DNA of 64,000 nucleotides, taken from the NCBI GenBank assembly GCA_030427255.1, contig JAUHWY010000017.1, forward strand, positions 1 through 64,000. Reading direction: 5' to 3'. The notes under the pieces were generated by a model, which was not told the origin of the DNA, made no database searches, and saw only the letters and a program-made list of their open reading frames with translations. Below are positions 1-64,000 of the stretch, piece after piece. The DNA is from Bacteroidia bacterium (GTDB lineage: Bacteria; Bacteroidota; Bacteroidia; CAIKAF01). Position 1 is the stretch's first letter. The number at the start of each line of letters is the position of its first letter. The position numbers were made by a program, and so were the translations under genes.

Positions 1-137
1 AACCGGGGTGCCGGATTCCCATTCTTGGAGAATCTTTACAATTTGAGTTGGGGAAAACTTGCTCTTTTTCATAGACAGTCAAATTTAATTCTAGTTTTGG
101 ACTGTCCGGTTTTGGGGGAAGCTTACATAATTACTAG

Positions 138-270
138 GCATAACAGCACCTTTCCCAAAGTGGCGGTTCAGTGGTTAAATCAAATTTTGGGCTTCTATCA
201 AAGTTTTTGCTTGGTTGACAGTGAAGTGTTTCAAAACCGCCACCTTCGGGTAGCTGCAAAACCGCTAAGC
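138..270 (+). repeat. attC-like palindromic element A
   Basis: This is the first of three related elements (also 707-836 and 1572-1700). It opens with GCATAAC and closes with GCTAAGC, each one mismatch from the integron core consensus RYYYAAC...GTTRRRY. The outer arms are complementary: AAAGTGGCGGTT near the left pairs with AAACCGCCACCTT near the right. The right half shares a block with the other two copies (GACAG, then a short gap, then AAACCGCCAC, then GCAAAACCG). The ORF at 281 begins about 10 bases after the right core, as expected for a cassette. Bases 1-137 upstream hold no gene I can support. An open frame at 25-279 runs straight through this element and is probably not real. Confidence 0.55.
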
Positions 271-280
271 TCAATTTAGA

Positions 281-706
281 ATGGAAAATCGACGAAGTTA
301 TATAGTAGGATTTTTGTTACTCTCGTCAATACATTGGGCGACAATAATTCTGACCGCAATTCTGACTAATGTTGTTGGAATATTCATTGATTATGAATTC
401 GTGCCTTGGTTCGAAGTCTTTATGATTGTTATGGAATTGCTAGTTGCATTCAAAATATTATATAAAGACAGGTTTTTGAACTTGGATAATAGAGACTTAA
501 TAAAGCTAACCTTGACAGCAATAGGATTATTCCTCACTTCACAATTCAGTTATTTACTTGAATACCAACCCGGATTGTGCGGTAATGATTTTTTAGACGG
601 AGTATTTGAAACAAGGAAAAAGAATGAGTTTTATTCGCAGATAGTTGAGAGAATAGTATTATCGATTGCGATTGTCTATTTTGTAATGAAGAGAATTAGA
701 AACTGA
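281..706 (+). CDS. small multi-pass membrane protein, cassette gene
   Basis: The product is a 141-residue membrane protein that I do not recognise. Hydrophobic segments lie at about residues 9-32, 42-60, 75-92 and 122-137, so four helices are likely. A charged loop (ETRKKNEFY) precedes the last one. The gene fills the space between two attC-like elements: its ATG is about 10 bases after element A, and its TGA at 704-706 touches element B. That tight packing, the AT-rich composition and the lack of a visible promoter fit an integron-type cassette read from an upstream promoter. No family assignment is possible by eye. Confidence 0.65.
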   Translation: MENRRSYIVGFLLLSSIHWATIILTAILTNVVGIFIDYEFVPWFEVFMIVMELLVAFKILYKDRFLNLDNRDLIKLTLTAIGLFLTSQFSYLLEYQPGLCGNDFLDGVFETRKKNEFYSQIVERIVLSIAIVYFVMKRIRN

Positions 707-836
707 ACCTAACAGCGCACATAGCTTATGGCGGCAGAAAGGCTACCAGCAAGGCATTCGCTTTGTGGCAAGCTTTGGTTTCAATGGACAGGAATGTGGT
801 TTGAAACCGCCACAAGCCATATGCAAACCGTTAGAA
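707..836 (+). repeat. attC-like palindromic element B
   Basis: This is the clearest of the three elements. It starts with ACCTAAC, a perfect RYYYAAC core, and ends with GTTAGAA, one mismatch from GTTRRRY. The two ends form an imperfect palindrome: CTAAC, GCACATAG and CTTATGGCGGC on the left match the reverse complement of the right arm, which reads CTAAC, GCATATGG and CTTGTGGCGGT. The block GGACAGGAA...GAAACCGCCACAA.CCATATGC is shared with element C. The right core is fused to the tail of a recombinase gene (see 830-980). Confidence 0.65.
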
Positions 837-980
837 ACCGGCTGCTTCAACAGCTTCGTCCCCCGTTCGATGATTTGTGAAAACAAGGTATATTAGCAAA
901 GAGTAAACGAATGAGGAAAACCATCACTTTGACTACCATTGAGGGTGGATAAATGAGGTTCAGCCTCATTTATAAATGAG
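830..980 (+). repeat. displaced 3' tail of a tyrosine recombinase plus leader, copy 1
   Basis: These 151 bases match 17613-17763 on the opposite strand with 12 substitutions and no gaps. The first part, GTTAG to the TGA at 878-880, still reads as the end of a recombinase (RNRLLQQLRPPFDDL, then stop). It begins exactly at the GTTAG of attC-like element B. A leader of about 100 bases follows. It carries TATATTAG, one base from the Bacteroidota -7 box, and a short ORF starting at 911 (MRKTITLTTIEGG, stop). It also has a perfect hairpin, AAATGAGG/CCTCATTT, at 951-971, just before the gene at 996. A promoter role for the leader is inference. Confidence 0.75.
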
Positions 981-995
981 TTGTACAGCATTTAA

Positions 996-1589
996 ATGAA
1001 CGACATTAAAAAGAAATATCAGGTATTTAGAAATGAACCTTTTCCAGAAGGAATCGCAGGAGAAGAAATTCACGGAATTGACTTGGTAATGTTGGACGCT
1101 GAAACGGCAGGAATAATTGATAAATTCATTGGATATAAATACAAGTTGACAAGAACTGATTTTGACCAATTAAAAAGGTTGTCGGTTGAATTAAAAACTG
1201 TAACCAAGGAACTTGACGGACAATCACGGACATACTTCTCGACTTTATGGAATCTTGCTGAAAGAATTGTTAGCGACTTGACCCAAACTAATAGATTGAT
1301 TGAAAATTCTGATTCCGAAAACCTACATAAAAAATGGAAACAACACTTTGACAGCATAAGGGAAATTCTAAATGAATGGGCCCCCCCTGGCGTAGCGGAC
1401 AGCGTTGACGATGAGTATGATTCAATAAATTTTGCTGCCTATTCTACTTTTCTTCAAAATGGAGACACGGAATCAGTCAAAATCGCTATTCGGAAATATT
1501 TAAAGGAAGCAATGGAAATTGACGAGACAGACGAAAAATTAAACGAATTATCAGAAAGAATAAAGAACGCTGTACAACAACGCATATAG
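996..1589 (+). CDS. small DEYD-motif protein, cassette gene
   Basis: The product is a soluble protein of 197 residues. The N-terminal 110 residues are helical and charged. The C-terminal part has the pattern W-x-P-x-G-V followed by DDEYDSI, a helix, and a 'YLKEAMEI' segment. That layout is familiar from small bacterial proteins of unknown role with a WDPxG...DEYD...L..G...YL signature, some of which resemble immunity proteins. I cannot name a function. The gene lies 15 bases after the recombinase-tail leader, and its stop codon falls inside attC-like element C. ATG at 996 is the only good start. Confidence 0.7.
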   Translation: MNDIKKKYQVFRNEPFPEGIAGEEIHGIDLVMLDAETAGIIDKFIGYKYKLTRTDFDQLKRLSVELKTVTKELDGQSRTYFSTLWNLAERIVSDLTQTNRLIENSDSENLHKKWKQHFDSIREILNEWAPPGVADSVDDEYDSINFAAYSTFLQNGDTESVKIAIRKYLKEAMEIDETDEKLNELSERIKNAVQQRI

Positions 1590-1700
1590 CTTATGGATAG
1601 TGAACGGCTACCAGCAAGGTTTTCGCCATTTAATCAAGTTCGTCTAGAGCGGACAGGAAAGTAATCGAAACCGCCACAATCCATATGCGAATCGTTATCG
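1572..1700 (+). repeat. attC-like palindromic element C
   Basis: This is the third member of the family. It opens with GTACAAC and closes with GTTATCG, both weaker cores than in element B. The interior is clearly related: GCATATAGCTTATGG on the left mirrors CCATATGCGAATCGTTA on the right, and GGACAGGAAAGT..TCGAAACCGCCACAATCCATATGC matches element B. The stop codon of the preceding gene (1587-1589) is inside the element. No cassette-sized gene follows; the next gene is hsdR. Confidence 0.6.
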
Positions 1701-1786
1701 ATCAGTGTAAAAAGCCGACCCTCAAATAGTAAATTTGGTTTTTGCCAACACAAAAGCCAACGCTTGACTAAAATAAAAGCAAATGA

Positions 1787-4588
1787 ATGACTTCAACGAT
1801 GAATCAAAATCCGGAGCAAAAAGCGCGTGACAACATCGACAAAATGTTGGTTGAAGCGGGTTGGGTTGTCCAGTCCCTAAGGCAGGTGGATTTGTCTGCT
1901 GCTAAAGGTGTGGCTGTACGTGAATATCAAACGGACCTTGGACCTGCCGACTATGTTTTGTTCGTGGATAGAAAACCTGTGGGGGTAATTGAAGCAAAGC
2001 GAGAAGAACAAGGAGAAAAACTCACCATTCATGAGGACCAATCAAAAGACTATGCAGAAAGCAAACTCAAATACCTGAATAACGACCCGTTACCATTTGT
2101 TTACGAAAGTACGGGAGTTTTAACGCGATTCACAGACTACCGAGACCCAAAGCCTAGATCAAGACCCATATTTCATTTCCATAAGCCTGAAACTCTGTTG
2201 CAATGGAGTGTACAGGAAAAAACGCTGCGAGCTAGACTGAAGGAAATGCCGGAACTGGAGGAAGAAGGCTTAAGACCGGCGCAGATTAAAGCCATACGAA
2301 ATCTCGAATCATCTTTTAAAGACAATAGACCAAAAGCCCTAATTCAAATGGCCACAGGTGCAGGTAAAACATTCACCGCTTGCACTTTTGTCTATCGCTT
2401 GCTAAAGCATGCAGATGCCAAACGCATTCTGTTTGTGGTAGACACCAAAAATTTGGGCGAACAAGCTGAACAAGAGTTTTTGAAATACCAACCGACTGAC
2501 GATAACCGAAAGTTCACAGAACTCTACAACGTACAGCGTTTGAATTCGAGTTATATCGCTTCGGACAGTCAGGTGTGTATTTCGACCATTCAACGCCTCT
2601 ACTCCATTTTGAAAGGGGAAGAACTCGAAGAAGCTGCCGAAGAAGAAAACCCAAACGAAAAAAGCTGGCAATGGCAAAAGAAAGAACCCATGCCCGTAGA
2701 GTACAATGCCAAAAATCCAATCGAGCAATTTGATTTCATCATCATTGACGAGTGCCACCGCTCCATTTACAATTTATGGAAGCAAGTACTCGACTATTAT
2801 GATGCTTTTCTTATTGGCTTAACCGCTACACCCGACAAGCGCACCTTTGGTTTCTTCAACGAAAATGTGGTGAGTGAATATACCTACGAAGAATCGGTGG
2901 CCGATGGGGTGAATGTGCCTTATGACGTCTTTACCATTGAGACGGAAATCACCCAAGCGGGTGCCAAAATCAAGGCGAAGGAATATGTGGACAAACGCGA
3001 AAAATTGACCCGAAAGAAACGCTGGGAACGATTGGACGAAGATTATGAATACACCTCCAATAAGCTGGATAAAGATGTTGTCAATCCCAGTCAGATCCGT
3101 CACATTATAAAAGCGTACCGAGACGCTTTGCCAAGCATTTTCCCCGATCGTTTGGATGAACAGGGAGCCTTTGAAGTGCCTAAAACATTGGTGTTTGCCA
3201 AAACCGATAGCCATGCGGACGATATCATCCAAATCATCCGGGAAGAATTTGGGGAAGGAAATGACTTCTGCAAAAAGGTGACCTATAAAATTGAGGAAGA
3301 CCCCAAATCGGTGTTGAACCGCTTCCGGAATTCATGGAATCCGCGCATTGCTGTTACGGTAGATATGATTGCAACGGGAACAGATGTAAAGCCTTTGGAA
3401 GTGCTGCTTTTTATGCGAGACGTTAAGAGCATCAATTATTTTGAACAGATGAAAGGTCGGGGAACCCGAACCATCAATTTTGATGATTTGAAACGCGTTA
3501 CCCGAACAGCCAAACATACCAAAACCCACTTTGTAATTATTGATGCTGTAGGTGCCACCAAATCCAAAAAAACAGATAGCCGTCCCTTAGAACGAAAACC
3601 CACTACGCCTTTAAAAGACCTGCTTGGCGCAGTAAAAATGGGTGTTCAAGACGAAGACCTGTTCACTTCCTTGGCGAACCGATTGATTCGTTTGGAAAAA
3701 CAACTGACAGTAGACGAAAAGGCAAAATTTGAAGAACTTACAAAAGGCAAAACACTGAACCAAGCCACCAAAGACCTACTCAATGCCTTCGACCCGGATT
3801 TGATTGAAAGTAAGACACAAGCATTGGTCCATCAGATTCCGGTGCAAGACCGAACGCCGGCCAAAGAAGAGGCATGCCGCAAGCAAGCCCAAAACGAATT
3901 GGCCGTCCATGCGGCTAAGACCTTTACCGGAGCACTGAACGAATACATTGAAAATGTCCGTAAGGTACATGAGCAGATCATTGACACGGTAAACACCGAC
4001 AAAATTCTGCGTGCCGAGTGGGACAGTTTTACCAAGGACAAGGCGGCAGAAGTGGTCAAGAGCTTCACCGAATTTATGGAAGCCCACAAGGATGAGATTA
4101 CCGCATTGAGCATTTTTTATGACCAACCCTACCGAAGACGCGAGCTCACCTTTAAGATGATCAAAGACCTGATGGACAAACTAAGGCTGGAAAAGCCATT
4201 GCTTGCTCCGCATTATGTGTGGGAAGCCTATGCCCAACTCGAAGAAGTAAAAGGCAATAGCCCCAAAAACGATTTGGTGGCCTTGGTTTCCTTAATCCGA
4301 AGGGTTACAGGCATTGACCAACAACTCACGCCTTTCAACAAAACGGTAGACAAAAATTTTCAGGAATGGGTTTTTGGCAAGCAAGCCGGAGCACTTAAAT
4401 TTACCGATGCACAAATGCAGTGGTTAAGAATGCTCAAAGACCATATTGCCAGCAGTTTTCATGTAGACATAGACGATTTGGATTATACCCCTTTTGATGC
4501 ACAAGGGGGCAGAGGAAAGATGTATGAACTGTTTGGGGATAAAATGAATGCCATTATTGTGGAGTTAAATGAGGCCTTGGCGGCATAG
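1787..4588 (+). CDS. hsdR: type I restriction enzyme R subunit (HsdR)
   Basis: The 933-residue product is the ATP-dependent translocase and nuclease of a type I restriction complex. The N-terminal PD-(D/E)xK nuclease is visible as D55 (PADY) and E69-A-K71 (VIEAK). The SF2 motor follows with Walker A ATGAGKT (189-195), DECH (321-324) and LIGLTATP. A second RecA domain carries QMKGRGTR. Length and order fit the HsdR family, and all key residues are present. A second in-frame ATG lies four codons in (1799), and either could be used. It is the first gene of a co-directional operon whose other genes encode the S and M subunits. Confidence 0.95.
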   Translation: MTSTMNQNPEQKARDNIDKMLVEAGWVVQSLRQVDLSAAKGVAVREYQTDLGPADYVLFVDRKPVGVIEAKREEQGEKLTIHEDQSKDYAESKLKYLNNDPLPFVYESTGVLTRFTDYRDPKPRSRPIFHFHKPETLLQWSVQEKTLRARLKEMPELEEEGLRPAQIKAIRNLESSFKDNRPKALIQMATGAGKTFTACTFVYRLLKHADAKRILFVVDTKNLGEQAEQEFLKYQPTDDNRKFTELYNVQRLNSSYIASDSQVCISTIQRLYSILKGEELEEAAEEENPNEKSWQWQKKEPMPVEYNAKNPIEQFDFIIIDECHRSIYNLWKQVLDYYDAFLIGLTATPDKRTFGFFNENVVSEYTYEESVADGVNVPYDVFTIETEITQAGAKIKAKEYVDKREKLTRKKRWERLDEDYEYTSNKLDKDVVNPSQIRHIIKAYRDALPSIFPDRLDEQGAFEVPKTLVFAKTDSHADDIIQIIREEFGEGNDFCKKVTYKIEEDPKSVLNRFRNSWNPRIAVTVDMIATGTDVKPLEVLLFMRDVKSINYFEQMKGRGTRTINFDDLKRVTRTAKHTKTHFVIIDAVGATKSKKTDSRPLERKPTTPLKDLLGAVKMGVQDEDLFTSLANRLIRLEKQLTVDEKAKFEELTKGKTLNQATKDLLNAFDPDLIESKTQALVHQIPVQDRTPAKEEACRKQAQNELAVHAAKTFTGALNEYIENVRKVHEQIIDTVNTDKILRAEWDSFTKDKAAEVVKSFTEFMEAHKDEITALSIFYDQPYRRRELTFKMIKDLMDKLRLEKPLLAPHYVWEAYAQLEEVKGNSPKNDLVALVSLIRRVTGIDQQLTPFNKTVDKNFQEWVFGKQAGALKFTDAQMQWLRMLKDHIASSFHVDIDDLDYTPFDAQGGRGKMYELFGDKMNAIIVELNEALAA

Positions 4589-4615
4589 TCTTGACCTGGA
4601 TTTAAGGATAGTATA

Positions 4616-5032
4616 ATGAACCTGATGAATGCGGACAAGATGAAATGGGATGACATAAACGAATTAACAAGAAAGATTATTGGATGTGCTATGGAGGTAC
4701 ACAATCAGTTGGGCAATGGTTTTCAGGAAGTTATCTATCAACGTTCATTGGCCATAGAGTTTGGCATACAGGGGCTTTCCTTTGCGCGGGAACTGGAAAT
4801 GGCTTTGCACTACAAAGGTGAGCGTGTTGGCACCCGAAGAGTCGATTTTTTTGTAGAAGACCTTGTAATGGTTGAAATTAAAGCCCTTGAAAAACTAGAA
4901 GGTGTACACAAAGCACAAGCCATCAATTACTGCGAAGCATATAATATTGCCGATGGGCTGCTGATTAACTTTGGCGCTCAATCCTTGCAATTTCATCGGG
5001 TTTATAACAAAAAATTAAAAAAGAAATCATGA
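4616..5032 (+). CDS. GxxExxY family protein inside the RM operon
   Basis: The 138-residue product matches the GxxExxY family, a PD-(D/E)xK-like fold found next to many Bacteroidota genes. The eponymous motif is GNGFQEVIY (about residues 38-46). RRVDFFVED...MVEIKAL follows, giving the D...E-x-K arrangement of the nuclease fold. KAQAINYCEA and LLINFG near the end are also family-typical. It lies 27 bases after hsdR, and its TGA overlaps the ATG of a 41-codon ORF (ATGA), so it is translationally linked to hsdS. An accessory nuclease or DNA-binding role in the RM system is inference. Confidence 0.85.
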   Translation: MNLMNADKMKWDDINELTRKIIGCAMEVHNQLGNGFQEVIYQRSLAIEFGIQGLSFARELEMALHYKGERVGTRRVDFFVEDLVMVEIKALEKLEGVHKAQAINYCEAYNIADGLLINFGAQSLQFHRVYNKKLKKKS

Positions 5033-5154
5033 CCCCATCAAACCATGCCCCCTCAAATCCTGCCCCGTCAAATCTTGACCATCCTGAAATCAAACAAATC
5101 CTGTTCAGACAAATGAACGAAACAATTAAACTAAACGAAGTACTGGCTGCCTAA
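5029..5154 (+). CDS. 41-residue ORF coupled to hsdS
   Basis: This short reading frame has 41 codons. Its ATG overlaps the TGA of the GxxExxY gene (ATGA at 5029-5032), and the last base of its TAA is the first base of the hsdS ATG (TAATG at 5152-5156). The N-terminal half is low complexity with a repeated PSNxAPSN pattern, and the C-terminal half (PEIKQILFRQ, MNETIKLNEVLAA) looks like one amphipathic helix. Both junctions are typical of translational coupling, so it is at least translated. It may be a small accessory peptide or only a coupling device that loads ribosomes onto hsdS. I know no family for it. Confidence 0.55.
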   Translation: MTPSNHAPSNPAPSNLDHPEIKQILFRQMNETIKLNEVLAA

Positions 5155-6512
5155 TGAGAGAAGATTGGATTGAAATAGAATTAGATGAAGTAGCTGAAGT
5201 TAATCCTAAAAAACCACAAGCTGATGACGAATTAGAAGTGACATTTTTACCAATGCCATTGGTTGAAGAGGAAACAGGCCGTTATCATCTTAAAGAAACT
5301 CGGAAGTTTTCTCAAGTTAAGAAGGGGTATACAGGTTTCATTGAAGGAGATGTTTTATTTGCCAAGATTACTCCTTGCATGGAGAATGGTAAAATAGCCG
5401 TAATAAACAATTTGATAAACTCAGTTGGCTTTGGTTCAACGGAATTCCATGTTCTAAGGCCATCATTTGCACTAGAAAAGAAATACCTTTTCTATTTTTT
5501 GGTCCGAAAAGCTTTCCGCGGGTACGCTCAAAGAAAGATGACAGGCAGTGCTGGTCAGTTGCGTGTTCCCAAAAGCGTACTGCAGGCAGCTAATATCCCA
5601 ATCGCCCCCCTCCCCGAACAACGCGCCATAGTCGCCAAAATAGAGCAGCTTTTCAGCGAGTTGGACAATGGCATAGCCAACCTCAATGCCGCCAAAGATA
5701 AACTGGAAATCTACCGCCAGGCCGTGCTGAAAAAAGCGTTTGAGGGGGCATTTACTGTTGAATGGCGCTTCAATCAGGATTTCGATACAACTTGGGAAGC
5801 CACTGTATTAGGCGAAATTGCGAAATGGGGTTCTGGAGGGACGCCATCAAGAAAAATAGATGAATATTTCACAGGTGATATCCCATGGCTAAAGACAGGC
5901 GAACTTGGGCCTATGTACGTAGATGATGCTGAAGAAAAAATCACTGAAGAAGCGATTCTGAAATCCAACGCTAAAGTTTTCCCGAAAGGTTCGGTTGGCA
6001 TTGCAATGTATGGTGCAACGATTGGCAAAACCTCTATTTTCAATGCTCCTTTGGCAACTAATCAAGCTTGTGCTGTTGCCCAACCAAATGAAGATATTAA
6101 TGCTGTATTCCTTTATTATTATTTACTCTCCCAGAAGTATGATTTAATTAGGAAAGGTCAGGGAGGAGCCCAACCGAATATCTCCCAAGGTGTTTTGAAA
6201 GAGCATCCCATCTGTGTTCCAAGAATTGAAGAACAAGAGCAAATTATTTGCGAAATCGAATCCCGCCTTTCGGTTTGCGACAATATTTTGGCCAACATCG
6301 AAGAAGGACTAGAAAAAAGTGAAGCCTTGCGGCAAAGCATCCTCAAACAGGCCTTTGAAGGAAAGTTGTTGAGTGAGGAAGAACTGGAAGCTTGCAGAAA
6401 GGAACCGGATTGGGAGCCGGCGGAAAAGTTGTTGGCCCGTATTGAGCGAAGCCGAAATGAACGGATTAAGAACGAAGAGAAGGTAAAACCCCAAAAAGTA
6501 AGCCATGCCTGA
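5154..6512 (+). CDS. hsdS: type I restriction specificity subunit (HsdS)
   Basis: The 452-residue product is the DNA-recognition subunit. It has the usual two target-recognition domains, each followed by a conserved coiled coil. The first spacer starts with PLPEQRAIVAKIEQLF at about residue 156 and runs through an Ala/Lys-rich helix to AFEG. The second starts with RIEEQEQIICEIESRL and ends at KQAFEGKLL. TRD2 has the typical WGSGGTPSR...IPWLKTGEL pattern. The two TRDs differ, so a bipartite asymmetric target is expected; the sequence recognised cannot be read from here. The 3' end overlaps the DUF4062 gene by 8 bases. Confidence 0.93.
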   Translation: MREDWIEIELDEVAEVNPKKPQADDELEVTFLPMPLVEEETGRYHLKETRKFSQVKKGYTGFIEGDVLFAKITPCMENGKIAVINNLINSVGFGSTEFHVLRPSFALEKKYLFYFLVRKAFRGYAQRKMTGSAGQLRVPKSVLQAANIPIAPLPEQRAIVAKIEQLFSELDNGIANLNAAKDKLEIYRQAVLKKAFEGAFTVEWRFNQDFDTTWEATVLGEIAKWGSGGTPSRKIDEYFTGDIPWLKTGELGPMYVDDAEEKITEEAILKSNAKVFPKGSVGIAMYGATIGKTSIFNAPLATNQACAVAQPNEDINAVFLYYYLLSQKYDLIRKGQGGAQPNISQGVLKEHPICVPRIEEQEQIICEIESRLSVCDNILANIEEGLEKSEALRQSILKQAFEGKLLSEEELEACRKEPDWEPAEKLLARIERSRNERIKNEEKVKPQKVSHA

Positions 6513-7044
6513 TGCACCGCTAAAAATAATGGTGTCCTCTACGGTCTATGGTTCAGAAAGTGATTTGGACCAGATAAAGTATATCCTTGAAGGGTTCAAT
6601 TATGAGGTTGTCATGTCTAAGGAAGGGAATATTTATGTAGGAATTGATGATGACCCTGAAGATGCTTGCCTAAAAGCAGTTGAAGATTGTGATTTATTCT
6701 TTGGGATAATTTTCCCAAGATATGGTTCGGGCATCACCCATAAGGAGTTCAAAAAGGCCGTTGAGCTTAATAAGCCACGGTTTTTTATAGCGCATCAATA
6801 CATCGAGTACACAAGCAAACTAATGGCGCAGTTTATGTACGATGAAAATACGATTAGGAATGATTTTGATATCCAACCAACAAGCGTACTAGATAGTATT
6901 AAAGTGGTGGATATGTACAATGATGTAAGAGCTAAATGGGTGCAGCCTTTTTTCAAGACAAGTGAAATTCAGGTCTTTCTTGAAACTCAATTTAGAGACC
7001 ATGAAAGACGAAGACAAGAAATAGAAGCAAGAAAAAATGAATAG
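6505..7044 (+). CDS. DUF4062 (TIR-like fold) protein embedded in the RM operon
   Basis: The 179-residue product has the DUF4062 signature: an opening beta strand MVSSTVYG with a following DLDQI helix, then ACLKAVEDCDLFFGIIFPRYGSG, then a conserved Glu in THKEFKKA and KPRFFIAH. DUF4062 is generally placed with the TIR/SEFIR-like folds, several of which hydrolyse NAD in antiviral signalling; activity here is inference. The C-terminal tail is a charged helix. The gene overlaps hsdS by 8 bases and the next gene by 8 bases, so the trio hsdS-DUF4062-AlbA is tightly coupled. Such partners may sense failure or inhibition of the restriction complex. Confidence 0.85.
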   Translation: MPDAPLKIMVSSTVYGSESDLDQIKYILEGFNYEVVMSKEGNIYVGIDDDPEDACLKAVEDCDLFFGIIFPRYGSGITHKEFKKAVELNKPRFFIAHQYIEYTSKLMAQFMYDENTIRNDFDIQPTSVLDSIKVVDMYNDVRAKWVQPFFKTSEIQVFLETQFRDHERRRQEIEARKNE

Positions 7045-8557
7045 CGAACAACTCATAAAAAGCCTCCTAAAACAAGGTGAGGGCGAGCAGCTTGAGTTTA
7101 CACATGTTGTTCGCAAAGATGCCATTGGCAAAAGCATTTGTGCCTTTCTAAACCATGAAGGTGGTCAGGTACTCATTGGTATTTCTGACGATAAAAAAGT
7201 AGTCGGCATTGCTGATGCTGAAAAGTGGGAAAAGGAGTTAACCGATTACCTAAATACATCCATCATTCCAGAAGCCCCGGTGATGGTTTCCGTTGAGCGT
7301 GTAGGCACAAAACAAGTCCTATTGGTTAAAGTATGGGCCGGCTCCAAGCAGCCCTACATTTATGATGGCAGCATATACTTCCGTAAGGGCCAAAGCACGG
7401 AAAAAGCAAGTTCGCAGCAGATTTCAGACTTAATACATAATCGCCAGAAAGCAGAGTTGCACTGGGAACGTAAATTGGCACTGGGCGTTGAATTAGAAGA
7501 TTTGGATATAAACGAAATTCAAAAAACCATTGAACGGTCCATCGACGAAAGCAAGCTGGACGAGAGCAAAAGAAATCCGATGGACTTCCTGACCCATTTC
7601 GGACTTTTCCAGAATGGTCATTTCACCCATGCTGCTGTAGTGCTCTTTGCAAAAAATCCTGCTCGTTTTATACCCCAAACGCGTGTTCGGGTGGCATTTC
7701 TCGAAAAAGGAAAAACGGCGGATGAGTTTGTAGATGATAAAATTCTCGATGGCAATTTGTTCAAGAACATCTTAGCGGTTCAAGACTTCTTCGAGAAACA
7801 TTTACGCACCACCAGAAAATTCAGTGAAAAGGAATGGGAGCGGCAGGATGAATATGTGGTGCCTATGTCGGCATTGCGAGAAGGTGTGATGAACGCCTTG
7901 GTGCATCGGGATTACAGCTTGCCATCAGCTTCCATGTCGGTGATTATTTACAGCGATAGAATTGAAGTCTTAAACTCCGGCAAGTCACCATTGAAAGCAG
8001 CGGAGCTAAAAAAGAGCCACTTATCGCTTCCGGTAAATCCTGACATAGCCCACATGGTATTTCTGAGAGGCTACATAGAGAAGATTGGTAGAGGTACCAT
8101 AAAAATCATGGATGCTTGTAAAGCTGCCGGTCTTAAAGCACCTAAATGGACAACTACAGATACTAGCGTAAAACTTGCTTTTCCTCTTAATGTAAAACTT
8201 GGCGGAGCTAGTGACCGAGCTTCTGATCTAGCAAATGACCGAGCTGTTGACCGAACGATTGACCGAGCTATTGACCGAGCTATTGACCGAGCTATTGACC
8301 GAGCTATTGACCGAGCTACGATGGATACAAAAAAGAAACTTGCCATATTGTTAAGGGCAATCGTCCAAGATGAAGGAGGAAGAAATCCAGATTATCAAAA
8401 AGCGACAAATCTTGGAAGTGAAAGTACAATAAAGAGGTATCTCGATCAACTAAGAGAGATAGACTTCATTGAATTTAAAGGAACAGCGCCTCAAACGGGC
8501 GGCTACTTCATTACTGACAAACTGAAAAAAATAATTAGTCAAAAACCTACAGATTAA
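7037..8557 (+). CDS. AlbA_2/HATPase ATP-binding protein with DRAI repeats
   Basis: The 506-residue product begins with an AlbA_2 (Schlafen-like) domain: GEGEQLEFTH at residues 14-23, then FLNHEGGQVLIGISDD and VYFRKG-type strands. A GHKL ATPase-like region follows (REGVMNALVHRDYS at about 280, then SDRIEVLNSGK, and RGTIKIMDACKAAG). This is the architecture annotated as transcriptional regulator or ATP-binding protein. A linker of about 25 residues made of repeated D-R-A-I joins a C-terminal winged-helix-like domain (SESTIKRYLDQLREIDFIEFKG). It overlaps the DUF4062 gene and precedes hsdM by 33 bases. It may regulate the operon or act with DUF4062 as a guard module; neither is proven. Confidence 0.85.
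   Translation: MNSEQLIKSLLKQGEGEQLEFTHVVRKDAIGKSICAFLNHEGGQVLIGISDDKKVVGIADAEKWEKELTDYLNTSIIPEAPVMVSVERVGTKQVLLVKVWAGSKQPYIYDGSIYFRKGQSTEKASSQQISDLIHNRQKAELHWERKLALGVELEDLDINEIQKTIERSIDESKLDESKRNPMDFLTHFGLFQNGHFTHAAVVLFAKNPARFIPQTRVRVAFLEKGKTADEFVDDKILDGNLFKNILAVQDFFEKHLRTTRKFSEKEWERQDEYVVPMSALREGVMNALVHRDYSLPSASMSVIIYSDRIEVLNSGKSPLKAAELKKSHLSLPVNPDIAHMVFLRGYIEKIGRGTIKIMDACKAAGLKAPKWTTTDTSVKLAFPLNVKLGGASDRASDLANDRAVDRTIDRAIDRAIDRAIDRAIDRATMDTKKKLAILLRAIVQDEGGRNPDYQKATNLGSESTIKRYLDQLREIDFIEFKGTAPQTGGYFITDKLKKIISQKPTD
8213..8317 (+). repeat. 12-bp in-frame tandem repeat (DRAI linker)
   Basis: Inside the AlbA_2/HATPase gene the unit GACCGAGCTATT is repeated perfectly at 8261, 8273, 8285 and 8297. 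A fifth variant unit sits at 8309, and diverged units (DRAS, DLAN, DRAV, DRTI) lie upstream. The unit is a multiple of three, so slippage would change linker length by four residues without breaking the frame. Confidence 0.9.
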
Positions 8558-8590
8558 CTTGCGTCCTAACCTGCGGAAAAAAGAGAAAAT

Positions 8591-10081
8591 ATGAGTAACG
8601 AATCAAGCATAGTATCAAAAGTTTGGAGTTTTGCCAGCGTACTTCGAGACGATGGCGTAAGCTATGGGGACTATTTAACGCAACTTACCTATCTGCTTTT
8701 CCTTAAGATGGTAGATGAGTTTGCCAAACCACCTTACAATAGGCAAATCGCAGTTCCGGAAGGATGCGACTGGGAAAGTCTGAAGGGAAAAAGAGGTGCA
8801 GAACTAGAAACCCATTACACCAAAATACTTCGAGAGCTCGCAAAAGCCAAGGGTACACTTGGGCAAATCTTTGTCAAGTCAAGAAATGAAATTCAAGACC
8901 CTGCCAAGCTCTACAAGATCATAGATATGGTCGACAAGGAAAAATGGAGCATGATGGGCGCCGACCTGAAAGGCAAAATCTATGAAGGCCTTTTGGAAAA
9001 GAACGCAGAAGACACCAAATCAGGAGCAGGACAGTATTTTACGCCAAGAGCGCTGATTCGAGCAATGGTCGCCTGTGTGCAGCCGGAACCTATGAAGACG
9101 ATTAATGATCCTGCTTGCGGGACAGGAGGTTTTTTCCTGGCAGCCTATGACTATATCGTTGAAAATCATGAGTTGAACCGAGAACAAAAAGCCTTCCTTA
9201 AAAACAGCACCTTTTTTGGCAATGAAATCGTTGCAAATACACGCAGGATGTGTTTGATGAACCTGTTTTTGCACAATATTGGTGAAATTGACGGTGAAAA
9301 CTTTATCTCTTCTGCAGACGCCTTGGTTGCTGATGAAGGAAAGCGTTTCGACTATGTGCTGGCTAATCCGCCATTTGGTAAAAAGTCAAGCATGACTTTC
9401 ACCAACGAAGAGGGTGAACAAGAAAAAGAAGATCTTATTTACAACCGTCAGGACTTTTGGGCGACCACCTCCAACAAGCAGCTCAATTTCATGCAACATA
9501 TACGGACGCTGCTTAAAGAAAATGGAGAGGCAGCAGTTGTTTTACCTGATAACGTATTGTTTGAAGGTGGAGCCGGAGAGACCGTTCGCAAACAAATGCT
9601 CCAGTCTACCGAATTGCACACCATTCTTCGCCTGCCAACAGGAATATTCTACAAACCAGGGGTGAAAGCGAATGTCTTGTTTTTCGACAACAGACCGGGA
9701 GCGAAAGAACCATGGACAAAGGAGGTTTGGATTTACGATTATAGAACTAATGTCCACCATACCTTGAAGAAGAAAACCATGCAATTAGAAGACTTACAAG
9801 ACTTCATTGACTGCTACAATCCAAGCAATCGAAATGACCGAACCGAAACTTGGTCGGAAGAAAACCCCGAAGGACGCTGGCGCAAATTCACCTATGATGA
9901 AATCATTGCGCGTGATAAAACCAACCTTGACATCTTCTGGCTCAAAGACAAAAGCTTGGCAGACCTTGACAATCTTCCGGACCCGGATATTTTGGCCAAT
10001 GAAATCATAGAAAACATTGAGGCCGGACTGGAAAGTTTTAAAGAAGTGATGGAAACGATTAATGGAAAAGTTGAGGAATGA
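8591..10081 (+). CDS. hsdM: type I DNA methyltransferase subunit (HsdM)
   Basis: The 496-residue product is the adenine methyltransferase of the type I complex. An N-terminal HsdM helical domain (about residues 5-130) precedes the SAM-binding core with GQYFTPRALI and motif I DPACGTGG (173-180). The catalytic motif IV NPPF is at 259-262. The C-terminal part (VLPDNVLFEGGAGE, LPTGIFY, KANVLFF) is typical of the family. It is the last gene of the operon, an unusual distance from hsdS because two accessory genes intervene. The start ATG follows a purine-rich stretch (AAAAAAGAGAAAAT). Confidence 0.95.
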   Translation: MSNESSIVSKVWSFASVLRDDGVSYGDYLTQLTYLLFLKMVDEFAKPPYNRQIAVPEGCDWESLKGKRGAELETHYTKILRELAKAKGTLGQIFVKSRNEIQDPAKLYKIIDMVDKEKWSMMGADLKGKIYEGLLEKNAEDTKSGAGQYFTPRALIRAMVACVQPEPMKTINDPACGTGGFFLAAYDYIVENHELNREQKAFLKNSTFFGNEIVANTRRMCLMNLFLHNIGEIDGENFISSADALVADEGKRFDYVLANPPFGKKSSMTFTNEEGEQEKEDLIYNRQDFWATTSNKQLNFMQHIRTLLKENGEAAVVLPDNVLFEGGAGETVRKQMLQSTELHTILRLPTGIFYKPGVKANVLFFDNRPGAKEPWTKEVWIYDYRTNVHHTLKKKTMQLEDLQDFIDCYNPSNRNDRTETWSEENPEGRWRKFTYDEIIARDKTNLDIFWLKDKSLADLDNLPDPDILANEIIENIEAGLESFKEVMETINGKVEE

Positions 10082-10167
10082 AAAAGGAAGTCAAGCATCG
10101 TTTAAACAACAAGTCAGCAGATTCATTGGTCTTATGCATGGAGTTGTGGAGGCAGGAGTGGGTAATG

Positions 10168-10296
10168 ATGAATGATAAATGATGAATGATAAATGATGAA
10201 TGATAAATGATGCGGTAAAGACGGGATGCCTCCCGTCTCTCGGTAAAGACGGGATGCCTCCCGTCTCTCGGTAAAAACGGGATGCCTCCCGTCACT
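10168..10296 (+). repeat. 14-bp tandem repeat followed by three 28-bp palindromic units
   Basis: GATGAATGATAAAT is repeated three times from 10168. Three 28-bp units then start at 10213, 10241 and 10269. Each holds the perfect palindrome GACGGGA-TGCC-TCCCGTC (the third has one change), preceded by CGGTAAA. The same unit recurs at 50870-50957. The pattern resembles bacterial REP or short palindromic dispersed repeats. An open frame on the minus strand (10059-10295) exists only because of these repeats. Confidence 0.85.
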
Positions 10297-10349
10297 CAGG
10301 ATTCCCCCTCCCCCCCGGGCGCTAAACCCCCTTGTTTAAGACGCCCCCC

Positions 10350-10431
10350 GCGTGAGGGATAGCAGCGGAAAGCCCACAGCGAGGAACGAGCGAGGACTTG
10401 CAGCGGATAGCCCGACCCGAAGGGGCACGCC
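10350..10431. repeat. GC-rich imperfect hairpin between hsdM and the B12 operon
   Basis: The outer arms are GCGTG at about 10350 and CACGC near 10427. Inner complementary pieces (AGCGGAAAGCCC, GCGGATAGCCCGACCC) flank a CGAGGAACGAGCGAGGAC core. It is one of several long GC-rich hairpins found only between genes in this window. It may contribute to termination after hsdM, but no T-run follows. Confidence 0.5.
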
Positions 10432-10455
10432 CAAAAATCAAATTTTCTTAGCGTG

Positions 10456-10485
10456 TTGCATCTCCATTAATTTGGTTTAACTTTG
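10456..10485 (+). promoter_or_regulatory. predicted promoter of the B12 operon
   Basis: TTG at 10456-10458 and TAACTTTG at 10478-10485 are separated by exactly 19 bases. This matches the Bacteroidota housekeeping consensus (TTG, 19 bases, TAnnTTTG). Transcription would begin near 10492, about 25 bases before the cobalamin riboswitch. Confidence 0.7.
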
Positions 10486-10514
10486 CGGCTAGTTCTTTAA
10501 ACATACATCAAGTA

Positions 10515-10682
10515 TCAACCGATGTTGGTTGCACCGAAAGGTGCATGAAAAGGGAATCGTGTGAAAATCACGAACTGTCGCGCAACTGTAAGTAACCTCA
10601 AGTTTGCGGCCCTCGATATCCACTGCTCCGGCGGGAAGGATGGCCCCAAACGTTACAAGTCAGGAGACCTGCCTTCATCGTA
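10515..10682 (+). ncRNA. cobalamin (B12) riboswitch
   Basis: Characteristic blocks appear in order: GGTTGCACCGAAAGGTGCATGAA, the GGGAATCGTGTGAAAATCACGA stretch, CGCGCAACTGTAA, CCACTG..., GGGAAGGATGGCCCC and the B12 box GTCAGGAGACCTGCC at about 10659-10673. CGATG (10520-10524) pairs with CATCG (10676-10680) as P1. Adenosylcobalamin binding is expected to shut the downstream genes off, as known for the family. It sits about 110 bases before btuB and explains the operon's regulation. Confidence 0.93.
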
Positions 10683-10792
10683 TAGACAATGCTTTCGCGG
10701 TTTGAAGCTTTCGGTCTGGTTGGCGTTTGGGCATTTGCCCCTGCCTAGCTGTATTCATTCCACTGCATTGCCATGCTTGCTGCCTTTTTGGA

Positions 10793-12715
10793 ATGAATAT
10801 GCACCGTTTCCCTCACATGCTCGCTCTTTGGTTTTGCCTTGCGCTTACGGGGATTTCCTTTGCCCAATCCATTCCTTCCGATTCAGCCATCGCGCTTCCC
10901 GAAACTCAAATCCTTGCCGATCGCATCAAACATAGCCATGCCGGACTAAATACCAGTACTTACGACTCCCTGCTTCAAGCCTATCCCCAAGGGAATTTGG
11001 CCGATTTCCTGACCCGGGAAAGCCCCATGTTTATCAAATCCTATGGCTTGGGTTCCTTGGCTACCACAGCTTTTCGGGGAGGTAGCGCCTACCATACCGC
11101 CGTGCTTTGGAACGGCATTGCGCTGTCTAGTCCCATGAACGGGCTGTTGGACCTCTCCCTGGTTCCCTTGGCCGCCGCCAAGCATTTGGAACTGCAACAT
11201 GGAGGCTCTACCGCCTTGTTTGGCAGCGGTGCGGTGGCCGGAGTCCTCAAGTTTTCCAGTCAACCTTCGTTAGGACAAGGTTTTAGCTTGGAGGCGGACC
11301 TGTCCGTGGGTAGTTTTTCCGACTTTCGGCAAGAGCTGGGCGCAACTTGGAGTAAAAAGAGATTTGCTTCTTCGCTGCGCATATTTCACGCTTCGGCGCA
11401 AAACGATTTTAGCTTCACCAACCCCTATCTGGGCAACGAACGGAGCCGTCAAACCCATGCCGAGCTGCGGAACCTAGGGCTGGTTACCGACCATATTTGG
11501 TCGCCCGGAAAGGGACATAGCCTGAGCTTAAACGCTTGGCTGCAGCGTACCGAGCGTAACCTGCCGCCGACTTTGCTGCAAAGCATAAGCCGGGCAAAGC
11601 AAGAAGATCGGGCGCTGCGTCTGCATGCCGCCTGGAAATACCAAAAGGGCCCTTGGGAGACCCATCTGCGCACGGCTTATGTGCATGAAAGGCTTTTGTA
11701 TCAAGATTCCTTGTCCGACATCTATAGTTTGAGCCTAAGCCATCAATGGATTAACGAGGCAGAGGCCAAGGTGCGGCTTCACCCCAACCACAGCCTGCAA
11801 ATGGGCTGGCATGGAAGTTTTGCGTTGGCTTCTCATCCTAGTTTTGCCTCAAGCCCCGAACAGTTCCGTACCGCCTTGTTTGCGTCCTACAGCTACCGTA
11901 GCAAAAACCGCAAATGGCATGCCCAGGCCTCAGGCCGCGGCGAAATTTGGGCCGGAAAGGTGGCGCCTCCCACTTTTTCGGTGGGCTTGGATTACCGGCT
12001 CTTCCCTTGGTTGAAATTAAGGGCCAATGGCTCCAAGCTTTACCGCATCCCAACCTTTAACGATTTGTATTGGATTCCTGGAGGAAATCTCGAACTAAAG
12101 CCCGAAGAAGGCTATGCGCTGGAAGGCGGGCTGGACCTCCATGTTAAATACAGGAAGTTCACATTTAGGTCTTCCCTTACCGCATTCCATCGAGACATCG
12201 ACCATTGGATTCTTTGGCTTCCGGGCACTTCTTTTTGGAGTCCCCAAAATTTGAGGCAGGTGTGGAGTCGAGGCTTGGAAACCCAAACCGACCTAAGTTA
12301 CCGGAACGGCAAGTGGAGCATAGGACTGAATTTGTCGACCCAATACGTGGTGTCGACCAACCAAAAAGCGCTAGGCCCGAACGATTTATCGTTGGGGAAA
12401 CAACTGATGTATACCCCGGTGTACAGCGGCGGAGCCGGACTTTCCTTGGCTTATGGCGGCTTGAGCCTCAGCTACCGGCACCAATACACCGGTTACCGAT
12501 ACACCTCCACCGACAATACGCAGTTTCTTAGCCCTTTTGACTTGGGAAGTGTGCAGCTGGCTTACCTTTTTCCATTCAAAAGTCATAGGCTTAGGGCACA
12601 CCTGAGCATAAACAATGTTTGGAACAGCGACTATTTGGTCCTTGCCAACCGGCCCATGCCCGGCATACAGTGGATGGGCGGCATTTCCATACGATTACAA
12701 AAACCGAACAATTAA
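10793..12715 (+). CDS. btuB: TonB-dependent cobalamin receptor (BtuB-like)
   Basis: This outer-membrane TonB-dependent receptor has about 640 residues. The signal peptide (HMLALWFCLALTGISFAQ) is followed by a plug domain with YGLGSLATTAFRGG, NGIALSSPMNG and GSTALFGSGAVAG, which are typical plug motifs. Many alternating beta strands end in the last strand GGISIRLQ. The open frame extends to 10727, but ATG 10793 (or 10799) directly precedes the signal peptide. Assignment to B12 rests on the riboswitch just upstream and the BtuG-like gene downstream. Short intergenic distances indicate one transcript with the next three genes. Confidence 0.9.
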   Translation: MNMHRFPHMLALWFCLALTGISFAQSIPSDSAIALPETQILADRIKHSHAGLNTSTYDSLLQAYPQGNLADFLTRESPMFIKSYGLGSLATTAFRGGSAYHTAVLWNGIALSSPMNGLLDLSLVPLAAAKHLELQHGGSTALFGSGAVAGVLKFSSQPSLGQGFSLEADLSVGSFSDFRQELGATWSKKRFASSLRIFHASAQNDFSFTNPYLGNERSRQTHAELRNLGLVTDHIWSPGKGHSLSLNAWLQRTERNLPPTLLQSISRAKQEDRALRLHAAWKYQKGPWETHLRTAYVHERLLYQDSLSDIYSLSLSHQWINEAEAKVRLHPNHSLQMGWHGSFALASHPSFASSPEQFRTALFASYSYRSKNRKWHAQASGRGEIWAGKVAPPTFSVGLDYRLFPWLKLRANGSKLYRIPTFNDLYWIPGGNLELKPEEGYALEGGLDLHVKYRKFTFRSSLTAFHRDIDHWILWLPGTSFWSPQNLRQVWSRGLETQTDLSYRNGKWSIGLNLSTQYVVSTNQKALGPNDLSLGKQLMYTPVYSGGAGLSLAYGGLSLSYRHQYTGYRYTSTDNTQFLSPFDLGSVQLAYLFPFKSHRLRAHLSINNVWNSDYLVLANRPMPGIQWMGGISIRLQKPNN

Positions 12716-12726
12716 TACCTATACTT

Positions 12727-13875
12727 ATGAGAAAACAAGCCATGCGCAGCCTTATGGTGCTATGCTTAGGAGCAGGAAGCGCAAATGCACAAGCCCAACT
12801 TTCCTTTTCCGATGTAAGCTACTGGGTAGGCAGCGGCAGCGACTCCTCCGTTTTGGTGGTGGACTTTAAAGACGCCAGCTGGGACAGCTCCTATGCCTGG
12901 GGCTTTTTACACAACGGCAACGCAACGGCCGAGCAAATGCTCAACGCCATTGCCGCGGCAGATCCCAACTTTAGCATCAATGCAAGCGGCGGGTTTTTAA
13001 ACGACATAAGTTACGGGAACCATAGCGGCATTGGCGGAACCAACAACTTTTATTGGTCTACCTGGTCGGGTACCAATGCCTCCAACTGGAATTCAAATTT
13101 AGGTATTGGAGAAAGCCTTAGCAACGGTGCTTGGTTTGGCTGTGCCTTTACCGACTTCAATCCGGCCTTAGCCCCCGGAAACCCCATACCGGCCTTTGAT
13201 CCGGCGCGTTTCACGGCCCAAAACGTCGACTTTTGGGTGGGCAGCGGCAGCGACAGCTGCGTTTTGGTCATTGACTTTTTGGATGGAACGGGAAGCGCCT
13301 CCTTTGCTTGGGGCTATGCCTATTCCGGCATTCAAACGGGCGAGCAAATGCTCAACGCCATTGCCGCAGCCGATCCCATGCTCAGCGTGGGCATAGCAGG
13401 AGGTTTTTTAAACGACATCAGCTACGGCAGTTATTCGGGCATTGGCGGAAGCCCCAACTATTGGAGCACCTGGAGTGCAAGCAATTTGGGCAATTGGAGC
13501 TTCAATATGGGCGTAGGCGACACCCTGCAAAACGGCAGTTTTTTCGGTTGTTCCTATACCGATTTTAGTCCTGCCTTGCGCCCCGGTTATCCTACTGCAG
13601 CAAGCCCTGTGGCCGGCATGGAAGCCAAAGCCTCCATCTCCGTGGAAGTGTATCCCAACCCTTCCTCGGATTTCTTGTACCTAGCATCCAACGATGCTGC
13701 TTTAGAAACTTGGGAGGAAGCCTTTATTCTTGACCTTTCCGGTCGTAGGCTATGGCACCAAAGCATGTTGGAGGTCTCTACGCCCATTTTCATTCAGCAG
13801 CTCCCGGCAGGTAGCTATTTTTTAATGCTGAAGCAGGGCAATACGCTGCATAGCGCTCAATTCTTGAAGCAATGA
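12727..13875 (+). CDS. two-repeat T9SS surface protein of the B12 operon
   Basis: The secreted protein has about 382 residues. A signal peptide (LMVLCLGAGSANAQA) precedes two copies of a domain of about 140 residues. Each copy opens with (Y/F)WVGSGSDS.VLV(V/I)DF, continues with S(Y/F)AWG and EQMLNAIAAADP, then GGFLNDISYG..SGIGG and (Y)WSTW, and closes with GCxxTDFxPAL.PG(N/Y)P. The last 80 residues are a type A T9SS sorting domain (VEVYPNPSSD ... LPAGSYFLMLK). A longer frame starts at 12619, but ATG 12727 begins the signal peptide. Co-expression with btuB suggests surface capture or handling of corrinoids; this is inference, as I know no biochemical role for the repeat. The stop overlaps the next ATG. 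Confidence 0.85.
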   Translation: MRKQAMRSLMVLCLGAGSANAQAQLSFSDVSYWVGSGSDSSVLVVDFKDASWDSSYAWGFLHNGNATAEQMLNAIAAADPNFSINASGGFLNDISYGNHSGIGGTNNFYWSTWSGTNASNWNSNLGIGESLSNGAWFGCAFTDFNPALAPGNPIPAFDPARFTAQNVDFWVGSGSDSCVLVIDFLDGTGSASFAWGYAYSGIQTGEQMLNAIAAADPMLSVGIAGGFLNDISYGSYSGIGGSPNYWSTWSASNLGNWSFNMGVGDTLQNGSFFGCSYTDFSPALRPGYPTAASPVAGMEAKASISVEVYPNPSSDFLYLASNDAALETWEEAFILDLSGRRLWHQSMLEVSTPIFIQQLPAGSYFLMLKQGNTLHSAQFLKQ

Positions 13876-14864
13876 AAGGCCTAAGCACTTTTGCCCTATT
13901 GTTTTTCCTGAGCCTTTCGGCGGCGGCGCAATTTCCGCCTGCCGCCGGGCAGCCCGGGTCCACGGCCATTCACAAAGACAGCAGCCTCATTGCTGCTTGG
14001 GCGGTTTCGTGTTCGGTACAGCGCGGATATCAAGACATTTCAGACACGGCCTTGGGTTTGGCTAACGTGGGCGACAGCAGCATGGCCGTGGGGCCCGCAG
14101 GTGCAGCCGGGGTGGTGAGCTTAGGCGATGGAGGCCAAGCCATATTGAGCTTTGCGGAGCCTATACAAAATGGTCCCGGCTGGGATTTTGCCGTTTTCGA
14201 AAACAGCTTCAGCGACGATTATTTGGAGTTGGCTTTTGTGGAAGTCAGCTCGGATGGGCTGAACTTCTTCCGCTTTCCGGCCACTTCCTTAACCCAAGAC
14301 AGTCTGCAAGTCGGAAGCTTTGGAAGCCTGGACCCCACCCAAATCAACAACCTGGCCGGAAAATACCGCGCCCTGTTTGGCACGCCCTTCGATTTGGACG
14401 AGCTAAGTGGAACCCCCGGACTGGATTTGGAGGCCATAAGCCACGTCAAAATTATGGATGTGGTGGGCTCCCTTCAAGACAGCTTTGCTACTTACGACCA
14501 TTTGGGCAACAAAATCAACGACCCTTGGAGCACTCCTTTCCCTTCCGGAGGCTTTGATTTGGATGCCGTGGCGGTGCTTAACCATCCCTCGGCTGCTACG
14601 CATAGCCCGGTTCAAAACAGCGGCATAAAGCTTTTTCCCAATCCGGCCGGGCAGCAAGTCCACCTTCGGTGGAACCACCCCGAAGCGCTGCAATTCCTAG
14701 GGCTTTACAATGCCCTTGGGCAATTGGTGTACCAAGTGCCGGAACCGGGGACGGCTTCGGAATTCAGCATTTCGGTAGCGGCTTTCCCTTCCGGAAACTA
14801 TATTTGGCTTGCACAAAGCAAAAGCCATCGAATGACCCAAAAACTGAGGATTCAGCATGATTAA
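13872..14864 (+). CDS. T9SS surface protein of the B12 operon
   Basis: The 330-residue protein has a signal peptide (LFFLSLSAAAQ). Its core domain has the pattern VSLGDGGQAILSF..PI.NGPGWDFAVFENSF.DD(Y/F)LELAFVEVSSDG..FFRFPA, and later LDLEAISHVKI(M)DVVGS and GGFDLDAVAVLN. The C-terminus is a type A T9SS domain (KLFPNPAGQQVHL ... FPSGNYIWL). The core resembles beta-sandwich surface domains that I have seen beside B12 receptors in Bacteroidota, but I have no name for it. It overlaps both neighbours (ATGA at 13872 and 8 bases at 14857), so it belongs to the same operon. Confidence 0.83.
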   Translation: MKGLSTFALLFFLSLSAAAQFPPAAGQPGSTAIHKDSSLIAAWAVSCSVQRGYQDISDTALGLANVGDSSMAVGPAGAAGVVSLGDGGQAILSFAEPIQNGPGWDFAVFENSFSDDYLELAFVEVSSDGLNFFRFPATSLTQDSLQVGSFGSLDPTQINNLAGKYRALFGTPFDLDELSGTPGLDLEAISHVKIMDVVGSLQDSFATYDHLGNKINDPWSTPFPSGGFDLDAVAVLNHPSAATHSPVQNSGIKLFPNPAGQQVHLRWNHPEALQFLGLYNALGQLVYQVPEPGTASEFSISVAAFPSGNYIWLAQSKSHRMTQKLRIQHD

Positions 14865-15894
14865 ACCCAGCCGGCTATGGATTTTGGGCCTTTGTTTGGC
14901 CCTTAGTGCTTGCATAAAGGACGGTCCCGACAGCAACAATCCGCCCATTTCTACCGACGGCCAAAAGGGAGTATTCATTGCCAACGAAGGCAACTTCCAG
15001 TTTGGAAATGCATCGGTCAGTTATTTTCAGGAAGGTTGGGACGAGGCCGTCGAAGACCTGTTTGCATCGGCCAACAACCGGCCTTTGGGCGATGTATGTC
15101 AATCCCTTTGTTTCTTCAACGGCATGGTATATGCCGTACTCAACAATTCCGGCAAAATAGAGATTGTACAAAAGGATAATTTTAATGAACTACACACCAT
15201 TTCGGGCTTGCCATCGCCCCGCTACATGCTGCCCGTAAGCAACGCCAAAGCCTATGTAAGCGATTTGTATGCCGATGCCATTGCCGTGGTGAACCTCAGC
15301 AGCCACACCGTTGAGGGCAGCATTCCTTGTCCCGGTTGGACCGAAGCTATGGCCCTGGCCTATGGCAAAGCCTTCGTAACCAACAGGTCGAGTGCGTATG
15401 TATATGTGATTGAAACCGCCGGCGACCAAATCGTAGACAGCATTGAGGTAGGCTTTGGGGCCAATTCCCTGGTTCAGGACAAAAACGGCAAACTTTGGGT
15501 CTTGAGCAGCGGCAGCAGCGGGCAAGGGCAAGCGGCCCGGCTCCACCGCATCGACCCGGCGCAACTAGAAGTAGAGCAAAGCCTAAGTTTTAGCGACCCC
15601 GGCGCAGGACCCGGCCGGCTAAGCCTCAACGGCGGCGGCGACACCCTGTATTATTTGGACGGAGACCTGTATCGATGCAGCATCGATGCAGGCCAACTGC
15701 CCACGCAGCCCTTCATTGCCGCGGAGGGCCGCAATTTATATGGCTTAGGAATCCATCCCCAAAGCAGCGAAATATACCTTGCCGACGCAAAAGACTACGT
15801 ACAGCGCGGCGAAGTGTACATCTACCGTCCCGACGGCAGTTTGCGCCGCAGTTTTTTAGCGGGAATCATTCCGGGCCACATTTATTTTGATTAG
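14857..15894 (+). CDS. BtuG-like beta-propeller lipoprotein
   Basis: The 345-residue lipoprotein has a lipobox at LALSAC (Cys about residue 20). A seven-bladed propeller of the YncE/DUF5074 type follows: GVFIANEGNFQFGNASVSYF, NNSGKIEIVQKD, SGLPSPRYML, AYVSDLYADAIAVVNL, WTEAMALAYGKAFVTN and KLWVLSSG. In Bacteroides, BtuG is a propeller lipoprotein that sits on BtuB and binds B12 very tightly. This gene has the same size, fold signature and operon position, so it is the likely counterpart. Direct evidence of binding is absent. Confidence 0.85.
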   Translation: MIKPSRLWILGLCLALSACIKDGPDSNNPPISTDGQKGVFIANEGNFQFGNASVSYFQEGWDEAVEDLFASANNRPLGDVCQSLCFFNGMVYAVLNNSGKIEIVQKDNFNELHTISGLPSPRYMLPVSNAKAYVSDLYADAIAVVNLSSHTVEGSIPCPGWTEAMALAYGKAFVTNRSSAYVYVIETAGDQIVDSIEVGFGANSLVQDKNGKLWVLSSGSSGQGQAARLHRIDPAQLEVEQSLSFSDPGAGPGRLSLNGGGDTLYYLDGDLYRCSIDAGQLPTQPFIAAEGRNLYGLGIHPQSSEIYLADAKDYVQRGEVYIYRPDGSLRRSFLAGIIPGHIYFD

Positions 15895-16034
15895 GGCTTT
15901 GCGTGTATTATGCCGGGAAATGGGGGGCTTTGAATTTTTGATCTTAAGGAGGGGATTGTTGTCCGAGAGGTCTGTTGGGCCTTTCTTCCATAGGAAAAGC
16001 AAGCTCCGTATCCGCCCCTTGGCTGCGGTCAGCC

Positions 16035-16114
16035 CCTGGCGTCCCCAAGGCGCTCTAAGGCTGCGGGTTCCGCCCAAAGTTGGAATCCTCGCCCAAGAGC
16101 GCCTAGGGGCCACC
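16035..16114. repeat. GC-rich long hairpin downstream of the B12 operon
   Basis: CCTGGCGTCCCCAAGGCGCTCT at 16035-16056 pairs with AGAGCGCCTAGGGGCCACC at 16096-16114. The gap 15895-16207 between the convergent B12 operon and the ankyrin gene holds nothing else I can name. The hairpin could act as a bidirectional terminator-like barrier, though it lacks a T-run. Confidence 0.55.
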
Positions 16115-16207
16115 TAGTGGCGGGCCCTCCGTTTGGGGCGGGAGGCCATTCTTTGGAGGTTCAATGCATTTAGTTGCTTAAAGCGGAGGTTTTGCTCCTC
16201 ATAACTT

Positions 16208-16897
16208 CTATTTGTTAAGCGCTTGCCGAAGAATACTTCTTATTCTTTTCGTTGGTGCAAGCTCTTCCAATGCTCTATTGTCATGTTTGGGCAGTGGCCC
16301 TACCTTAACTCCATGTTTAATTAAGCATGCCAGTATTTCCGGTTGGGACTCCATAACAGCAAGATGCGTTAAGCTATAACCTGCCCTGTCTTTAATATGT
16401 ATATCTAGCCCTAGGTCTATAAACAGGTTTAGCAAAGCCAATTGTCCATAGGTTACGGCATCAATCAACACGCTGTGGAAAAGGTAGTTTTCTTTTTCTT
16501 GTTCATTTTTCAAATGAAATTGCACCAAGGTTTTTGCGCAATCGAGAGCTCCATGACAGGTAGCCAGGTTCAGAGGGCTTTTTTGAGCGGCATTGTAACG
16601 GATGGGCAAGGCCTTGTTTGCCAATAACAGATGTAAAGTTTCAAGGTCGTTTGATTGGGCTGCAAAATGCAAGGCAACATCGCCATGATTGTCGGCTAAG
16701 TTCGGGTCTGCATTATACTTGGTCAACAAACACTTCACAATTGGAGGGACAAATCTAGACGAGGCATAATGGAGCAAAGTCCAACCACCCTCGGTGTCTT
16801 GAAAATTTATCCACTCCCCTTTAAATTCGGTTTGGAAATAGGCTATATCTCCCTGATCAATGGCATCTCTTGCTTGTGTGAATATGGTGTTTTTCAT
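16208..16897 (-). CDS. ankyrin-repeat protein
   Basis: The product is a protein of about 229 residues made of ankyrin repeats: GGWTLLHYASS, DNHGDVALHFAAQSNDLETLHLLLAN, SPLNLATCHGALDCAKTLVQFHL, VLIDAVTYGQLALLNLFIDLGLDI and AGYSLTHLAVMESQPEILACLIKHG. It has no signal peptide, so it should be cytosolic and mediate protein binding; the partner is unknown. The open frame continues to 17074, but the added N-terminus is low quality, and ATG 16897 begins a good helical start (MKNTIFTQARDAIDQGD). Confidence 0.8.
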   Translation of the reverse strand: MKNTIFTQARDAIDQGDIAYFQTEFKGEWINFQDTEGGWTLLHYASSRFVPPIVKCLLTKYNADPNLADNHGDVALHFAAQSNDLETLHLLLANKALPIRYNAAQKSPLNLATCHGALDCAKTLVQFHLKNEQEKENYLFHSVLIDAVTYGQLALLNLFIDLGLDIHIKDRAGYSLTHLAVMESQPEILACLIKHGVKVGPLPKHDNRALEELAPTKRIRSILRQALNK

Positions 16898-16962
16898 TCG
16901 AATACTAACGGTATGTGGTCCAGTCTTTTTTCTTGGGCTTTGGGTTCGATAGGTTTTTTGTC

Positions 16963-17157
16963 CTAAAGCTTCCGGAATAAGCAGCAAAGCGCCGGAATAT
17001 AAGCACAAAGTTCCATGTTTGGGGTTTTCAGACCCGCCTGCGGTGATTGGGCTACATGGGACAACAAGAGCCATTTATTTTGGTTTTGAACTTGTCTTAA
17101 GAAGTCGACCACATTAGTAGTGTCGTTAATAAAATAACAGCTAATTTTTGTTGGCAT
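16963..17157 (-). CDS. possible 64-residue ORF of unknown origin
   Basis: This frame starts at the base next to the TAA of the lipoprotein gene and encodes 64 residues (begins MPTKISCYFINDTTNVVDF). I recognise no family. Part of it (DNA encoding QVQNQNKWLLLS) has a degenerate look-alike at about 18310-18360 on the same strand, where the frame is broken. It may therefore be the end of a duplicated, decaying gene rather than a working one. Confidence 0.25.
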   Translation of the reverse strand: MPTKISCYFINDTTNVVDFLRQVQNQNKWLLLSHVAQSPQAGLKTPNMELCAYIPALCCLFRKL

Positions 17158-17600
17158 TAGTTTTTCTTTATTCCAAACCCTTTTGGTGCCATGAGTTTTC
17201 CTGAATCATACATGTTTATATAGATAGAAACGGTGTCCTTTGATCCTTCCCAAGTCACTCTATAATTATCAAGCATAACTTCATTACCAAAAATTGCCTT
17301 TTCACTTTTAATAGGGCAACAACTACCTGATCTAAAATACGAAATAGCTTCTCCATTTGGGCCAGAAAGTGCATTTAGATATCTTCTTTCGTTTTTAGGT
17401 CCACTATCTTCACCACCAACTTCAACAGGGTTTTTTGGAGAAAATCCATATGAAGGGTCTGAAGATATTTCAGTAATCAGGAAAGTATTATCATCTAAAA
17501 GAGTGTGTTTAATATTCTTAGTTACATTCTTAGTAGTTGAGCAAGAAAGAAAACCAAGAATAATACATGTCATCAATAATTTATTCTTCATATTTTTCAT
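17157..17600 (-). CDS. small lipoprotein of the family often mislabelled KDO-8-P synthase
   Basis: The 147-residue lipoprotein has its lipobox at ILGFLSC. The mature part has the recognisable pattern YGFSPKNPVEVGG, GPKNERRYLNALSGPNGE, YFRSGSCCP, DNYRVTWEG, LYINMYDSG-like IYINMYDSGKL and APKGFG. Many Bacteroidota databases label such proteins 2-dehydro-3-deoxyphosphooctonate aldolase, but nothing here resembles that enzyme, so the label should be ignored. The true function is unknown. The gene is preceded by the recombinase tail and leader also seen at 830-980, which suggests it arrived as a cassette next to the recombinase gene. Confidence 0.82.
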   Translation of the reverse strand: MKNMKNKLLMTCIILGFLSCSTTKNVTKNIKHTLLDDNTFLITEISSDPSYGFSPKNPVEVGGEDSGPKNERRYLNALSGPNGEAISYFRSGSCCPIKSEKAIFGNEVMLDNYRVTWEGSKDTVSIYINMYDSGKLMAPKGFGIKKN

Positions 17601-17612
17601 AATTAATGCCCA

Positions 17613-17763
17613 CTCGTTTATAAATGAGGCTGAACCTCATTTGTCCACCCTCAATGGTAGGCAATGTGATGGTTTTCTTCATTCGTTTACTCTTTGCTAA
17701 TATAAGTTGTTTTCACAAATCATCGAATGGAGAACGAACCTGTTGAAGCAGCCGGTTGCTAAC
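17613..17763 (-). repeat. recombinase tail plus leader, copy 2
   Basis: This is the minus-strand copy of the 830-980 segment (12 substitutions in 151 bases, no gaps). It contains the recombinase stop codon, TATATTAG, a short ORF beginning MKKTITLPTIEGG and the AAATGAGG/CCTCATTT hairpin, and it ends 12 bases before the lipoprotein ATG. Here the short ORF reads on past the point where copy 1 has a stop, to 33 codons (ending NYEKYEE), overlapping the lipoprotein start. The match with copy 1 stops at GTTAG (17759-17763). Confidence 0.8.
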
Positions 17764-17820
17764 ATGCGTGTAATTCTCTGTTGTCTTGCTGCTCTTATGC
17801 CCAAGCAATTTAGTGGGCGG
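17713..17820 (-). pseudogene. 3' remnant of a tyrosine recombinase (integrase)
   Basis: The minus strand encodes KLLGHKSSKTTENYTHVSN followed by RLLQQVRSPFDDL and a stop at 17713-17715. LGHxS..TT..YTHV is the C-terminal box of tyrosine recombinases, with the conserved His and the catalytic Tyr, and SPFDDL is a typical ending of Bacteroidota XerD/IntI-like enzymes. Nothing upstream continues the protein: the frame enters a G-run at about 17830 and then an 86-bp tandem array. The gene has thus lost its first ~90 percent. Confidence 0.85.
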
Positions 17821-17888
17821 CCAATAAGGGGGAGGGGGGGGGTAAAAAAGTATATCCTATACCTTTTTCAGGTATATCGGGGGGCAAA

Positions 17889-18250
17889 AAATGGATAGCA
17901 TATACCTCGCTTGGGTATATTAAGGGTCATAAAGTGGATAGCATATTCAGAATTTTGGTAATGCATTGCTTATGAAATGGATAGCATATACCTTGCTTGG
18001 GTAATGCATTGATCAAAAAGTGGATAGCATATCCGGAATTTAGGTATTGGATTGCTTAAGAAATGGATAGCATATACCTCGCTTGGGTAATGCATTGGCC
18101 AAAAAGTGGATAGCATATCCGGAATTTAGGTAATGGATTGCTTAAGAAATGGATAGCATATACCTCGCTGGGGTAATGCATTGGTCAAAAAGTGAATAGC
18201 ATATCCGGAACTTAGTTAAAACATTGCTAAGAAAATGGATAGCAGACACT
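17889..18250. repeat. 86-bp tandem array (two alternating 43-bp half-units)
   Basis: Units start at 17889, 17975, 18061 and 18147, with a decaying fifth from 18233. Each 86-bp unit is two half-units of 43 bases that both contain TGGATAGCATAT. One is followed by ACCTCGCTTGGGTAATGCATTG, the other by CCGGAATTTAGGTAATGGATTG. The TGGATAGCATAT motif therefore recurs about every 43 bases (roughly four helical turns). The array lies between the recombinase remnant and the HEPN pair. It has the look of iterons or a protein-binding array, but no replication gene is nearby. Confidence 0.9.
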
Positions 18251-18387
18251 TCGCTTTGTAAGCTTTCCATTGGGCGGCCGAAGTATGGAACAACGGTTTC
18301 TTACTTGAAGTGGTGTGCCAAACCGGGACAACAAAAGCAACTAATTGGGGTTTTGAAGTTGTCAAACATGGAGGGTACTACCTCCTT

Positions 18388-18795
18388 TTAGATTTCCAAT
18401 GATCGCTTTTCAATTAAATAGTGCTTTAATTTTTCGAAGTGACTTTGACATTCTTTCCAATCTAATTCTTTAAGTTTTTCAAATGTCAAATGGTCCGTAT
18501 CTATTCCATCATAACGTGCAGTCTTACTGTGCTTGTACAAATTGAAATAGGAATGGTAAGCACCTTTGGAAATTTTTAAAACAGCGTTTCGATTCGCCGG
18601 ATTGATGTTGTTGTTGACCTCACGGTGAGTTATTCCAACATCTTTCCCTTCTTTATGGGCTAAAACTTTTATCCAATGAATTGCAGTGTAAAACAGTGAA
18701 GTAATTTTCCAGTCGAAATATTTGTCTTGAAAGTTGTCACATAAATCATAATGAAAAGCTTCATTATGCTTCGCTTTTTCAATATACTCTAACAT
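18388..18795 (-). CDS. HEPN-like domain protein
   Basis: The 135-residue helical protein has features of HEPN domains: KAKHNEAF near the start, SLFYTAIHWIKVLAHKEG with a following THREVN, and YFNLYKHSKTARYDGI with the Y.L...S..ARY pattern. HEPN proteins are often RNases or dimeric adaptors in toxin-antitoxin and defence loci. The canonical R-x4-6-H catalytic motif is not clearly present, so activity is uncertain. Its ATG directly abuts the stop of the upstream gene (no gap), so the two are translated together. Confidence 0.65.
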   Translation of the reverse strand: MLEYIEKAKHNEAFHYDLCDNFQDKYFDWKITSLFYTAIHWIKVLAHKEGKDVGITHREVNNNINPANRNAVLKISKGAYHSYFNLYKHSKTARYDGIDTDHLTFEKLKELDWKECQSHFEKLKHYLIEKRSLEI

Positions 18796-19314
18796 TTATG
18801 CCGATTTAATCTGCGACAGAAATTTGACCTTGTCTTTCAATTCTTTTGGGATAATTTGAAAGAGCGTTTCGGTATATTTAAACATTTCCCAATTGGATGT
18901 ATTTGAATAAAATTCTGCTACTAAACTTCTAAGTTTTTGTTCTTGCCCGGCTTTTGGTACTAGTCCATAAAGAATTCTGTTTTCAGTTTCGCTTAGAATA
19001 TAAGCCTCAGCAACAACGTCTAAATTTTTAACAAAACCTTCAATTACCACCTTTTTCCCAAGCGCATTTATTGTCTTTAAAAGCTTACTGATAAGGTCGG
19101 TCTCCATTTGCCCAACATTTCTGGTTGTGGCTAATTTTTCGAGCTTTTTAGTAATTGCAGTTTTTTCACCAATCTTATACAACGCATAGCTCCGGTCCAA
19201 TTCTTCAAGAAATTTTTCGGTAGTAGTTTGAAGCATGTAGAACATGCCTTGAATTTTCCCTTGAATTTCTTCGTTTGAACTAATTTTTTCCCGTGTGCTG
19301 GATTGATTAGTCAT
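18796..19314 (-). CDS. helical protein paired with the HEPN gene
   Basis: The 172-residue, mostly helical and charged protein has no signal peptide and no motif I recognise. Its TAA (18796-18798) is immediately followed by the ATG of the HEPN-like gene, so the pair forms a two-gene operon. By position it could be the partner or antitoxin of the HEPN protein, but this rests on context alone. Confidence 0.6.
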   Translation of the reverse strand: MTNQSSTREKISSNEEIQGKIQGMFYMLQTTTEKFLEELDRSYALYKIGEKTAITKKLEKLATTRNVGQMETDLISKLLKTINALGKKVVIEGFVKNLDVVAEAYILSETENRILYGLVPKAGQEQKLRSLVAEFYSNTSNWEMFKYTETLFQIIPKELKDKVKFLSQIKSA

Positions 19315-19497
19315 GGTCTGTCATCTTGTTTGTAATAATACCAAACGATACAAAGTTAAAAATAGTTTTTTTGACAAATGGTTCAATGATTGAGTTTAGC
19401 CATTTCACCGGTGTTTGCCCCGGGGTATACTAAAAATAGCCCCCCTCTATCTTTATTGGATAGTTTTAGGTAATTTTGAAAATACAAACACGCACCT

Positions 19498-20580
19498 ATG
19501 CGATTTCTTGCTCCTGCCCTAATTTTTTTGTGCCTAAGCGCAGGCACCCTCATCCAAGCCCAAAGCCCCGGAATGCTATACCACCAAAACATTCGGAGGG
19601 CCAATGCTTGTTTAAAATCAAAATCATGTCCCCTAGATAGTGTTTTGTTTTACTATGAAAAGGCAAGAGCCGGTAATGTTTTTTATTTCCATGATCAGGC
19701 CAATATTTTGGGCGGAGTTGTAAGGCAAAAAGACACACTTAAGGCTAAGCAATCACTTTTGGAAGGAGCTAACGAGGGAGTTCAGTGGAAGGATTACAGA
19801 AGTTATTTTGGTCTACGGAAACGAACGGAAAAAAGGTACTTCTCGGATAGAGAGCCGGTTTGGCAATCGGTTCGTTTGAAGGACTGGGTAACAAAGTCAG
19901 AGTTTTCGAAGGCCTATACTAAAAAGAACACGCAGGCACCCGCTTGGGTTAAACGAACCATTCGAAAAGCCGGACGGCTCGATCAAAAGGGGGGGCGAGA
20001 GTGGGACACAAAAGAAGGATATGACCAACGTGTAGTATGGGACAACCAAATGTTTCACCTATTAAAGTCCATTGTAGATTCTTTAGGAAGAATACCGAGC
20101 TATCAAGAACTTGGGGAGAACCTGAGTTTTACATTTACAACCTGTTTGCTGCATCTTGATGCAGAACAGTTGCATTACCTCTTTCCCTATTTCACAAAAG
20201 CCATTCATGAGGGAGATTTCTTTGAAATAGGTGATCTGGTGTATACCATAGAGCGGGTGGCTCAATTGTACGGGATGTATCTTGTTTTAGAAAACGATTC
20301 CTTGGTAATAAAGGACTTAACAAGCTCTTTTTTGCCTGATTGGGGGAACCCGTACGGATACCTTGGAGATATTGAAATTAGGAATGTACTGGACACCTCA
20401 AGAAATCGGACGCCTTTTATAATACCACCGCGTCATCCGGCCATAAGTATGGAGGCGGTAAATCAACTAAGGGATTCCCTCTGCGCCGAAACTTTTGAAG
20501 AGTACTTGCAAAGAGTGGGGGTAAAAGTGGTAAGCGTTGAGGAGTTTCAAAAAGCACAGGCGATTTATTATGGCGAATAA
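19498..20580 (+). CDS. exported protein of unknown function
   Basis: The 360-residue protein has a clear signal peptide (APALIFLCLSAGTLIQAQ). The mature part has no repeats or sorting domain. It contains YHQNIRRANACLKSKSCPLDSVLFYYEKA near the start and a C-terminal region with short basic stretches. The pattern of HRxxQxLREDSLxP-like segments (QLRDSLCAETFEEY) faintly recalls DUF6624-type proteins, but this is weak. A TAATTTTG -7 box lies at 19471-19478. I assign no function. Confidence 0.7.
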   Translation: MRFLAPALIFLCLSAGTLIQAQSPGMLYHQNIRRANACLKSKSCPLDSVLFYYEKARAGNVFYFHDQANILGGVVRQKDTLKAKQSLLEGANEGVQWKDYRSYFGLRKRTEKRYFSDREPVWQSVRLKDWVTKSEFSKAYTKKNTQAPAWVKRTIRKAGRLDQKGGREWDTKEGYDQRVVWDNQMFHLLKSIVDSLGRIPSYQELGENLSFTFTTCLLHLDAEQLHYLFPYFTKAIHEGDFFEIGDLVYTIERVAQLYGMYLVLENDSLVIKDLTSSFLPDWGNPYGYLGDIEIRNVLDTSRNRTPFIIPPRHPAISMEAVNQLRDSLCAETFEEYLQRVGVKVVSVEEFQKAQAIYYGE

Positions 20581-20912
20581 TGCAGCGCCAAAGGAGTTGA
20601 TTCCGCCTGGAAGGCCTAGTAGCTGGCCGGTTTTTCCAAGGCTAAAACTCTTAGCCTTTTGCCACTTATGTGCTAAAACAGAAAGATTCGGTGCCGAGTG
20701 GCTCCGGTCTTAGCGAGTTTCCATTTGGGGATTGTTTTTTGGGTTGGGCCGAATACTACATGGAGTCTATCGTCCCCAGCAAATGCCAAACTAAAGATGT
20801 AGAGATTTTTACTTTAATCTGACATTGATAATCAGCAGATTAGCCACAAACATGTAGAGATTTTTTTCTTTAGAGAATTTCCTAAACGGGGCTTAACGCG
20901 CCCCGGCGGAGG

Positions 20913-21022
20913 CCAATTAGCCTGCCGAAGTGGGGTGCTCAGCCGCTGCGGGGGCAAGAGCGACCACAGGAAGCTCCTTGCCCCCGCTTAGCGGCGTAGC
21001 AAGCCCACAAGGCAGCTAATGG
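20913..21022. repeat. 110-bp GC-rich hairpin
   Basis: The outer arms CCAATTAGCCTGCC (20913) and GGCAGCTAATGG (21011-21022) pair. Inside, CCGCTGCGGGGGCAAG pairs with CTTGCCCCCGCTTAGCGG around an AGCGACCACAGGAAGCTC loop. It occupies the gap 20581-21067, which has no supported gene, and is followed directly by a MITE-like element. Confidence 0.65.
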
Positions 21023-21067
21023 CAGGAGACGGATAAGGCGCTCAAATAATAATACAAACAAAAAAAA

Positions 21068-21264
21068 GAGACCGTTGCCGCATTGCTATTCTGGCGGCGA
21101 CTTGGCGTTGCGTCCAAATCTCAAGTTTTTTATCCTGACCGAAGCGTCAGGGCTCCTCATTTACAGCTAGTAAACACCGGCCTTTCGATTTGTACGCGCC
21201 TTAATTCGCCCCTGACGTTTAGGTCAGGACAAAAAGCTTGAAAACACAATGCGGGAATGGTCTC
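21068..21264 (-). mobile_element. MITE-like element, copy 1
   Basis: GAGACCGTTGCCGCATT (21068-21084) and AATGCGGGAATGGTCTC (21248-21264) are imperfect terminal inverted repeats. On the minus strand the interior reads TTTTCAAG, a CCTGAC/GTCAGG hairpin, AAATCGAAAGGCC, TAAATGAGGAG, a second CCTGAC/GTCAGG hairpin, then CTTGAGATTTGGACGCAAC. Related copies lie at 51311-51515, 54480-54698 and 62591-62731. There is no coding capacity. Confidence 0.75.
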
Positions 21265-21308
21265 AAAAGGCCTTCGAAACGAAGGCCTTTGTGCTGCTGT
21301 TGGTTTGT

Positions 21309-21938
21309 TTAGTGCTTCGACAAGTAGTCGGCAACGCCTTGGTGTGAGGCGGTCATTCCTTCTTTGCCCGCTTCCCAGTTGGCAGGACATACTTCGCCTT
21401 TGTCTTCAAAGAATTGAAGGGCGTCTACCATGCGCAAAGCCTCGTCTACGTTGCGGCCCAAGGGCAAGTTGTTGATGAGCTCGTGCTGTACAACGCCTTC
21501 TTTGTCAATCAAGAACAATCCACGGAAGGCAATCATGGGGCCTTCGGCTACCAATTCGCCCATTTCGTTCCAATCGTAATCTCCAAAGAGGGTTCCAAAA
21601 TTGGCGGCAATGGTTTTGGTGCTGTCGGCTACCACAGGATAGGTAATGCCCTGGATGCCACCGGCTTCTTTGGACATTTGCAACCATCCCCAGTGGGATT
21701 CGGCGGTGTCGGTGGAGCAAGCTACTACGGCTACGTTGCGCTTCTCAAATTCGGCCAATTTGGCTTGGAAGGCATGCAACTCGGTAGGGCAAACAAAGGT
21801 GAAGTCCTTGGGGTAAAAGAAAAACACGACATGCTTTTTGCCAATGTATTGCTCTAAGGAAAAGTCATCAACGATTTCTTCGCCGTTGATTACTGCCGGA
21901 GCTTTGAATATGGGAGCTTTTTTAGAAACAAGTGTCAT
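21309..21938 (-). CDS. 2-Cys peroxiredoxin (AhpC/TSA)
   Basis: The 209-residue thiol peroxidase reduces H2O2 and alkyl hydroperoxides in the cytosol. The peroxidatic Cys is in FTFVCPTEL (about residue 51) and the resolving Cys in GEVCPANW near the C-terminus, as in typical 2-Cys enzymes. STDTAESHWGW and GLFLIDKEGVVQH are family motifs. The open frame extends to 22049, but ATG 21938 gives the canonical start (MTLVSKKAPIF). A TACTTTTG -7 box on the minus strand lies at 21964-21971. Confidence 0.95.
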   Translation of the reverse strand: MTLVSKKAPIFKAPAVINGEEIVDDFSLEQYIGKKHVVFFFYPKDFTFVCPTELHAFQAKLAEFEKRNVAVVACSTDTAESHWGWLQMSKEAGGIQGITYPVVADSTKTIAANFGTLFGDYDWNEMGELVAEGPMIAFRGLFLIDKEGVVQHELINNLPLGRNVDEALRMVDALQFFEDKGEVCPANWEAGKEGMTASHQGVADYLSKH

Positions 21939-22024
21939 ATCGGAAAAGAATTTTTGTTGTGCACAAAAGTACACTATGCGAACGAAACCGCTAAAACTTT
22001 GAGGGAATCTGCGGTTAAGAAATC

Positions 22025-22765
22025 TTAAGCATGTGCATGGCCAAACCAAATGCCAAGGGCACCCGCGGCCATACCGGCCAAAATGGCCAAAAGGCGGCGG
22101 AGTTTGTATTGGTGTTCGTGGGCCGATTCAAACAAGATGGTGGTGCTTATGTGCAAGAACACACCGGCGGTGAGGCCCATAAATACGGTTTTGAGCTGCT
22201 CATGTCCTTCGGTTTGCCAAGCGCCTAAGGCCATGCCCAATGGAGCCATGAGGCAAAAGGCGGCAATCAAAAACCAACGTTTCCATAGGCCTAAGGCGTG
22301 TTTGCGTAGCAATCCGGCATACACGGCCGCTACGGGAATCGAATGCAATACAATGCCCCAAAGCAGCGGGTCTTCTATGGACTTTACCGAGAATAGGGGA
22401 AGTCCTTCCAACAGTCCATGCACAAAAAGGCCTAATGAAACCATAGGAATGGCCGCTTTGGCCGGTCCGTGGTGATGGTGGTGCCCCTCATGATGGTGCA
22501 GGTGCACGTGCCCATGCTCTAAGCCTTTGGAAAACATGTCGATGACGATTTGCAAGCAAAAACCAATCAAGAGCCAAAGCCCGGCCCAGTGATGTTCTGC
22601 TTCAAAGACCTCGGGGAGCACATGGGTTAGGGTTACGCTAAGCAAAAAAGCGCCTGAAAAGGCCAGCAGCAAGCGCAAAAAGGTGGCCGGCATGCGCAAC
22701 ATGCTCATGCTAATCCCGGCCGTAAAGGCGGGCAGAAAGAGTAAAAGGGCTTTATCTATCATCAA
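22025..22765 (-). CDS. ZIP-family metal transporter
   Basis: The inner-membrane protein has 246 residues and about seven to eight helices. It shows the ZIP pattern: a His-rich cytoplasmic loop (HGHVHLHHHEGHHHHH), then a helix with SLGLFVHGLLEGLP and the next with GIVLHSIPVAAVY. These two helices carry the His/Glu metal ligands. The likely substrate is zinc or another divalent metal, imported into the cytosol. The upstream extension of the peroxiredoxin frame overlaps this stop, which supports the shorter peroxiredoxin start. Confidence 0.9.
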   Translation of the reverse strand: MMIDKALLLFLPAFTAGISMSMLRMPATFLRLLLAFSGAFLLSVTLTHVLPEVFEAEHHWAGLWLLIGFCLQIVIDMFSKGLEHGHVHLHHHEGHHHHHGPAKAAIPMVSLGLFVHGLLEGLPLFSVKSIEDPLLWGIVLHSIPVAAVYAGLLRKHALGLWKRWFLIAAFCLMAPLGMALGAWQTEGHEQLKTVFMGLTAGVFLHISTTILFESAHEHQYKLRRLLAILAGMAAGALGIWFGHAHA

Positions 22766-22807
22766 AACAGGGGCGTAAAGATAGCCAAGCGCATTGGCTT
22801 TTTGAAC

Positions 22808-23542
22808 TTAAGCGTGCTTGAGCAATAAAATGGTGCGTTCGGAGTCGGGATTCCAGTCCTCCAAGGCATAATTGCCGAAACTGCGCCAGGGCTTTAGTCC
22901 CACCTGATCTGCCAAATGTTCCAGGTCGTTTTTGCTAAACAATCGAACCTTTTCGCGGTAATGATGTCGGTGGTTTCCGTCCAAAACTTCTATTTCTTTA
23001 TGGGCATAACCGTCTTTCCGAAATTTGCGGATGGTAAAATGCAGGCCGTCTAGCTGCTGTTCCTGAACTTCTCCGGGAGGCTCTTTTAAATCTAAGACCT
23101 TTGGGTTTAGAAAGTCAATAACCAAAATGCCTTTGGGTAGCAGGGCGGAGGCCATGGTTTTGATGGCCATTAGGTGTTCCTGCTCCTGCTCAAAATAGCC
23201 GAAGCTGGTAAAAACATTAAGCACCACGTTCCACTTGGGAAGGGGAAATGGGTCTCGAATGTCATGGATTCCAAAGGACAAACCCGGCTTTTCATAAGTT
23301 TTGGCCTCTTGAATGCTTGCAGGAGAAAGGTCCAAGCCTGTGACGTCGTAGCCTTTTTGGTGCAGATGTCGGGCATGTCGGCCCCTCCCGCAGGCTAAAT
23401 CCAGCACCTTGCTTTGTGGTTCGGGTTTGATAAATTCGAAGAGCCGGTCCAGGAATTGCGCGGCCTCCTCTTCGTTTCTGTGCCGATAGAGGATGGGGTA
23501 GTAGGGGGAATCAAACCAGGACTCGAACCAGTGGGCGCTCAT
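22808..23542 (-). CDS. class I SAM-dependent methyltransferase
   Basis: The 244-residue methyltransferase has motif I VLDLACGRGRHA (about residues 45-56), then GLDLSPASIQEAK and the VLNVFTSFGYF acidic/aromatic strand region. The fold is class I (Rossmann). The substrate cannot be told. It lies 52 bases after the glycan cluster and could be part of it, although a CAAAAGTA (-7 box on the minus strand) just upstream of its ATG suggests its own promoter. Confidence 0.88.
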   Translation of the reverse strand: MSAHWFESWFDSPYYPILYRHRNEEEAAQFLDRLFEFIKPEPQSKVLDLACGRGRHARHLHQKGYDVTGLDLSPASIQEAKTYEKPGLSFGIHDIRDPFPLPKWNVVLNVFTSFGYFEQEQEHLMAIKTMASALLPKGILVIDFLNPKVLDLKEPPGEVQEQQLDGLHFTIRKFRKDGYAHKEIEVLDGNHRHHYREKVRLFSKNDLEHLADQVGLKPWRSFGNYALEDWNPDSERTILLLKHA

Positions 23543-23594
23543 AAGTGCAACTTTGTTGCAAAAGTAAAAAGAAAGGGGAGATTTTGAACTTTAT

Positions 23595-24452
23595 TTAACG
23601 CACCGTGAGGGTTTCGCTGGTCAGGTCGGCCTGAGCCTCTCCATGAAGTTCTTTGAGCAGGGCATCTACTTCTTCGTGGCTGAAGTTGCAGAACCAACGA
23701 TCGGCCCGTTCCTGAATGCTGGGCAATCCTTTGCCGCGCACCGTATCGGCAATGATTACATTTGGTTTTCCTGCTTCGATAGGAAACTGAGCAAAAGCTT
23801 GGTCTAGGGCGTCAAAATCGTGTCCGTTGATGCGTTTTACGGCAAAGCCAAAGGCTTTGAATTTGTCTTGGAGGGGCTCCAAGGGAATCAGCTCTTCGGT
23901 GCGGATGTTGGCTTGAAAGTGGTTTCGGTCCACCACCCAAATGAGGTTGTCGAGTTGGTAAGCCTGGGCTACCAAAGCGGCTTCCCAGCAAGTTCCTTCG
24001 TTGAGTTCCCCATCACCGGTAACGACCACTACTTTGTTGTTACCCCCTTTCATTTTAATGTCCATGGCCAAACCAATGGCCACGCTGGGTAGGTGACCTA
24101 AGGAGCCGCTGTGGAATTCAATGCCGGGTACCTTTCGGTTGGGGTGCCAGTAAATGGAGTCGGAGCTTTTTAGGTGGTTTTTGAGTCGGTCTTTTTCTAT
24201 CCAGCCCAATTCGGCCAAAGTTCCGTAGAGGGCGGGCACGTCGTGTCCTTTGGATAGGAGCAAATAATCACGGTTTGGATCTTCGAGTCGATCCGGTGCA
24301 ATGTCCAAAAATTGAGTGTAGAGGTACACAAACAAATCGGCGCAGGAAAGGGAGGCTCCGATGAAGCAACCCCCGTTGGTGCTCATGCGCACGATATGTT
24401 CCCTAACTTTAAGAGCTAGGCTTTGCAGTTCTTCTTTGGTTTTGGCTTCCAT
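23595..24452 (-). CDS. transketolase N-terminal (TPP-binding) half
   Basis: The 285-residue protein corresponds to the first half of transketolase. The TPP/Mg motif GDGELNEGTCWEAA is at about residues 148-161, preceded by LLSKGHDVPALYG and HSGSLGHLPSVAIG. Such half-proteins normally work with a separate C-terminal half encoded next to it. No such gene is adjacent here: the downstream neighbour is a methyltransferase and the upstream one a nucleotidyltransferase. In surface-sugar clusters such pairs make branched or rearranged sugars. The partner may be elsewhere or missing. Confidence 0.9.
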   Translation of the reverse strand: MEAKTKEELQSLALKVREHIVRMSTNGGCFIGASLSCADLFVYLYTQFLDIAPDRLEDPNRDYLLLSKGHDVPALYGTLAELGWIEKDRLKNHLKSSDSIYWHPNRKVPGIEFHSGSLGHLPSVAIGLAMDIKMKGGNNKVVVVTGDGELNEGTCWEAALVAQAYQLDNLIWVVDRNHFQANIRTEELIPLEPLQDKFKAFGFAVKRINGHDFDALDQAFAQFPIEAGKPNVIIADTVRGKGLPSIQERADRWFCNFSHEEVDALLKELHGEAQADLTSETLTVR

Positions 24453-24453
24453 G

Positions 24454-25254
24454 CTATAGATTTTTTGTTTGGTCTTTCCGCACGGTTTGCAGATCCTCCA
24501 AGTGATTTCGGTACCAGTTTACGCCGGCAAAGGCCGCATTGATTTGGTAAATATCCGGATTCTTATCCAAAAGCTGAAGGATATCGTCCAGACCAAACAT
24601 AGGTTTTGTGGGGTATAAGGCCTCGTAAACGGTACGAATAAAGGTGTAGTCTTCCGGATAATCGATGGTGAATCGGTGCGACATGCTGTAATCGAGTCCG
24701 GAATCCCAAGCCACATTGCCGATCCGAAAGCGTTGGGGATTGTCCCAAATAAAGGGTGTGGTGTGTTCTCTTTCGTGGGCTTTTTGAGCTTCTTTCCAGG
24801 CCGTTTCCAATATGGGCATGGGCATAACTTCTACGTCCATGCCGTCGGGCCAGGTGGGCGGATGCAAATTGCTTACAAAATCAAACGCTTGTGCGTGGTC
24901 CAAATAGTATTGAACGACCAAATCAATGACCTTTGGGTCAATGAGGGGAACGTCGGAGGGGATTTTGAGCACGATATCGGCATCAAAAGCTTTGGCGGCT
25001 TGGTAGTGTCGGTCGAGCAAATCGTTTTCGCTTCCTCGGAAACAGGGCCACTTGCGGTTTTTGCAAATGCCTTCGAGGGCGTCGTTTTCGGAGGATTCCG
25101 GAATGGCTAGCACAACGGTCCCGCTAAGTTGAGCGGCCATTACCCGTTCCACCATGCGTTCTAAGAGGGTGGCGCCCATGAGATCGAGCGTTACCTTGTC
25201 GGGAAGCCGGCTAGAGCCTCTGCGGGCTTGCACTACAGTAAGCACCTTTGGCAT
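24454..25254 (-). CDS. SpsF-like cytidylyltransferase
   Basis: The 266-residue nucleotidyltransferase-fold protein has N-terminal VVQARRGSSRLPDKVTLDL, the CMP-sugar synthetase loop, then KIPSDVPLIDPKVID and GMDVEVMP metal-binding region. It resembles SpsF and related cytidylyltransferases of glycan clusters. The C-terminal extension has YWYRN-like NWYRNHLEDL. Its ATG overlaps the stop of the upstream gene (TAATG), and it is separated from the transketolase half by one base. The activated sugar is unknown. Confidence 0.85.
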   Translation of the reverse strand: MPKVLTVVQARRGSSRLPDKVTLDLMGATLLERMVERVMAAQLSGTVVLAIPESSENDALEGICKNRKWPCFRGSENDLLDRHYQAAKAFDADIVLKIPSDVPLIDPKVIDLVVQYYLDHAQAFDFVSNLHPPTWPDGMDVEVMPMPILETAWKEAQKAHEREHTTPFIWDNPQRFRIGNVAWDSGLDYSMSHRFTIDYPEDYTFIRTVYEALYPTKPMFGLDDILQLLDKNPDIYQINAAFAGVNWYRNHLEDLQTVRKDQTKNL

Positions 25255-26288
25255 TAGGAAGGGCTGTTTTGTAAGCTGCGTTGCTTTAAGAAGGCGGTTC
25301 CGGAACCTTCGAATTCGATGTATTCCCGTCCGATTTGAGCAATGGTTTTGGCCGAAGTGCCTCCGTTTTGGAGGGGCATAAGCTCACGGAGTTCGTCTAC
25401 ATCAAAATAGGAGTGCACTTTTTTGCCAAGAGCCATGCCCACGTACACCACGGTGGAGTATTGGGTGATTAATTCTTGGCAATTGGCAATCATGTGGTTG
25501 GTATCCTCTTTTTGGAAAACGAGGGTGTCTTCCGGGGCATACTGCATGATTTCTTTGTAGGCCCGATCCCAAATTTCGTTGGGGTGTAATTTAAACACCA
25601 AGGGCCTTCCGGCGGCAATGTCTACGCACTGTTTAATGAATGCGGGCCGGTCTTCGCGTTTAAAGGTTTCGCGAATATCGCTGGAGCAGACCAGTACATA
25701 GTCTTTGTAGGGGAAGTCGTTGTCGAGAAATTGGGCGCAATCGTCAAAGTTGGGCATTCCGGTAACCACAATGCGGTCTTTTTCGGTGCCCATTTTGCTG
25801 AAGAAATTTTTGTAGCCTTGGGAGGCGGCGCAATAAATATCGGCGGCGTTCATAGAGCCATTTAGGCTGGTTCTTAAGGCCATATAACCGGGAAGGCCTA
25901 GTTTTTTTACCAGCTTTCCCCACCAGTCGATGGGGTCAATCATGCCTTCTTGCACCCAAATGGATTTGGTGCGTGCGGCTACTCTCGGAAAAATAGAGTC
26001 GGTACAAAGAAAAACTAAGGCGTAGTCGTTGTAGTTTTTTTCGCCGCGGTAATCGTATTGCAGGCCATGGTCTTGAACGAATTGCTCGCCTTTCTTTTTG
26101 AACCGACCGGACATGATGGTATTTTCGACCAAGCCTAAAGCTTTAGTTGCGCGTTCCCAAGGTTTATCCGGAAAGAATTGGGTAAACCAGCAATCAAAAT
26201 CGTCTTTGAGGTGCTGGTAAATAGCGAACATTTGGGTGGTTTGGTTCGGCGAACCAATCACAAAAAGTATTTTAGGCTTATTCGGCAT
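25254..26288 (-). CDS. GT-B-like transferase of the glycan cluster
   Basis: The 344-residue soluble protein opens with a Rossmann-like strand ILFVIGSPNQTTQ. It has SIWVQEGMIDP in the middle and a C-terminal nucleotide-binding-like region: VFKLHPNE, then LVFQKED, and ELITQYSTVVYVGMALGKKVHSYF. This pattern resembles CDP-glycerol glycerophosphotransferases and capsule transferases of GT-B fold. The acceptor is unknown. It is upstream of the SpsF-like gene in a tight operon. Confidence 0.7.
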   Translation of the reverse strand: MPNKPKILFVIGSPNQTTQMFAIYQHLKDDFDCWFTQFFPDKPWERATKALGLVENTIMSGRFKKKGEQFVQDHGLQYDYRGEKNYNDYALVFLCTDSIFPRVAARTKSIWVQEGMIDPIDWWGKLVKKLGLPGYMALRTSLNGSMNAADIYCAASQGYKNFFSKMGTEKDRIVVTGMPNFDDCAQFLDNDFPYKDYVLVCSSDIRETFKREDRPAFIKQCVDIAAGRPLVFKLHPNEIWDRAYKEIMQYAPEDTLVFQKEDTNHMIANCQELITQYSTVVYVGMALGKKVHSYFDVDELRELMPLQNGGTSAKTIAQIGREYIEFEGSGTAFLKQRSLQNSPS

Positions 26289-26293
26289 GGCGG

Positions 26294-26755
26294 TTAGGCA
26301 TCAACGCGCAAAAAGGTTACGGATTTTCCAATGAAGGAGAAGCCGAGGTATCCGCGAATTTCGGCGGTATCACCATCGGTGAGGGTGATTTTGCAGCCGT
26401 AGGTTTTGCCGTGTTCGGGATCGTACAAGGAGCCTTTTCCCCATTCGTCGTCGCCCATATACACCAGATCTTTAACGATGCGCAATCCAATGAAAGGAAT
26501 ACTGCGGAGGTTGGGATCCGGGTTAAATTTATCGGTTTTAAGTGTTCCGTCGGGCCAATTGGGTTTTTCGAGCCAAACGATTTTTCCGAAGTATTTGGAG
26601 CCTAGGCGCTCTATTTTAACTTTTACTGTTTTTTCGTCGTTGAGCCAAGTGCCAATTAAGGCTTCCGAACCAAAACGTTCTTCGGTAGGAGCCGGCCTAA
26701 AGGACCAAATCATGGGCAACAAAACCAGAAAACTTAGAACAATGCCTCTTTTCAT
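26294..26755 (-). CDS. DUF2147 exported protein
   Basis: The protein has 153 residues with a signal peptide. The core matches DUF2147: LIGTWLNDEKTVKVKIE, YFGKIVWLEKPNWPDGTLKTD, PFIGLRIVKDL and GSLYDPEHGKTYGCKITL. The fold is a small lipocalin-like barrel of unknown role. The frame extends to 26833, but ATG 26755 begins the signal peptide. CAAAAGTA at 26784-26791 is a -7 box on this strand. It lies five bases before the glycan-cluster transferase and may share its transcript. Confidence 0.85.
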   Translation of the reverse strand: MKRGIVLSFLVLLPMIWSFRPAPTEERFGSEALIGTWLNDEKTVKVKIERLGSKYFGKIVWLEKPNWPDGTLKTDKFNPDPNLRSIPFIGLRIVKDLVYMGDDEWGKGSLYDPEHGKTYGCKITLTDGDTAEIRGYLGFSFIGKSVTFLRVDA

Positions 26756-26927
26756 GACTAGTGAATGCATACAATTTCGGGTACAAAAGTAGGGGAATAG
26801 CGGCAGCTTGTCGATGATTTTTGTCACTTTCATAAATAAATAGTGTTAAGGGAATGGGGCGTTTACCTTGAAAAGCTTTGGTTTCAAGCCTTTCGGAAAC
26901 TCAAGGCTAGGTAAAAGTTTCCCGGGT

Positions 26928-27470
26928 TTACACGCCTGCTTTTCCACCTTCCAGGAATAAGGCTTTGAGTTCTTGGGCTTCATGGGGTTGCATTTTACCG
27001 GCTAGAATTAAGCTCAATTGTTTGCGGCGGAGCGCACCTTCGTATCGGCGTTTTTCTTCTTCGGTTTCCGGAACCAAAGCGGGCACTTGAATGGGTTGAC
27101 CTCTTTGGTCTACTGCCACAAAGGAGTAAATGGCTTCGTTGCATTTGGTTTTTTTGCCGGTATCGTGGTTTTCGACCCAAACGTCAATAAACACCTCCAT
27201 GGACGAGGTAAAGGCTCGGGAAACTTTGGCTTGCAAAGTCACCACATCGCCAAGGGCAATGGGGTGGTTAAAACTCACGTTATTGACTGAGGCGGTAACA
27301 ACCACGCGTCGGCAATGGCGGTATGCCGCCACGGCGCTAATGACATCCATCCAATACAGCAGGCGGCCACCCATGAGGTTGCCTAAGGTGTTGGTATGGT
27401 CGGGCATCACAATTTCGGTGTTGATGGCCAAAGACTCCGACGCTTTTTTGGGATTCAGCATGGGTTTCAT
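26928..27470 (-). CDS. acyl-CoA thioesterase (hotdog fold)
   Basis: The 180-residue hotdog thioesterase of the YciA/BACH type hydrolyses acyl-CoA in the cytosol. MPDHTNTLGNLMGGRLLYWMD carries the active-site Asn/Asp region, and SVNNVSFNHPIALGD and VDQRGQPIQVP complete the domain. It is 22 bases after kdsB, so probably in the same transcript. Confidence 0.9.
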   Translation of the reverse strand: MKPMLNPKKASESLAINTEIVMPDHTNTLGNLMGGRLLYWMDVISAVAAYRHCRRVVVTASVNNVSFNHPIALGDVVTLQAKVSRAFTSSMEVFIDVWVENHDTGKKTKCNEAIYSFVAVDQRGQPIQVPALVPETEEEKRRYEGALRRKQLSLILAGKMQPHEAQELKALFLEGGKAGV

Positions 27471-27492
27471 GTTACAAAAAGCAGGCCATGTT

Positions 27493-28287
27493 TTACAAAA
27501 AGAGGTTGTCGCTTTTTCGAGCTATTCGGATTCTTGCCTTTTCCAAGTCTTCGGGTGTATCGATGCCGGGCGGAATGTTTTCGCTACGCCAAATGCCAAT
27601 GCTGAGTCCGCGGTCGAGCCAGGCCAGCTGTTCCAATTTTTCGGATTCGGCCAAGGGTGAGCTTAGTGCCAACTTAGAGCCTGTGCAGGTTTCCGGGCTA
27701 AAGGCATACAGGCCAATATGCCTCCAATGGTTTTGTTTTAGCAGCCAGCGTTCTATGGGTTCGTCACGTACAAAGGGTATGGCATGCCTGCTGAAGTAAT
27801 GTACCCGACGGTTGAATTCAGAAAAGACCACCTTAACCACCTGCGGGGCTTGCAGGTCATTTAGGTCAGAAATGGGGGCAGCTACCGTGAGCACATCTTC
27901 TTTGCGCTCCAGCCTTTCCAGGCATAAGTCTTCTATGAGTGTTGTGGGAACAAAAGGCTCGTCGCCTTGGACATTAATCATTCCACCGTAAAGTGCACCA
28001 TTGGCATTTAATTTTTGCCAGAGTTCCAGACATCTGGAGGTGCCGGAGAGGTGTTCTTTTTCGCTTAAGTATACTTTGGCCCCGAAAGCTTCGGCCTGTT
28101 CAAGGATGAGCTCACTGTCGGTGGCAATGACCACATCAACGGGGTGCTTAACCGCCATGCATTGATTCCAAGTGCGTTGCAATACGGTTTGGCCACCTAA
28201 ATCCAAAAGCAGTTTATTGGGCAAACGGCTTGCTTTAAGTCGTGCCGGTATTACGATGAGCAGCGGGAGTTCGGATTTTTTTATCAT
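27493..28287 (-). CDS. kdsB: 3-deoxy-manno-octulosonate cytidylyltransferase
   Basis: The 264-residue enzyme activates KDO with CTP to CMP-KDO for lipopolysaccharide inner core. The sequence has VIPARLKASRLPNKLLLDLGG, VVIATDSE, SGTSRCLE, INVQGDEPF and RHIGLYAF, all KdsB motifs. Length is normal. CAAAATTA at 28301-28308 is a -7 box on the minus strand, just upstream of the ATG. Confidence 0.95.
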   Translation of the reverse strand: MIKKSELPLLIVIPARLKASRLPNKLLLDLGGQTVLQRTWNQCMAVKHPVDVVIATDSELILEQAEAFGAKVYLSEKEHLSGTSRCLELWQKLNANGALYGGMINVQGDEPFVPTTLIEDLCLERLERKEDVLTVAAPISDLNDLQAPQVVKVVFSEFNRRVHYFSRHAIPFVRDEPIERWLLKQNHWRHIGLYAFSPETCTGSKLALSSPLAESEKLEQLAWLDRGLSIGIWRSENIPPGIDTPEDLEKARIRIARKSDNLFL

Positions 28288-28372
28288 GGGAGTCTTTGCT
28301 CAAAATTACTAAAAATGGAGATTTTTTTGGAGTAGAGGCGGCAAACTATTGGGCGAGCATTGGAACGGGATT

Positions 28373-28502
28373 TTGGCGCCCGGGTGCAGGCAGCCAGCGG
28401 TTTGCAGTCTTTGGCTTTTGCCGGCCAGGGAGCGAGGAGGCTGAGGAACGAAGACCCCGGAGCCCTTGGGCGGCAGCCAAAGACAAAAACCCTAGCGCCG
28501 GA
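28373..28502. repeat. GC-rich long hairpin between kdsB and the exonuclease gene
   Basis: TGCAGTCTTTGGCT and GCCGGCCAGGGAGC (28405-28432) pair with GGAGCCCTTGGGCGGCAGCCAAAGAC (28459-28484). The outer arms are TTGGCGCCCGGGT and ACCCTAGCGCCG. It separates two divergent genes and lies upstream of both start sites, so it is not a terminator. Confidence 0.6.
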
Positions 28503-28562
28503 GACCGGAAATGCGCCCCAAATTATGTATCTTTGAATGTCCTCTGCCCGCAAACTTGTATT

Positions 28563-29321
28563 ATGTCAACACATGCGTTGCGGCGGGTATTGTTTTTGGA
28601 CATCGAAACGGTGCCTCAATACCCCAATTTGGAGGATTCACCTCCTGATTTTCAGGCCCAATGGGCACACAAAGCCAAATGGTTGGATCGACTTGGACAG
28701 GATTCCGATTACAAACGTGCCGGGATTTATGCCGAGTTTGGCCGGGTTGCTGCTTGGGCGGTTGGTTGGTTGGTATGGGAGGAGGGGCAAAGCCCCAAAT
28801 TGCATCGGAGAAGCATGGCGCATGCTTCGGAACCTCATTTGCTGCAGGAGTTTGCCTCGCTTTTGGAGCAATTGTGTTCTGAGGGAGATGCTTGGAGTTT
28901 AGCGGCTCATAACGGTCGGGAGTTTGATTTTCCATTTTTAGCGCGGCGCATGTTGGCTTGCCGCATTTTGCTGCCGGAGCTTCTGGACAACCGAGGCCGT
29001 TATGCACGCAATGGCCGTTTGCTGGATAGTTTAGAGGCCTGGAAATTTGGCGATTACAAGCATAGTGTAGGGTTAGAGACCCTGGCGCGGACCCTGGGCT
29101 TGCCGGCAGGCAAGCAGCTCATGACCGGTGCGGAGGTATATAATTATTGGTACGAGCAACAAAATTTAGACGCAATCGCTGCTTATGCCGAGGAGGATGT
29201 ACTTCAATTGTGTCGGATTATGTGTGTGTTGGGAGGGCATTACCGTCTTGCCGAGCAATTGTGCGCGGAGGATTGGGCGGAAAATGCCGGCGCTAAAAAG
29301 GCAATGGCTAGCGGGAGCTAG
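28563..29321 (+). CDS. PolB-like 3'-5' exonuclease
   Basis: The 252-residue DnaQ-fold exonuclease is of the family 'related to the exonuclease domain of PolB'. ExoI DIE is in VLFLDIETVPQ, ExoII in LAAHNGREFDFPFL (Asn/Asp), and the C-terminal box in YAEEDVLQLCRI. It probably trims DNA or RNA ends. The open frame extends to 28296, but ATG 28563 fits the family start, and a TATCTTTG -7 box lies at 28528-28535. Confidence 0.88.
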   Translation: MSTHALRRVLFLDIETVPQYPNLEDSPPDFQAQWAHKAKWLDRLGQDSDYKRAGIYAEFGRVAAWAVGWLVWEEGQSPKLHRRSMAHASEPHLLQEFASLLEQLCSEGDAWSLAAHNGREFDFPFLARRMLACRILLPELLDNRGRYARNGRLLDSLEAWKFGDYKHSVGLETLARTLGLPAGKQLMTGAEVYNYWYEQQNLDAIAAYAEEDVLQLCRIMCVLGGHYRLAEQLCAEDWAENAGAKKAMASGS

Positions 29322-29335
29322 CCATTGCTTGGGTT
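29301..29335 (+). terminator. terminator overlapping the exonuclease stop codon
   Basis: GCAATGGCTAGC (29301-29312) and GCTAGCCATTGC (29317-29328) form a perfect 12-bp stem with a GGGA loop, followed by TTGGGTTTT. The last codons and TAG of the gene lie inside the stem. Confidence 0.8.
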
Positions 29336-29542
29336 TTAGAAAAAACACGTATGCTTTCTCGGCGCTAAGATAACATTACCAACAAAAGAAACCAAGCTTT
29401 TAAAGTTGCATTTTCAACATAGGATTGTTTATTTACGTTTTGAAACCACTTTAATGCGGAAGTTTTTGTGTGTTGGGTTGTTTTGGCCCTGAGATTCTTT
29501 GGAGTTCGGGGAATTTAATCCGCCCTTGCGTCGGTCCTGCTT

Positions 29543-29622
29543 CCCGGCACGCGCCGGGGTGGGGCTGCGGTGGTTCCGCAAAGCTACACCTCCTCGCCCT
29601 CGCCCCGGCAAGCGTGCCGGGT
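29543..29622. repeat. GC-rich hairpin in the gap 29336-29906
   Basis: CCCGGCACGCGCCGGGG pairs with CCCCGGCAAGCGTGCCGGG. The whole gap 29336-29906 has overlapping open frames on both strands, but they have the composition of the repeat rather than of a protein, and none has a credible start. I see no gene here. A minus-strand frame (29429-29848) ends with a basic, more protein-like tail (RIKVVSKRK) and could be a gene interrupted by this element. Confidence 0.55.
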
Positions 29623-29918
29623 GCGCAGGGCCCTTTGCCGGTCGGGGGGCCATTTTGTGGCGTATACGCTTCCAAAGCCGGCTAGGCTGCTGCGTTTTAA
29701 TTTTGGCTTTGGAGTTCTTAGACGCGTTGCTGTTCCGGCGGCGATTTTGCCCCGTTTTTTCGGGAAGGCTTCGTGCTGACCTTGGGTACAGAGGCTGCAG
29801 TCCGCATCCATGCGTCAGGGACTGCGTCTTGAATAGGCAAGACACCAAAGGTCCCTATTGAGGGGAGTAGGCCAAAAGTAGCTATCGCTTTTCGCCTGCT
29901 GCTCCCTATCTTTGAATC

Positions 29919-30437
29919 ATGAGACCATTGTTGGCAATAGCAGTATTGGGCCTTGGCGTATTGGCCCTTTGGAGTTGCGGGGACAACCGTTTAGAGCAAC
30001 ATTTTAAAGAAATTGTGGAGGCCGAAAACGGCTATTTTAGAGGGAGTAGTCCGGGGGACCCCTTGGATGAGGTTTTGGAGCGCGAGGACGGGAAAGCCCT
30101 TGTTTTTCAAGATTCAGCCTTTGCTAAATTCCATTTTCACTATTCCGATACCGAATATTATGAAGTAAGCTATCGTTTTTTTGAAGGGCAATTGGATGAA
30201 ATACATGTACAGGTGTTTTTAGGAAGTGAAGAAGAGGGCGCACTGGTGACAAGCTTATTTAGGGAATGGTATGCGCAAAGGCTTGGCATGCAAGCCCAGG
30301 AAAGTCGCGGCACCTTTTATTTTGAGAATCAAGAAGCTAGGGTTGAGATATTTGATGAAAGTCCTCTATATGAGGCTGGTGTGGTGCGTTTGACCATAAG
30401 TTATCCTCAAGGTAGTTCAGAACCTTTAGTCATGTAA
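29919..30437 (+). CDS. lipoprotein of unknown function
   Basis: The 172-residue lipoprotein has its lipobox at ALWSC. The mature chain is acidic, with SSPGDPLDEVLEREDGKALVFQD and YEVSYRFFEGQLDEIHVQVFL, suggesting a beta-rich fold. I do not recognise a family. A TATCTTTG -7 box at 29907-29914 sits only four bases before the ATG, implying a very short leader. It is 6 bases before the ABC ATPase gene and probably in its operon. Confidence 0.75.
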   Translation: MRPLLAIAVLGLGVLALWSCGDNRLEQHFKEIVEAENGYFRGSSPGDPLDEVLEREDGKALVFQDSAFAKFHFHYSDTEYYEVSYRFFEGQLDEIHVQVFLGSEEEGALVTSLFREWYAQRLGMQAQESRGTFYFENQEARVEIFDESPLYEAGVVRLTISYPQGSSEPLVM

Positions 30438-30443
30438 TGATTG

Positions 30444-32102
30444 ATGAAGGATGTGCTTAAAATACAAGACTTAAAGGTTTCTTTTGGCTCCCGTGAGGTA
30501 GTGCATGGCGTTTCTTTTTCTGTGAAGGCTGGAGAAACCTTAGCCTTGGTGGGCGAGTCGGGTTCCGGGAAATCGGTGACTTGTTTGTCCATACTGCGGT
30601 TGCTTGAGGCGTCTTATAGCGGCCAAATTGCCTTGTTGGGGGCTAGTGGTGAAGAGCAGGTGCTTCAAATGAGTGAAAAGGCATTGCAGCGTATTAGAGG
30701 CCGCAGAGTTTCTATGGTTTTTCAGGAGCCCATGACCTCGCTCAATCCGGTATATACTTGTGGGTATCAGGTGGCGGAAGTCATGCGAATTCATGAAGGG
30801 ATATCAAAAAAGGCGGCAAAGGCTAGGTGTGTTGAGCTTTTTCGTGAAGTGCAGTTGCCCAGGCCTGAGGCCATGCTTCGGGCATATCCGCATCAAATTT
30901 CCGGGGGGCAAAAACAACGGGTAATGATTGCCATGGCTTTGGCCTGTGGCCCGGAGTTGCTTATTGCCGACGAGCCCACCACGGCTCTGGATTTGACTGT
31001 TCAGAAACATTTATTGGATTTATTTTATCGCTTGCAGCAAGAGCGAGGGATGGCCATGTTGTTTGTGACGCATGATTTGGCGGTAGTCCGGCAGATTGCT
31101 CATCGGGTGGCCGTGATGTATCAAGGCAACTTGGTAGAGCAGGGAAGCGCAGACCAGGTTTTGCAAAGTCCTGAACACCCTTATACCAAAGGTTTGTTGG
31201 CTTGTCGTCCGGCACCGGGAAGGCGGAGCCTGCGTTTGCCTACGGTAAAAGACGCTTTATCGGAGCGTCTGAATGCACCTGAATTTACCCAAGAACGTCC
31301 AAGGCCAAAGGAGGGAGAGGAGCTGCTTCGGGTACAGGATTTGGAGGTGCATTATTTGTTGGAAAAGGACTGGCTTGGAAGACCACGGAAATGGCTAAAG
31401 GCAGTAGATGGTGTGAGTTTTGAGCTGAGGCAGGGCCGCACCTTAGGTTTGGTTGGGGAATCCGGCTGCGGAAAGTCAACTTTAGGTAGAGCCGTGTTGC
31501 GCTTGCAGGAGCCCACCGGAGGTAAGGTGTTTTTGGAAGGCGAAGATTTGGGGCGATTGTCGGCCAAGGGGCTGCGAAAAAAGCGGCGGAGTATGCAGCT
31601 GATTTTTCAAGACCCATTTGCCTCCTTAAATCCAAGAATGCGGATAGGTGAAGCTGTAGCGGAGCCGATCTGGGTGCATCGGATGTATCCTACCAAGCGT
31701 CAATGCCAAGATGCGGCTGTGGAGCTATTGGAGCAAACAGGGATTGAAAGTTCCATGTTGAAGCGTTTTCCTTATGAGTTTAGTGGCGGGCAAAGGCAGC
31801 GTATAGGCATAGCCCGTGCATTAGGGCTTAAGCCAAAGTTGTTGGTTTGTGATGAGTCGGTTGCGGCCTTGGACTTAAGTGTTCAGGCGCAAATACTAAA
31901 TCTACTGCTGGAGTTGCAGGAACGATTTGGGCTAAGCTATTTGTTTATTTCTCACGATTTGAATGTAGTGCAATTTCTGAGCGACTACATGATGGTAATG
32001 AAGGACGGGAAGGTGGTAGAAGCCGGCGAACCAAAGGAATTGTTTGGTTCGCCCAAAGAGGCTTACACCCAAGGTTTAATGGAGAGTTTGCTTAAGGTGT
32101 GA
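30444..32102 (+). CDS. fused oligopeptide ABC transporter ATPase (DppD-DppF type)
   Basis: The protein has about 552 residues and two complete ABC ATPase domains. Walker A is GESGSGKS in the first and GESGCGKS in the second. The signatures are ISGGQKQR and FSGGQRQR, with Walker B LLIADEP and LLVCDES. The linker after each domain ([22 protein letters not shown]) is the oligopeptide-transporter C-terminal motif. It would power peptide uptake by a membrane complex not encoded here. An upstream TTG (30441) could also start it; ATG 30444 is preferred. Confidence 0.92.
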
Positions 32103-32514
32103 GGCTTTGGTCTACCGAGAATCGCTTGCCAAAAATCAAGAAATAGCGCACCTTTCCACCACCCACAATGCGGATGTCGGGAGGTCTTCCTGAAAGCAGT
32201 TGTAGCAAGGCCGGGCCATTTCCGAGCAGATGTTGCGGATTTAGGGAGAGGTCTATAGGGTAGGTTTCCTCTGAGTTTCTTCGGATTTTAATGACCTTAT
32301 CTCCTTGGATTTGAGCAATTTCTTTACCATTAACATGCACTGCTACCTTAAGCTGTTTTACCCTTAAGCCAAAAAAGTTGGGGTTTTTAAGCTTGATGTT
32401 GAGCCTAGCCATGGATGTTGAGCCCGGGCTAAGGCTTAATCCGGTAGGCCGAGGCACCCCAACCTTACATGCCCAAAAAAAACTAAAGGTTAGGAGAATA
32501 AGGAAATGTTTCAT
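32092..32514 (-). CDS. LEA-type lipoprotein
   Basis: The 140-residue lipoprotein has its lipobox at FFWAC. The mature part has ARLNIKLKNPNFFGLRVKQLKVAVHVNGKEIAQ, a pattern of LEA14-like (WHy) domains that form a small beta sandwich. The frame extends to 32547, but ATG 32514 begins the signal peptide. The ATG overlaps the TGA of the dipeptidase gene (ATGA), so they are co-transcribed. The 3' end overlaps the converging ABC gene by 11 bases. Confidence 0.8.
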   Translation of the reverse strand: MKHFLILLTFSFFWACKVGVPRPTGLSLSPGSTSMARLNIKLKNPNFFGLRVKQLKVAVHVNGKEIAQIQGDKVIKIRRNSEETYPIDLSLNPQHLLGNGPALLQLLSGRPPDIRIVGGGKVRYFLIFGKRFSVDQSLTP

Positions 32515-33881
32515 CCTTTCAACTTGGTGTAATGGTGAAAAAACCAAGGAATGGTTTCAATGCCTTTATTGAAATTAAAGATGCCATAAGATTCATTCGG
32601 GCTATGCAGGGCATCAATATCCAAGCCAAAGCCCATAAGAACAGATTTAAGCCCTAGGACTTCCTGAAAAAGAGCAACGATAGGAATGGAACCACCCCCG
32701 CGTTTTGGAATAGGTTCCTTTCCGAAAGTTTCTTGAATGGCTAAACTAGCGGCTTGGTACTCCGGGGAGTCGGTAGGGGTAACCACAGGTTCACCGCCAT
32801 GGTGAGGACGTACCTCTACCTTAACCGATTTGGGAGCTAAGGCCTTAAAGTGTTTGGCAAAAAGCTCGGTTATATTATCGCTGGATTGATTGGGAACCAA
32901 CCGCATGGATATTTTAGCATAGGCTTTGGATGGAAGCACCGTTTTGGCTCCTTCTCCAATGTAGCCGCCCCAAATGCCGTTTACGTCTAGGGTTGGGCGA
33001 ATTCCTGTGCGCTCCAAGGTGGAGTATCCTTCTTCGCCATGCACCTGATCGATACCTAGGTCACTGCAATACTCTACTTGGTTGAATGGAGCTGCGTTTA
33101 ATGCGGCACGTTCTTCGGCACTTAATTCTTGCACATCGTCGTAAAAGCCGGGAATGGTGATGCGGTTTTGTTCGTCCTGTAACTTGGCAATCATTTGAGC
33201 CAAGATATTGATTGGGTTTGCGACTCCGCCGCCGTAGACACCTGAGTGCAAATCTCGATTTGGGCCGGTTACTTCCACCTCCACATAAGATAGACCGCGG
33301 AGGCCGACATCGATGGAAGGGGTGTCGTTGCCGAGCATGGAAGTATCGGAAATCAATACCATATCGGCTTTGAGTCGTTCTTTTTCGTCTTTGATGAAGG
33401 TGGCGAGGTTGGCACTTCCTACTTCCTCTTCGCCTTCGATCATGAACTTAACATTGCAAGGCAGTTCGTTGGCCTGCATCATGGCCTCAAAGGCTTTGAG
33501 GTGCATGTAAAACTGACCTTTGTCGTCGGCGCTACCACGGGCATAAATACGGTCTTTTCGGATGGTGGGTTCAAAAGGCGGGGTTTCCCACAGTTCGAGA
33601 GGTACAGCCGGTTGAACATCATAGTGGCCATAGACCAAAACGGTAGGTTTGGCGGGGTCGATGATTTTTTCGCCATAAACGATTGGAAAGCCTTTGGTAG
33701 GGCACACTTCTACCTTATCGGCACCGGCTGCACGGAGTTTTTCAGCTACCCAATCGGCGCATCGCATTACGTCTTGCTTGTATGCGGAGTCTGCTGAGAT
33801 GGACGGAATGCGGAGCAAGTCCATCAGTTCGTCTAAAAAGCGGGATTGATGTTGCGCAATAAACTGTTGAGTAGCCTTCAT
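32511..33881 (-). CDS. M20-family dipeptidase
   Basis: The 456-residue zinc peptidase is of the CNDP/PepV group. Metal and catalytic residues appear in VLVYGHYDVQP (first His/Asp), ARGSADDKGQ (bridging Asp), IEGEEEVGS (catalytic Glu and ligand) and ISDTSMLG (Asp). The lid/dimer domain lies between DVGLRGLSYVEVEV and HHGGEPVV. It would split dipeptides in the cytosol, which fits the peptide-transporter ATPase on the facing strand. Confidence 0.93.
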   Translation of the reverse strand: MKATQQFIAQHQSRFLDELMDLLRIPSISADSAYKQDVMRCADWVAEKLRAAGADKVEVCPTKGFPIVYGEKIIDPAKPTVLVYGHYDVQPAVPLELWETPPFEPTIRKDRIYARGSADDKGQFYMHLKAFEAMMQANELPCNVKFMIEGEEEVGSANLATFIKDEKERLKADMVLISDTSMLGNDTPSIDVGLRGLSYVEVEVTGPNRDLHSGVYGGGVANPINILAQMIAKLQDEQNRITIPGFYDDVQELSAEERAALNAAPFNQVEYCSDLGIDQVHGEEGYSTLERTGIRPTLDVNGIWGGYIGEGAKTVLPSKAYAKISMRLVPNQSSDNITELFAKHFKALAPKSVKVEVRPHHGGEPVVTPTDSPEYQAASLAIQETFGKEPIPKRGGGSIPIVALFQEVLGLKSVLMGFGLDIDALHSPNESYGIFNFNKGIETIPWFFHHYTKLKG

Positions 33882-34126
33882 AATTCAAAAGAATTTGGAA
33901 CAAAGTTGGGGAAATCCCGTAAAGAAAGAAAGAGAAAGCCTTGAAGGAAGCCTTTAAGGAGCTCTCTAAGGATGATTTGCATAAGCCTTTGAACCTGGGG
34001 CTTATTGTAAACTGCTGAAATTGAGTTGAAATCAAATTGCTGAAAAGCAATGCTTAAGGAGTGTTAATGCCTATGTTTCATTTTGAATAGCACCACGAAA
34101 AACGTACCTTTACAACGATTATTCAC

Positions 34127-36277
34127 ATGCTGTTAAAAACCCACCATACGTTCCTTCTCATTAGGTACTTTTTGTGCTTAGGTGGGTTTGTTGTGCTAAG
34201 TGCCAATCTGTCAGCGCAGTTGGTGACTCAAGGAGGTATAGCACCTTTGAATTTGGTACAAAATTTTTTGGTTGGTGGAGGTGTTCAGGTTAGTAATGTA
34301 AGTGTTTCAGGATCCCCCCAAGCGTATGGATATTTTACTGCGTACAACACTTCTTTTGCCATCCAGGAGGGGATAATAATGACCACCGGCACCATTTCCG
34401 GGGCCAACGGTCCACAAGGGCCAAACAGTGGTCCGAATGCTGAGGGTGAGGGGGTAGACAATAACTATCCGGGCAGTGCTTTGCTGGACAATGCGTTTAA
34501 TTTTACAGAGCCCACCTTTAATGCGACCACACTGCAGTTTAACTTTGTTCCCCAGGGGGATTCGGTAGTATTCAAATACATTTTTGGTTCGGACGAATAC
34601 AAAGAGTATGTAGGGTCTGCGTTTAATGACATTTTTGGATTTTTTATTTCAGGGCCCAATCCTGCGGGAGGCACTTACAACAACCAAAACATAGCTCGCT
34701 TGCCCAATGGCACCTTGGTGTCCATTAACAATGTAAATCATCTGTCCAATTCGGCCTATTATCAGGATAATCCTCCCAATGGTTCAGGTCCACTTCAGCC
34801 CTATTTTCAGTACGATGGCTTAACCCGCGTCCTTACGGCTAGGGCCTCGGTAGTTCCTTGTTCCACTTATACCATTCGGTTGGCCATAGCAGATGTAGCC
34901 GATGGAATTTATGATTCCGGAGTGTTTTTGGAGGCTAAGAGCTTTTCTTCTGCCGGATTAGATATTCAGTATACACTTATTAACTCTCCCAAGAAGGATA
35001 GTTTGTTTGAAGGGTGTGGGCAAGCACAAATCGTCATAAAGACTACAGCAAAGCAAGCTACGGATCGAGTGCTTCAATTGTCCTTGATGGGAAGTGCCGT
35101 AAATGGTACCGACTATCAGAATTTACCTACCTCTGTAACGATTCCGGCGGGACAGGACTCCGTTGTTTTGCTAACCAGTGCATTGGTAGATGGGCAAGCA
35201 GAAGGTTTAGAAAACCTTATTGTAGAGGTGAACGACCCGAACCTCTGTCCAAATACACCAAGGCCTTCGATAGAAATCCCAATAGTTAGTGTTGACCCTA
35301 TGCAGCTAACGGCGATGAATGACACAAGCTTTGAGTGCAACAATCAATTGGTGATTTTGCAAGCGCAGGCCCAAGGTGGGGTTGCGCCTCTGAGTCTTAC
35401 ATGGAACCCCGGAGGTTTGGTAGGAAGTCCCGTACCTGCCTTGGTGGGCCAAACCACAAATTATGTGGTAGAAGCAAGAGATGCATGCCAAAATGTGGCA
35501 AGGGATACGGTTAGGATTCAAGTGCCGGATGCAGAACCTGTGGAATTGACCTTTGTGAACGATACTGCGGTTTGTCCGGGAGATGCAGTGCTGCTTAGCG
35601 TAACAGCCGGAGGAGGTATTGGGAACTTGGAACTTTCGTGGAGTAACGGCGCTCCTGATTCCATATTTCAACAGTGGGTATATCCTCAAGAAACTACGGT
35701 GTACTCTGTAACGGTAACCGATAGCTGTGGGAATACGAGAGGCGCTTCTGCTCTAGTAACCGTTCGTGATCCCCAAGCCGACTTTAGTTATTCTTATGCC
35801 GACAACCGGAAATTGGTGTTTGAGGGGATTGGCTCCGATGATGTAATTGGGTGGTATTGGGATTTTGGAGATGGTAATGTGGACTCTGTTCAGTCGCCCA
35901 TACATACCTATAGAGACTCCGGCTTTTATGAGGTTTCGCTTATTGTAAGCAATAGCTTTGGTTGCACCGATACCATCATTAAAACCATCTATGCCTATCC
36001 GGATTTTGGTTTTTATATTCCCAACACGTTTACTCCGAATAACGATGGTATAAACGATATTTTTGACGGGAAGGGCCAAGGCTTCAAGGCTTACGAAATG
36101 TATATTTTTAATCGGTGGGGACAAGAACTGTACTCGTCGATGCAGTATGGTCGGGGTTGGAGTGGTTTAGACCAAGGGGAAAGGTATCCCATTGGAGTTT
36201 ATGCCTACCGTTTTGTACTTACCTTGCCCAACGGCAGAACTAAGGAATTCCTAGGACACGTTAATTTGTTAAGGTAA
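34127..36277 (+). CDS. choice-of-anchor L / PKD surface protein, T9SS type B
   Basis: The secreted protein has 716 residues and an N-terminal signal peptide (FLCLGGFVVLSANLSAQ). Residues ~25-260 are the choice-of-anchor L domain (EGIIMTTGTISGANGPQ, VFKYIFGSDEYKEYVGSAFNDIFGFFISGP). SprB-like and PKD repeats follow (WDFGDGN.DSVQSPIHTY). The C-terminus is a gliding-motility-associated type B sorting domain (FYIPNTFTPNNDGINDIF ... IFNRWGQELY). It is exported by T9SS and probably attached to the cell surface as an adhesin. The stop overlaps the ATG of the next, similar protein. Confidence 0.93.
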   Translation: MLLKTHHTFLLIRYFLCLGGFVVLSANLSAQLVTQGGIAPLNLVQNFLVGGGVQVSNVSVSGSPQAYGYFTAYNTSFAIQEGIIMTTGTISGANGPQGPNSGPNAEGEGVDNNYPGSALLDNAFNFTEPTFNATTLQFNFVPQGDSVVFKYIFGSDEYKEYVGSAFNDIFGFFISGPNPAGGTYNNQNIARLPNGTLVSINNVNHLSNSAYYQDNPPNGSGPLQPYFQYDGLTRVLTARASVVPCSTYTIRLAIADVADGIYDSGVFLEAKSFSSAGLDIQYTLINSPKKDSLFEGCGQAQIVIKTTAKQATDRVLQLSLMGSAVNGTDYQNLPTSVTIPAGQDSVVLLTSALVDGQAEGLENLIVEVNDPNLCPNTPRPSIEIPIVSVDPMQLTAMNDTSFECNNQLVILQAQAQGGVAPLSLTWNPGGLVGSPVPALVGQTTNYVVEARDACQNVARDTVRIQVPDAEPVELTFVNDTAVCPGDAVLLSVTAGGGIGNLELSWSNGAPDSIFQQWVYPQETTVYSVTVTDSCGNTRGASALVTVRDPQADFSYSYADNRKLVFEGIGSDDVIGWYWDFGDGNVDSVQSPIHTYRDSGFYEVSLIVSNSFGCTDTIIKTIYAYPDFGFYIPNTFTPNNDGINDIFDGKGQGFKAYEMYIFNRWGQELYSSMQYGRGWSGLDQGERYPIGVYAYRFVLTLPNGRTKEFLGHVNLLR

Positions 36278-38478
36278 TGCGGTTGAGAATGCTCATGCGG
36301 CTATGTTGCTTGTGTATTGCATTTTCTTGCCTTCCATTACGGGCTACGCATATCATTGGAGGGGAGCTATATTATGATTGTTTGGGTAATGATAATTACC
36401 AAATAACCCTAAAGATTTATAGGGATTGCATCAATGGGCAAGCGCCTTTCGACAATCCGGCAAGCATTACGGTTTGGGATTCCAACGGGAATTTTGTCAG
36501 GAATATAAACCTGCCCTTTCCAGGCTCTACGAATGTGCCCTTTATACCTAACTCTCCGTGTTTTCAGGCACCTCCCAACGTTTGTGTGGAAGAGGCTGTA
36601 TATACCTTGCAGGTGAGCCTTCCGAATATAAATCAGGGAATCACCTTGGCTTATCAGCGTTGTTGTCGAAACAACAGCATTGTGAACTTAGTGAACCCCG
36701 GTTCGACGGGTAGCACCTACGTTAACAGTATGCCTCCTGTAAGTTTGGCGTCATGCAACAGCAGTCCTCGGTTTACGAATTTCCCACCCATTGCGATTTG
36801 CTTAGGAGATACCCTTCAGTTCGACCATTCGGCTACCGATCCGGATGGAGATAGCTTAGCTTATGAGCTTTGTGCCACCTATCATGGGGGGTCCGTGGCA
36901 AATCCGATGCCTATACCCACAAGTGCACCTCCATTTACCCCAATTACCTTTCAGCCGCCATTTAGTCAGCAAAGTCCTTTGGCCTCCAACCCTCCTATTC
37001 AGATTGATCCAATCAGCGGATTGCTCACCGCGGTTCCGAATCAAATTGGGCAATATGTAGTAGGGGTTTGCGTGAAGGAGTACCGAAACGGACAATTGTT
37101 AGGCACCCATCAACGAGACTTTCAATTCAACATTACCAATTGTCAAGTAAATACGGTGTCGGATTTTGATTTGAATATTCCGGTTCAGCAAGCGCCGGAC
37201 GGTTCCTTGGAGATTTGTGGTCCGGTGCCCATTCCCTTTCAGAACAATTCCATAAATGCCAGCAGTTATTTTTGGGATTTTGGGGATCAGAGCCAAACCA
37301 ACGATACCAGTAGTGCACAAAACCCCACTTATACCTATCCCGGAGTAGGTAGTTATGTGATTCAATTGATTAGTAATCCGGGGTATTTTTGTGCAGATAC
37401 CAGTACCCAAACATTGGTAATAAAAGATCCGGTGAGTTTATCGCCTCTTTCATTTCCGGCATTGTGTATAGACAATCCGGTGCTTCAGCCTATGGCCACG
37501 GGCAATTTACCAACAGGGACAAATTTTGCTTGGGATTTTCAGGGTGCGAGTCCGGCAAGCAGCAACCAAAACCCACCCGGTGCCATAAGCTACAGTGCAC
37601 CCGGGGCTTATGCAGTTCGGCTTTCTGCCGAATATGAAGGGTGTGTAGATTCGGTCAGTACCATGGTGCAGGTGGCCGGTCACCCTACTTTAGACCTTCC
37701 TCCGGCCGAGGCAGGATGTACGCCTTTGCTGATTAATTTTCAGCCGATAATAGACCCCAACAACAATCAGCTGACCTACTTTTGGGACTTTGGTAACGGC
37801 ACCACGGCTCAAACAGCGCAAGGCCAGGCGGTGTATCAAGAGGGTACTTGGCAAGCTGAATTTACCATGATTTCTCAAACGGGCTGCCGGGATACGCTTC
37901 GGGCCAGTATTCCCATTACCGTTTATCCTATTCCGCAGGCTGGGGTATCTGTTAGTCCCGAAGAGCAATCGGTATTTGAGCCTAATTTTACGTTTTTCAA
38001 TGAGTCGGTAGATAATGTATCTTGCATCTATGGATTCGGCGATGGAACAGAGCTAAATCTTTGTCCACCCTCGGTGGCTCATAGTTACGATACTGCGGGA
38101 ACTTATATGGCTTACGTAGTAGCGACCAATGAATTTGGTTGCAACGACACGGCCACCATCCCTGTTCGTGTGCTGCCGGAGTATTCGTTTTATGTGCCAA
38201 ACACATTAACTCCCAATGGAGACGGCATCAATGAGCTTTTCAAAGGCTATGGTATTGGTATTGATAGCTATGTGCTAAGGGTTTTTAATCGTTGGGGGGA
38301 GTTGCTATTTGAGACCAATGATTTGAGCGAAGGCTGGGATGGCACGTATCAGGGTGCATTATGTCCTCAAGGCAGCTATGTTTATGCGGTGGACTTGACC
38401 AATGTTTTTGGTCGATTTAAGAGTTACCGGGGTATGGTGTTGTTATTGCCAAGCCCGGGCAGTCCCTTATCCAACTAG
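36277..38478 (+). CDS. PKD-domain surface protein, T9SS type B
   Basis: The 733-residue secreted protein has a signal peptide (LCCLCIAFSCLPLRA). The first domain starts with THIIGGELYYDCLGNDNYQITLKIYRDC, the hallmark opening of a widespread Bacteroidota surface family, with several conserved Cys. Three PKD-type repeats follow (FWDFGDQ, YFWDFGNGT). The end is a type B T9SS domain (FYVPNTLTPNGDGINELF ... VFNRWGELLFE). It is translationally coupled to the preceding gene (TAATG), so both adhesin-like proteins are co-produced. Confidence 0.92.
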   Translation: MRLRMLMRLCCLCIAFSCLPLRATHIIGGELYYDCLGNDNYQITLKIYRDCINGQAPFDNPASITVWDSNGNFVRNINLPFPGSTNVPFIPNSPCFQAPPNVCVEEAVYTLQVSLPNINQGITLAYQRCCRNNSIVNLVNPGSTGSTYVNSMPPVSLASCNSSPRFTNFPPIAICLGDTLQFDHSATDPDGDSLAYELCATYHGGSVANPMPIPTSAPPFTPITFQPPFSQQSPLASNPPIQIDPISGLLTAVPNQIGQYVVGVCVKEYRNGQLLGTHQRDFQFNITNCQVNTVSDFDLNIPVQQAPDGSLEICGPVPIPFQNNSINASSYFWDFGDQSQTNDTSSAQNPTYTYPGVGSYVIQLISNPGYFCADTSTQTLVIKDPVSLSPLSFPALCIDNPVLQPMATGNLPTGTNFAWDFQGASPASSNQNPPGAISYSAPGAYAVRLSAEYEGCVDSVSTMVQVAGHPTLDLPPAEAGCTPLLINFQPIIDPNNNQLTYFWDFGNGTTAQTAQGQAVYQEGTWQAEFTMISQTGCRDTLRASIPITVYPIPQAGVSVSPEEQSVFEPNFTFFNESVDNVSCIYGFGDGTELNLCPPSVAHSYDTAGTYMAYVVATNEFGCNDTATIPVRVLPEYSFYVPNTLTPNGDGINELFKGYGIGIDSYVLRVFNRWGELLFETNDLSEGWDGTYQGALCPQGSYVYAVDLTNVFGRFKSYRGMVLLLPSPGSPLSN

Positions 38479-38525
38479 TTTTTTAGGGAGTCTTTAATGG
38501 ATAATTAAGGAAGGACCGCAAAGCC

Positions 38526-40055
38526 TTAAAGTTTGTCTGTAACCACCTTGTAGCTTGGGTCCTCCATAATATTTACGTCAATAATTTCGGAGGCATGGTC
38601 GAGCAGTTTGCGGCAATCCTCGCTCAGGTGTTTAAGGCGTACCCTTTTTCCGGCATCAAGATAACGTTTGGTAACCTTGTTGAGGGCTTCAATGGCCGAC
38701 ATATCTACTACTCGGCTTTCGGCAAAATCAATGACCACTTCTTGGGGGTCTCCTTGGACATCGAATTTTTCTTGAAAAGCAGCTACGGAGCCAAAAAATA
38801 AGGGGCCATAAAGCGCATAGTGCTTTACCCCTTGCTCATCCGTATGTTTTCTGGCACGAATGCGTTTGGCATTATCCCAGGCAAAAACCAGCGCAGCAAT
38901 GATGACTCCTACCAACACTGCTAAGGCCAAATTGTGAAGAATAGGGGTTATGACCGTAACAAGAATCATGACAAAAATGTCTGATTTGGGCATTCGTCGG
39001 AAGGTTTTAAGGCTTGCCCATTCAAAGGTTCCGATGGAAACCATGATCATAAGGCCGGTAAGAGCAGCCATAGGGACCTTTTCTATGAGTTCTGCGCCAT
39101 ACATTACAAATACCAAAAGCATTACTGAGGCGAATAATCCAGAAAGCCTAGCACGAGCACCATTGGATACATTGATTAGGCTTTGTCCAATCATGGCGCA
39201 GCCACCCATTCCCGAAAACAAACCGGAAAGCATATTGGCCAGTCCTTGTGCTGCTGCTTCCTTATTGCTGCGGCCTCGGGTGCCGGTAATTTCATCTACA
39301 ATATTTAGGGTTAATAGGCTTTCGATGAGCCCAACAGCTGCAACAATGGCTGCGTAAGGAAAGATGATGCGGAGGGTTTCAATGGACCACTCTATGTTTG
39401 GCAGATGAAAGGGAGGGAAACTACCGTTTATGGAGGCCAAGTCTCCCACGGTACGGGTGTCAATGCCGAAGACAGCAACTAAACCAAAAACAAGTAAAAT
39501 GGAGCTAAGTGAAGCCGGAATCTGCCGGGTAAGTTTTGGAAGTCCCCAAATTACCGCCATGGCCAACAAAACCAGCCCTAAAAAAATGTATAGAGGGCTT
39601 CCTTGCATCCAATTTCCGGAAGCATCTTTAAATTGGTCGAGTTGGGAAGTGAAAATAATGATGGCCAAGCCATTTACAAAGCCAAAGATTACGGGATGTG
39701 GAACGAGTCGTATAAATTTTCCTAAGCGGAGTAAACCGGCAATAAGTTGTAGAGCTCCTGCCAGAAGAATGGCGGCGTAGACAAATTCAACTCCATGCTC
39801 TTTGGCAAGCGGAGCAATGACCACTGCTACAGCTCCTGTGGCTCCGCTTATCATTCCCGGCCTTCCTCCGAGCAGTGAGGTGACAAATCCCATAACGCAT
39901 GCGGCATACAAACCTACGAGGGGGTCAAGCCCGGCAATTAAAGCAAAGGCTACGGCTTCCGGAACCAAGGCCAAAGCAACGGTTAGCCCGGAAAGGACCT
40001 CGGTACGGTAATTTACGGTTTGCTTAAAGTCGAATAATCCAAAGACCTGCTTCAT
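38526..40055 (-). CDS. SulP-family anion transporter
   Basis: The inner-membrane transporter has 509 residues and about 12-14 helices. The SulP motif region is ALALVPEAVAFALIAGLDPLVGLYAACVMGF, with GGRPGMISGATGAVA and GLANMLSGLFSGMGGCAMIGQSLINV. A C-terminal STAS domain is seen as FGSVAAFQEKFD ... VVIDFAESRVVDMSAIEAL. Likely substrates are sulfate or bicarbonate; the sequence does not decide. Confidence 0.93.
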   Translation of the reverse strand: MKQVFGLFDFKQTVNYRTEVLSGLTVALALVPEAVAFALIAGLDPLVGLYAACVMGFVTSLLGGRPGMISGATGAVAVVIAPLAKEHGVEFVYAAILLAGALQLIAGLLRLGKFIRLVPHPVIFGFVNGLAIIIFTSQLDQFKDASGNWMQGSPLYIFLGLVLLAMAVIWGLPKLTRQIPASLSSILLVFGLVAVFGIDTRTVGDLASINGSFPPFHLPNIEWSIETLRIIFPYAAIVAAVGLIESLLTLNIVDEITGTRGRSNKEAAAQGLANMLSGLFSGMGGCAMIGQSLINVSNGARARLSGLFASVMLLVFVMYGAELIEKVPMAALTGLMIMVSIGTFEWASLKTFRRMPKSDIFVMILVTVITPILHNLALAVLVGVIIAALVFAWDNAKRIRARKHTDEQGVKHYALYGPLFFGSVAAFQEKFDVQGDPQEVVIDFAESRVVDMSAIEALNKVTKRYLDAGKRVRLKHLSEDCRKLLDHASEIIDVNIMEDPSYKVVTDKL

Positions 40056-40151
40056 TGCTCATAGGGAGTTTTGCGGCTAAAGCAGGCAAAGGTATGCACT
40101 GGAATGGACAAACAAAGAAGGCTGGTTGTTGGAGGAAAGGTTGATGGTTTT

Positions 40152-40736
40152 TTAGGGTATTTCTGTGTGGAAAAGGATGGGTTTTTCGTCGGGCAGGTTT
40201 TTAAGCCGTTTTTCTTTTCGGTGGGTAATGGCGACCAGTTTATCTTCCACTAAGCGAACGTGTGCGGAGAGCAAATCTACCCATTCTCGGAGGGTAATTT
40301 GGCCATATTTCGGGTGAAAAAGGACGGTACAGTCGGCGGCATAATTGGGCAGGTCTTCAAGGTAGTCCCATGTTTTGGCTCGGATGTTTTTCCACTGGGC
40401 CAATGCGGCGTCGGGAGTAGTAAGGGGTGGGGGGCTTCCAATTTCAGGAAAAAGTTCAGGTAAAATACCTAGGCGAATTTTTGCCAAGCGGAATTTATGT
40501 TTCCACCATCTCCACATGCTTGGCTTTGGGCTATGGTCGCAAAAGTCTAGCGATTCGCGGATGTTTTGAAGCATATGGTGTTCGAGTTGCACCAAATAGT
40601 AGACGTATTGTTCCGGAGCCCAAGCCTTTTTGCCCGATTTTCTGTCTTTTTGGGATAAGTTGGCATAGCGAAAAAGGCGTTGGATAAAAGCCCTTCGGGT
40701 GTCTAGGAACTCAATTTGGCAGAGAATTTTTTCCAT
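40152..40736 (-). CDS. DinB-superfamily protein
   Basis: The protein has about 194 residues with four-helix DinB character: WAPEQYVYYLVQLEHHMLQNIRESLDF in the first half and HPKYGQITLREWVDLLSAHVRLVEDKLVAI in the second. The His residues in LEHH and SAHVR fit the metal-binding His of the family. DinB proteins include bacillithiol-dependent transferases and other metal enzymes; function here is unknown. The frame extends to 40841, but ATG 40736 is the better start. Confidence 0.75.
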   Translation of the reverse strand: MEKILCQIEFLDTRRAFIQRLFRYANLSQKDRKSGKKAWAPEQYVYYLVQLEHHMLQNIRESLDFCDHSPKPSMWRWWKHKFRLAKIRLGILPELFPEIGSPPPLTTPDAALAQWKNIRAKTWDYLEDLPNYAADCTVLFHPKYGQITLREWVDLLSAHVRLVEDKLVAITHRKEKRLKNLPDEKPILFHTEIP

Positions 40737-40943
40737 CCTTGGCTCGGATTGACTTTTAAATTCACAATACAATAAAAGTAGTAAATAATTCAACGAAAAA
40801 AGCCTAAAATAAACAAATAACAACCTTGGGTCAAATAGCAAAGAATTTGGGTTGTATTTTTAGGAATTCGGTCGTATTAAGCCAAAGATTGTAGGCTAAA
40901 AAAGGGTGTTGATGGTAGTTAATGAAAGAGGAAAAGACCCAAA

Positions 40944-41089
40944 CCGCGCCGGACAGCAGCGGTAGCTTGCCGAAGCCCCAAGGGACTGAAGCCGGGAGTG
41001 GCCGGGCGGGGCCTTAGGCTAGCCCCGGCTGCTCCCAGGCTGAAGCCCTTGGGGTAAGGCAACTACAAGCGAATGGCCGGATACGCGGC
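40944..41089 (+). repeat. 146-bp structured element, copy 1, upstream of the sugar MFS gene
   Basis: It begins CCGCGCCGGACAGCAGCGGTAG and ends GGCCGGATACGCGGC. The middle folds back: CCCCAAGGG pairs with CCCTTGGGG, GGGAG with CTCCC, and CGGGGC with GCCCCG. A second copy of the same length at 54850-54995 keeps the ends and changes both sides of the stems together. Both copies point at a gene 40-51 bases downstream. Confidence 0.75.
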
Positions 41090-41129
41090 AAAAAAAAGGA
41101 AATACCAAACAGAGGTGTAATTTAGGCCC

Positions 41130-42533
41130 ATGGAAAGGCAAATAAATCAAGGGCTCGGACTGACGGTAATGGTTAGTCTCTTTTTTTGTTGGGGCTTTAT
41201 TGCTGCTGCCAATGCGGTGCTGATTCCGGTGTGTAAGGATTTGTTTGCACTGAGTCAAACGCAGGCACAGTTTGTTGATTTGGCGTTTTATTTGGCCTAT
41301 GGCCTAGGCGGGCTGAGTTATTTTGTGCTTTCGCTTCGGTTGGGTGATCCATTGGAGCGTTTTGGGTATCGAAAGGGATTGATGTTGGGCTTGTTTATGG
41401 CGGCTGCAGGAGCCTTTTTGTTTTTTCCGGCATCACGTTTGCATGCTTATGCTTTATTGCTGTTGGGCTTGTTTTGCATGGGCTTGGGCTTCAGCTTGCT
41501 TCAGATCGCTGCTAATCCGTATGTTATGGCAATGGGTGCGCCAAAGTTTGAGGCTCAGCGCATAAATTTGGCAGGAGCACTGAACTCTTTGGGTACAACC
41601 ATTGGCCCCTTGGTTGTGAATTTGGCTGTGTTTGGGGTTGTTTCTGTGGACACGCCCGTACTTTCGTTTGATCGCCTCGGAAATACCTATGCGGTAGTGG
41701 CCTTGCTTTTTGCCTGTTTGGCCCTGTTTTTTTCTTGGTTTAAGCTTCCGAGGGTCAAGCGCGACGATGTGGATATGCCGGCGCGCTTGGGCGCTTTGCA
41801 GTTTCCTCAATTGATTTTAGGGATGGTGGCCATATTTCTATATGTGGGTACGGAGGTTACCATTCCGGCGAATTTGGCGGATTATTTGGAGCGGGAAATG
41901 GGTTGGTCAACGCAGGAGGCGACGCCCTATATTGCCCTTTATTGGGGATCTTTAATGATGGGGAGATGGATGGGTTCGGTAGCGGTGCTTGGATTGTCGG
42001 CTCTACCGGCAAAAGTAATGCGTTTGTTGGCGCCCTTTTTGGCATTTGGACTGGTTTTGGTAGTTCAGCTTTTGCTTGGGTTTGAAATGGAAAGGCTTCC
42101 TTTGATGCTTTCTTTTGGCCTATATATTCCGGTGGTGTTGCTTTTGCCTTATTTGTTGGGTCAGGAAAAGCCGGCGGCTACTTTGATAGCGATGAGTTTG
42201 GCGGGTTTTGCCTGCATGTTGGTTACCATGCTGGTTCCGGGAATTGTTGGGGCTTTGGCGGCTGTGGCCGGAGGCTTAGCCTGTGCCGTTTTATGGCCTT
42301 GTATTTTTGCACTTGCGCTGAAGGGTTTGGGGCAGTATACAAATCAAGGTGCGGGTTTGTTGGTGATTATGATTTTGGGTGGTGCTGTTTTGCCTGTGGT
42401 TCAGGGAGGCTTGGGAGATTTAAGCGGAAGTGCCGCATTATCCTACGTGGTTCCTTGCTTTGGGTTTTTGGGTTTGGTGCTGTTGGGTTGGCGATTGCAT
42501 TTGATTTCGCAAAAGTTAAAAGTGCAAAACTAG
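41130..42533 (+). CDS. sugar:H+ symporter, FucP-type MFS
   Basis: The 467-residue, 12-helix MFS transporter of the FucP/glucose-galactose group shows FFCWGFIAAANAVLIPVCKDLFALSQTQAQFVDLAFYLAYGLG at the start. It also has the loop LGDPLERFGYRKGLMLGL and FSLLQIAANPYVMAMG (the FucP helix 4 motif). The second half has YVGTEVTIPANLADYL and MGRWMGS. It should import a monosaccharide across the inner membrane; the sugar cannot be told. The 146-bp element at 40944-41089 lies just upstream. Confidence 0.9.
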   Translation: MERQINQGLGLTVMVSLFFCWGFIAAANAVLIPVCKDLFALSQTQAQFVDLAFYLAYGLGGLSYFVLSLRLGDPLERFGYRKGLMLGLFMAAAGAFLFFPASRLHAYALLLLGLFCMGLGFSLLQIAANPYVMAMGAPKFEAQRINLAGALNSLGTTIGPLVVNLAVFGVVSVDTPVLSFDRLGNTYAVVALLFACLALFFSWFKLPRVKRDDVDMPARLGALQFPQLILGMVAIFLYVGTEVTIPANLADYLEREMGWSTQEATPYIALYWGSLMMGRWMGSVAVLGLSALPAKVMRLLAPFLAFGLVLVVQLLLGFEMERLPLMLSFGLYIPVVLLLPYLLGQEKPAATLIAMSLAGFACMLVTMLVPGIVGALAAVAGGLACAVLWPCIFALALKGLGQYTNQGAGLLVIMILGGAVLPVVQGGLGDLSGSAALSYVVPCFGFLGLVLLGWRLHLISQKLKVQN

Positions 42534-42614
42534 GCTAAGGAGGCCTTTACTTTTTGTACTTTGAGATGCTGAAAGGAGGCAGCTAAGCCTGAATTGAATT
42601 AACCTTAAGGAATT

Positions 42615-44186
42615 ATGAAGCCCATTCGTTCTATCTTCTTTTTTGCTGTTCTATTTTGTGGTGTTAAAGCGGAGGCCCAAGGCGTGCTTATTAGCCCGAA
42701 TGCGGGTCAGCCGGACCCTTCGGCTACTTTAGAACTGCAAGATACTACCCGAGGCTTTTTGGTGAACCGGATGGGAACGGCTCAAAGAAACGCCATAGCT
42801 CAGCCGGCACAGGGCTTGCTTATTTTCAATACGGATAATCAATGCTTTGAGGCTTATTTTGCCTCAGGTTGGGCGGCCGTGGCTTGCGACTGCCAAGCGC
42901 CGCCGTCTACCCCACAAGCTCCACAAGGCCCGGCTACAGTGTGTTCGGGACTGTCTGCCAGCTATGCCGTAAGCCCGGTTCAAGGAGCGACAAGTTATAC
43001 TTGGAGTGTGCCCCCGGGAAGCACTATATTGTCGGGGCAGGGAACAGACAGTATTGTAGTGAGCATAGGCTCAAATCCGGGTCAGGTTGCGGTACTGGCC
43101 AATAATTTTTGTGGAAGTTCCGCTTCGGCATCGCTTTCCATTTCTCTGGGTCAACCCAGCGCCAGCTTTAGCGCTAATCCGAGCAGTGGCTCGCCCAATG
43201 TGCCTGTTCAATTTACGGCATCATCCAGTGGATGGAGCTACCAATGGACTTTTCAGAATGGAACTCCGGCAAGTTCGGTGGCGCAAAACCCAAGCGTAAC
43301 TTGGTCGGGAACGGGTAGTTTTGCGGTGCAGTTGATAGCAAGTGGTAATGGCTGTGCGGATACCGTGGTTCAGAACATACAGATAGTGAACTGTTCGGTA
43401 CAAAATCAGAGTGCCACTTATAATTTTTCGAACGGCTCGGTGAGCTGGACAGTTCCTTCCGGGGTGTGTTCTGTTACTATTCAGGCTTGGGGAGCCGAAG
43501 GAGCCAACAGCAGCTCCAGTAGCCAGCCGGGAATGGGTGGTTATGCAACAGGAGTTCTTTCGGTTACTCCCGGCGATGTGCTTCATATGTATGTTGGAGG
43601 AAGGAATGGATTTAATGGTGGTGGCATCGGAAATAGTGGAGGAGGTAATGGAGGAGGTGCATCGGATGTGCGCTTTAACGGAACAAGCCTAAGCGATCGG
43701 GTAATTGTGGCCGCAGGCGGTGGCGGTGCAGGAGCCAGCAACGGTAATGCCAATGGTGGAGACGGAGGCGGAGGAAGTTGCGGTGCTAATTATTGCGGAG
43801 GCGAAGGGGGTACCGGAGCAAACAATCAAGGTCCCGGGGTTGGCGGTTTTCCCGGAGGGCTAAATGGAGGTCAGGGTGGATTTGGCAACGGAGGGAATAA
43901 CGGCGGCGGCGGTGGCGGCGGCGGTTTCAATTCCGGAGGTCAGGGAGGAACCAATCCTGGCTATGGCCCTGGAACAAATGGACAACTTGGTTTGGGAGGT
44001 AATGCAGGTGGGGCAACCGGTTCTGCAGGCGGCGGCGGAGGTTATTATGGAGGTGGCGGATCTTCCGGCGGTGCCAATTCTAATGCCGGCGGTGGTGGCG
44101 GATCTTCCTGGACCGGGAATTTGAGCAATGCATCCATGAGTGGCGGTGTTCGTTCCGGCGATGGTCAAATAATTCTTTCCTATTGA
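42615..44186 (+). CDS. secreted PKD protein with ALK-type glycine-rich domain
   Basis: The 523-residue protein has a signal peptide (FFFAVLFCGVKAEAQ). The next ~75 residues (LISPNAGQPDPSATLELQD ... GLLIFNTDN) are a module also present at the start of the 62837-63580 protein. Ig/PKD-like segments follow. The last 240 residues are a glycine-rich domain: WTVPSGVCSVTIQAWGAEG, ASDVRFNGTSLSDRVIVAAGGGGAG, and poly-Gly runs to GGGGGSSW. This matches the bacterial Gly_rich family related to the ALK/LTK glycine-rich region. No T9SS domain is seen at the C-terminus, so the anchoring route is unclear. Confidence 0.85.
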   Translation: MKPIRSIFFFAVLFCGVKAEAQGVLISPNAGQPDPSATLELQDTTRGFLVNRMGTAQRNAIAQPAQGLLIFNTDNQCFEAYFASGWAAVACDCQAPPSTPQAPQGPATVCSGLSASYAVSPVQGATSYTWSVPPGSTILSGQGTDSIVVSIGSNPGQVAVLANNFCGSSASASLSISLGQPSASFSANPSSGSPNVPVQFTASSSGWSYQWTFQNGTPASSVAQNPSVTWSGTGSFAVQLIASGNGCADTVVQNIQIVNCSVQNQSATYNFSNGSVSWTVPSGVCSVTIQAWGAEGANSSSSSQPGMGGYATGVLSVTPGDVLHMYVGGRNGFNGGGIGNSGGGNGGGASDVRFNGTSLSDRVIVAAGGGGAGASNGNANGGDGGGGSCGANYCGGEGGTGANNQGPGVGGFPGGLNGGQGGFGNGGNNGGGGGGGGFNSGGQGGTNPGYGPGTNGQLGLGGNAGGATGSAGGGGGYYGGGGSSGGANSNAGGGGGSSWTGNLSNASMSGGVRSGDGQIILSY

Positions 44187-44398
44187 TTTGAAGGCTTAGC
44201 GTGGTCACGAGGCTTCCCGGTGTCTGTTTTGCACCCGGTTAAATATTTTGTGGCCATCCATACAAGGCATTTCGGAGCTTTGTATGTTGTAGTTTGAGTT
44301 AAACCCATGGCCTCTGTTTTTTTAAAGTGGATTTAAGGCTCTTTTGGGTGTAATTAAATTTAGAATGCATACTTTTGGCGAAACAAACATCCAAAATT

Positions 44399-45052
44399 AT
44401 GATTTACTCCATTCGAAAAACCCTATCCTTCGCCCTTATTTTTACAGCCTTGCTGAGTGCTTGTAGCAGTGAAGATGACACCAACGATCCAAACAACAAC
44501 AATAATAACAACAACAATAACAATACGGAAGTTACGGTTGACTCTCCTGTACAGTTGACTGGAATGTTGGATAATTCAGCAATCGATTACAACACCGATC
44601 AAGGTTATTTGTACGGTGTTGGTTGGGGAGGCTCTGTGTCTTGGGAAGATACCAGCGAATTTACTTTCAGAAGTATCATTACCGGCATGGACTACACCGA
44701 GACCCTTTTTACTATGTCCATAGGGACCTGTAGGGTTCCTGATGGTGGCTACCCGACAAGCGAGGATTTTTCTTCTTTCTTTTCGACGGGTGCAAAAGAG
44801 TATACCTTCGGTGCCAATGACGGAGTATTGCTTACCTTATATATTAACGGAGTTGAGTGGACTACTTCAAACGGGTCGGGCGACCAGACAGGCAGCAGCT
44901 TTGTGGTAGATGACTTTAAGGTAGATGAGCAGTATGGAAAAACTTTTGTGAAGTTGAAGGCAACGTTTAACTGTGTTTTTTACAATGGTATTGGTTCAAG
45001 CAAAACCTTTACTAATGGTGTCTTTGTTGGACGCTTTGAAGAGGTTCAGTAA
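44399..45052 (+). CDS. lipoprotein with poly-Asn linker
   Basis: The lipoprotein has about 217 residues, with the lipobox at LLSAC. An 11-residue Asn run follows as a spacer from the membrane. The mature domain (about 165 residues) is beta-rich and acidic, with no family I recognise (GWGGSVSWEDTSEFTFRS). The frame begins at 44375, but ATG 44399 starts the signal peptide. A TACTTTTG -7 box lies at 44370-44377 and a strong terminator follows, so it is a single-gene unit. Confidence 0.8.
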   Translation: MIYSIRKTLSFALIFTALLSACSSEDDTNDPNNNNNNNNNNNTEVTVDSPVQLTGMLDNSAIDYNTDQGYLYGVGWGGSVSWEDTSEFTFRSIITGMDYTETLFTMSIGTCRVPDGGYPTSEDFSSFFSTGAKEYTFGANDGVLLTLYINGVEWTTSNGSGDQTGSSFVVDDFKVDEQYGKTFVKLKATFNCVFYNGIGSSKTFTNGVFVGRFEEVQ

Positions 45053-45080
45053 CTCTATACCCGTTTTGAATTAAACCTAA

Positions 45081-45108
45081 AAGCCCCTCTAGGAGGGGCT
45101 TTTTTTTT
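45081..45108 (+). terminator. rho-independent terminator
   Basis: AAGCCCCTCT-AGG-AGGGGCTT followed by a run of T. It closes the 44399-45052 lipoprotein gene. The complementary strand has a short A/T run too, so it may also serve the convergent gene at 45132. Confidence 0.9.
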
Positions 45109-45131
45109 AGGTGGATGGTGGTGTTTTTTGC

Positions 45132-46568
45132 CTATTGCTCTAGCTTTTCCAGGCGTTCTTCCAAAGATTTTAGACGCTGTTCCATCTGTTGAATGTATTG
45201 GTCTTGTTCTTTTACTAAGTCGAGAAGATAAACCGCCAAGCGATCGTAGTGCACGGAGTACGGAACCATTTTGTCCGGGTTAACCAATTCTTTCCCGTTT
45301 TCGTCGGTAGCAGGAATTCCAGAGTCTCCCTTCCAAGTTCTTTCGGGGCCGTAAATAACCAGTTCCGGCATGGTTTCAGCCACTTGTTCTGCTATTAAGC
45401 CTACTTCTTCTTCTCCACCAAGTGCGGGCTTGAGGTTGTACCTAACCGGGCGAAGGGCAAACAATTGCTCTTTGCTAAACCTCAAGGGTTGAATATTGGT
45501 CTTAACATGCATGGTTGAAGATTGTGGCCTCAGTTCTCCTGAAGAAGTACGAATCATGGGGGTTCCCGACCCGCTGGTGCTGCTGTTTTGAATAAAGCGG
45601 TTGTTGGTTTCAACTGCCCCGTTGGCATAAATTCCACCGGTTGCAGGTGTGCTGGTGGTTCCGATTCTTAGCCGAGAAGTAAAATAGCCTTCTCCGTCCA
45701 CTTGCAGCTCATAGCTGGTGCTGGAAGTAGAGCCAATTCTAAGTCGACCTTGGATGTTTGAAGTGGTGCTGCTTCCGTCTACCAAGAAACCTCCGGTTCC
45801 AATATTTAAATCGTAGGAAGAGGAGGGTGAAGTGGTGCCAATACCTACCCGGTCGGTGCTGGTAACCCAAATAGCGTTGGTGCATTCCCAACCGCCGTTT
45901 CCGGTTCCTCGAACGGTATAGTTGTTGTTGGAACTGGTGGAGCAATTGATATTGGTACCACCACCACCGCCACCTGCAGGGGCTGCGGGGATCCAAGAGG
46001 ACCCATTCCAGGTCAATACGTCGTTTAGAGAAGGTGCTGCGGCAGCTACCGGACCGGATTGAAGGGCGTTGGCATTCCAAAGAGGACTAGTGGTTTGTGC
46101 GTCCATAACGCTACCGTTTAAGCTTAGTCCAACTCCGGCAGTTATAGGAGTTCCTCCGCCCCCGCTGTTTGCGGATTCTGCAGCGTACAGAGCGTAGGGA
46201 ACGCTCAGAAGCTCGGTGCTGCTGGCGAGGCTGTAGTTGGTGCCTCCTTGAGGGTCGGTGGCTGCTTCAATGTAGTATGGGCCGCTAGACCAATCGATTC
46301 CGGCCATCGACCCTGAAACTACATTTCCAGCTCCAATTTCAGCAGTTACCAGTCCATTATTGTTGCTTGTGAGGCTGTGGGTTTCTTCGTATACGACGGT
46401 GCCCGTAGCACTTCCTTGCCTTATTTTGATGTTTAGCCCAACAGGGCTGCTCACAACTAAGGCATTTGCAGGGTTGCGAACTACGGCTTGATAGGAAAAC
46501 TTCTGCGGGGCTTGGGCCCAAATTTGGCTAGCAAGTAACAGGGCTAGAGCGGTAAAAAGTATGCGCAT
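45132..46568 (-). CDS. surface protein with Peptidase S74 chaperone domain
   Basis: The 478-residue secreted protein has a signal peptide (LFTALALLLASQIWAQ). The N-terminal part (FSYQAVVRNPANALVVSSPVGLNIKIRQGS) is common in Bacteroidota cell-surface proteins. The middle is low complexity Ser/Thr/Gly with short beta repeats (GTTSPSSSYDLNIGTGG). The C-terminal 120 residues form an S74 intramolecular chaperone domain (STMHVKTNIQPL ... LFALRPVRYNLK ... GLIAEQVAETMPELV) ending in a coiled coil. Such domains trimerise fibres and may self-cleave. The Ser-Lys dyad is plausibly in SSTMHVK. Confidence 0.85.
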   Translation of the reverse strand: MRILFTALALLLASQIWAQAPQKFSYQAVVRNPANALVVSSPVGLNIKIRQGSATGTVVYEETHSLTSNNNGLVTAEIGAGNVVSGSMAGIDWSSGPYYIEAATDPQGGTNYSLASSTELLSVPYALYAAESANSGGGGTPITAGVGLSLNGSVMDAQTTSPLWNANALQSGPVAAAAPSLNDVLTWNGSSWIPAAPAGGGGGGTNINCSTSSNNNYTVRGTGNGGWECTNAIWVTSTDRVGIGTTSPSSSYDLNIGTGGFLVDGSSTTSNIQGRLRIGSTSSTSYELQVDGEGYFTSRLRIGTTSTPATGGIYANGAVETNNRFIQNSSTSGSGTPMIRTSSGELRPQSSTMHVKTNIQPLRFSKEQLFALRPVRYNLKPALGGEEEVGLIAEQVAETMPELVIYGPERTWKGDSGIPATDENGKELVNPDKMVPYSVHYDRLAVYLLDLVKEQDQYIQQMEQRLKSLEERLEKLEQ

Positions 46569-46580
46569 AGGAATTATGAT

Positions 46581-47057
46581 TTAATGCTTTAAAAGTTTTG
46601 TAGTAAAGGATTGTTGGTCTTTGCTCCAGTGCAAAAAATAGCTTCCCGGTGCCCATTGGCTTACAGGAATTTGGGTGACCTTTTCGGTGGCTTTTCCTCG
46701 GTAAACTAAGCGCCCTGAGGCGTCAAGAATGGTAAAGGAAATGGGCGCTCCGGGTTCACTTTCCAATTCCCAATTTAACACATGGTGGCCGGGATTGGGA
46801 TAAAGACGGTAACTGCCCTCTTGGATTAAGGACTGTTGCATTGGAAAAAACTCCCAAGGCTGCTGAACTCCCTCATGGTTTGACCAGCCATTGCTATCCT
46901 CGGAGTTTTGATAAAACACTTGGCCGATGGTCCAGTTGGCGGAGCCTGCAGCTCCCTGGGCATTACCTCCTGTGGTATTTACAGAGCTTTGGGCGGCAAC
47001 CGATAGAGAGCAAAGGCACAAGCAACATAGGGTAACTATGCCTACGGTTTTTTGCAT
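46581..47057 (-). CDS. small T9SS type A surface protein
   Basis: The 158-residue protein has a signal peptide (VTLCCLCLCSLSVAAQ). The short N-terminal region is SSVNTTGGNAQGAAGSANWTIGQVFY, typical of small Bacteroidota secreted proteins. Most of the rest is a T9SS type A domain (RLYPNPGHHVLNWELE ... WAPGSYFLHW). It lies 12 bases before the S74 gene on the same strand and probably forms an operon with it. Confidence 0.85.
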   Translation of the reverse strand: MQKTVGIVTLCCLCLCSLSVAAQSSVNTTGGNAQGAAGSANWTIGQVFYQNSEDSNGWSNHEGVQQPWEFFPMQQSLIQEGSYRLYPNPGHHVLNWELESEPGAPISFTILDASGRLVYRGKATEKVTQIPVSQWAPGSYFLHWSKDQQSFTTKLLKH

Positions 47058-47197
47058 ACGTGTTGAGTTTGTTTAGCCTAAGGTAGTAAAAATGGACGCT
47101 GTTTTGGCTGCTGCTTGCCTATGGTGCAAGATTCCTGCGCTTTTTTGTCGAAACGGTTCTTGAATAACAAGTGGATTAGGACTCGTCCAATTGATTT

Positions 47198-47233
47198 AAA
47201 AAAAAAGGCCCGGAGAGTAATCTCCGAGCCTTT
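47198..47233 (-). terminator. terminator of the persulfide dioxygenase gene
   Basis: On the minus strand GGCTCGGAGA-TTAC-TCTCCGGGCC is followed by a run of T (A-run at 47198-47206). It lies 18 bases after the stop of the 47255-48667 gene. Confidence 0.85.
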
Positions 47234-47254
47234 GTTAAAGAATGAATGATTTGC

Positions 47255-48667
47255 TTACAACAAGGTGCTAGGGCATACGTAATCGCTTACCGGAACTTTG
47301 GTTTCCTTGATTGCTCCAAAGCCTCCACGAACATCTTTGAAGTTTTCCCAACCTCTTTGCTTTAGCATGGAAGCCGCAATCATGCTTCGGTATCCGCCGG
47401 CACAGTGCAACACAAAGGGCTTGTCTTTGGGGATTTCGGACAAGTGCTGGTTCAGTTGGTTCAAAGGAATATTGATGGCCTCCAATACATGCTCAGAGTC
47501 GTACTCACTTTTTTTGCGCACATCAATAACCATTGGTTTTTGGTCTATTGCTGATTCCAAATCCAAGGCGCTCATGCGCTGCAAGTGATCCACCTCTTTT
47601 CCAGAAGCTTCCCAGGCCTTAAATCCGCCTTTGAGGAACCCAATGGTATGGTCGTAGCCTACTCTAGAAAGACGAATAATGGCTTCTTCTTCTCTTCCTT
47701 CGTCGGTAATGAGCAAAATGGGCTGTTTGATGTCCGGAATCATTTCGCCAATCCACATAGCAAAATTGCCGTCTAAGCCAATGTTAATGCTGTTTGGGAT
47801 AAAACCTTTGGCGAATACTTCTGCATCACGGGTGTCGAGCATCAAGGCTTGAGTTTCGTTGGCTGCAGCCTCAAAAGCCTCAGGACTAAGCGCCTGGTTG
47901 CCACGGGCCATTACATCGTCCAGGCTGTCGTATCCCTTAATGTTCATAAGCACATTTTTGGGGAAATAGGCCGGAGGGGCAGTTAAGCCGGTCAACAACT
48001 CCTTCATGAACTCCTCTTTGGTCATGTCTGCGCGAAGGGCGTAGTTGGTTTTTTTCTGATTGCCCAGGGTGTCGGTAGTTTCTTTGCTCATCATTTTACC
48101 GCAAGCCGAGCCCGCACCGTGGTTGGGATACACGATCAAGTCGTCGCTCAGAGGCATGATTTTATTCCGCAAAGAATCAAACAAATGGCTTGCTAATTTT
48201 TCTTCGGTCAAATCCGAAACCACATGTTGGGCAAGGTCCGGGCGGCCTACATCGCCAATAAATAAGGTGTCACCCGTGATGATTCCATGTTCTTTGCCGT
48301 TTTCATCGATTAGCAAATAGGTGGTACTTTCCATGGTGTGCCCCGGGGTGTGGATGGTTTTAACCGTGTAGTCTCCTACCTTAAACTCCTGCCCGTCCTC
48401 TGCGATGATGGCCTCAAAGGCCGGTTTTGCATTGGGGCCATATACAATGTCTGCGCCTGTTTTTTTGGCTAGGTCAAGGTGTCCGGAAACAAAATCGGCA
48501 TGAAAGTGCGTTTCGAACACATATTTGATTTTGGCACCGTTTTTTGCTGCGCGTTCCATGTAGGGACCCACTTCGCGCAAAGGGTCAAAAACAGCAGCTT
48601 CTCCATTGCTTTCTAAATAGTATGCGGCATGTGCTAAGCAACCGGTATAGATTTGTTCTACGTTCAT
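47255..48667 (-). CDS. persulfide dioxygenase-rhodanese fusion (CstB-like)
   Basis: The 470-residue protein begins with a metallo-beta-lactamase domain carrying THFHADF (H54, H56, D58), THTPGHT and NHGAGS, the metal site of ETHE1/CstB-type enzymes. Two rhodanese domains follow; the last holds the active Cys in LHCAGGYRS, while the first (LMLDTRDAEVFAKGFIPNSINI) lacks an obvious Cys. This matches CstB, which oxidises persulfides and releases sulfite or thiosulfate. Expected role is sulfide/persulfide detoxification in the cytosol. CAAAAGTA (-7 box) lies just upstream on the minus strand at 48695-48702. Confidence 0.92.
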   Translation of the reverse strand: MNVEQIYTGCLAHAAYYLESNGEAAVFDPLREVGPYMERAAKNGAKIKYVFETHFHADFVSGHLDLAKKTGADIVYGPNAKPAFEAIIAEDGQEFKVGDYTVKTIHTPGHTMESTTYLLIDENGKEHGIITGDTLFIGDVGRPDLAQHVVSDLTEEKLASHLFDSLRNKIMPLSDDLIVYPNHGAGSACGKMMSKETTDTLGNQKKTNYALRADMTKEEFMKELLTGLTAPPAYFPKNVLMNIKGYDSLDDVMARGNQALSPEAFEAAANETQALMLDTRDAEVFAKGFIPNSINIGLDGNFAMWIGEMIPDIKQPILLITDEGREEEAIIRLSRVGYDHTIGFLKGGFKAWEASGKEVDHLQRMSALDLESAIDQKPMVIDVRKKSEYDSEHVLEAINIPLNQLNQHLSEIPKDKPFVLHCAGGYRSMIAASMLKQRGWENFKDVRGGFGAIKETKVPVSDYVCPSTLL

Positions 48668-48743
48668 GGTATATGGTGTTTTTAATTTCTATTACAAAAG
48701 TATAAGGGGTATACGAGACCCTATGCGACTTTTGTTACATAGA

Positions 48744-50834
48744 TTAAGGCAGCATCCAGCCTTTTACTTGAAGGTCGTCTAGCCAAACGCCCAGCGAGTC
48801 CGGGTTGTAGACGTATGCTTTAAGGGTGGTGCCCGATATAGCTTCCTTAGGTACCGGCCACTGGTAGCGTATAGGCCACCAATGGCCAAAGGTTTTAAGG
48901 AAGGGTTGAAGGGCCAAGCTTTCGTAAGCGATTGCCTCAGCTCCTTTGTCTAAACTAAATACCAGCTGCGCTTTGGTACTATCCTCACTGAGCAACCACA
49001 TTCGGGCTTCCACTACCAAGTGCCTATTACCTAAAGTCTGACTGTCCAGCCTAACGGAATAGCCCGAAGAAAACTCGGTGAACCAAGCCGCATATTGCCC
49101 ACTGTGGGCCTTTTCGTTTCTTATTTGCAAGGGTTTGTGCGACCAAGAAGCCTGCTCCGTTTCAAAATCTTGCAAGCTTTCGAAAAGCAATGCGCCGTCT
49201 TTTTCCGGGAGTGGCCAAGACTCAAGCTCCCAGAGGCTCAGGCTTAGGTCGGGATTTTCGGCCATCAAACGGCCCGATTGCGCAGGGAAGCGCGCAAACC
49301 AAGGCAAGGCTTTTTCATAGCTTCCGGATAAGCCCCTTGTGTAGGGATTCAAAAACAATATACCTCTTGGTGAAGGCCTATCCAGGCTGTCCCACTCGGC
49401 GTAACTGTACCAGCTGCCTTTTGAAGGGTAGCCATAATACCTAAACAGCCGGGCTTGAACCTCATTACTAACCAACACCGTTCCGGGAGGAGTATGCGCC
49501 AGAGCTTCCTTAACCCATTGCTGCTGAGCGCGAAATTGGGTTTTTCGGGCATAATGCCAATCGGTGGAATATTGGTTCCATAAAAAAGCACTTACCACAG
49601 TTAAATACACAAGTTTAACCGGAAGTGCCGCAAAGAAAATGCGTGCTACCAAAGCTATAAACAAAGGCCAAATGTAGGGCCAGGCTAAATTGTTGTCGGG
49701 TCCGCCCCACCACAGCAAAAGGCCAGTAAAAAGTAGTGCCCAGCCCAGTTGTTTTTTCTCCCCAATTGCTTGTTCCAACCACAAACCGGCAGGAATGGCC
49801 ATTAGGGGCAGCAGCCACAAATAATGCCTGGGGTCCAAACATAGCGGAACGTATGCCTTGTAGGAAATACTCATAAAGTTGGCGGATGCCAAGCCCAAAG
49901 CCGCGCTGTAGCCCCAAAAGCCCAGTGGATCTTTGGACTTGAACCATTTGGAAGGCCAATGGCCGGCAAGCAAAGGCAACAAACCTAAAGTGGCCGTCAA
50001 TAGCACGGAGGACCAAGCCATTTCAAGCCAACCTATGGTGACTCTTCGATACAAAAACTTAATGGGTTGTTGGTCGTAACTGCAGGCATTGAGGTAGCTG
50101 TTTGAAGCAATTGCGTCAAAACGAATGAGTGCATTTCCGGTAATCCATTGCATGGCACACAAATAGAACAAGGCCAACATGCCAAACCAAAGTCCGAACC
50201 ACAACCAAAAACGCAGCTGCCGCTTTTGAAAGACATCGGAAATAAAAACCCCCAAGAGAATGGGGATGAATAAGAGCACCGTGCCTTTGGCCAAAAAGGC
50301 CAAGGTCAACCAAAGGGCAAAGATCAGCGCCGAGGTTTGGGCTTTCCGGGCCTTACCAAAACGTTGCTTGTGCAGTTGGTGAAAAGCCCCAAGCAAACCC
50401 AAGGCAACCCACAGGTCCGGCATGCTTTTGTCCGAATAAAAGAGCATCCATTTGGCGCCAAAAACCAGCAACAAACCCATGGCCATGGCAAACCAACCGT
50501 GTGGGCGAAGAATATCCAGCAACAACCAAATCAAAACCAGTGCGGCCATAAGCGCCGGAAGGGACATGGCCAGGTCTCCCGAGCCAAAAACAGCAATACA
50601 AAGTGCGGTAGGTACAATAACTGCCAAACGATGGGCAAACTGATCGGTAAAGTCCCGCTGTCCAGCCAGCAATGCTTTGGCATGCAGCGCATATTGCAGG
50701 TCGTCGTATCCAAAAGGGCCGAGCCAAGCCAAGCGGTGATGCAGCACCAATAGCAGCGCACCCAGCGCCCAAAGCAGCCAAAGCGCACTTTTGTTGGAAA
50801 GAAATTTTCTCCGGTCTTGGATGGTGCGTACCAT
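48744..50834 (-). CDS. GT-C type membrane glycosyltransferase-like protein
   Basis: The protein has about 696 residues and about 11 hydrophobic helices. It opens with a GT39/83-like loop: RLAWLGPFGYDDLQYALHAKALL (Asp-Asp). A large soluble C-terminal part follows, and its last 150 residues (LQDFETEQASWSHKPLQ ... VWLDDLQVKGW) look like a carbohydrate-binding jelly roll. It may transfer a sugar from a polyprenyl carrier to a periplasmic acceptor. The frame extends to 51002, but the extension encodes the GACGGGA palindromic repeat (RDGRHPVFTSS twice), so the start is ATG 50834. Confidence 0.82.
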   Translation of the reverse strand: MVRTIQDRRKFLSNKSALWLLWALGALLLVLHHRLAWLGPFGYDDLQYALHAKALLAGQRDFTDQFAHRLAVIVPTALCIAVFGSGDLAMSLPALMAALVLIWLLLDILRPHGWFAMAMGLLLVFGAKWMLFYSDKSMPDLWVALGLLGAFHQLHKQRFGKARKAQTSALIFALWLTLAFLAKGTVLLFIPILLGVFISDVFQKRQLRFWLWFGLWFGMLALFYLCAMQWITGNALIRFDAIASNSYLNACSYDQQPIKFLYRRVTIGWLEMAWSSVLLTATLGLLPLLAGHWPSKWFKSKDPLGFWGYSAALGLASANFMSISYKAYVPLCLDPRHYLWLLPLMAIPAGLWLEQAIGEKKQLGWALLFTGLLLWWGGPDNNLAWPYIWPLFIALVARIFFAALPVKLVYLTVVSAFLWNQYSTDWHYARKTQFRAQQQWVKEALAHTPPGTVLVSNEVQARLFRYYGYPSKGSWYSYAEWDSLDRPSPRGILFLNPYTRGLSGSYEKALPWFARFPAQSGRLMAENPDLSLSLWELESWPLPEKDGALLFESLQDFETEQASWSHKPLQIRNEKAHSGQYAAWFTEFSSGYSVRLDSQTLGNRHLVVEARMWLLSEDSTKAQLVFSLDKGAEAIAYESLALQPFLKTFGHWWPIRYQWPVPKEAISGTTLKAYVYNPDSLGVWLDDLQVKGWMLP

Positions 50835-50867
50835 AAGACGAATATAGGGAATGATGAAAGATGAGGT

Positions 50868-50957
50868 AAAGACGGGTTGCCCTCCGTCTCTCGGTGATGA
50901 AGTAAAGACGGGATGCCTCCCGTCTCTCGGGATACCTCCCGTCTCTGAGTTATGAGT
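50868..50957 (+). repeat. second cluster of GACGGGA palindromic units
   Basis: GGTAAAGACGGGTTGCCCTCCGTCTCTCGGTGA, AAGTAAAGACGGGATGCCTCCCGTCTCTCGG and a partial GATACCTCCCGTCTCTGAG follow one another. They are the same 28-bp unit as at 10213-10296, within a similar GATGAA-rich context. The unit is shared by two intergenic sites 40 kb apart. Confidence 0.85.
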
Positions 50958-51011
50958 GATGAATATTTTTTTTTGGCCGGCTTTTCCGGCTGCTAGCTCC
51001 AAGTCCTCAAA

Positions 51012-51087
51012 CAGCGCCTAAGGGCGGTGGGAAGTGCGTGGGCTTGCTGCGCTCCGCCTCCGCTTCCCACACCGCCCTAAGGCTCTG
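51012..51087. repeat. GC-rich hairpin
   Basis: CAGCGCCTAAGGGCGGTGGGAAG pairs with CTTCCCACACCGCCCTAAGGCTCTG over nearly the whole 76 bases. The loop contains GGCTTGCTGCGCTCCGCC. It lies in the gap 50835-51693, which also holds the palindromic repeats and a MITE-like element and no supported gene. Confidence 0.65.
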
Positions 51088-51310
51088 TTATCCGGGCTTT
51101 TCACAGCATCCGGGCCGGAATGGTAAAAGGGGAATGATGAGTAGTGGTTGAGTAATGGGACTTCCTTTGGTATCGGCTTGCTTGAAATGACTATCAGTTG
51201 AATAATAACCTAATTTTTCTAAACTGTTTGGATACCTCTCATTTTCAAGGCCTTGTACCTTTATTTATTGGTTTTTATGGCTTGTGATGACTGAAACTCC
51301 CTAAATGGAT

Positions 51311-51515
51311 TCGGTTAACGCATTGCTAATCTATAGGCGGCTTTTGGTTACGGCTACCCCAAACCTTCTGGGCAAGCCCCTCATTTATAATCGGTAAACT
51401 CTGGCCTGTCTTGACCGAAGCGTCATTGGCCTTTCGATTTTTCCGTGGCCTAATTCGTACAGACGCTTTGGTCGTCATTTAAATACTTTGAAATCACAAC
51501 GCATCAACTGTCTCT
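51311..51515 (-). mobile_element. MITE-like element, copy 2 (diverged)
   Basis: The left end is TTCGGTTAACGCATTGC and the right end CAACGCATCAACTGTC, weakly inverted. Inside, on the minus strand, GCGTTGTGATTTCAAAGT, AAAATCGAAAGGCC, GACGCTTCGGTCAAGAC and TTATAAATGAGG match the family. The order of the hairpin module relative to TAAATGAGG differs from copy 1, so it is rearranged. Confidence 0.55.
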
Positions 51516-51693
51516 TATCGGCCCTTTGACACTTTGTTTTCACCTATCAATTGAAGTTTGCGGCGATGGCTCACCTTTGATGGTTTTTTGTGCTGTTTTT
51601 TGGCAGGAAAAACCTCTTTAGGCTTAATTTTGGCCATATGGAGGTGTCAAAAAGACATCAAAAAATATACTTTTGACACCATTACGTTTTATT

Positions 51694-53136
51694 ATGACAT
51701 TAAAGTTTCCTAAAAAGAGCGCAAAAATGCTTTTGCTCTCTCCGGGTGTATTTTTAGTTGTTTTCTTCTCAATTTTATGGATTGATTATCAGCTTGATGA
51801 CGCTCTTATCTACGCTACCTATTTAAAGCGTTGGCAAAGCGGGTTTGGATTAGTTTTTAATGTTGGAGAGCATATTAATGCGTTAACCTCCTTTCTTTTT
51901 TCGATGTTGGCAGGCCTTATTTCTGTTTTTGGAGGAAATCCGATTTGGATACTTAATGGGATGTCTGGCTTTTTTCTGGCAGCTACAGCTATGTTGGCTC
52001 CGTTTACTTTTTCTGTGAACCAGAGTGATCGTTTATGGCCATTGATGGTTTCCTTATCTATCTCAGGCTGCTCGCTTTTCTATTATTCTTTTGGTTTAGA
52101 AACAACGCTCTATTTGTTTTTAATAACTCTTAGTTTGTTCTTATTCAAAAAGAGGTCAAAGTGGGTTTATTTTGTTCTGGCCTGTTTAGTTATTACTAGG
52201 ACTGAGGGTGTTTTTTTAGCGGGTTTATTGGCCTTGTATTCTTTTTTTGTGCATAAAAGTAGAAACTGGTTTGTTCTCACTTTATCTGCTGTTGTTTTCA
52301 GTTCACAGTATGTATTCAATTTGCTCTATTACGATGCGGTGGTACCTCTCAGTGCAGAGGCTAAAGTGCTCCATGGAGCTTCCGGTTTATGGACAAATGT
52401 TCTTGAGCTAAGGCCAATTGTTGACCGTTTTATGGGGGGGAATCTTATAGCTTTTGCATTGTTATCAGCGACTTCTTTTTATGGAGTTGTTCGAGTTGTT
52501 AAAGAGGTGCATCACTCTATTTTCATATTATTTATAGGGCTAGTTATAGCCTTTTACGCGAAACTCAATATTCCCAATTACCATTGGTATTATGCTCCTA
52601 TTTTCTACTGTTTATTAGTATACTCAGTTGTTGGAGTTTCGGTTTTGATGAACGATTGGCACCAATACCTCAAAACCTCATTTTTTTATGGAACTCTAAA
52701 AAGAATGCGCGTAAATCGTTTTGTGGGGTTGCCTTTATTAATACTTTGGATTTATCCACTTCGCACCTATTTTTTTGAGCCCCAAGACCCGATATCTCGA
52801 AGTGAATACAAAATAATTGGAGAGTGGCTGAAAGAAAACGCTAGCCCAGGCCAAACCGTTGCCTGTGCAGAGATTGGCTTTATTGGCTATTACAGCGGCA
52901 TAAAGGTTGTCGATATTCTTGGTCTAATTACCCCAAAGAATGCAAAATATATAGCAGAAAAAGATTATTCAAACTGGGCTGAAGACACCCAGCCGGACTT
53001 CATTGTGGTTCGAGATCCTCTTGCAGAATATGAGATTGCAGCAGAACGGCTTATGGGTTCAGGAAAATATACCATAAGCACAGAAATAAATCTTGTGGGG
53101 TATATGCTTCTCGAAAAATCAAGTCGACATGAATAA
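51694..53136 (+). CDS. multi-pass membrane protein, GT-C-like
   Basis: The 480-residue protein has about 9-10 membrane helices. The start has LDDALIYATYLKRWQSGFGLVFN (an acidic pair after the first helix, as in GT-C enzymes), and ITRTEGVFLAGLLALYSFF follows. The C-terminal soluble part is SRSEYKIIGEWLKENASPGQTVACAEIGFIGYYSGIKVVDILGL ... PDFIVVRDP, a pattern shared by mannosyltransferase-like GT-C proteins. The open frame begins at a TTG 51673; ATG 51694 follows a TACTTTTG box (51668-51675). It overlaps the next gene by 8 bases. Composition is AT-richer than the neighbours, suggesting acquisition. Confidence 0.75.
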   Translation: MTLKFPKKSAKMLLLSPGVFLVVFFSILWIDYQLDDALIYATYLKRWQSGFGLVFNVGEHINALTSFLFSMLAGLISVFGGNPIWILNGMSGFFLAATAMLAPFTFSVNQSDRLWPLMVSLSISGCSLFYYSFGLETTLYLFLITLSLFLFKKRSKWVYFVLACLVITRTEGVFLAGLLALYSFFVHKSRNWFVLTLSAVVFSSQYVFNLLYYDAVVPLSAEAKVLHGASGLWTNVLELRPIVDRFMGGNLIAFALLSATSFYGVVRVVKEVHHSIFILFIGLVIAFYAKLNIPNYHWYYAPIFYCLLVYSVVGVSVLMNDWHQYLKTSFFYGTLKRMRVNRFVGLPLLILWIYPLRTYFFEPQDPISRSEYKIIGEWLKENASPGQTVACAEIGFIGYYSGIKVVDILGLITPKNAKYIAEKDYSNWAEDTQPDFIVVRDPLAEYEIAAERLMGSGKYTISTEINLVGYMLLEKSSRHE

Positions 53137-54448
53137 AAAGAGCCCTAAAATTGAATTCGTTAACCACGCGAGTTTCCTTTTGGAGTACTCAGAAGTAACG
53201 CTTATTGTTGACCCTTGGCTTACAGGAAATGCTTTTAATAATGGGTGGAACTTGCTTATCCCCACGCCTGAAAAGTATCTCTCTTTTGACAAAATAACCC
53301 ATATCTGGTTTTCGCACGAGCATCCTGATCACTTTTCTCCTGCTGACCTAAAGCGTATTCCTGCCGACCGTCGATCGAAAATCACTGTGCTGTTTCAAAA
53401 AACTATGGATCGAAAGGTGGCCAATTTTTGCAATAAATTAGGTTTCGCCGTGAAGGAATTACCTCCCAACATACCTGTTGAATTAGGCCATGATTTTTCA
53501 ATTATTTGTGCGCCTTTCACTGAGGGGGACTCTTGGTGCTACATACAAGCAGGTAGTTTAAGCATTCTTAATGTTAACGACTGCATACTTAAAACAGAAG
53601 TGGACTGTAAACTCATTCAAAATAATGTGAATCAGGTCGACATTCTATTTACCCAGTTTGGCTATGCCAATTGGGTGGGCAACCCAGACGAGGCACATCT
53701 TAGGAAGCAGGCCTCAGCTGAAAAACTAGATAGGATCGGAATCCAATCTGCTGTTTTTAATCCGACCTTTATTTGCCCTTTTGCATCAATGGTCTACTTC
53801 TCCCATGAAGAGAACCAGTATATGAATGATGCCCAGAATACCATCAAAGATGCATATATATATATTCATAATAACACAAAGTCAAAGCCTCTTATCCTTT
53901 TTCCTGGGGATTCGGTTCAATGGCCCATTGCGCATTTTAATGAGGAGGATTTTAACAAACATTCATTAAGTAGATATGGGTTGGTCTATGAAGGAATAGC
54001 CGACTTACCTTTAAATAAGACTAATCCTGTACAGATGCCGAAACTCCTTGAGCACTCCGTCGAATACGGTAAAAAGTTGGCAGAGAAAAACCCCAAAGCA
54101 CTAAGACTGTTAAATAGAATAGGGCCTAAGATTTTTTTGGAGGATATGCAAAAATCAGTAGTATTCTTAGGAACAAAAGGAATAAAAAGCTCCTCAGCTC
54201 CAAAAGAGGACTGTGACATTGTTATGTCATCCGATTCGCTTGATTATGTTTTTTGTTTTGAATGGGGAGGGGATACCCTTAATGTAAATGCTAGGTTTCG
54301 TTCAACAAAAAATGGAGACATGTATCGGTGGCGTTTGATTTCTCATATTAGCTCGCTAAATAACCGTGGAATTCCCTATGTTTGGACTCTCCCTTCATTT
54401 ATCAATCGATTGTACCATTACTTGAGTAAGCTCTTCCATGCTTCTTAA
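53129..54448 (+). CDS. metallo-beta-lactamase fold protein
   Basis: The 439-residue protein has MBL features: IVDPWLTGNAFNNGW (a UlaG-like and CMP-NeuAc hydroxylase-like opening), FSHEHPDHFSPADL (HxHxDH at 63-68) and ILFTQFGYANWVG. It is longer than UlaG and resembles the MBL part of sialate hydroxylase-like proteins, without a visible Rieske centre. The substrate is unknown. A frame starting at 53093 adds 12 poor residues, so ATG 53129 is chosen. It is coupled to the membrane gene upstream, hinting at modification of a surface glycan. Confidence 0.8.
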   Translation: MNKKSPKIEFVNHASFLLEYSEVTLIVDPWLTGNAFNNGWNLLIPTPEKYLSFDKITHIWFSHEHPDHFSPADLKRIPADRRSKITVLFQKTMDRKVANFCNKLGFAVKELPPNIPVELGHDFSIICAPFTEGDSWCYIQAGSLSILNVNDCILKTEVDCKLIQNNVNQVDILFTQFGYANWVGNPDEAHLRKQASAEKLDRIGIQSAVFNPTFICPFASMVYFSHEENQYMNDAQNTIKDAYIYIHNNTKSKPLILFPGDSVQWPIAHFNEEDFNKHSLSRYGLVYEGIADLPLNKTNPVQMPKLLEHSVEYGKKLAEKNPKALRLLNRIGPKIFLEDMQKSVVFLGTKGIKSSSAPKEDCDIVMSSDSLDYVFCFEWGGDTLNVNARFRSTKNGDMYRWRLISHISSLNNRGIPYVWTLPSFINRLYHYLSKLFHAS

Positions 54449-54479
54449 GTGTTTAAGCATAACTTAGAGGTACTTAATG

Positions 54480-54698
54480 AAACTGTTGCCGGATTGTGTT
54501 TTCAAGTTTTTAACCCTGGCCTAAACGGTAGGGGTTTAAGGCGCAGACAAATTGAAATGCCGCTGGCGCTTCGGTCTGGAAAGGTCGGAGTTTACAAATC
54601 GTAAATGAGGACCGGCTGACGCTACAGTCAAGACAAAATGCTTGAGATTTGGCCGCAACACCACCTCGCCGCTTGAATAACAACCCGTCAACAGTCTA
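54480..54698 (+). mobile_element. MITE-like element, copy 3
   Basis: AAACTGTTGCCGG at the left and CCCGTCAACAGTCT at the right are the inverted ends. The interior has GGATTGTGTTTTCAAG, an imperfect CCTGGCC/GGTAGGG hairpin, ACAAATTGAAATG, GTAAATGAGGACC, GCTGACGCTACAGTC and CTTGAGATTTGGCCGCAAC. It matches copy 1 across its length, in plus orientation. Confidence 0.7.
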
Positions 54699-54849
54699 TT
54701 AATATAAGGGGTTGGAATTGGTTATCATGGGCGGAAACATAATTATTCAAAGCAAGCGCTTTATCCCCCCTTAAAGTTTAATTATAAGCGAACAGGCAAA
54801 TACTGAGAACCTTCACGCCATTTAGTAATGAAGCATACACGTTCTCACC

Positions 54850-54995
54850 CCGCGCCGGACAGCAGCGATAGCTTGCCGATGACCAAAGGGACCGAAGCCT
54901 GCTTTTGGCGGGCGGAGCCTACAGGCGAGCCCCGACAAAAGCTTGGCTGAGGCGCTTTGGGCAAGGCAACTAAAGCGGATGGCCGGTTACGCGGC
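54850..54995 (+). repeat. 146-bp structured element, copy 2, upstream of fumC
   Basis: The ends are CCGCGCCGGACAGCAGCGATAGCTTGCCGA and GGCAAGGCAACTAAAGC ... GGCCGGTTACGCGGC, shared with copy 1. In the middle the stem is CAAAGGG with CGCTTTGG and CTTTTG with CAAAAG, where copy 1 has CCAAGGG/CCCTTGG and GGGAG/CTCCC. Paired changes on both sides suggest selection on structure. Its edge is 51 bases before the fumC ATG. Confidence 0.75.
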
Positions 54996-55046
54996 ATAAC
55001 CATCCTTCCCCCTTATTTCCTTACTTTTGTCCAAAATTTTGTAGCC

Positions 55047-56450
55047 ATGGATTACCGCATCGAAAAAGATACCATGGGCGAGGTGCATGTGCCTGCTCAA
55101 GCCTATTGGGGAGCCCAAACCGAACGCTCGCGCAACAATTTTAAAATCGGGCCTGAGGCTTCCATGCCCACCGAAATTGTGCATGCTTTTGCCTATTTGA
55201 AAAAGGCCGCAGCCTTTGCCAATGCTGAGCTTGGCGTGCTCGATGCACCTAAGCGCGACGCTATTGCTCAAGTGTGCGGTGAAATTCTGGAAGGCAAACT
55301 CGACGATCAATTTCCGCTCGTGATTTGGCAAACCGGCTCCGGTACGCAAAGCAATATGAACGTAAACGAAGTGGTGGCCAATCGCGGTCATGTGCTTCAG
55401 GGAGGAAGTCTTGGCGATGCCCAAAAAAGCCTGCACCCCAACGACGATGTAAACAAGAGTCAATCTTCCAACGATACTTTCCCTACCGCCATGCACATTG
55501 CGGCATACAAAGCGGTGGTGGAGAGAACTTTGCCCGGTATGCAGCAACTCCGCGATACCCTGCACGCTAAATCTCAGGCCTTTATGGAGGTAGTGAAGAT
55601 TGGTCGTACCCACTTCATGGATGCAACTCCACTTACTTTGGGTCAAGAGTTTAGCGGATATGTGCAACAATTGGACAACAGCATGGCGGCGCTAAAATCG
55701 GCCTTGAAAGGGGTGAGCGAATTGGCCTTGGGAGGAACTGCCGTAGGCACCGGGCTGAATACGCCGGAAGGCTATGCCGAAAAGGTGGCGGCCTATATTG
55801 CCGAATTTACAGGCTTGCCTTTTGTTACTGCGCCCAACAAGTTCGAGGCTTTGGCTGCCCACGATGCCATGGTGGAATTGAGCGGCGCACTTAAGCGGGC
55901 GGCAGTTTCTTTGATGAAAATCGGAAACGATGTGCGCATGCTGGCTTCAGGCCCACGCTGCGGCATTGGCGAAATTTTAATTCCGGAGAACGAACCCGGT
56001 TCCTCCATTATGCCCGGAAAAGTGAATCCTACCCAGCCAGAAGCACTTACCATGGTTTGTGCTCAGGTTATCGGCAACGACACTGCCGTTAGCGTTGGAG
56101 GTGCCACCGGACATTTTGAACTCAATGTGTTTAAGCCCATGATTGCGGCCAATGTGTTGCAATCCGCCCGGCTTATTGGCGATGCTTGCCGCAGCTTTGA
56201 TGCGCATTGCGCTTCGGGCATTGAACCCAATTTGGACAACATTCAAAAGAATCTGGAAAACAGTTTGATGCTGGTGACTGCGCTTAATCCGCACATTGGC
56301 TACGAAAAGGCGGCGGCCATTGCCAAAAAGGCCCACAAAGAAGGTTCCACCTTGCGTGAAGCCGCTTTGGCGCTGGGCTATTTGACCAACGAAGAATTTG
56401 ACGCATGGGTGGTGCCGGCCAACATGGTGGGCAGCCTCAAAAAGGCCTAA
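55047..56450 (+). CDS. fumC: class II fumarate hydratase
   Basis: The 467-residue TCA-cycle enzyme interconverts fumarate and malate. The lyase signature [13 protein letters not shown] is at about residues 317-329, and [41 protein letters not shown] and [10 protein letters not shown] are all typical. The frame extends to 54957, but the extension is the repeat element at 54850-54995; ATG 55047 is the family start. A TACTTTTG -7 box at 55022-55029 implies a very short leader, so the element upstream would not be in the mRNA unless another promoter is used. Confidence 0.96.
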
Positions 56451-57265
56451 AGTTTCGCTTGGCACCTACGCCGAGCGGCTTTTTGCACCTGGGCAACCTC
56501 TACAACTTTGTATTGACTGAGGCTTTTCGCAAGGCCTTGGGCGGAAAACTTTTGCTTCGAATCGACGATTTGGACCGATCCCGTTTTCGTCCGGAGTTTC
56601 TTTCCGATGTGTTTAGGCAGCTGGATGCCTTGGGGATTCAACCGGACGAGGGACCTTCCGGGCCGGAAGTGTTTGAGGCTGAGTGGAGCCAAAGGCATCG
56701 ATTGCCTCTGTATTTGGAAGCTTTGGAAGCGTTGAAGCCACAGCTTTATGCCTGCACCTGTTCCCGAAAAGATTGGAAATCGCAGGGAACTGCCTATCCG
56801 GGCAGTTGCCGAAATTTGGGTTTGGCTTTGGATGGGTCGAACCGTCACTGGCGGATGGCGGTTCCGAAATCGGCCGGCCTTCGCCGCTTGGACTTAAGCG
56901 GCCGGCAGGTGGATTACCAGGCAGCTTTGCCGGAGGGTGATCCCATACTTCGCAACCGGGAGGGTAAACCGGCCTATCAACTGGCATCGGTAGTAGACGA
57001 TCTGCATTTTGAGGTGGAAGCAGTGGTTAGAGGTGAAGATTTAAGGCCTTCCAGCGGTTTTCAGTATTGGTTGGCCGAGCAGATGGAGGCCAAGGCCTAT
57101 GCAGGGCTGCGCTGCTGGCACCATCCTTTGCGATTGAATGCCGGTGGTGAGAAACTCAGTAAGTCGAGCAGCAAGCAGGGGCCACTGGATGTAAGCCGAA
57201 GGAAGTTGAATCAATTGGAAAGTGAGGCCTTGGCGGAGGTTGAAGCTGCGCTACAGGGCAGGTAG
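56405..57265 (+). CDS. glutamyl-Q tRNA(Asp) synthetase-like protein
   Basis: The class I aminoacyl-tRNA synthetase core has about 286 residues and no anticodon domain, like GluQ-RS. It shows [19 protein letters not shown] (HIGH motif as HLGN), [13 protein letters not shown] and the KMSKS counterpart KLSKSS. Cys residues in ACTCS are consistent with the GluQ-RS zinc site. It would attach glutamate to queuosine in tRNA(Asp). The only in-frame ATG (56405) lies 46 bases inside fumC, so translation is probably coupled; an alternative start near the fumC stop is possible. Confidence 0.85.
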
Positions 57266-57280
57266 GGAATATCCTAAACC

Positions 57281-57448
57281 TTAATCGGAAGTTTGGGTGC
57301 TGTCGATTGGCGTAAAGCCCTGACTGAAAGAAGCTTCGCTGTCTTGTTCGGTATAACGCACCGAATGGCTTTTGACTACGTCAGAAGATTTACAGGCAAA
57401 GAGCAGCGCAAGGGAAGCGACCACAACAAAAAAAACAGGCATTTTCAT
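57281..57448 (-). CDS. 55-residue lipoprotein
   Basis: The small frame encodes a signal peptide with lipobox (LALLFAC) and a mature tail of about 36 polar residues (KSSDVVKSHSVRYTEQD...). A longer minus-strand frame reaches 57703, but its N-terminus is repeat-like, and ATG 57448 begins the signal sequence. Small lipoproteins of this size are common in Bacteroidota, and the role is unknown. The gap 57449-57747 has GC-rich sequence and no other supported gene. Confidence 0.6.
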   Translation of the reverse strand: MKMPVFFVVVASLALLFACKSSDVVKSHSVRYTEQDSEASFSQGFTPIDSTQTSD

Positions 57449-57747
57449 GGGAGTAATTTTACGGAAATATCGAAATAATTGCCGAATGCATGACGATATA
57501 TGCCGGATTTTATTGGGGAAATACCATTTTGGGCCTATGCTCCGAAAAAAGAATAACGCTCCGAATCCGGGGCTTTTGTCGGTCGCCCTTGCCCTCCACC
57601 ATTTTGCTAAGGGCTGCGGGGTCCCTCCTTTGGTCGGGCCTCCTCGCTCCAAGCAAAACAGGTGTCGGGCATCGGGCGGCCCTCCTTGTGCCCCGGGGGG
57701 CAATTTTATGTTGTACCTTGTTTTTTGGGGATGGGATGGAATGAAAA

Positions 57748-58047
57748 ATGCGGATTATCTATCTTAGTAAGACAAACAAGCTAAGAATGCATCCAAGCGG
57801 TCCTAAAGAAGCGGAAGAATGGCTGGTTTATTTGCCATCGGAACAACCAACTACCTGTCCTTTGTGCGGCTCGAGAACAGATATTTTGAGTGAAACCCAC
57901 AGCTCAAAAATGGAAGTTACCACCCATTTTGGCATGGGAAGAACGGATATATGGAACGAAACCTGTCTGTCTCAAGTCCATCAGTGCTTGGATCACAGAT
58001 GTGGTTATCGGTTTGTTATGGAGTTTGATGAGGAGGATGAACTATGA
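57748..58047 (+). CDS. small zinc-ribbon-like protein
   Basis: The 99-residue protein contains CPLCG, then CLSQVHQCLDHRCGY. The Cys/His spacing is typical of a zinc ribbon or knuckle. I recognise no family. It converges on the PLD-helicase gene, 22 bases away, and could be an accessory factor, but opposite orientation argues against an operon. Confidence 0.55.
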   Translation: MRIIYLSKTNKLRMHPSGPKEAEEWLVYLPSEQPTTCPLCGSRTDILSETHSSKMEVTTHFGMGRTDIWNETCLSQVHQCLDHRCGYRFVMEFDEEDEL

Positions 58048-58069
58048 AAAGAGGGCGAATGCCTTATCC

Positions 58070-61000
58070 TCAACCCAAAGCCAATTTTTTTGAATCGCTT
58101 CTAAGAAATGCAGGAATGGGGGTTTCCAGCTCCCAAATAACATTCATTGGTTTGCGGCCTTCATGACTTCGGTAAAAGACACGACCCAAAAAAACAAAGC
58201 CTTGGGTTTGACCAAACTCAGTTTTGGGCTGCTCACGAACAAACAGCAAGATGTGTTTTTTAAGTTTGGACTGTTGAACGTAACTCAGGCCCATACCAAC
58301 TTCCGGACGTGCGCTATTTTGAGACTGCCAATGAAACAAGGTATCCGAAATGGCATAATCCTCATACATCGTACTTGGAGAAAAGTGCTTTTCTGTTTTT
58401 TCTAGGTTCACAAATAGTAACTCCGTGTTTAGGTCTCGATTGTATTCCACGCCACTTTGACTTGGTCGCTTGGTATTGACAGTTTGAAACCCAAAGGCTG
58501 TCAATATTTGTTCTCTGGTGTAGCGGCCATGGACTTTTAGAGGCTGTTCGTAGGGAAGTGGGTTGTCGATTTCGGGGCTTTTTACTTGATCTATCAGAAG
58601 CGTCATGAGTTCTGCTACTTCCTTGCATAAATTGGCATCAGTTCCAAAGGGCAAAAGGCTTTCTTCTACATTTTTGAAGTTGGCACACTCCGTTCTTAGG
58701 TCATGATGAAGCATTAAGGACATGCGCTGCTCGTTGCTTGTCATTTCTGTGCTTGGCCAGTGGAATTTTCTCTCAGCCATTTCTCGGATGAATAAGAAGT
58801 AGCTGTGCGATGAACCCGAAAGCCATTTGTTAAAAGCCGCTTTTTTTGCTAAATCTAATATAGGTTGGGAGCTCCTTGGTTGTTGGTTGGCCTCTCTCAG
58901 CAGGTTTAGCCAAAGGTCATGCTTGTAAATAGACTCAAGGGGAGCCGGATAGTTTTTTAAAAAGATACTTAAGGAAGGGTTTGTGCCGGTGTCTTGAGCA
59001 TACGCTCTAATTTTTTGCAATAGGCCTTTTTTGTTGGTACGTAATGCTCTTTTAATATTGCTTAGAATCACTTCTTTGGCCTTCCGCTCCAGAACTATAT
59101 GACAGCCTACAGGCGCATGGGGGAAATTTCCTTCCACCTCTTTCGTCAAGGTTCCGCTAAACCGACCGGTTAGGGCTCGGAACTTTCTAGAAAAATCGTA
59201 TTCCGGACGGGCATTTCCAACAAAGTCAAGTACCGTAACGGCTTGCTTTCCTTCAGAAAGCCTTAAGCCACGTCCTAATTGCTGTAAAAAAACCGTAATG
59301 CTTTCGGTTGGACGAAGGAACAATAGCGTATCTGCTTCTGGGATGTCTACTCCTTCATTTAGCATGTCCACAGAAAACAAATAGTTGATCTCGCCTTTGC
59401 GCAATTGATCGTATAGTCCCTCATTGGATTTCTTTGTTTTGAAATGCAAGGCTTCAGCCTTTAACCCGGCTTTCTTAAAGGAAGCAGCCATAAAGTCTGC
59501 ATGAGAGATGGTTGCACAAAATCCCAAACATCGGACCTTTGAAATGTCTAAGGTATAGCGCTTTAAGGCATTAAGCACTTCGGCTACGCGCTGATGGTTG
59601 CCAGTGTAAAGGTGCTCTAAATCTTGAATTTGATAGGCCCCCCTTTCCCATCGCACTTGACTCAAATCTATGCTGTCCGTAACGCCAAAATAGTGAAATG
59701 GGGTTAGGAGTTGCTGGTTTAAGGCCTCAGGAAGGCGAATTTCGGTGGCTATTCTGTGGCCAAAATCAGCGACAATATCTCCTCCATCCATGCGTTCCGG
59801 TGTGGCTGTTAAACCGAGCAGGATTTGTGGGTTAAGCCGATCAAGAATGGGCCTATAACTGCTGGCGCTTAAGTGATGTACTTCATCAATAATCACCATG
59901 TCAAAATAGTCCGCAGGGAATGGCCATGATTCCCAAGCATTGCTTAAACTTTGTACGGAGGCAAATACATGCTTGAAAAACTGCGGCCGTTGACCATCTA
60001 CCCATAAGTCTCCAAAGTTTTGGTTCTTTAGTACCCCGCAAAAAGTAGCCCTGGAGCGAAGCAAAATTTCTTTTCTGTGGGCTATAAATAACAGCTTGGC
60101 ATCTTTTTTTCCCTTTTGAAGCCGCTTAAAATCAAAGGCTCCTATTACCGTTTTGCCGGTCCCGGTGGCCGCTACAACCAAATTTTTGTAATGTCCATGC
60201 ACCTTGCGCTCTACCTCTAGCTTTTCTAAAATCTCTTGCTGAAAATGCCGAGGCTCTATATCAAATAAGGCCAAGTTCGGCCCTTCTGTTGGGCTACTTA
60301 CCTTAGAAAGGCTTAGGCTTTTGCGAAGCTTTTCTTTGTCTGTGCTACGCTCACCATTATAGGGCTCGAAAGCTGAAGACGCCCAATAGCTTTCGAATGA
60401 TTTTTTGAACTTATCTAATATATGAGGAACTTCTTGGGTGGTAAGCTTCACATTCCATTCCAAACCATCGGTTAATGCAGACCTCGAAAAATTGGACGAC
60501 CCAATATAAGCCGTGTGAAAGCCTGAATTTCGGTAAAAAAGGTATGCTTTTGCATGAAGACGCTCTTGATTATGGTTGTAAGAGACACGTACTTCAGTAT
60601 TGGGAAAGCTGGATAATTTTTCAATTGCTTTGGCATCCGAAGCGCCCATATAGGTTGTCGTAATTACCCTTAATTTGCCCCCCTTTTCAAAAAACTCTCC
60701 AAAAGCTTCATCCAATACAATCAACCCCTGCCATTTTATAAACGATACCAATAGGTCTATTCTATTGGAGCAAACGATTTCTTTCCTTAGCTCACTAGCC
60801 AAACTGAGCTGTTTTTGTGCCCCTCCGGTAAATAGTTCGCTTTGGCTGAGCTGAGTACTTGGCCGTATCTGATTTATATAGGATTCAACCGTTCCCAAGG
60901 GGAGGTTTAATTTCGAAAACACCCCCATCAACAATTTTCCTTCTCCCTCTATTAAGTCTTCATGTAGATTTAAGTCACTCCTGTTTAAAATGAGTTCCAA

Positions 61001-61228
61001 ATGCTCAATTACTTGGTTGGCAAGCTTTATTTGTTTTTTTAATGCCTCTTTTCCATGTATTCCGCTCAAGGCAAAATGCAGCACTCTCGATATATGTCTT
61101 GATAATACTAAGGCGGCTTCTCCTACCTCAATCTCTTCTGTATGGTAAGCAAATTTTTGATTGTCAAGTCTTTGTAGCTTTTCTGTAAGCAGCTTTGTAA
61201 TCAATGCTTCGTATAAACCTTCTTCCAT
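58070..61228 (-). CDS. PLD-nuclease / SF2 helicase / DUF3427 protein
   Basis: The 1052-residue protein has three parts. Residues ~150-270 form a phospholipase D-like nuclease domain with HAKAYLFY (H225, K227) and GSSNFS. An SF2 helicase follows: Walker A ATGTGKT (354-360), DEVH (449-452), GLTATPERMDG and QQLGRGLR. The rest matches DUF3427 (HGRYTREQIL..., FVNLEKTEKHFSPSTMYEDYAIS, PFVFLGRV-like FVFLGRVFY). The start GLYEALITKLL is typical of this architecture. Such proteins are widespread in defence-rich regions and may cut foreign DNA; a defence role is inference. Confidence 0.88.
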   Translation of the reverse strand: MEEGLYEALITKLLTEKLQRLDNQKFAYHTEEIEVGEAALVLSRHISRVLHFALSGIHGKEALKKQIKLANQVIEHLELILNRSDLNLHEDLIEGEGKLLMGVFSKLNLPLGTVESYINQIRPSTQLSQSELFTGGAQKQLSLASELRKEIVCSNRIDLLVSFIKWQGLIVLDEAFGEFFEKGGKLRVITTTYMGASDAKAIEKLSSFPNTEVRVSYNHNQERLHAKAYLFYRNSGFHTAYIGSSNFSRSALTDGLEWNVKLTTQEVPHILDKFKKSFESYWASSAFEPYNGERSTDKEKLRKSLSLSKVSSPTEGPNLALFDIEPRHFQQEILEKLEVERKVHGHYKNLVVAATGTGKTVIGAFDFKRLQKGKKDAKLLFIAHRKEILLRSRATFCGVLKNQNFGDLWVDGQRPQFFKHVFASVQSLSNAWESWPFPADYFDMVIIDEVHHLSASSYRPILDRLNPQILLGLTATPERMDGGDIVADFGHRIATEIRLPEALNQQLLTPFHYFGVTDSIDLSQVRWERGAYQIQDLEHLYTGNHQRVAEVLNALKRYTLDISKVRCLGFCATISHADFMAASFKKAGLKAEALHFKTKKSNEGLYDQLRKGEINYLFSVDMLNEGVDIPEADTLLFLRPTESITVFLQQLGRGLRLSEGKQAVTVLDFVGNARPEYDFSRKFRALTGRFSGTLTKEVEGNFPHAPVGCHIVLERKAKEVILSNIKRALRTNKKGLLQKIRAYAQDTGTNPSLSIFLKNYPAPLESIYKHDLWLNLLREANQQPRSSQPILDLAKKAAFNKWLSGSSHSYFLFIREMAERKFHWPSTEMTSNEQRMSLMLHHDLRTECANFKNVEESLLPFGTDANLCKEVAELMTLLIDQVKSPEIDNPLPYEQPLKVHGRYTREQILTAFGFQTVNTKRPSQSGVEYNRDLNTELLFVNLEKTEKHFSPSTMYEDYAISDTLFHWQSQNSARPEVGMGLSYVQQSKLKKHILLFVREQPKTEFGQTQGFVFLGRVFYRSHEGRKPMNVIWELETPIPAFLRSDSKKLALG

Positions 61229-61295
61229 GGGGTTAAAATTGATAAAATGAACTTAGTCATTTTTCCCCTTACCCCCAATCTCCCTAAATTTACCC

Positions 61296-61814
61296 ATGCC
61301 ACAACTCCTCCTTCTTTTCCTCCTTTGCTCCCTCGCTGCCCATGCCCAAAATTGCATCTCCCGCAAACAATGGGTCACCCTCCAAGGTCAATCCATGAAG
61401 GGCTGGAGCAATCCTGGCGATAGCCTTCTGCTCCTACATAATTATTATCAATGCCATCCGCCCCTTGCCGGTGATTTTGTGGTATTCCAAATCGGAAAAA
61501 ACAACAAACCGCCCATGCTTAAACGCATTATTGCCGTGCCCGGAGACTCCTTTGATGTTAAGGACAGTTTGAACGGAATTTGGTGGGTCAACCATAAGCC
61601 GGTGCTCGACCCCTACGGAAAACCGTTACGCATTCCTCCCAACCGAAAAGGCATGGTGCTACTCTACGTTAATCAATTCAAAGGCATTTTGCCCGAGGGT
61701 ATGGTCCTGGTTTCGGCCAGCCAAAGCCATATGCACGACTCCAGCTTGTTTGGCCCCATTCCCATCAAACAATTGATCGGAAAAGCCATTCCGCCCCATG
61801 ATTTAGGCCCTTAA
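61296..61814 (+). CDS. secreted S26 (signal peptidase I-like) protein
   Basis: The 172-residue protein has S26 motifs: GQSMKGWSNPGDSLLL carries the catalytic Ser, and MLKRIIAVPGDSF the catalytic Lys. The family normally has one or two membrane anchors. Here the N-terminus is a cleavable-looking signal peptide (LLLLFLLCSLAAHAQ), so the enzyme may be released to the periplasm. The conserved C-terminal Asp/Gly region is present (SQSHMHDSSLFGPI). The substrate is unknown. It overlaps the convergent QueD-like gene by 12 bases. Confidence 0.82.
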   Translation: MPQLLLLFLLCSLAAHAQNCISRKQWVTLQGQSMKGWSNPGDSLLLLHNYYQCHPPLAGDFVVFQIGKNNKPPMLKRIIAVPGDSFDVKDSLNGIWWVNHKPVLDPYGKPLRIPPNRKGMVLLYVNQFKGILPEGMVLVSASQSHMHDSSLFGPIPIKQLIGKAIPPHDLGP

Positions 61815-62222
61815 CTCCACAAAGTTGCGCTCGGTCTCATACAGCTTTAAACTATGCAAACGGCAGTCGCCCATTTTGGGAATCTCCAATTCTATTTGCT
61901 CCCAAATAGCTAAAGCCAAATTTTCGGTGCTGGCCAGTTTGCCTTCCATAAAAGGCACATCCATATTGATGTTTTTGTGGTCTAAACGCTCCACTACCTT
62001 TTCCTTCAGTAGCTTCGAAAGGTCTTTTAAGTCAATTACATATCCGGTATCGGGATGTGGAGTTCCCTCCACCGTTACAAACAAGTCGTAATTGTGTCCA
62101 TGCCAGTTTTCGTTGGCGCACTTCCCAAAAACGGCTTCGTTTTTTTCCTTTGACCAGTCCGGACGAAACATTTTATGGGCTGCGTTGAAGTGTTCTTTGC
62201 GGGTTACAAGTATGCGGGGCAT
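61803..62222 (-). CDS. queD: 6-carboxy-tetrahydropterin synthase / PTPS-like (QueD)
   Basis: The 139-residue T-fold enzyme has zinc ligands in FNAAHKM and HGHNY. The catalytic Cys is in KCANENWHGH, and LDHKNIN and STENLALAIWEQIE complete the family pattern. QueD makes the precursor of queuosine from 7,8-dihydroneopterin triphosphate. A queuosine link fits the GluQ-RS-like gene 5 kb away. The distinction between QueD and pterin synthase cannot be made firmly by eye. Confidence 0.88.
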   Translation of the reverse strand: MPRILVTRKEHFNAAHKMFRPDWSKEKNEAVFGKCANENWHGHNYDLFVTVEGTPHPDTGYVIDLKDLSKLLKEKVVERLDHKNINMDVPFMEGKLASTENLALAIWEQIELEIPKMGDCRLHSLKLYETERNFVELRA

Positions 62223-62590
62223 GGGTATGTATTTGCTGAAAAAACAGCCCCCAACCCGAAAGGTTCAACAGGCTTTACTTTCCTTAACACTTCAAAACTG
62301 CTTTTTTCGCCTTTGCATGCCGGTGTTTCCTTCCGGTGTACAGGCTATCCAGCTTGCCACCACGGCATATAGCCTTGGCAACAATCGATTGGTTTTAGCA
62401 TTCAAGCTCCGAAAGAGTAACTTCATCTTCATCAACGCAATGCTTCCCTTTTATCACTTAGTTTGCAAGACCTTTATAATATCGCCCCCCGGCTTGAGCG
62501 GAAGGCCCCGCCTCCGGCAGGGACCGGTATGCCCCTATGGGACGCGTGGAAATTATGGAACGCCGGCCCATAGGTTGGCAGACCGTTACG

Positions 62591-62731
62591 AGGCCGTTGA
62601 CGCGTTGTGTTTTCAAGGCGAATTAAGGCACGGCCAAATTGAAAGTCCGCAGTTTACTGGTTGTAAATGAGGAGCTTGAGATTTGGCCGTAACGCAAAGT
62701 CGCCGCCAGAATAGCAGCGCGTCAACGGCCT
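62591..62731 (+). mobile_element. MITE-like element, copy 4 (short form)
   Basis: AGGCCGTTGACGCG (62591-62604) and CGCGTCAACGGCCT (62718-62731) are perfect 14-bp terminal inverted repeats. The interior keeps TTGTGTTTTCAAG, GGCGAATTAAGGC, AAATTGAAAG, TAAATGAGGAG, CTTGAGATTTGGCCGTAACGC and CGCCGCCAGAATAGCA. Both CCTGAC/GTCAGG hairpins seen in copy 1 are absent. The gap 62223-62836 has no supported gene; the other open frames there overlap this element. Confidence 0.8.
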
Positions 62732-62836
62732 TGTTTCCTGCCGGTGGCGTGACTGCAGCAGAAGCCGATACGGAGCTTATTTTTCCTATGAAACAGGGCC
62801 CAAAAATCCGAACGTATCGACTTGAGCATCGATTTA

Positions 62837-63580
62837 TCACCGCACGCAGCGCACGCGGTACTGGTTGGCGGCAGTAGATATTTGATAGTACCCTGTTCCG
62901 ATTTCAAACGCCAATTGCCGACTGGAACTTCCACTGTTTAGAGCAACCGACCTGGTCCACAGATAGTTGTTCGAAGTAGCGTTGCTCACCGGCGGCCCTG
63001 AGCCTATCGACAAGGCATAGCTCAAATCCTCTATGCTCGGCAAATACCAATCCGTATGCCCGGCCTCATTCAGCGCCTTGCAGTGCCTGAGCGCATCCCC
63101 ATAACTCATCCCATTCGCCGATTCCTGGCTCACCTGAGTCGGCAAGGCCGTGCCGCCTCCACTTCCACTCACCACGGCCTGATCCACATAATCCTTGTTC
63201 ACCGCATCGTTGGGATTCACCGGCGGCGCCAAGTTTACAATATTGAAATTGTCCATGTCCAAATCGGTATTGGCAGGGTTCGGAAGCATCAAAGCCCATG
63301 TTGGATTTTGTGGCGTTGCGGCATTGTAATAAAAACCTGCCGGAGCTAGGTTTTGTCCTGTATTGAAGACCATCAAACCCGTGGCCGGATTGCTTATGGT
63401 TTGTCCGTCAGTAGCGTTTTGCAAATCTACGCGCGGCACCAATACGCCTTTGTCGGTAGCTTCGGCGTCCAGCACTGCCGAGGGATCCGGATTGCCAGGG
63501 GTAGACGAAATTTTCACGCCCTGAGCAAATGCGGCAGACATACCTAGGGTAGAAATTAAAGCGAAAGAAATTATTTTCAT
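62837..63580 (-). CDS. DUF1566-type surface protein
   Basis: The 247-residue protein has a signal peptide (ISFALISTLGMSAAFAQ). The first ~75 residues (VKISSTPGNPDPSAVLDAE ... TGLMVFNT) are the same module as at the start of the 42615 protein. The C-terminal part is DUF1566: GHTDWYLPSIEDLSYAL, NNYLWTRSVALN and YRVRCVR. Both are common in Bacteroidota exoproteins. No sorting domain is present. ATG 63580 begins the signal peptide. Confidence 0.82.
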   Translation of the reverse strand: MKIISFALISTLGMSAAFAQGVKISSTPGNPDPSAVLDAEATDKGVLVPRVDLQNATDGQTISNPATGLMVFNTGQNLAPAGFYYNAATPQNPTWALMLPNPANTDLDMDNFNIVNLAPPVNPNDAVNKDYVDQAVVSGSGGGTALPTQVSQESANGMSYGDALRHCKALNEAGHTDWYLPSIEDLSYALSIGSGPPVSNATSNNYLWTRSVALNSGSSSRQLAFEIGTGYYQISTAANQYRVRCVR

Positions 63581-63640
63581 AGTATAAATTTTCAATTTAG
63601 GGTTTTGGGGCCCTATTCCGGCCCTTACTGCAACTCCTCA

Positions 63641-63720
63641 GCCCCAAGGCAGCCCTGCCGGCAGGCGGTTGTTTTCCGCAAAGCTCCAAAAACCCCCTGC
63701 ACGGCAGGGCAAGCCTTGGT
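63641..63720. repeat. GC-rich hairpin between the two DUF1566 genes
   Basis: GCCCCAAGGCAGCCCTGCCGGCAGGCGGTT pairs with AACCCCCTGCACGGCAGGGCAAGCCTTGG. The loop is GTTTTCCGCAAAGCTCCAAA. It lies between the start of 62837-63580 and the end of the upstream partial gene, so it could act as terminator of the latter. Confidence 0.6.
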
Positions 63721-63755
63721 GCTTCCGGGGTTTCCGTGCGGTCCGGGGGCCGGGT

Positions 63756-64000
63756 TTATCGTACACATCTGTAGTGTCTTGAACCGCTCCCATTATCTCC
63801 TGCCAAAAAGCCATCTGAAAAACGGTAAATATGAATTGAGCTGCTATTGCTGCCCGTGGGGGTTCTGGTCCAAAGGTAATTTGGGGAATTGTTTTGCGAA
63901 ATACTTCCTGCATCAAAACTCAACAAATACACCAACTCGTCCACCGATGGCAAAAACCAATCGGTATGCCCGCCTTCGCTTAAATTGGAACAGGCCCTGG
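63756..64000 (-). CDS. DUF1566-type surface protein, partial
   Basis: Only the 3' end is in the window, about 80 residues. Reading into the edge, the frame gives ACSNLSEGGHTDWFLPSVDELVYLL and ends with SPNYLWTRTPTG and HYRCVR. This is the DUF1566 domain, clearly paralogous to the C-terminus of the neighbour at 62837-63580. The start lies beyond base 64000. Confidence 0.85.
   Translation of the reverse strand, partial: RACSNLSEGGHTDWFLPSVDELVYLLSFDAGSISQNNSPNYLWTRTPTGSNSSSIHIYRFSDGFLAGDNGSGSRHYRCVR

Follow-up and report, generated by a model that had tools for sequence, protein, structure and literature searches.

The first stretch of contig C39 (JAUHWY010000017.1) of a Bacteroidia bacterium, from base 1 onward and 64,000 nt long (the window), opens with three related elements that bound short genes. 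We asked whether these elements are recombination sites of gene cassettes and which enzyme would move them. An earlier sequence-only reading had taken them for a small cassette array that either an IntI-type or a XerCD-type system could serve. Our analysis argues that the elements, together with leaders found beside them, are very probably attC-type and attI-type sites of an integron-like system widespread in Bacteroidota, and that the likely agent is a non-IntI tyrosine recombinase of about 350-390 aa.

The worn sites of the window fell below the threshold of our palindrome finder and were placed by homology and by a cassette-end test. Site A (142-266, + strand) runs for 125 nt from AAC to a decayed GTT, now GCT; it is homologous to attC-type sites of an array in Schleiferia and of other loci, and its length fits the 124-nt rule seen there. 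Its 3' end, GCTAAGCTCA, matches the GTTAGGTTCA expected from site B at 7/10 positions with all differences being transitions, so that we regarded the site as decayed, in agreement with the change from GTT to GCT. Site B (704-832, +) begins with an R'' decamer (704-713) and extends from AAC (711-713) to GTT (830-832), giving 122 nt between its AAC...GTT limits (711-832). Site C (1569-1696, +; repeat families D1 and D2) has its R'' decamer at 1569-1578, AAC at 1576-1578 and GTT at 1694-1696, giving limits of 1576-1696 and 121 nt. The shared blocks confirmed that the three elements are related, with 51 nt (80%) and 31 nt (90%) common to B and C and 27 nt (78%) common to A and B. The gene geometry was also as had been described, with an ATG at 281, a stop at 704-706 against B and a stop at 1587-1589 inside C. 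Bottom-strand folding, which had been suggested as a check, was strong for B (z -3.3; 0/200 shuffles as good), with less pronounced values for A (z -1.4) and for C (z -1.7). An Rfam search returned two chance-level matches only and no attC. With self hits excluded, related copies elsewhere in the genome reached a best E value of 1.6e-21 for A and 6.6e-28 for B (contigs C35, C42 and C12), and both site subtypes had copies on contigs C35, C42, C12, C44 and C13. Several of these copies lie near contig ends, as does the start of the window.

We then annotated the sequence between the sites. The cassette 1 gene (281-706, +) encodes 141 aa with no Pfam or NCBIfam match, and the ends of its unit match at 7/10. 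Site B is followed by the 3' end of a recombinase-gene fossil (830-880, +; ..RNRLLQQLRPPFDDL stop), which comprises the last ~15 codons of the gene and has the same sequence as a minus-strand tail at 17811-17713. The two are joined exactly at GTTAG, a motif that the recombinase gene itself contains. This junction resembles attG-type off-target insertion, as if site B had recombined at a non-attI GTT, a comparison drawn from the sequence of one junction. An attI-type leader (881-982, +) comes next, with its junction GTT at 980-982. The leader recurs behind other recombinase tails in the same genome at 86-95% identity, and homology between the copies ends at GTT, where unrelated genes start. Judged by this pattern, the leader copies look like an attI site with different first cassettes. 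The cassette 2 gene (996-1589, +; 197 aa, no known family) does not directly follow B, since the tail and leader lie in between. The small array that had been claimed thus stands as far as its sites and cassettes are concerned, and is not one simple three-site array. Genes resembling a type I restriction-modification system (1787-8557) directly follow site C; a search of 30 kb downstream turned up no partner for the flank 3' of site C, so these genes could not be called a cassette.

A second locus was found at about 17.15-17.81 kb on the minus strand. It contains a second recombinase-gene tail (17713-17811; the last 32 residues, TIGR02249 positions 284-315) and a second attI-type leader (17611-17712), which is 93% identical to 881-982 and has its junction GTT changed to GTG at 17613-17611. 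The cassette gene behind it (17157-17600, -) encodes a 147-aa protein whose N-terminus suggests a lipoprotein-like start. When reverse-complemented, the R'' decamer TAATGCCAAC of a decayed attC (17150-17159, -) matches the junction decamer GTGGGCATTA at 9/10 positions, and a clear right arm was not seen for this attC. A short repeated motif (GGTATATGCTATCCATTT and variants) occupies about 17820-18250 (-), directly upstream of the second tail.

An IntI search of the own genome yielded no canonical IntI over the cut-off and several C-terminal fragments of one recombinase, most of them ending in SPFDDL or a close variant. The genome carries no fewer than eight attI-like leaders, the majority of them behind gene tails; a genome of the same genus (G006) carries about twelve recombinase tails. 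No intact recombinase of the new family was present in the own-genome assembly, whose contig breaks leave room for one. AttC-type sites and cassettes are thus present without an intact enzyme, and leaders and tails remain at several scattered loci. Because of this, the own-genome copies would be linked to the enzyme through the gene tails and through relatives. The enzyme missing from this genome would not be IntI. The scattered leaders, two of which lie in the window, still carry one or a few cassettes each, so that the window shows a largely decayed, dispersed form of the cassette system. A separate palindromic dispersed repeat of ~170 nt, beginning with GGGCGCC (window 20873-21041, -), occurs after genes in about 27 genome copies, many of them followed by pairs of the motif AAATCTCTACAT about 60 nt apart. 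Five copies lie just upstream of a recombinase tail and attI leader, which hints that repeat, tail and attI together formed a unit that spread to other places in the genome by copying.

Closure of a cassette into a circle at G/TT requires the sequence just after the junction to be complementary to the sequence just before the AAC of its own attC. The cassette ends of the window, 980-989 (GTTGTACAGC) and 1569-1578 (GCTGTACAAC), were exact reverse complements (10/10). Across seven leaders of the own genome, the window's included, the ends matched at 10/10 in five and 9/10 in two, and for the six outside the window the partner decamer (9 or 10/10) lay within 2.7 kb; an eighth leader had an 8/10 partner at the end of its ORF. 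In the more worn sister genome G006, 3/8 leaders reached 9/10 vs 0.6 expected, the eight including two leaders on C35 of the own genome. Among relatives, in the flanks that the palindrome finder had ignored, 21/31 neighbouring site pairs matched at 6/7 or more vs 1.5 expected (maximum 6 in 2000 shuffles), as did 20/32 pairs of attI and first attC vs 1.0 expected. The remaining 10/31 neighbouring pairs showed no match, and missed sites could account for some of them. Such pairing is what circle closure at G/TT predicts.

The relatives came from one scan of 84,980 species genomes, which returned 165 of them; the 80 loci kept were all labelled Bacteroidota or lineages within it. Sites were called with a palindrome finder anchored on AAC...GTT, with outer flanks ignored, allowed lengths of 108-165 nt and controls. 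A covariance model built from a MAFFT alignment of 13 sites contained no base pairs, probably because aligners misplace the palindrome arms, and was not used. The results showed 65 sites downstream of the recombinase gene in the 80 loci, at 0.255/kb vs 0.0176/kb upstream and 0.031/kb in reversed sequence. With a stricter score of at least 14, the densities were 0.200/kb downstream, 0.0044 upstream and 0 in reversed sequence (45-fold enrichment), so that the density of palindromic sites downstream exceeds that upstream by a factor of about 15-45. Site length had a mode of 124 nt (32/65 exactly), and 57/65 sites followed a same-strand ORF whose end lay a median of 17 nt before AAC. An attI-like motif was present in 50/61 loci at a median of 100.5 nt after the recombinase stop, and the leader of the window matches it in position. 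Contigs ended within 3 kb downstream in 51/80 loci and upstream in 7, as repetitive arrays would cause. In Schleiferia thermophila, the array has a run of nine sites.

The folding of these sites was also analysed. Their mean fold z was -4.1 against mononucleotide shuffles, and folding energy was lower on the bottom strand in 38/61 sites, which does not clearly single out that strand. The first pair lay at the same place in 50/61 hairpins, and unpaired bases piled up at positions 12-13. The hairpins thus share with attC sites the layout of an unpaired central spacer, extrahelical bases and a variable terminal structure (PMC8946536).

Signs of cassette movement were found in several arrays. On the circular plasmid of Chryseobacterium SNU WT5 (NZ_CP041688.1, locus L222), a 172-bp unit with no sizeable gene occurs four times in differing surroundings with its edges at GTT; one copy lies at attI, one has ATT at its end and one carries a single-base difference. 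The array of this plasmid also contains an IS110-family transposase and a group II intron maturase (13254-14255 and 15720-17036); IS110-family elements and group II introns are known to target integron attC sites. Between loci L130 and L131, which come from two genomes, neither the leader nor the 600 nt of recombinase gene compared shows any difference, and the sequences differ from GTT on. Likewise, L126 and L133 (96% identical) have the same leader followed by different cassettes from GTT. The cassette proteins are diverse, and some are related to PtuA-type ATPases, AbiU, GmrSD or nucleotidyltransferases; the cassette genes thus include relatives both of defence proteins and of antibiotic-modifying enzymes.

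We next characterized the recombinase itself. The intact gene of relatives encodes about 350-390 aa (366-380 aa in same-family relatives), lies directly upstream of the leader and retains the conserved tyrosine-recombinase motifs. Its scores on the integron-integrase model, 197-218, stay below the cut-off of 265, and the match breaks at the IntI insertion. About 42 residues of VchIntIA (2A3V) are missing from the recombinase, and XerA aligns to it without such a gap. The distance from the lysine motif to HxxR is 64-65 residues in the recombinase, 106 in IntI and 71-79 in the Xer proteins of these bacteria. In a tree, the recombinase was recovered as a single clade (SH-aLRT 97) that is separate both from IntI (100) and from XerC/XerD. 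Its placement relative to IntI and XerA was not firm, and some long branches make the deep joins unsure. A structure model had a mean pLDDT of 87.6 and a pTM of 0.56, at which relative domain placement is not firm; it was closest to IntI by Foldseek (2A3V, E 3e-16) and to XerA by Z (best 23.4). An N-terminal domain of ~70 residues matched HARP (PF07443) in 5/53 members (best E 0.007). Its best PDB profile match, a weak one, was the HARP structure 4o66 (E 0.027), to which Foldseek gave rank 7, E 0.39 and prob 0.54; among the structure matches listed by Z there was no fold for this domain, which is not evidence of absence. The similarity to HARP is therefore weak and unproven. In some genomes of other classes of the phylum (G113, G172, G299, G318 and others), canonical IntI and the new recombinase occur together; the open frame around some of the new-family genes in these classes spans ~500 aa, which suggests a longer N-terminus.

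The distribution of the two enzymes bears on a first alternative, a decayed canonical integron whose cassettes were made by an ordinary IntI that has since been lost, with the neighbouring recombinase being unrelated. In a phylum-wide sample, the recombinase was present in 38/394 genomes (about 10%), 18 of them of the same class as the window's organism, while canonical IntI over the cut-off occurred in 105/394 and in only one genome of that class. A search of the order for canonical IntI found nothing, and a search of it with the recombinase tail as query found the recombinase family. The attC layout, R-box motifs and cassette logic are integron-like, the tail fragments align with the C-terminal end of the IntI model, and the phylum's other classes commonly carry IntI. 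Against this, the enzyme next to attI in relatives is without the IntI-specific insertion and scores below the cut-off, IntI is nearly missing from the sampled genomes of the class, and the order of gene, leader and array is conserved over 80 loci. We consider a lost IntI very unlikely.

A second alternative is that host XerC/XerD move the cassettes, with some other function for the adjacent recombinase. The own genome has XerC- and XerD-like genes, and mobile elements that exploit XerCD exist. The sites, however, are hairpins of ~124 nt and not dif-like sites of ~28 bp, the arrays begin at a fixed distance after the new recombinase gene, and the tail of that gene travels with attI. The recombinase also scored far below the XerC/XerD model cut-offs and did not group with XerC or XerD. 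Movement by XerC/XerD is thus highly improbable, and neither of the two enzyme types that the sequence-only reading had allowed fits the results. That the elements are ordinary dispersed or terminator-like repeats without a role in recombination is hardly credible: they follow stop codons and share their genome with the unrelated ~170-nt repeat, yet complementary cassette ends, the same cassette at four positions and divergence at G/TT behind identical leaders would not be expected of such repeats. The same three features support attC-type sites bounding genes in the geometry of integron cassettes.

For the preferred reading, an integron-like system with a recombinase of its own, we propose the following mechanism, which builds on the site positions, G/TT edge, complementary ends, cassette variety at attI and recombinase association observed here. 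In the sequences, a leader lies behind the recombinase gene on the same strand, and homology between leaders stops between A and GTT about 100 nt past the stop codon. After the leader come cassettes of one or a few genes, each with a ~124-nt AAC...GTT palindrome; the GTT and following 7 nt at the start of a cassette are complementary, in reverse, to the 7 nt and AAC that open its own attC. Identical cassettes are found at several array positions, and identical attI leaders with different cassettes and an edge at GTT. The recombinase would bind the folded bottom-strand hairpin of attC, cut after AAC and between G and TT, and move cassettes in and out at attI. Structure recognition may use parts other than the absent IntI-specific insertion, possibly the ~70-residue N-terminal domain. 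By analogy with integrons, bottom-strand folding, single-strand recombination, circular intermediates and expression from the attI side would also be expected.

We compared this system with known ones. Like chromosomal and mobile integrons (IntI/attI/attC; VchIntIA, 2A3V), it has attI by the recombinase gene, AAC/GTT attC hairpins, a G/TT cut point, complementary cassette ends and diverse cassette genes, and 2A3V was the best Foldseek match. The new recombinase differs from the integron integrase in four respects: the ~41-residue IntI-specific insertion is absent, a further domain is present at the N-terminus, the clade is a separate one, and transcription of the gene runs in the cassette direction. 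XerA (NF040815, 5HXY), a chromosome-resolution enzyme, is the closest sequence model (202.5, 235.1 and 229.6 bits for three proteins against a curated cut-off of 220) and gave the best Z score, and it likewise has no IntI insertion; in contrast to XerA, the new recombinase gene heads cassette arrays and carries the N-terminal extension. Judged from its sequences, the system works like an integron; we do not class it as a canonical one, since a test for the domain that defines the integrase showed it to be absent.

To our knowledge, Bacteroidota have long been regarded as nearly integron-free. A survey with IntegronFinder 2 reported one complete integron in Bacteroidetes proper, in Salinibacter (PMC9024848), and IntegronFinder requires the IntI-specific domain (PMC9668308). 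In a survey of tyrosine recombinases, the insertion was described as essential for integron function and as not fully conserved in an integron-like subgroup (PMC8138268). No published description of the present cassette system was found in the literature searched, with preprints and most subscription journals outside its scope, and we provisionally regard the system as new. Tentatively, and with more doubt than conviction, we suggest that it may represent a second, IntI-independent integron lineage across Bacteroidota, in which folded attC is read without the IntI-specific domain, perhaps via a HARP-like domain, and in which the genus of the window's organism has scattered attI pads that hold cassettes at several loci.

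The recombinase system occurs on at least one plasmid. If the proposed system is real, a large cassette pool of Bacteroidota has so far gone uncounted. It would also make testable whether the IntI-specific domain is needed to use folded attC sites or is one of two solutions.

Follow-up and report, generated by a model that had tools for sequence, protein, structure and literature searches.

A 150-bp recombinase tail that is probably a displaced attI, from an apparently widespread and overlooked kind of integron in Bacteroidia

RESULTS

A recombinase tail within a cassette array

The window (the whole stretch of 64,000 nucleotides that was analysed) and its contig share their first base, which falls within a leftward-reading IS3-type OrfA. 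This is followed by a short array in the order attC A, cassette, attC B, recombinase tail, cassette and attC C. A second copy of the tail is found further on, on the reverse strand. The features, with the basis of each assignment in parentheses, are:

1-72, reverse strand: start of an OrfA (MKKSKFSPTQIVKILQEWESGTPV) that runs off the contig start, which we take to be of the IS3 family (read from the sequence)
137-270, forward: attC A, with a degenerate 3' core, GCTAAGC, in place of GTT (sequence and motif positions)
281-706, forward: cassette ORF, 141 aa (no Pfam match)
708-836, forward: attC B, CTAAC...CCG/TTAG, crossover 830/831 (G then TT) (fold and motif positions)
830-880, forward: last codons of a recombinase, VRNRLLQQLRPPFDDL and stop (sequence; C-terminus ..SPFDDL as in intact relatives)
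831-980, forward: probably displaced 150-bp unit (recombinase 3' tip plus attI), with G/TT at either end (five copies in the genome; the attC-linked copies differ in both flanks)
949-973, forward: inverted repeat in the attI region, AAATGAGGTTCAGCCTCATTT (relatives have equivalent inverted repeats of other sequence)
972-990, forward: attI core, TATAAATGAG / TTGTACAGC, crossover 980/981 (divergence in all copies; profile and control; edge of a shared cassette in relatives)
996-1589, forward: cassette ORF, 197 aa (no Pfam or PADLOC match)
1574-1700, forward: attC C, crossover 1694/1695 (weaker fold, z = -1.3)
17157-17600, reverse: ORF, 147 aa, of the cassette behind the second attI (listed ORF)
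17613-17763, reverse: second tail copy, in register with a recombinase fragment; attI crossover 17613/17612 (151-bp match)
17716-17811, reverse: recombinase C-terminal fragment ..LLGHKSSKTTENYTHVSNRLLQQVRSPFDDL and stop, a pseudogene (sequence comparison)

The bottom strand of attC B folds into a long stem (-25 kcal/mol, z = -3.3). Directly behind attC C, positions 1787-10081 are occupied by Type I restriction-modification genes (HsdR, a PD-(D/E)XK nuclease, HsdS and HsdM), with a weak pAgo-like ORF among them at 7037-8557; no attC was seen at the end of this gene block. Immediately upstream of the truncated recombinase fragment, at 17840-18250, are AT-rich repeated units (GGATAGCATATACC.. / ..ATATCCGGAATTTAGGTAATG).

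The initial annotation of this DNA had matched 830-980 to 17613-17763, and this 151-bp match is real (92% identity, 12 substitutions, 0 gaps, E = 5.8e-58; the second block is on the reverse strand). As it had also described, the block starts at the G of GTTAG (position 830), exactly at the G/TT that closes attC B; the other end is the G of GAG/TT at 980, so that both ends of the block are recombination points. Its reading of the tail as the closing part of a gene for an integron-type integrase is supported, and the ..SPFDDL C-terminus is shared with intact relatives. For the copy at 17763 it was right that ..LLGHKSSKTTENYTHV runs unbroken into the tail, but the host is a truncated fragment and not an intact gene.

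Five tail copies are found in the window genome (C39:830, which is the one at 830 in the window, C35:71433, C39:17763, and one each in C5 and C44). Two of them, C39:830 and C35:71433, have an attC 3' end directly in front of them, the joint falling exactly at G/TTAG, and the junction is thus present at a second locus; the copies at C39:17763, C5 and C44 continue from decayed recombinase fragments. A sister species contributes seven further tails, of which six read through and the seventh lies at a contig edge. Of the 12 tails in the two species, nine run on from a decayed recombinase C-terminus, two are joined to an attC, and the remaining one is the tail at the contig edge. All 12 part ways after the G/TT at the end of the leader, which is a second point of divergence. 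Searching plasmids by blastn with the tail gave no match, and Rfam gave nothing relevant for the tail and the repeat loci.

The attI site after the stop codon

More than 570 relatives were found when 84,980 species genomes were scanned, and the 80 best were retrieved. Intact tyrosine recombinases of other Bacteroidia match the fragments of the window genome and end in ..YTHVSTKSLQKIKSPFDDL before the stop codon (..SPFDDL). In these relatives the stop codon is followed by about 100 bp containing an inverted repeat, whose arms vary by species yet stay complementary, and then by TATA..AG/TTR. The latter pattern is present after the stop in 63 out of 71 relatives (the loci with 190 bp of sequence past the stop codon), as compared with 1.2-2.4% of random control windows, and past the first ten bases after G/TT almost no sequence is shared. 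By this comparison, 980/981 in the window can be identified with the attI site conserved in relatives across the class.

An integron-like system with its integrase co-directional with the cassettes had been proposed from the window, and this is what the relatives have: the attC sites follow the gene on its 3' side and share its strand. The attI lies beside the integrase gene with entry at G/TTR, as in canonical integrons, but the classical layout, in which intI is transcribed away from the cassettes, is not found. The proposal that cassettes enter on the 3' side of the integrase stands; its choice of GTTAG as the normal attI does not, the main point of entry being 980/981, about 100 bp past the stop.

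If GTTAG inside the gene were the regular attI, cassettes would integrate at this point and cut the last codons from the rest of the gene, and the two exact attC/TTAG junctions are what this would produce. However, all 12 tails diverge again at the end of the leader, where the intact relatives bear their cassettes, nine of the 12 tails are unsplit, and GTT is missing at the equivalent codon in most relatives. The splitting model, put forward in the initial annotation, fails in particular at C35, where the upstream end of the array is another recombinase fragment with an attI of its own and not the missing half of the gene; both junctions, moreover, are of one origin (see below). We consider the model largely refuted, and a regular attI at GTTAG very unlikely.

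attC arrays and exchange of cassettes

A generic AAC..GTT pattern proved too permissive for detecting attC. The stricter pattern used instead, AACA..ACGTTR, passes over CCGTT sites, the form found in the window genus, and the counts given here are therefore lower bounds: around the integrases, at least 102 attC-like sites are downstream on the integrase strand, one is on the other strand and nine are upstream, the amount of upstream DNA scanned being 2.4 times that of downstream DNA. The 102 sites have a length of 131 +/- 1 bp. Their arms pair in one register, with up to 90% of positions paired against 38% expected from column composition, and have the paired R''/L''-L'/R' arrangement of canonical attC sites. 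Folding is weak for attC C and for the second attC of C35.

One cassette of about 1,440 bp is shared, at 93-94% identity, by three distant genomes, those of Flavobacterium denitrificans, Pelobium manganitolerans and a Bacteroidia MAG (copies at L099:10925-12365, L095:18669-20107 and L124:17862-19300, in Flavobacteriaceae, Sphingobacteriaceae and a MAG). On the left it is bounded by the attI crossover in F. denitrificans and by an attC crossover in P. manganitolerans and the MAG, its right edge is the crossover of its own attC in all three, the flanks are unrelated, and the edges fall exactly at G/TT. Read from these alignments, the shared cassette with its exact edges is natural evidence of cassette exchange at attI and attC points; the arrays run one way and exchange cassettes, as those of canonical integrons do. 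It encodes an ArsR-type regulator, a MerTP-like protein and a 68-aa protein (named by motif reading), and is probably a mercury-resistance cassette.

On plasmid NZ_CP041688.1 of Chryseobacterium sp. SNU WT5 (L170), positions 9770-20810 hold a recombinase of this family, attI and co-directional attC cassettes, and the array contains a group II intron reverse transcriptase. NCBI names one plasmid-borne family member 'site-specific tyrosine recombinase/integron integrase'. Many MAG contigs stop a few hundred bases past the integrase stop codon (G027:C132, G029:C16, G030:C24, G116:C19, G174:C21 and others), which is expected if the arrays differ among strains.

Recombinases that lack the IntI-specific domain

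The recombinases of these loci are tyrosine recombinases without the IntI-specific domain of about 41 residues, and we call them patchless. When intact relatives are aligned with VchIntIA (2a3v), residues 180-243 of the chain are skipped against 180-201 of the query, at the IntI-specific domain, so the additional domain of canonical integrases is missing from them. The KDR motif and the HxLRH box are 59 residues apart in patchless proteins, 100 in IntI and 66 in Xer. In a tree of 51 rows the patchless, IntI and Xer proteins each form one group with support of 98/94 to 100/99, the bootstrap being short of fully settled and some branches being long. The patchless proteins resemble XerA, XerC and XerD in belonging to the same enzyme family and lacking the IntI domain, and the NCBIfam XerA model scores them near its cut-off; unlike Xer proteins, they fall outside the clade of XerC/D-like rows (XerA itself being outside the tree) and are linked to attI and attC arrays. 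They also have the SPxD-type tail, which is found in 79 of 80 patchless proteins and in all 14 IntI, and is absent from the Xer set.

At E <= 1e-70 the patchless family, divergent members included, is found in 148 of the 295 genomes sampled from Bacteroidia, and in 91 of 155 genera. Canonical IntI scores over cut-off in one of 395 Bacteroidia and in 84 of 296 genomes of the phylum sample. The sole canonical IntI of the class sample (G173:C40:3592-4530, L163) was possibly gained from outside.

IntI is able to act in trans and is common in the wider phylum sample, and the arrays might accordingly be served by a canonical IntI encoded elsewhere, the patchless recombinase being an unrelated XerA-like neighbour. 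Against this, a profile search of 20 array-bearing genomes found canonical IntI over cut-off in none (TIGR02249 gave split matches, at about 2-178 and 238-315), the class as a whole has the single case just given, and one genus after another has attI and arrays joined to the patchless gene, always in the same orientation and at the same spacing. We regard service in trans as highly improbable, and infer instead that the patchless recombinase would itself catalyse attI/attC recombination.

Origin of the tail behind attC B

At the head of the C35 array stands another recombinase fragment with a complete attI of its own; two cassettes come next, then the tail, placed behind an attC, and finally two more cassettes. 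It has no cassette in common with the window, either upstream or downstream of the tail. The two attC-linked tails are nevertheless mutual closest relatives (eight differences, support 0.87) and have private substitutions in common. Given this sister relation, and cassettes that differ on either side of the two tails, the tail and attI were probably cut out at GTTAG once and then moved, and GTTAG in the gene looks like a secondary recombination site. By comparison of the sequences, the position of attI, the attC arrays, their co-direction with the gene, the exchange of cassettes, the missing domain, the exact junction and the common origin of the tails can be taken as demonstrated; that this recombinase made the cut at GTTAG is what we infer.

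Since the event at GTTAG was seemingly single, it could also be some other accident involving a 5-bp microhomology. Homologous or illegitimate recombination of an array with a remnant, the integrase taking no part, would fit a junction of single origin and a break at which only five bases, GTTAG, are shared; it fits less well with a break that falls exactly on the attC crossover and an attC B that is otherwise intact and well folded. This origin of the junction is rather unlikely, and less readily dismissed than a regular attI at GTTAG.

We think it likely that the 150-bp piece is a displaced attI of an integron type found across Bacteroidia. Intact members have a patchless tyrosine recombinase transcribed toward an attI about 100 bp past its own stop, and cassettes ending in attC would insert at the G/TTR of this attI and align co-directionally. 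In the window genome the integrase has decayed, leaving several remnants of recombinase tail and attI, each with its own cassettes. In one remnant G/TTAGC within the last codons (HVS) may have served as a secondary recombination site, by which a unit of the last 15 codons, attI and the following cassette was joined behind an attC and later moved. The unit now stands mid-array in two different arrays, with new cassettes behind the attI it carried.

DISCUSSION

The nearest precedent is the displaced delta-attI of class 1 and 2 integrons, in which a piece of attI (up to 244 nt) is likewise displaced into the array and bounded by a crossover point (PMC12901181). The piece described here differs in comprising the whole attI region and the tip of the integrase gene, with new cassettes behind it; in delta-attI cassettes a partial attI replaces the attC of the cassette, whereas here attC B is intact and the tail stands behind it.

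Canonical integrons (IntI1, VchIntIA) share with these loci the attI adjoining the integrase gene, the one-way cassettes bounded by attC and the SPxD C-terminus, but not the co-directional integrase, the absence of about 41 residues of the IntI-specific domain or the separate clade. Co-directional integrases are known from chromosomal integrons of Treponema (PMC3607928), and the reverse orientation of intI has been noted in Spirochaetota (PMC9668308); the Treponema enzymes are counted as true IntI, of the domain-bearing class, whereas here the domain is absent and the hosts are Bacteroidia. The domain is used as a criterion for integrases in surveys (PMC2426708, PMC9668308), and according to the title of Messier & Roy 2001, as cited in PMC4792948, it is necessary for IntI activity, which speaks against the reading proposed here. 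Surveys that apply this criterion detect hardly any integrons in Bacteroidia. For Bacteroidetes, IntegronFinder 2.0 reported integrases without arrays and one complete integron, in Salinibacter (PMC9024848). Within the open-access literature (subscription papers and preprints being outside our scope) we found no description of domain-less integrons in Bacteroidia.

This kind of integron is apparently widespread and overlooked. With somewhat more reserve than for the displaced attI, we favour the wider reading that Bacteroidia have an integron lineage of their own, run by domain-less recombinases; it would occur in about half of the species and have escaped surveys through their demand for the domain. 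It may predate the gain of the domain by IntI, and its attI could be mobilised in arrays through a site inside the integrase gene. If about half of the class does have attC arrays run by domain-less recombinases, many mobile cassettes have gone unnoticed, a large reservoir that includes metal resistance, and the role of the IntI domain and the origin of integrons would become directly testable. The displaced tail suggests that attI itself is movable.

The array of the window is probably a relic. No intact member of the patchless family was found in the window genome (G000) or in G004, and one was found in G005, of the same genus; given this absence, the local arrays have probably either become relics or depended on an integrase that is now lost.

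We also considered whether the tail could belong to an unrelated dispersed repeat, and excluded this. The independent repeat at these loci is a 234-bp palindromic element (TTTGGGCGCC...CCCACGGTTTTAACCGTGGGC; L005:1780-2013, reverse strand), with 28 copies in the window genome and 35 in G004. It is found upstream of most recombinase fragments, which several diverged copies meet at one and the same internal position, and most of its occurrences are at places with no recombinase fragment.
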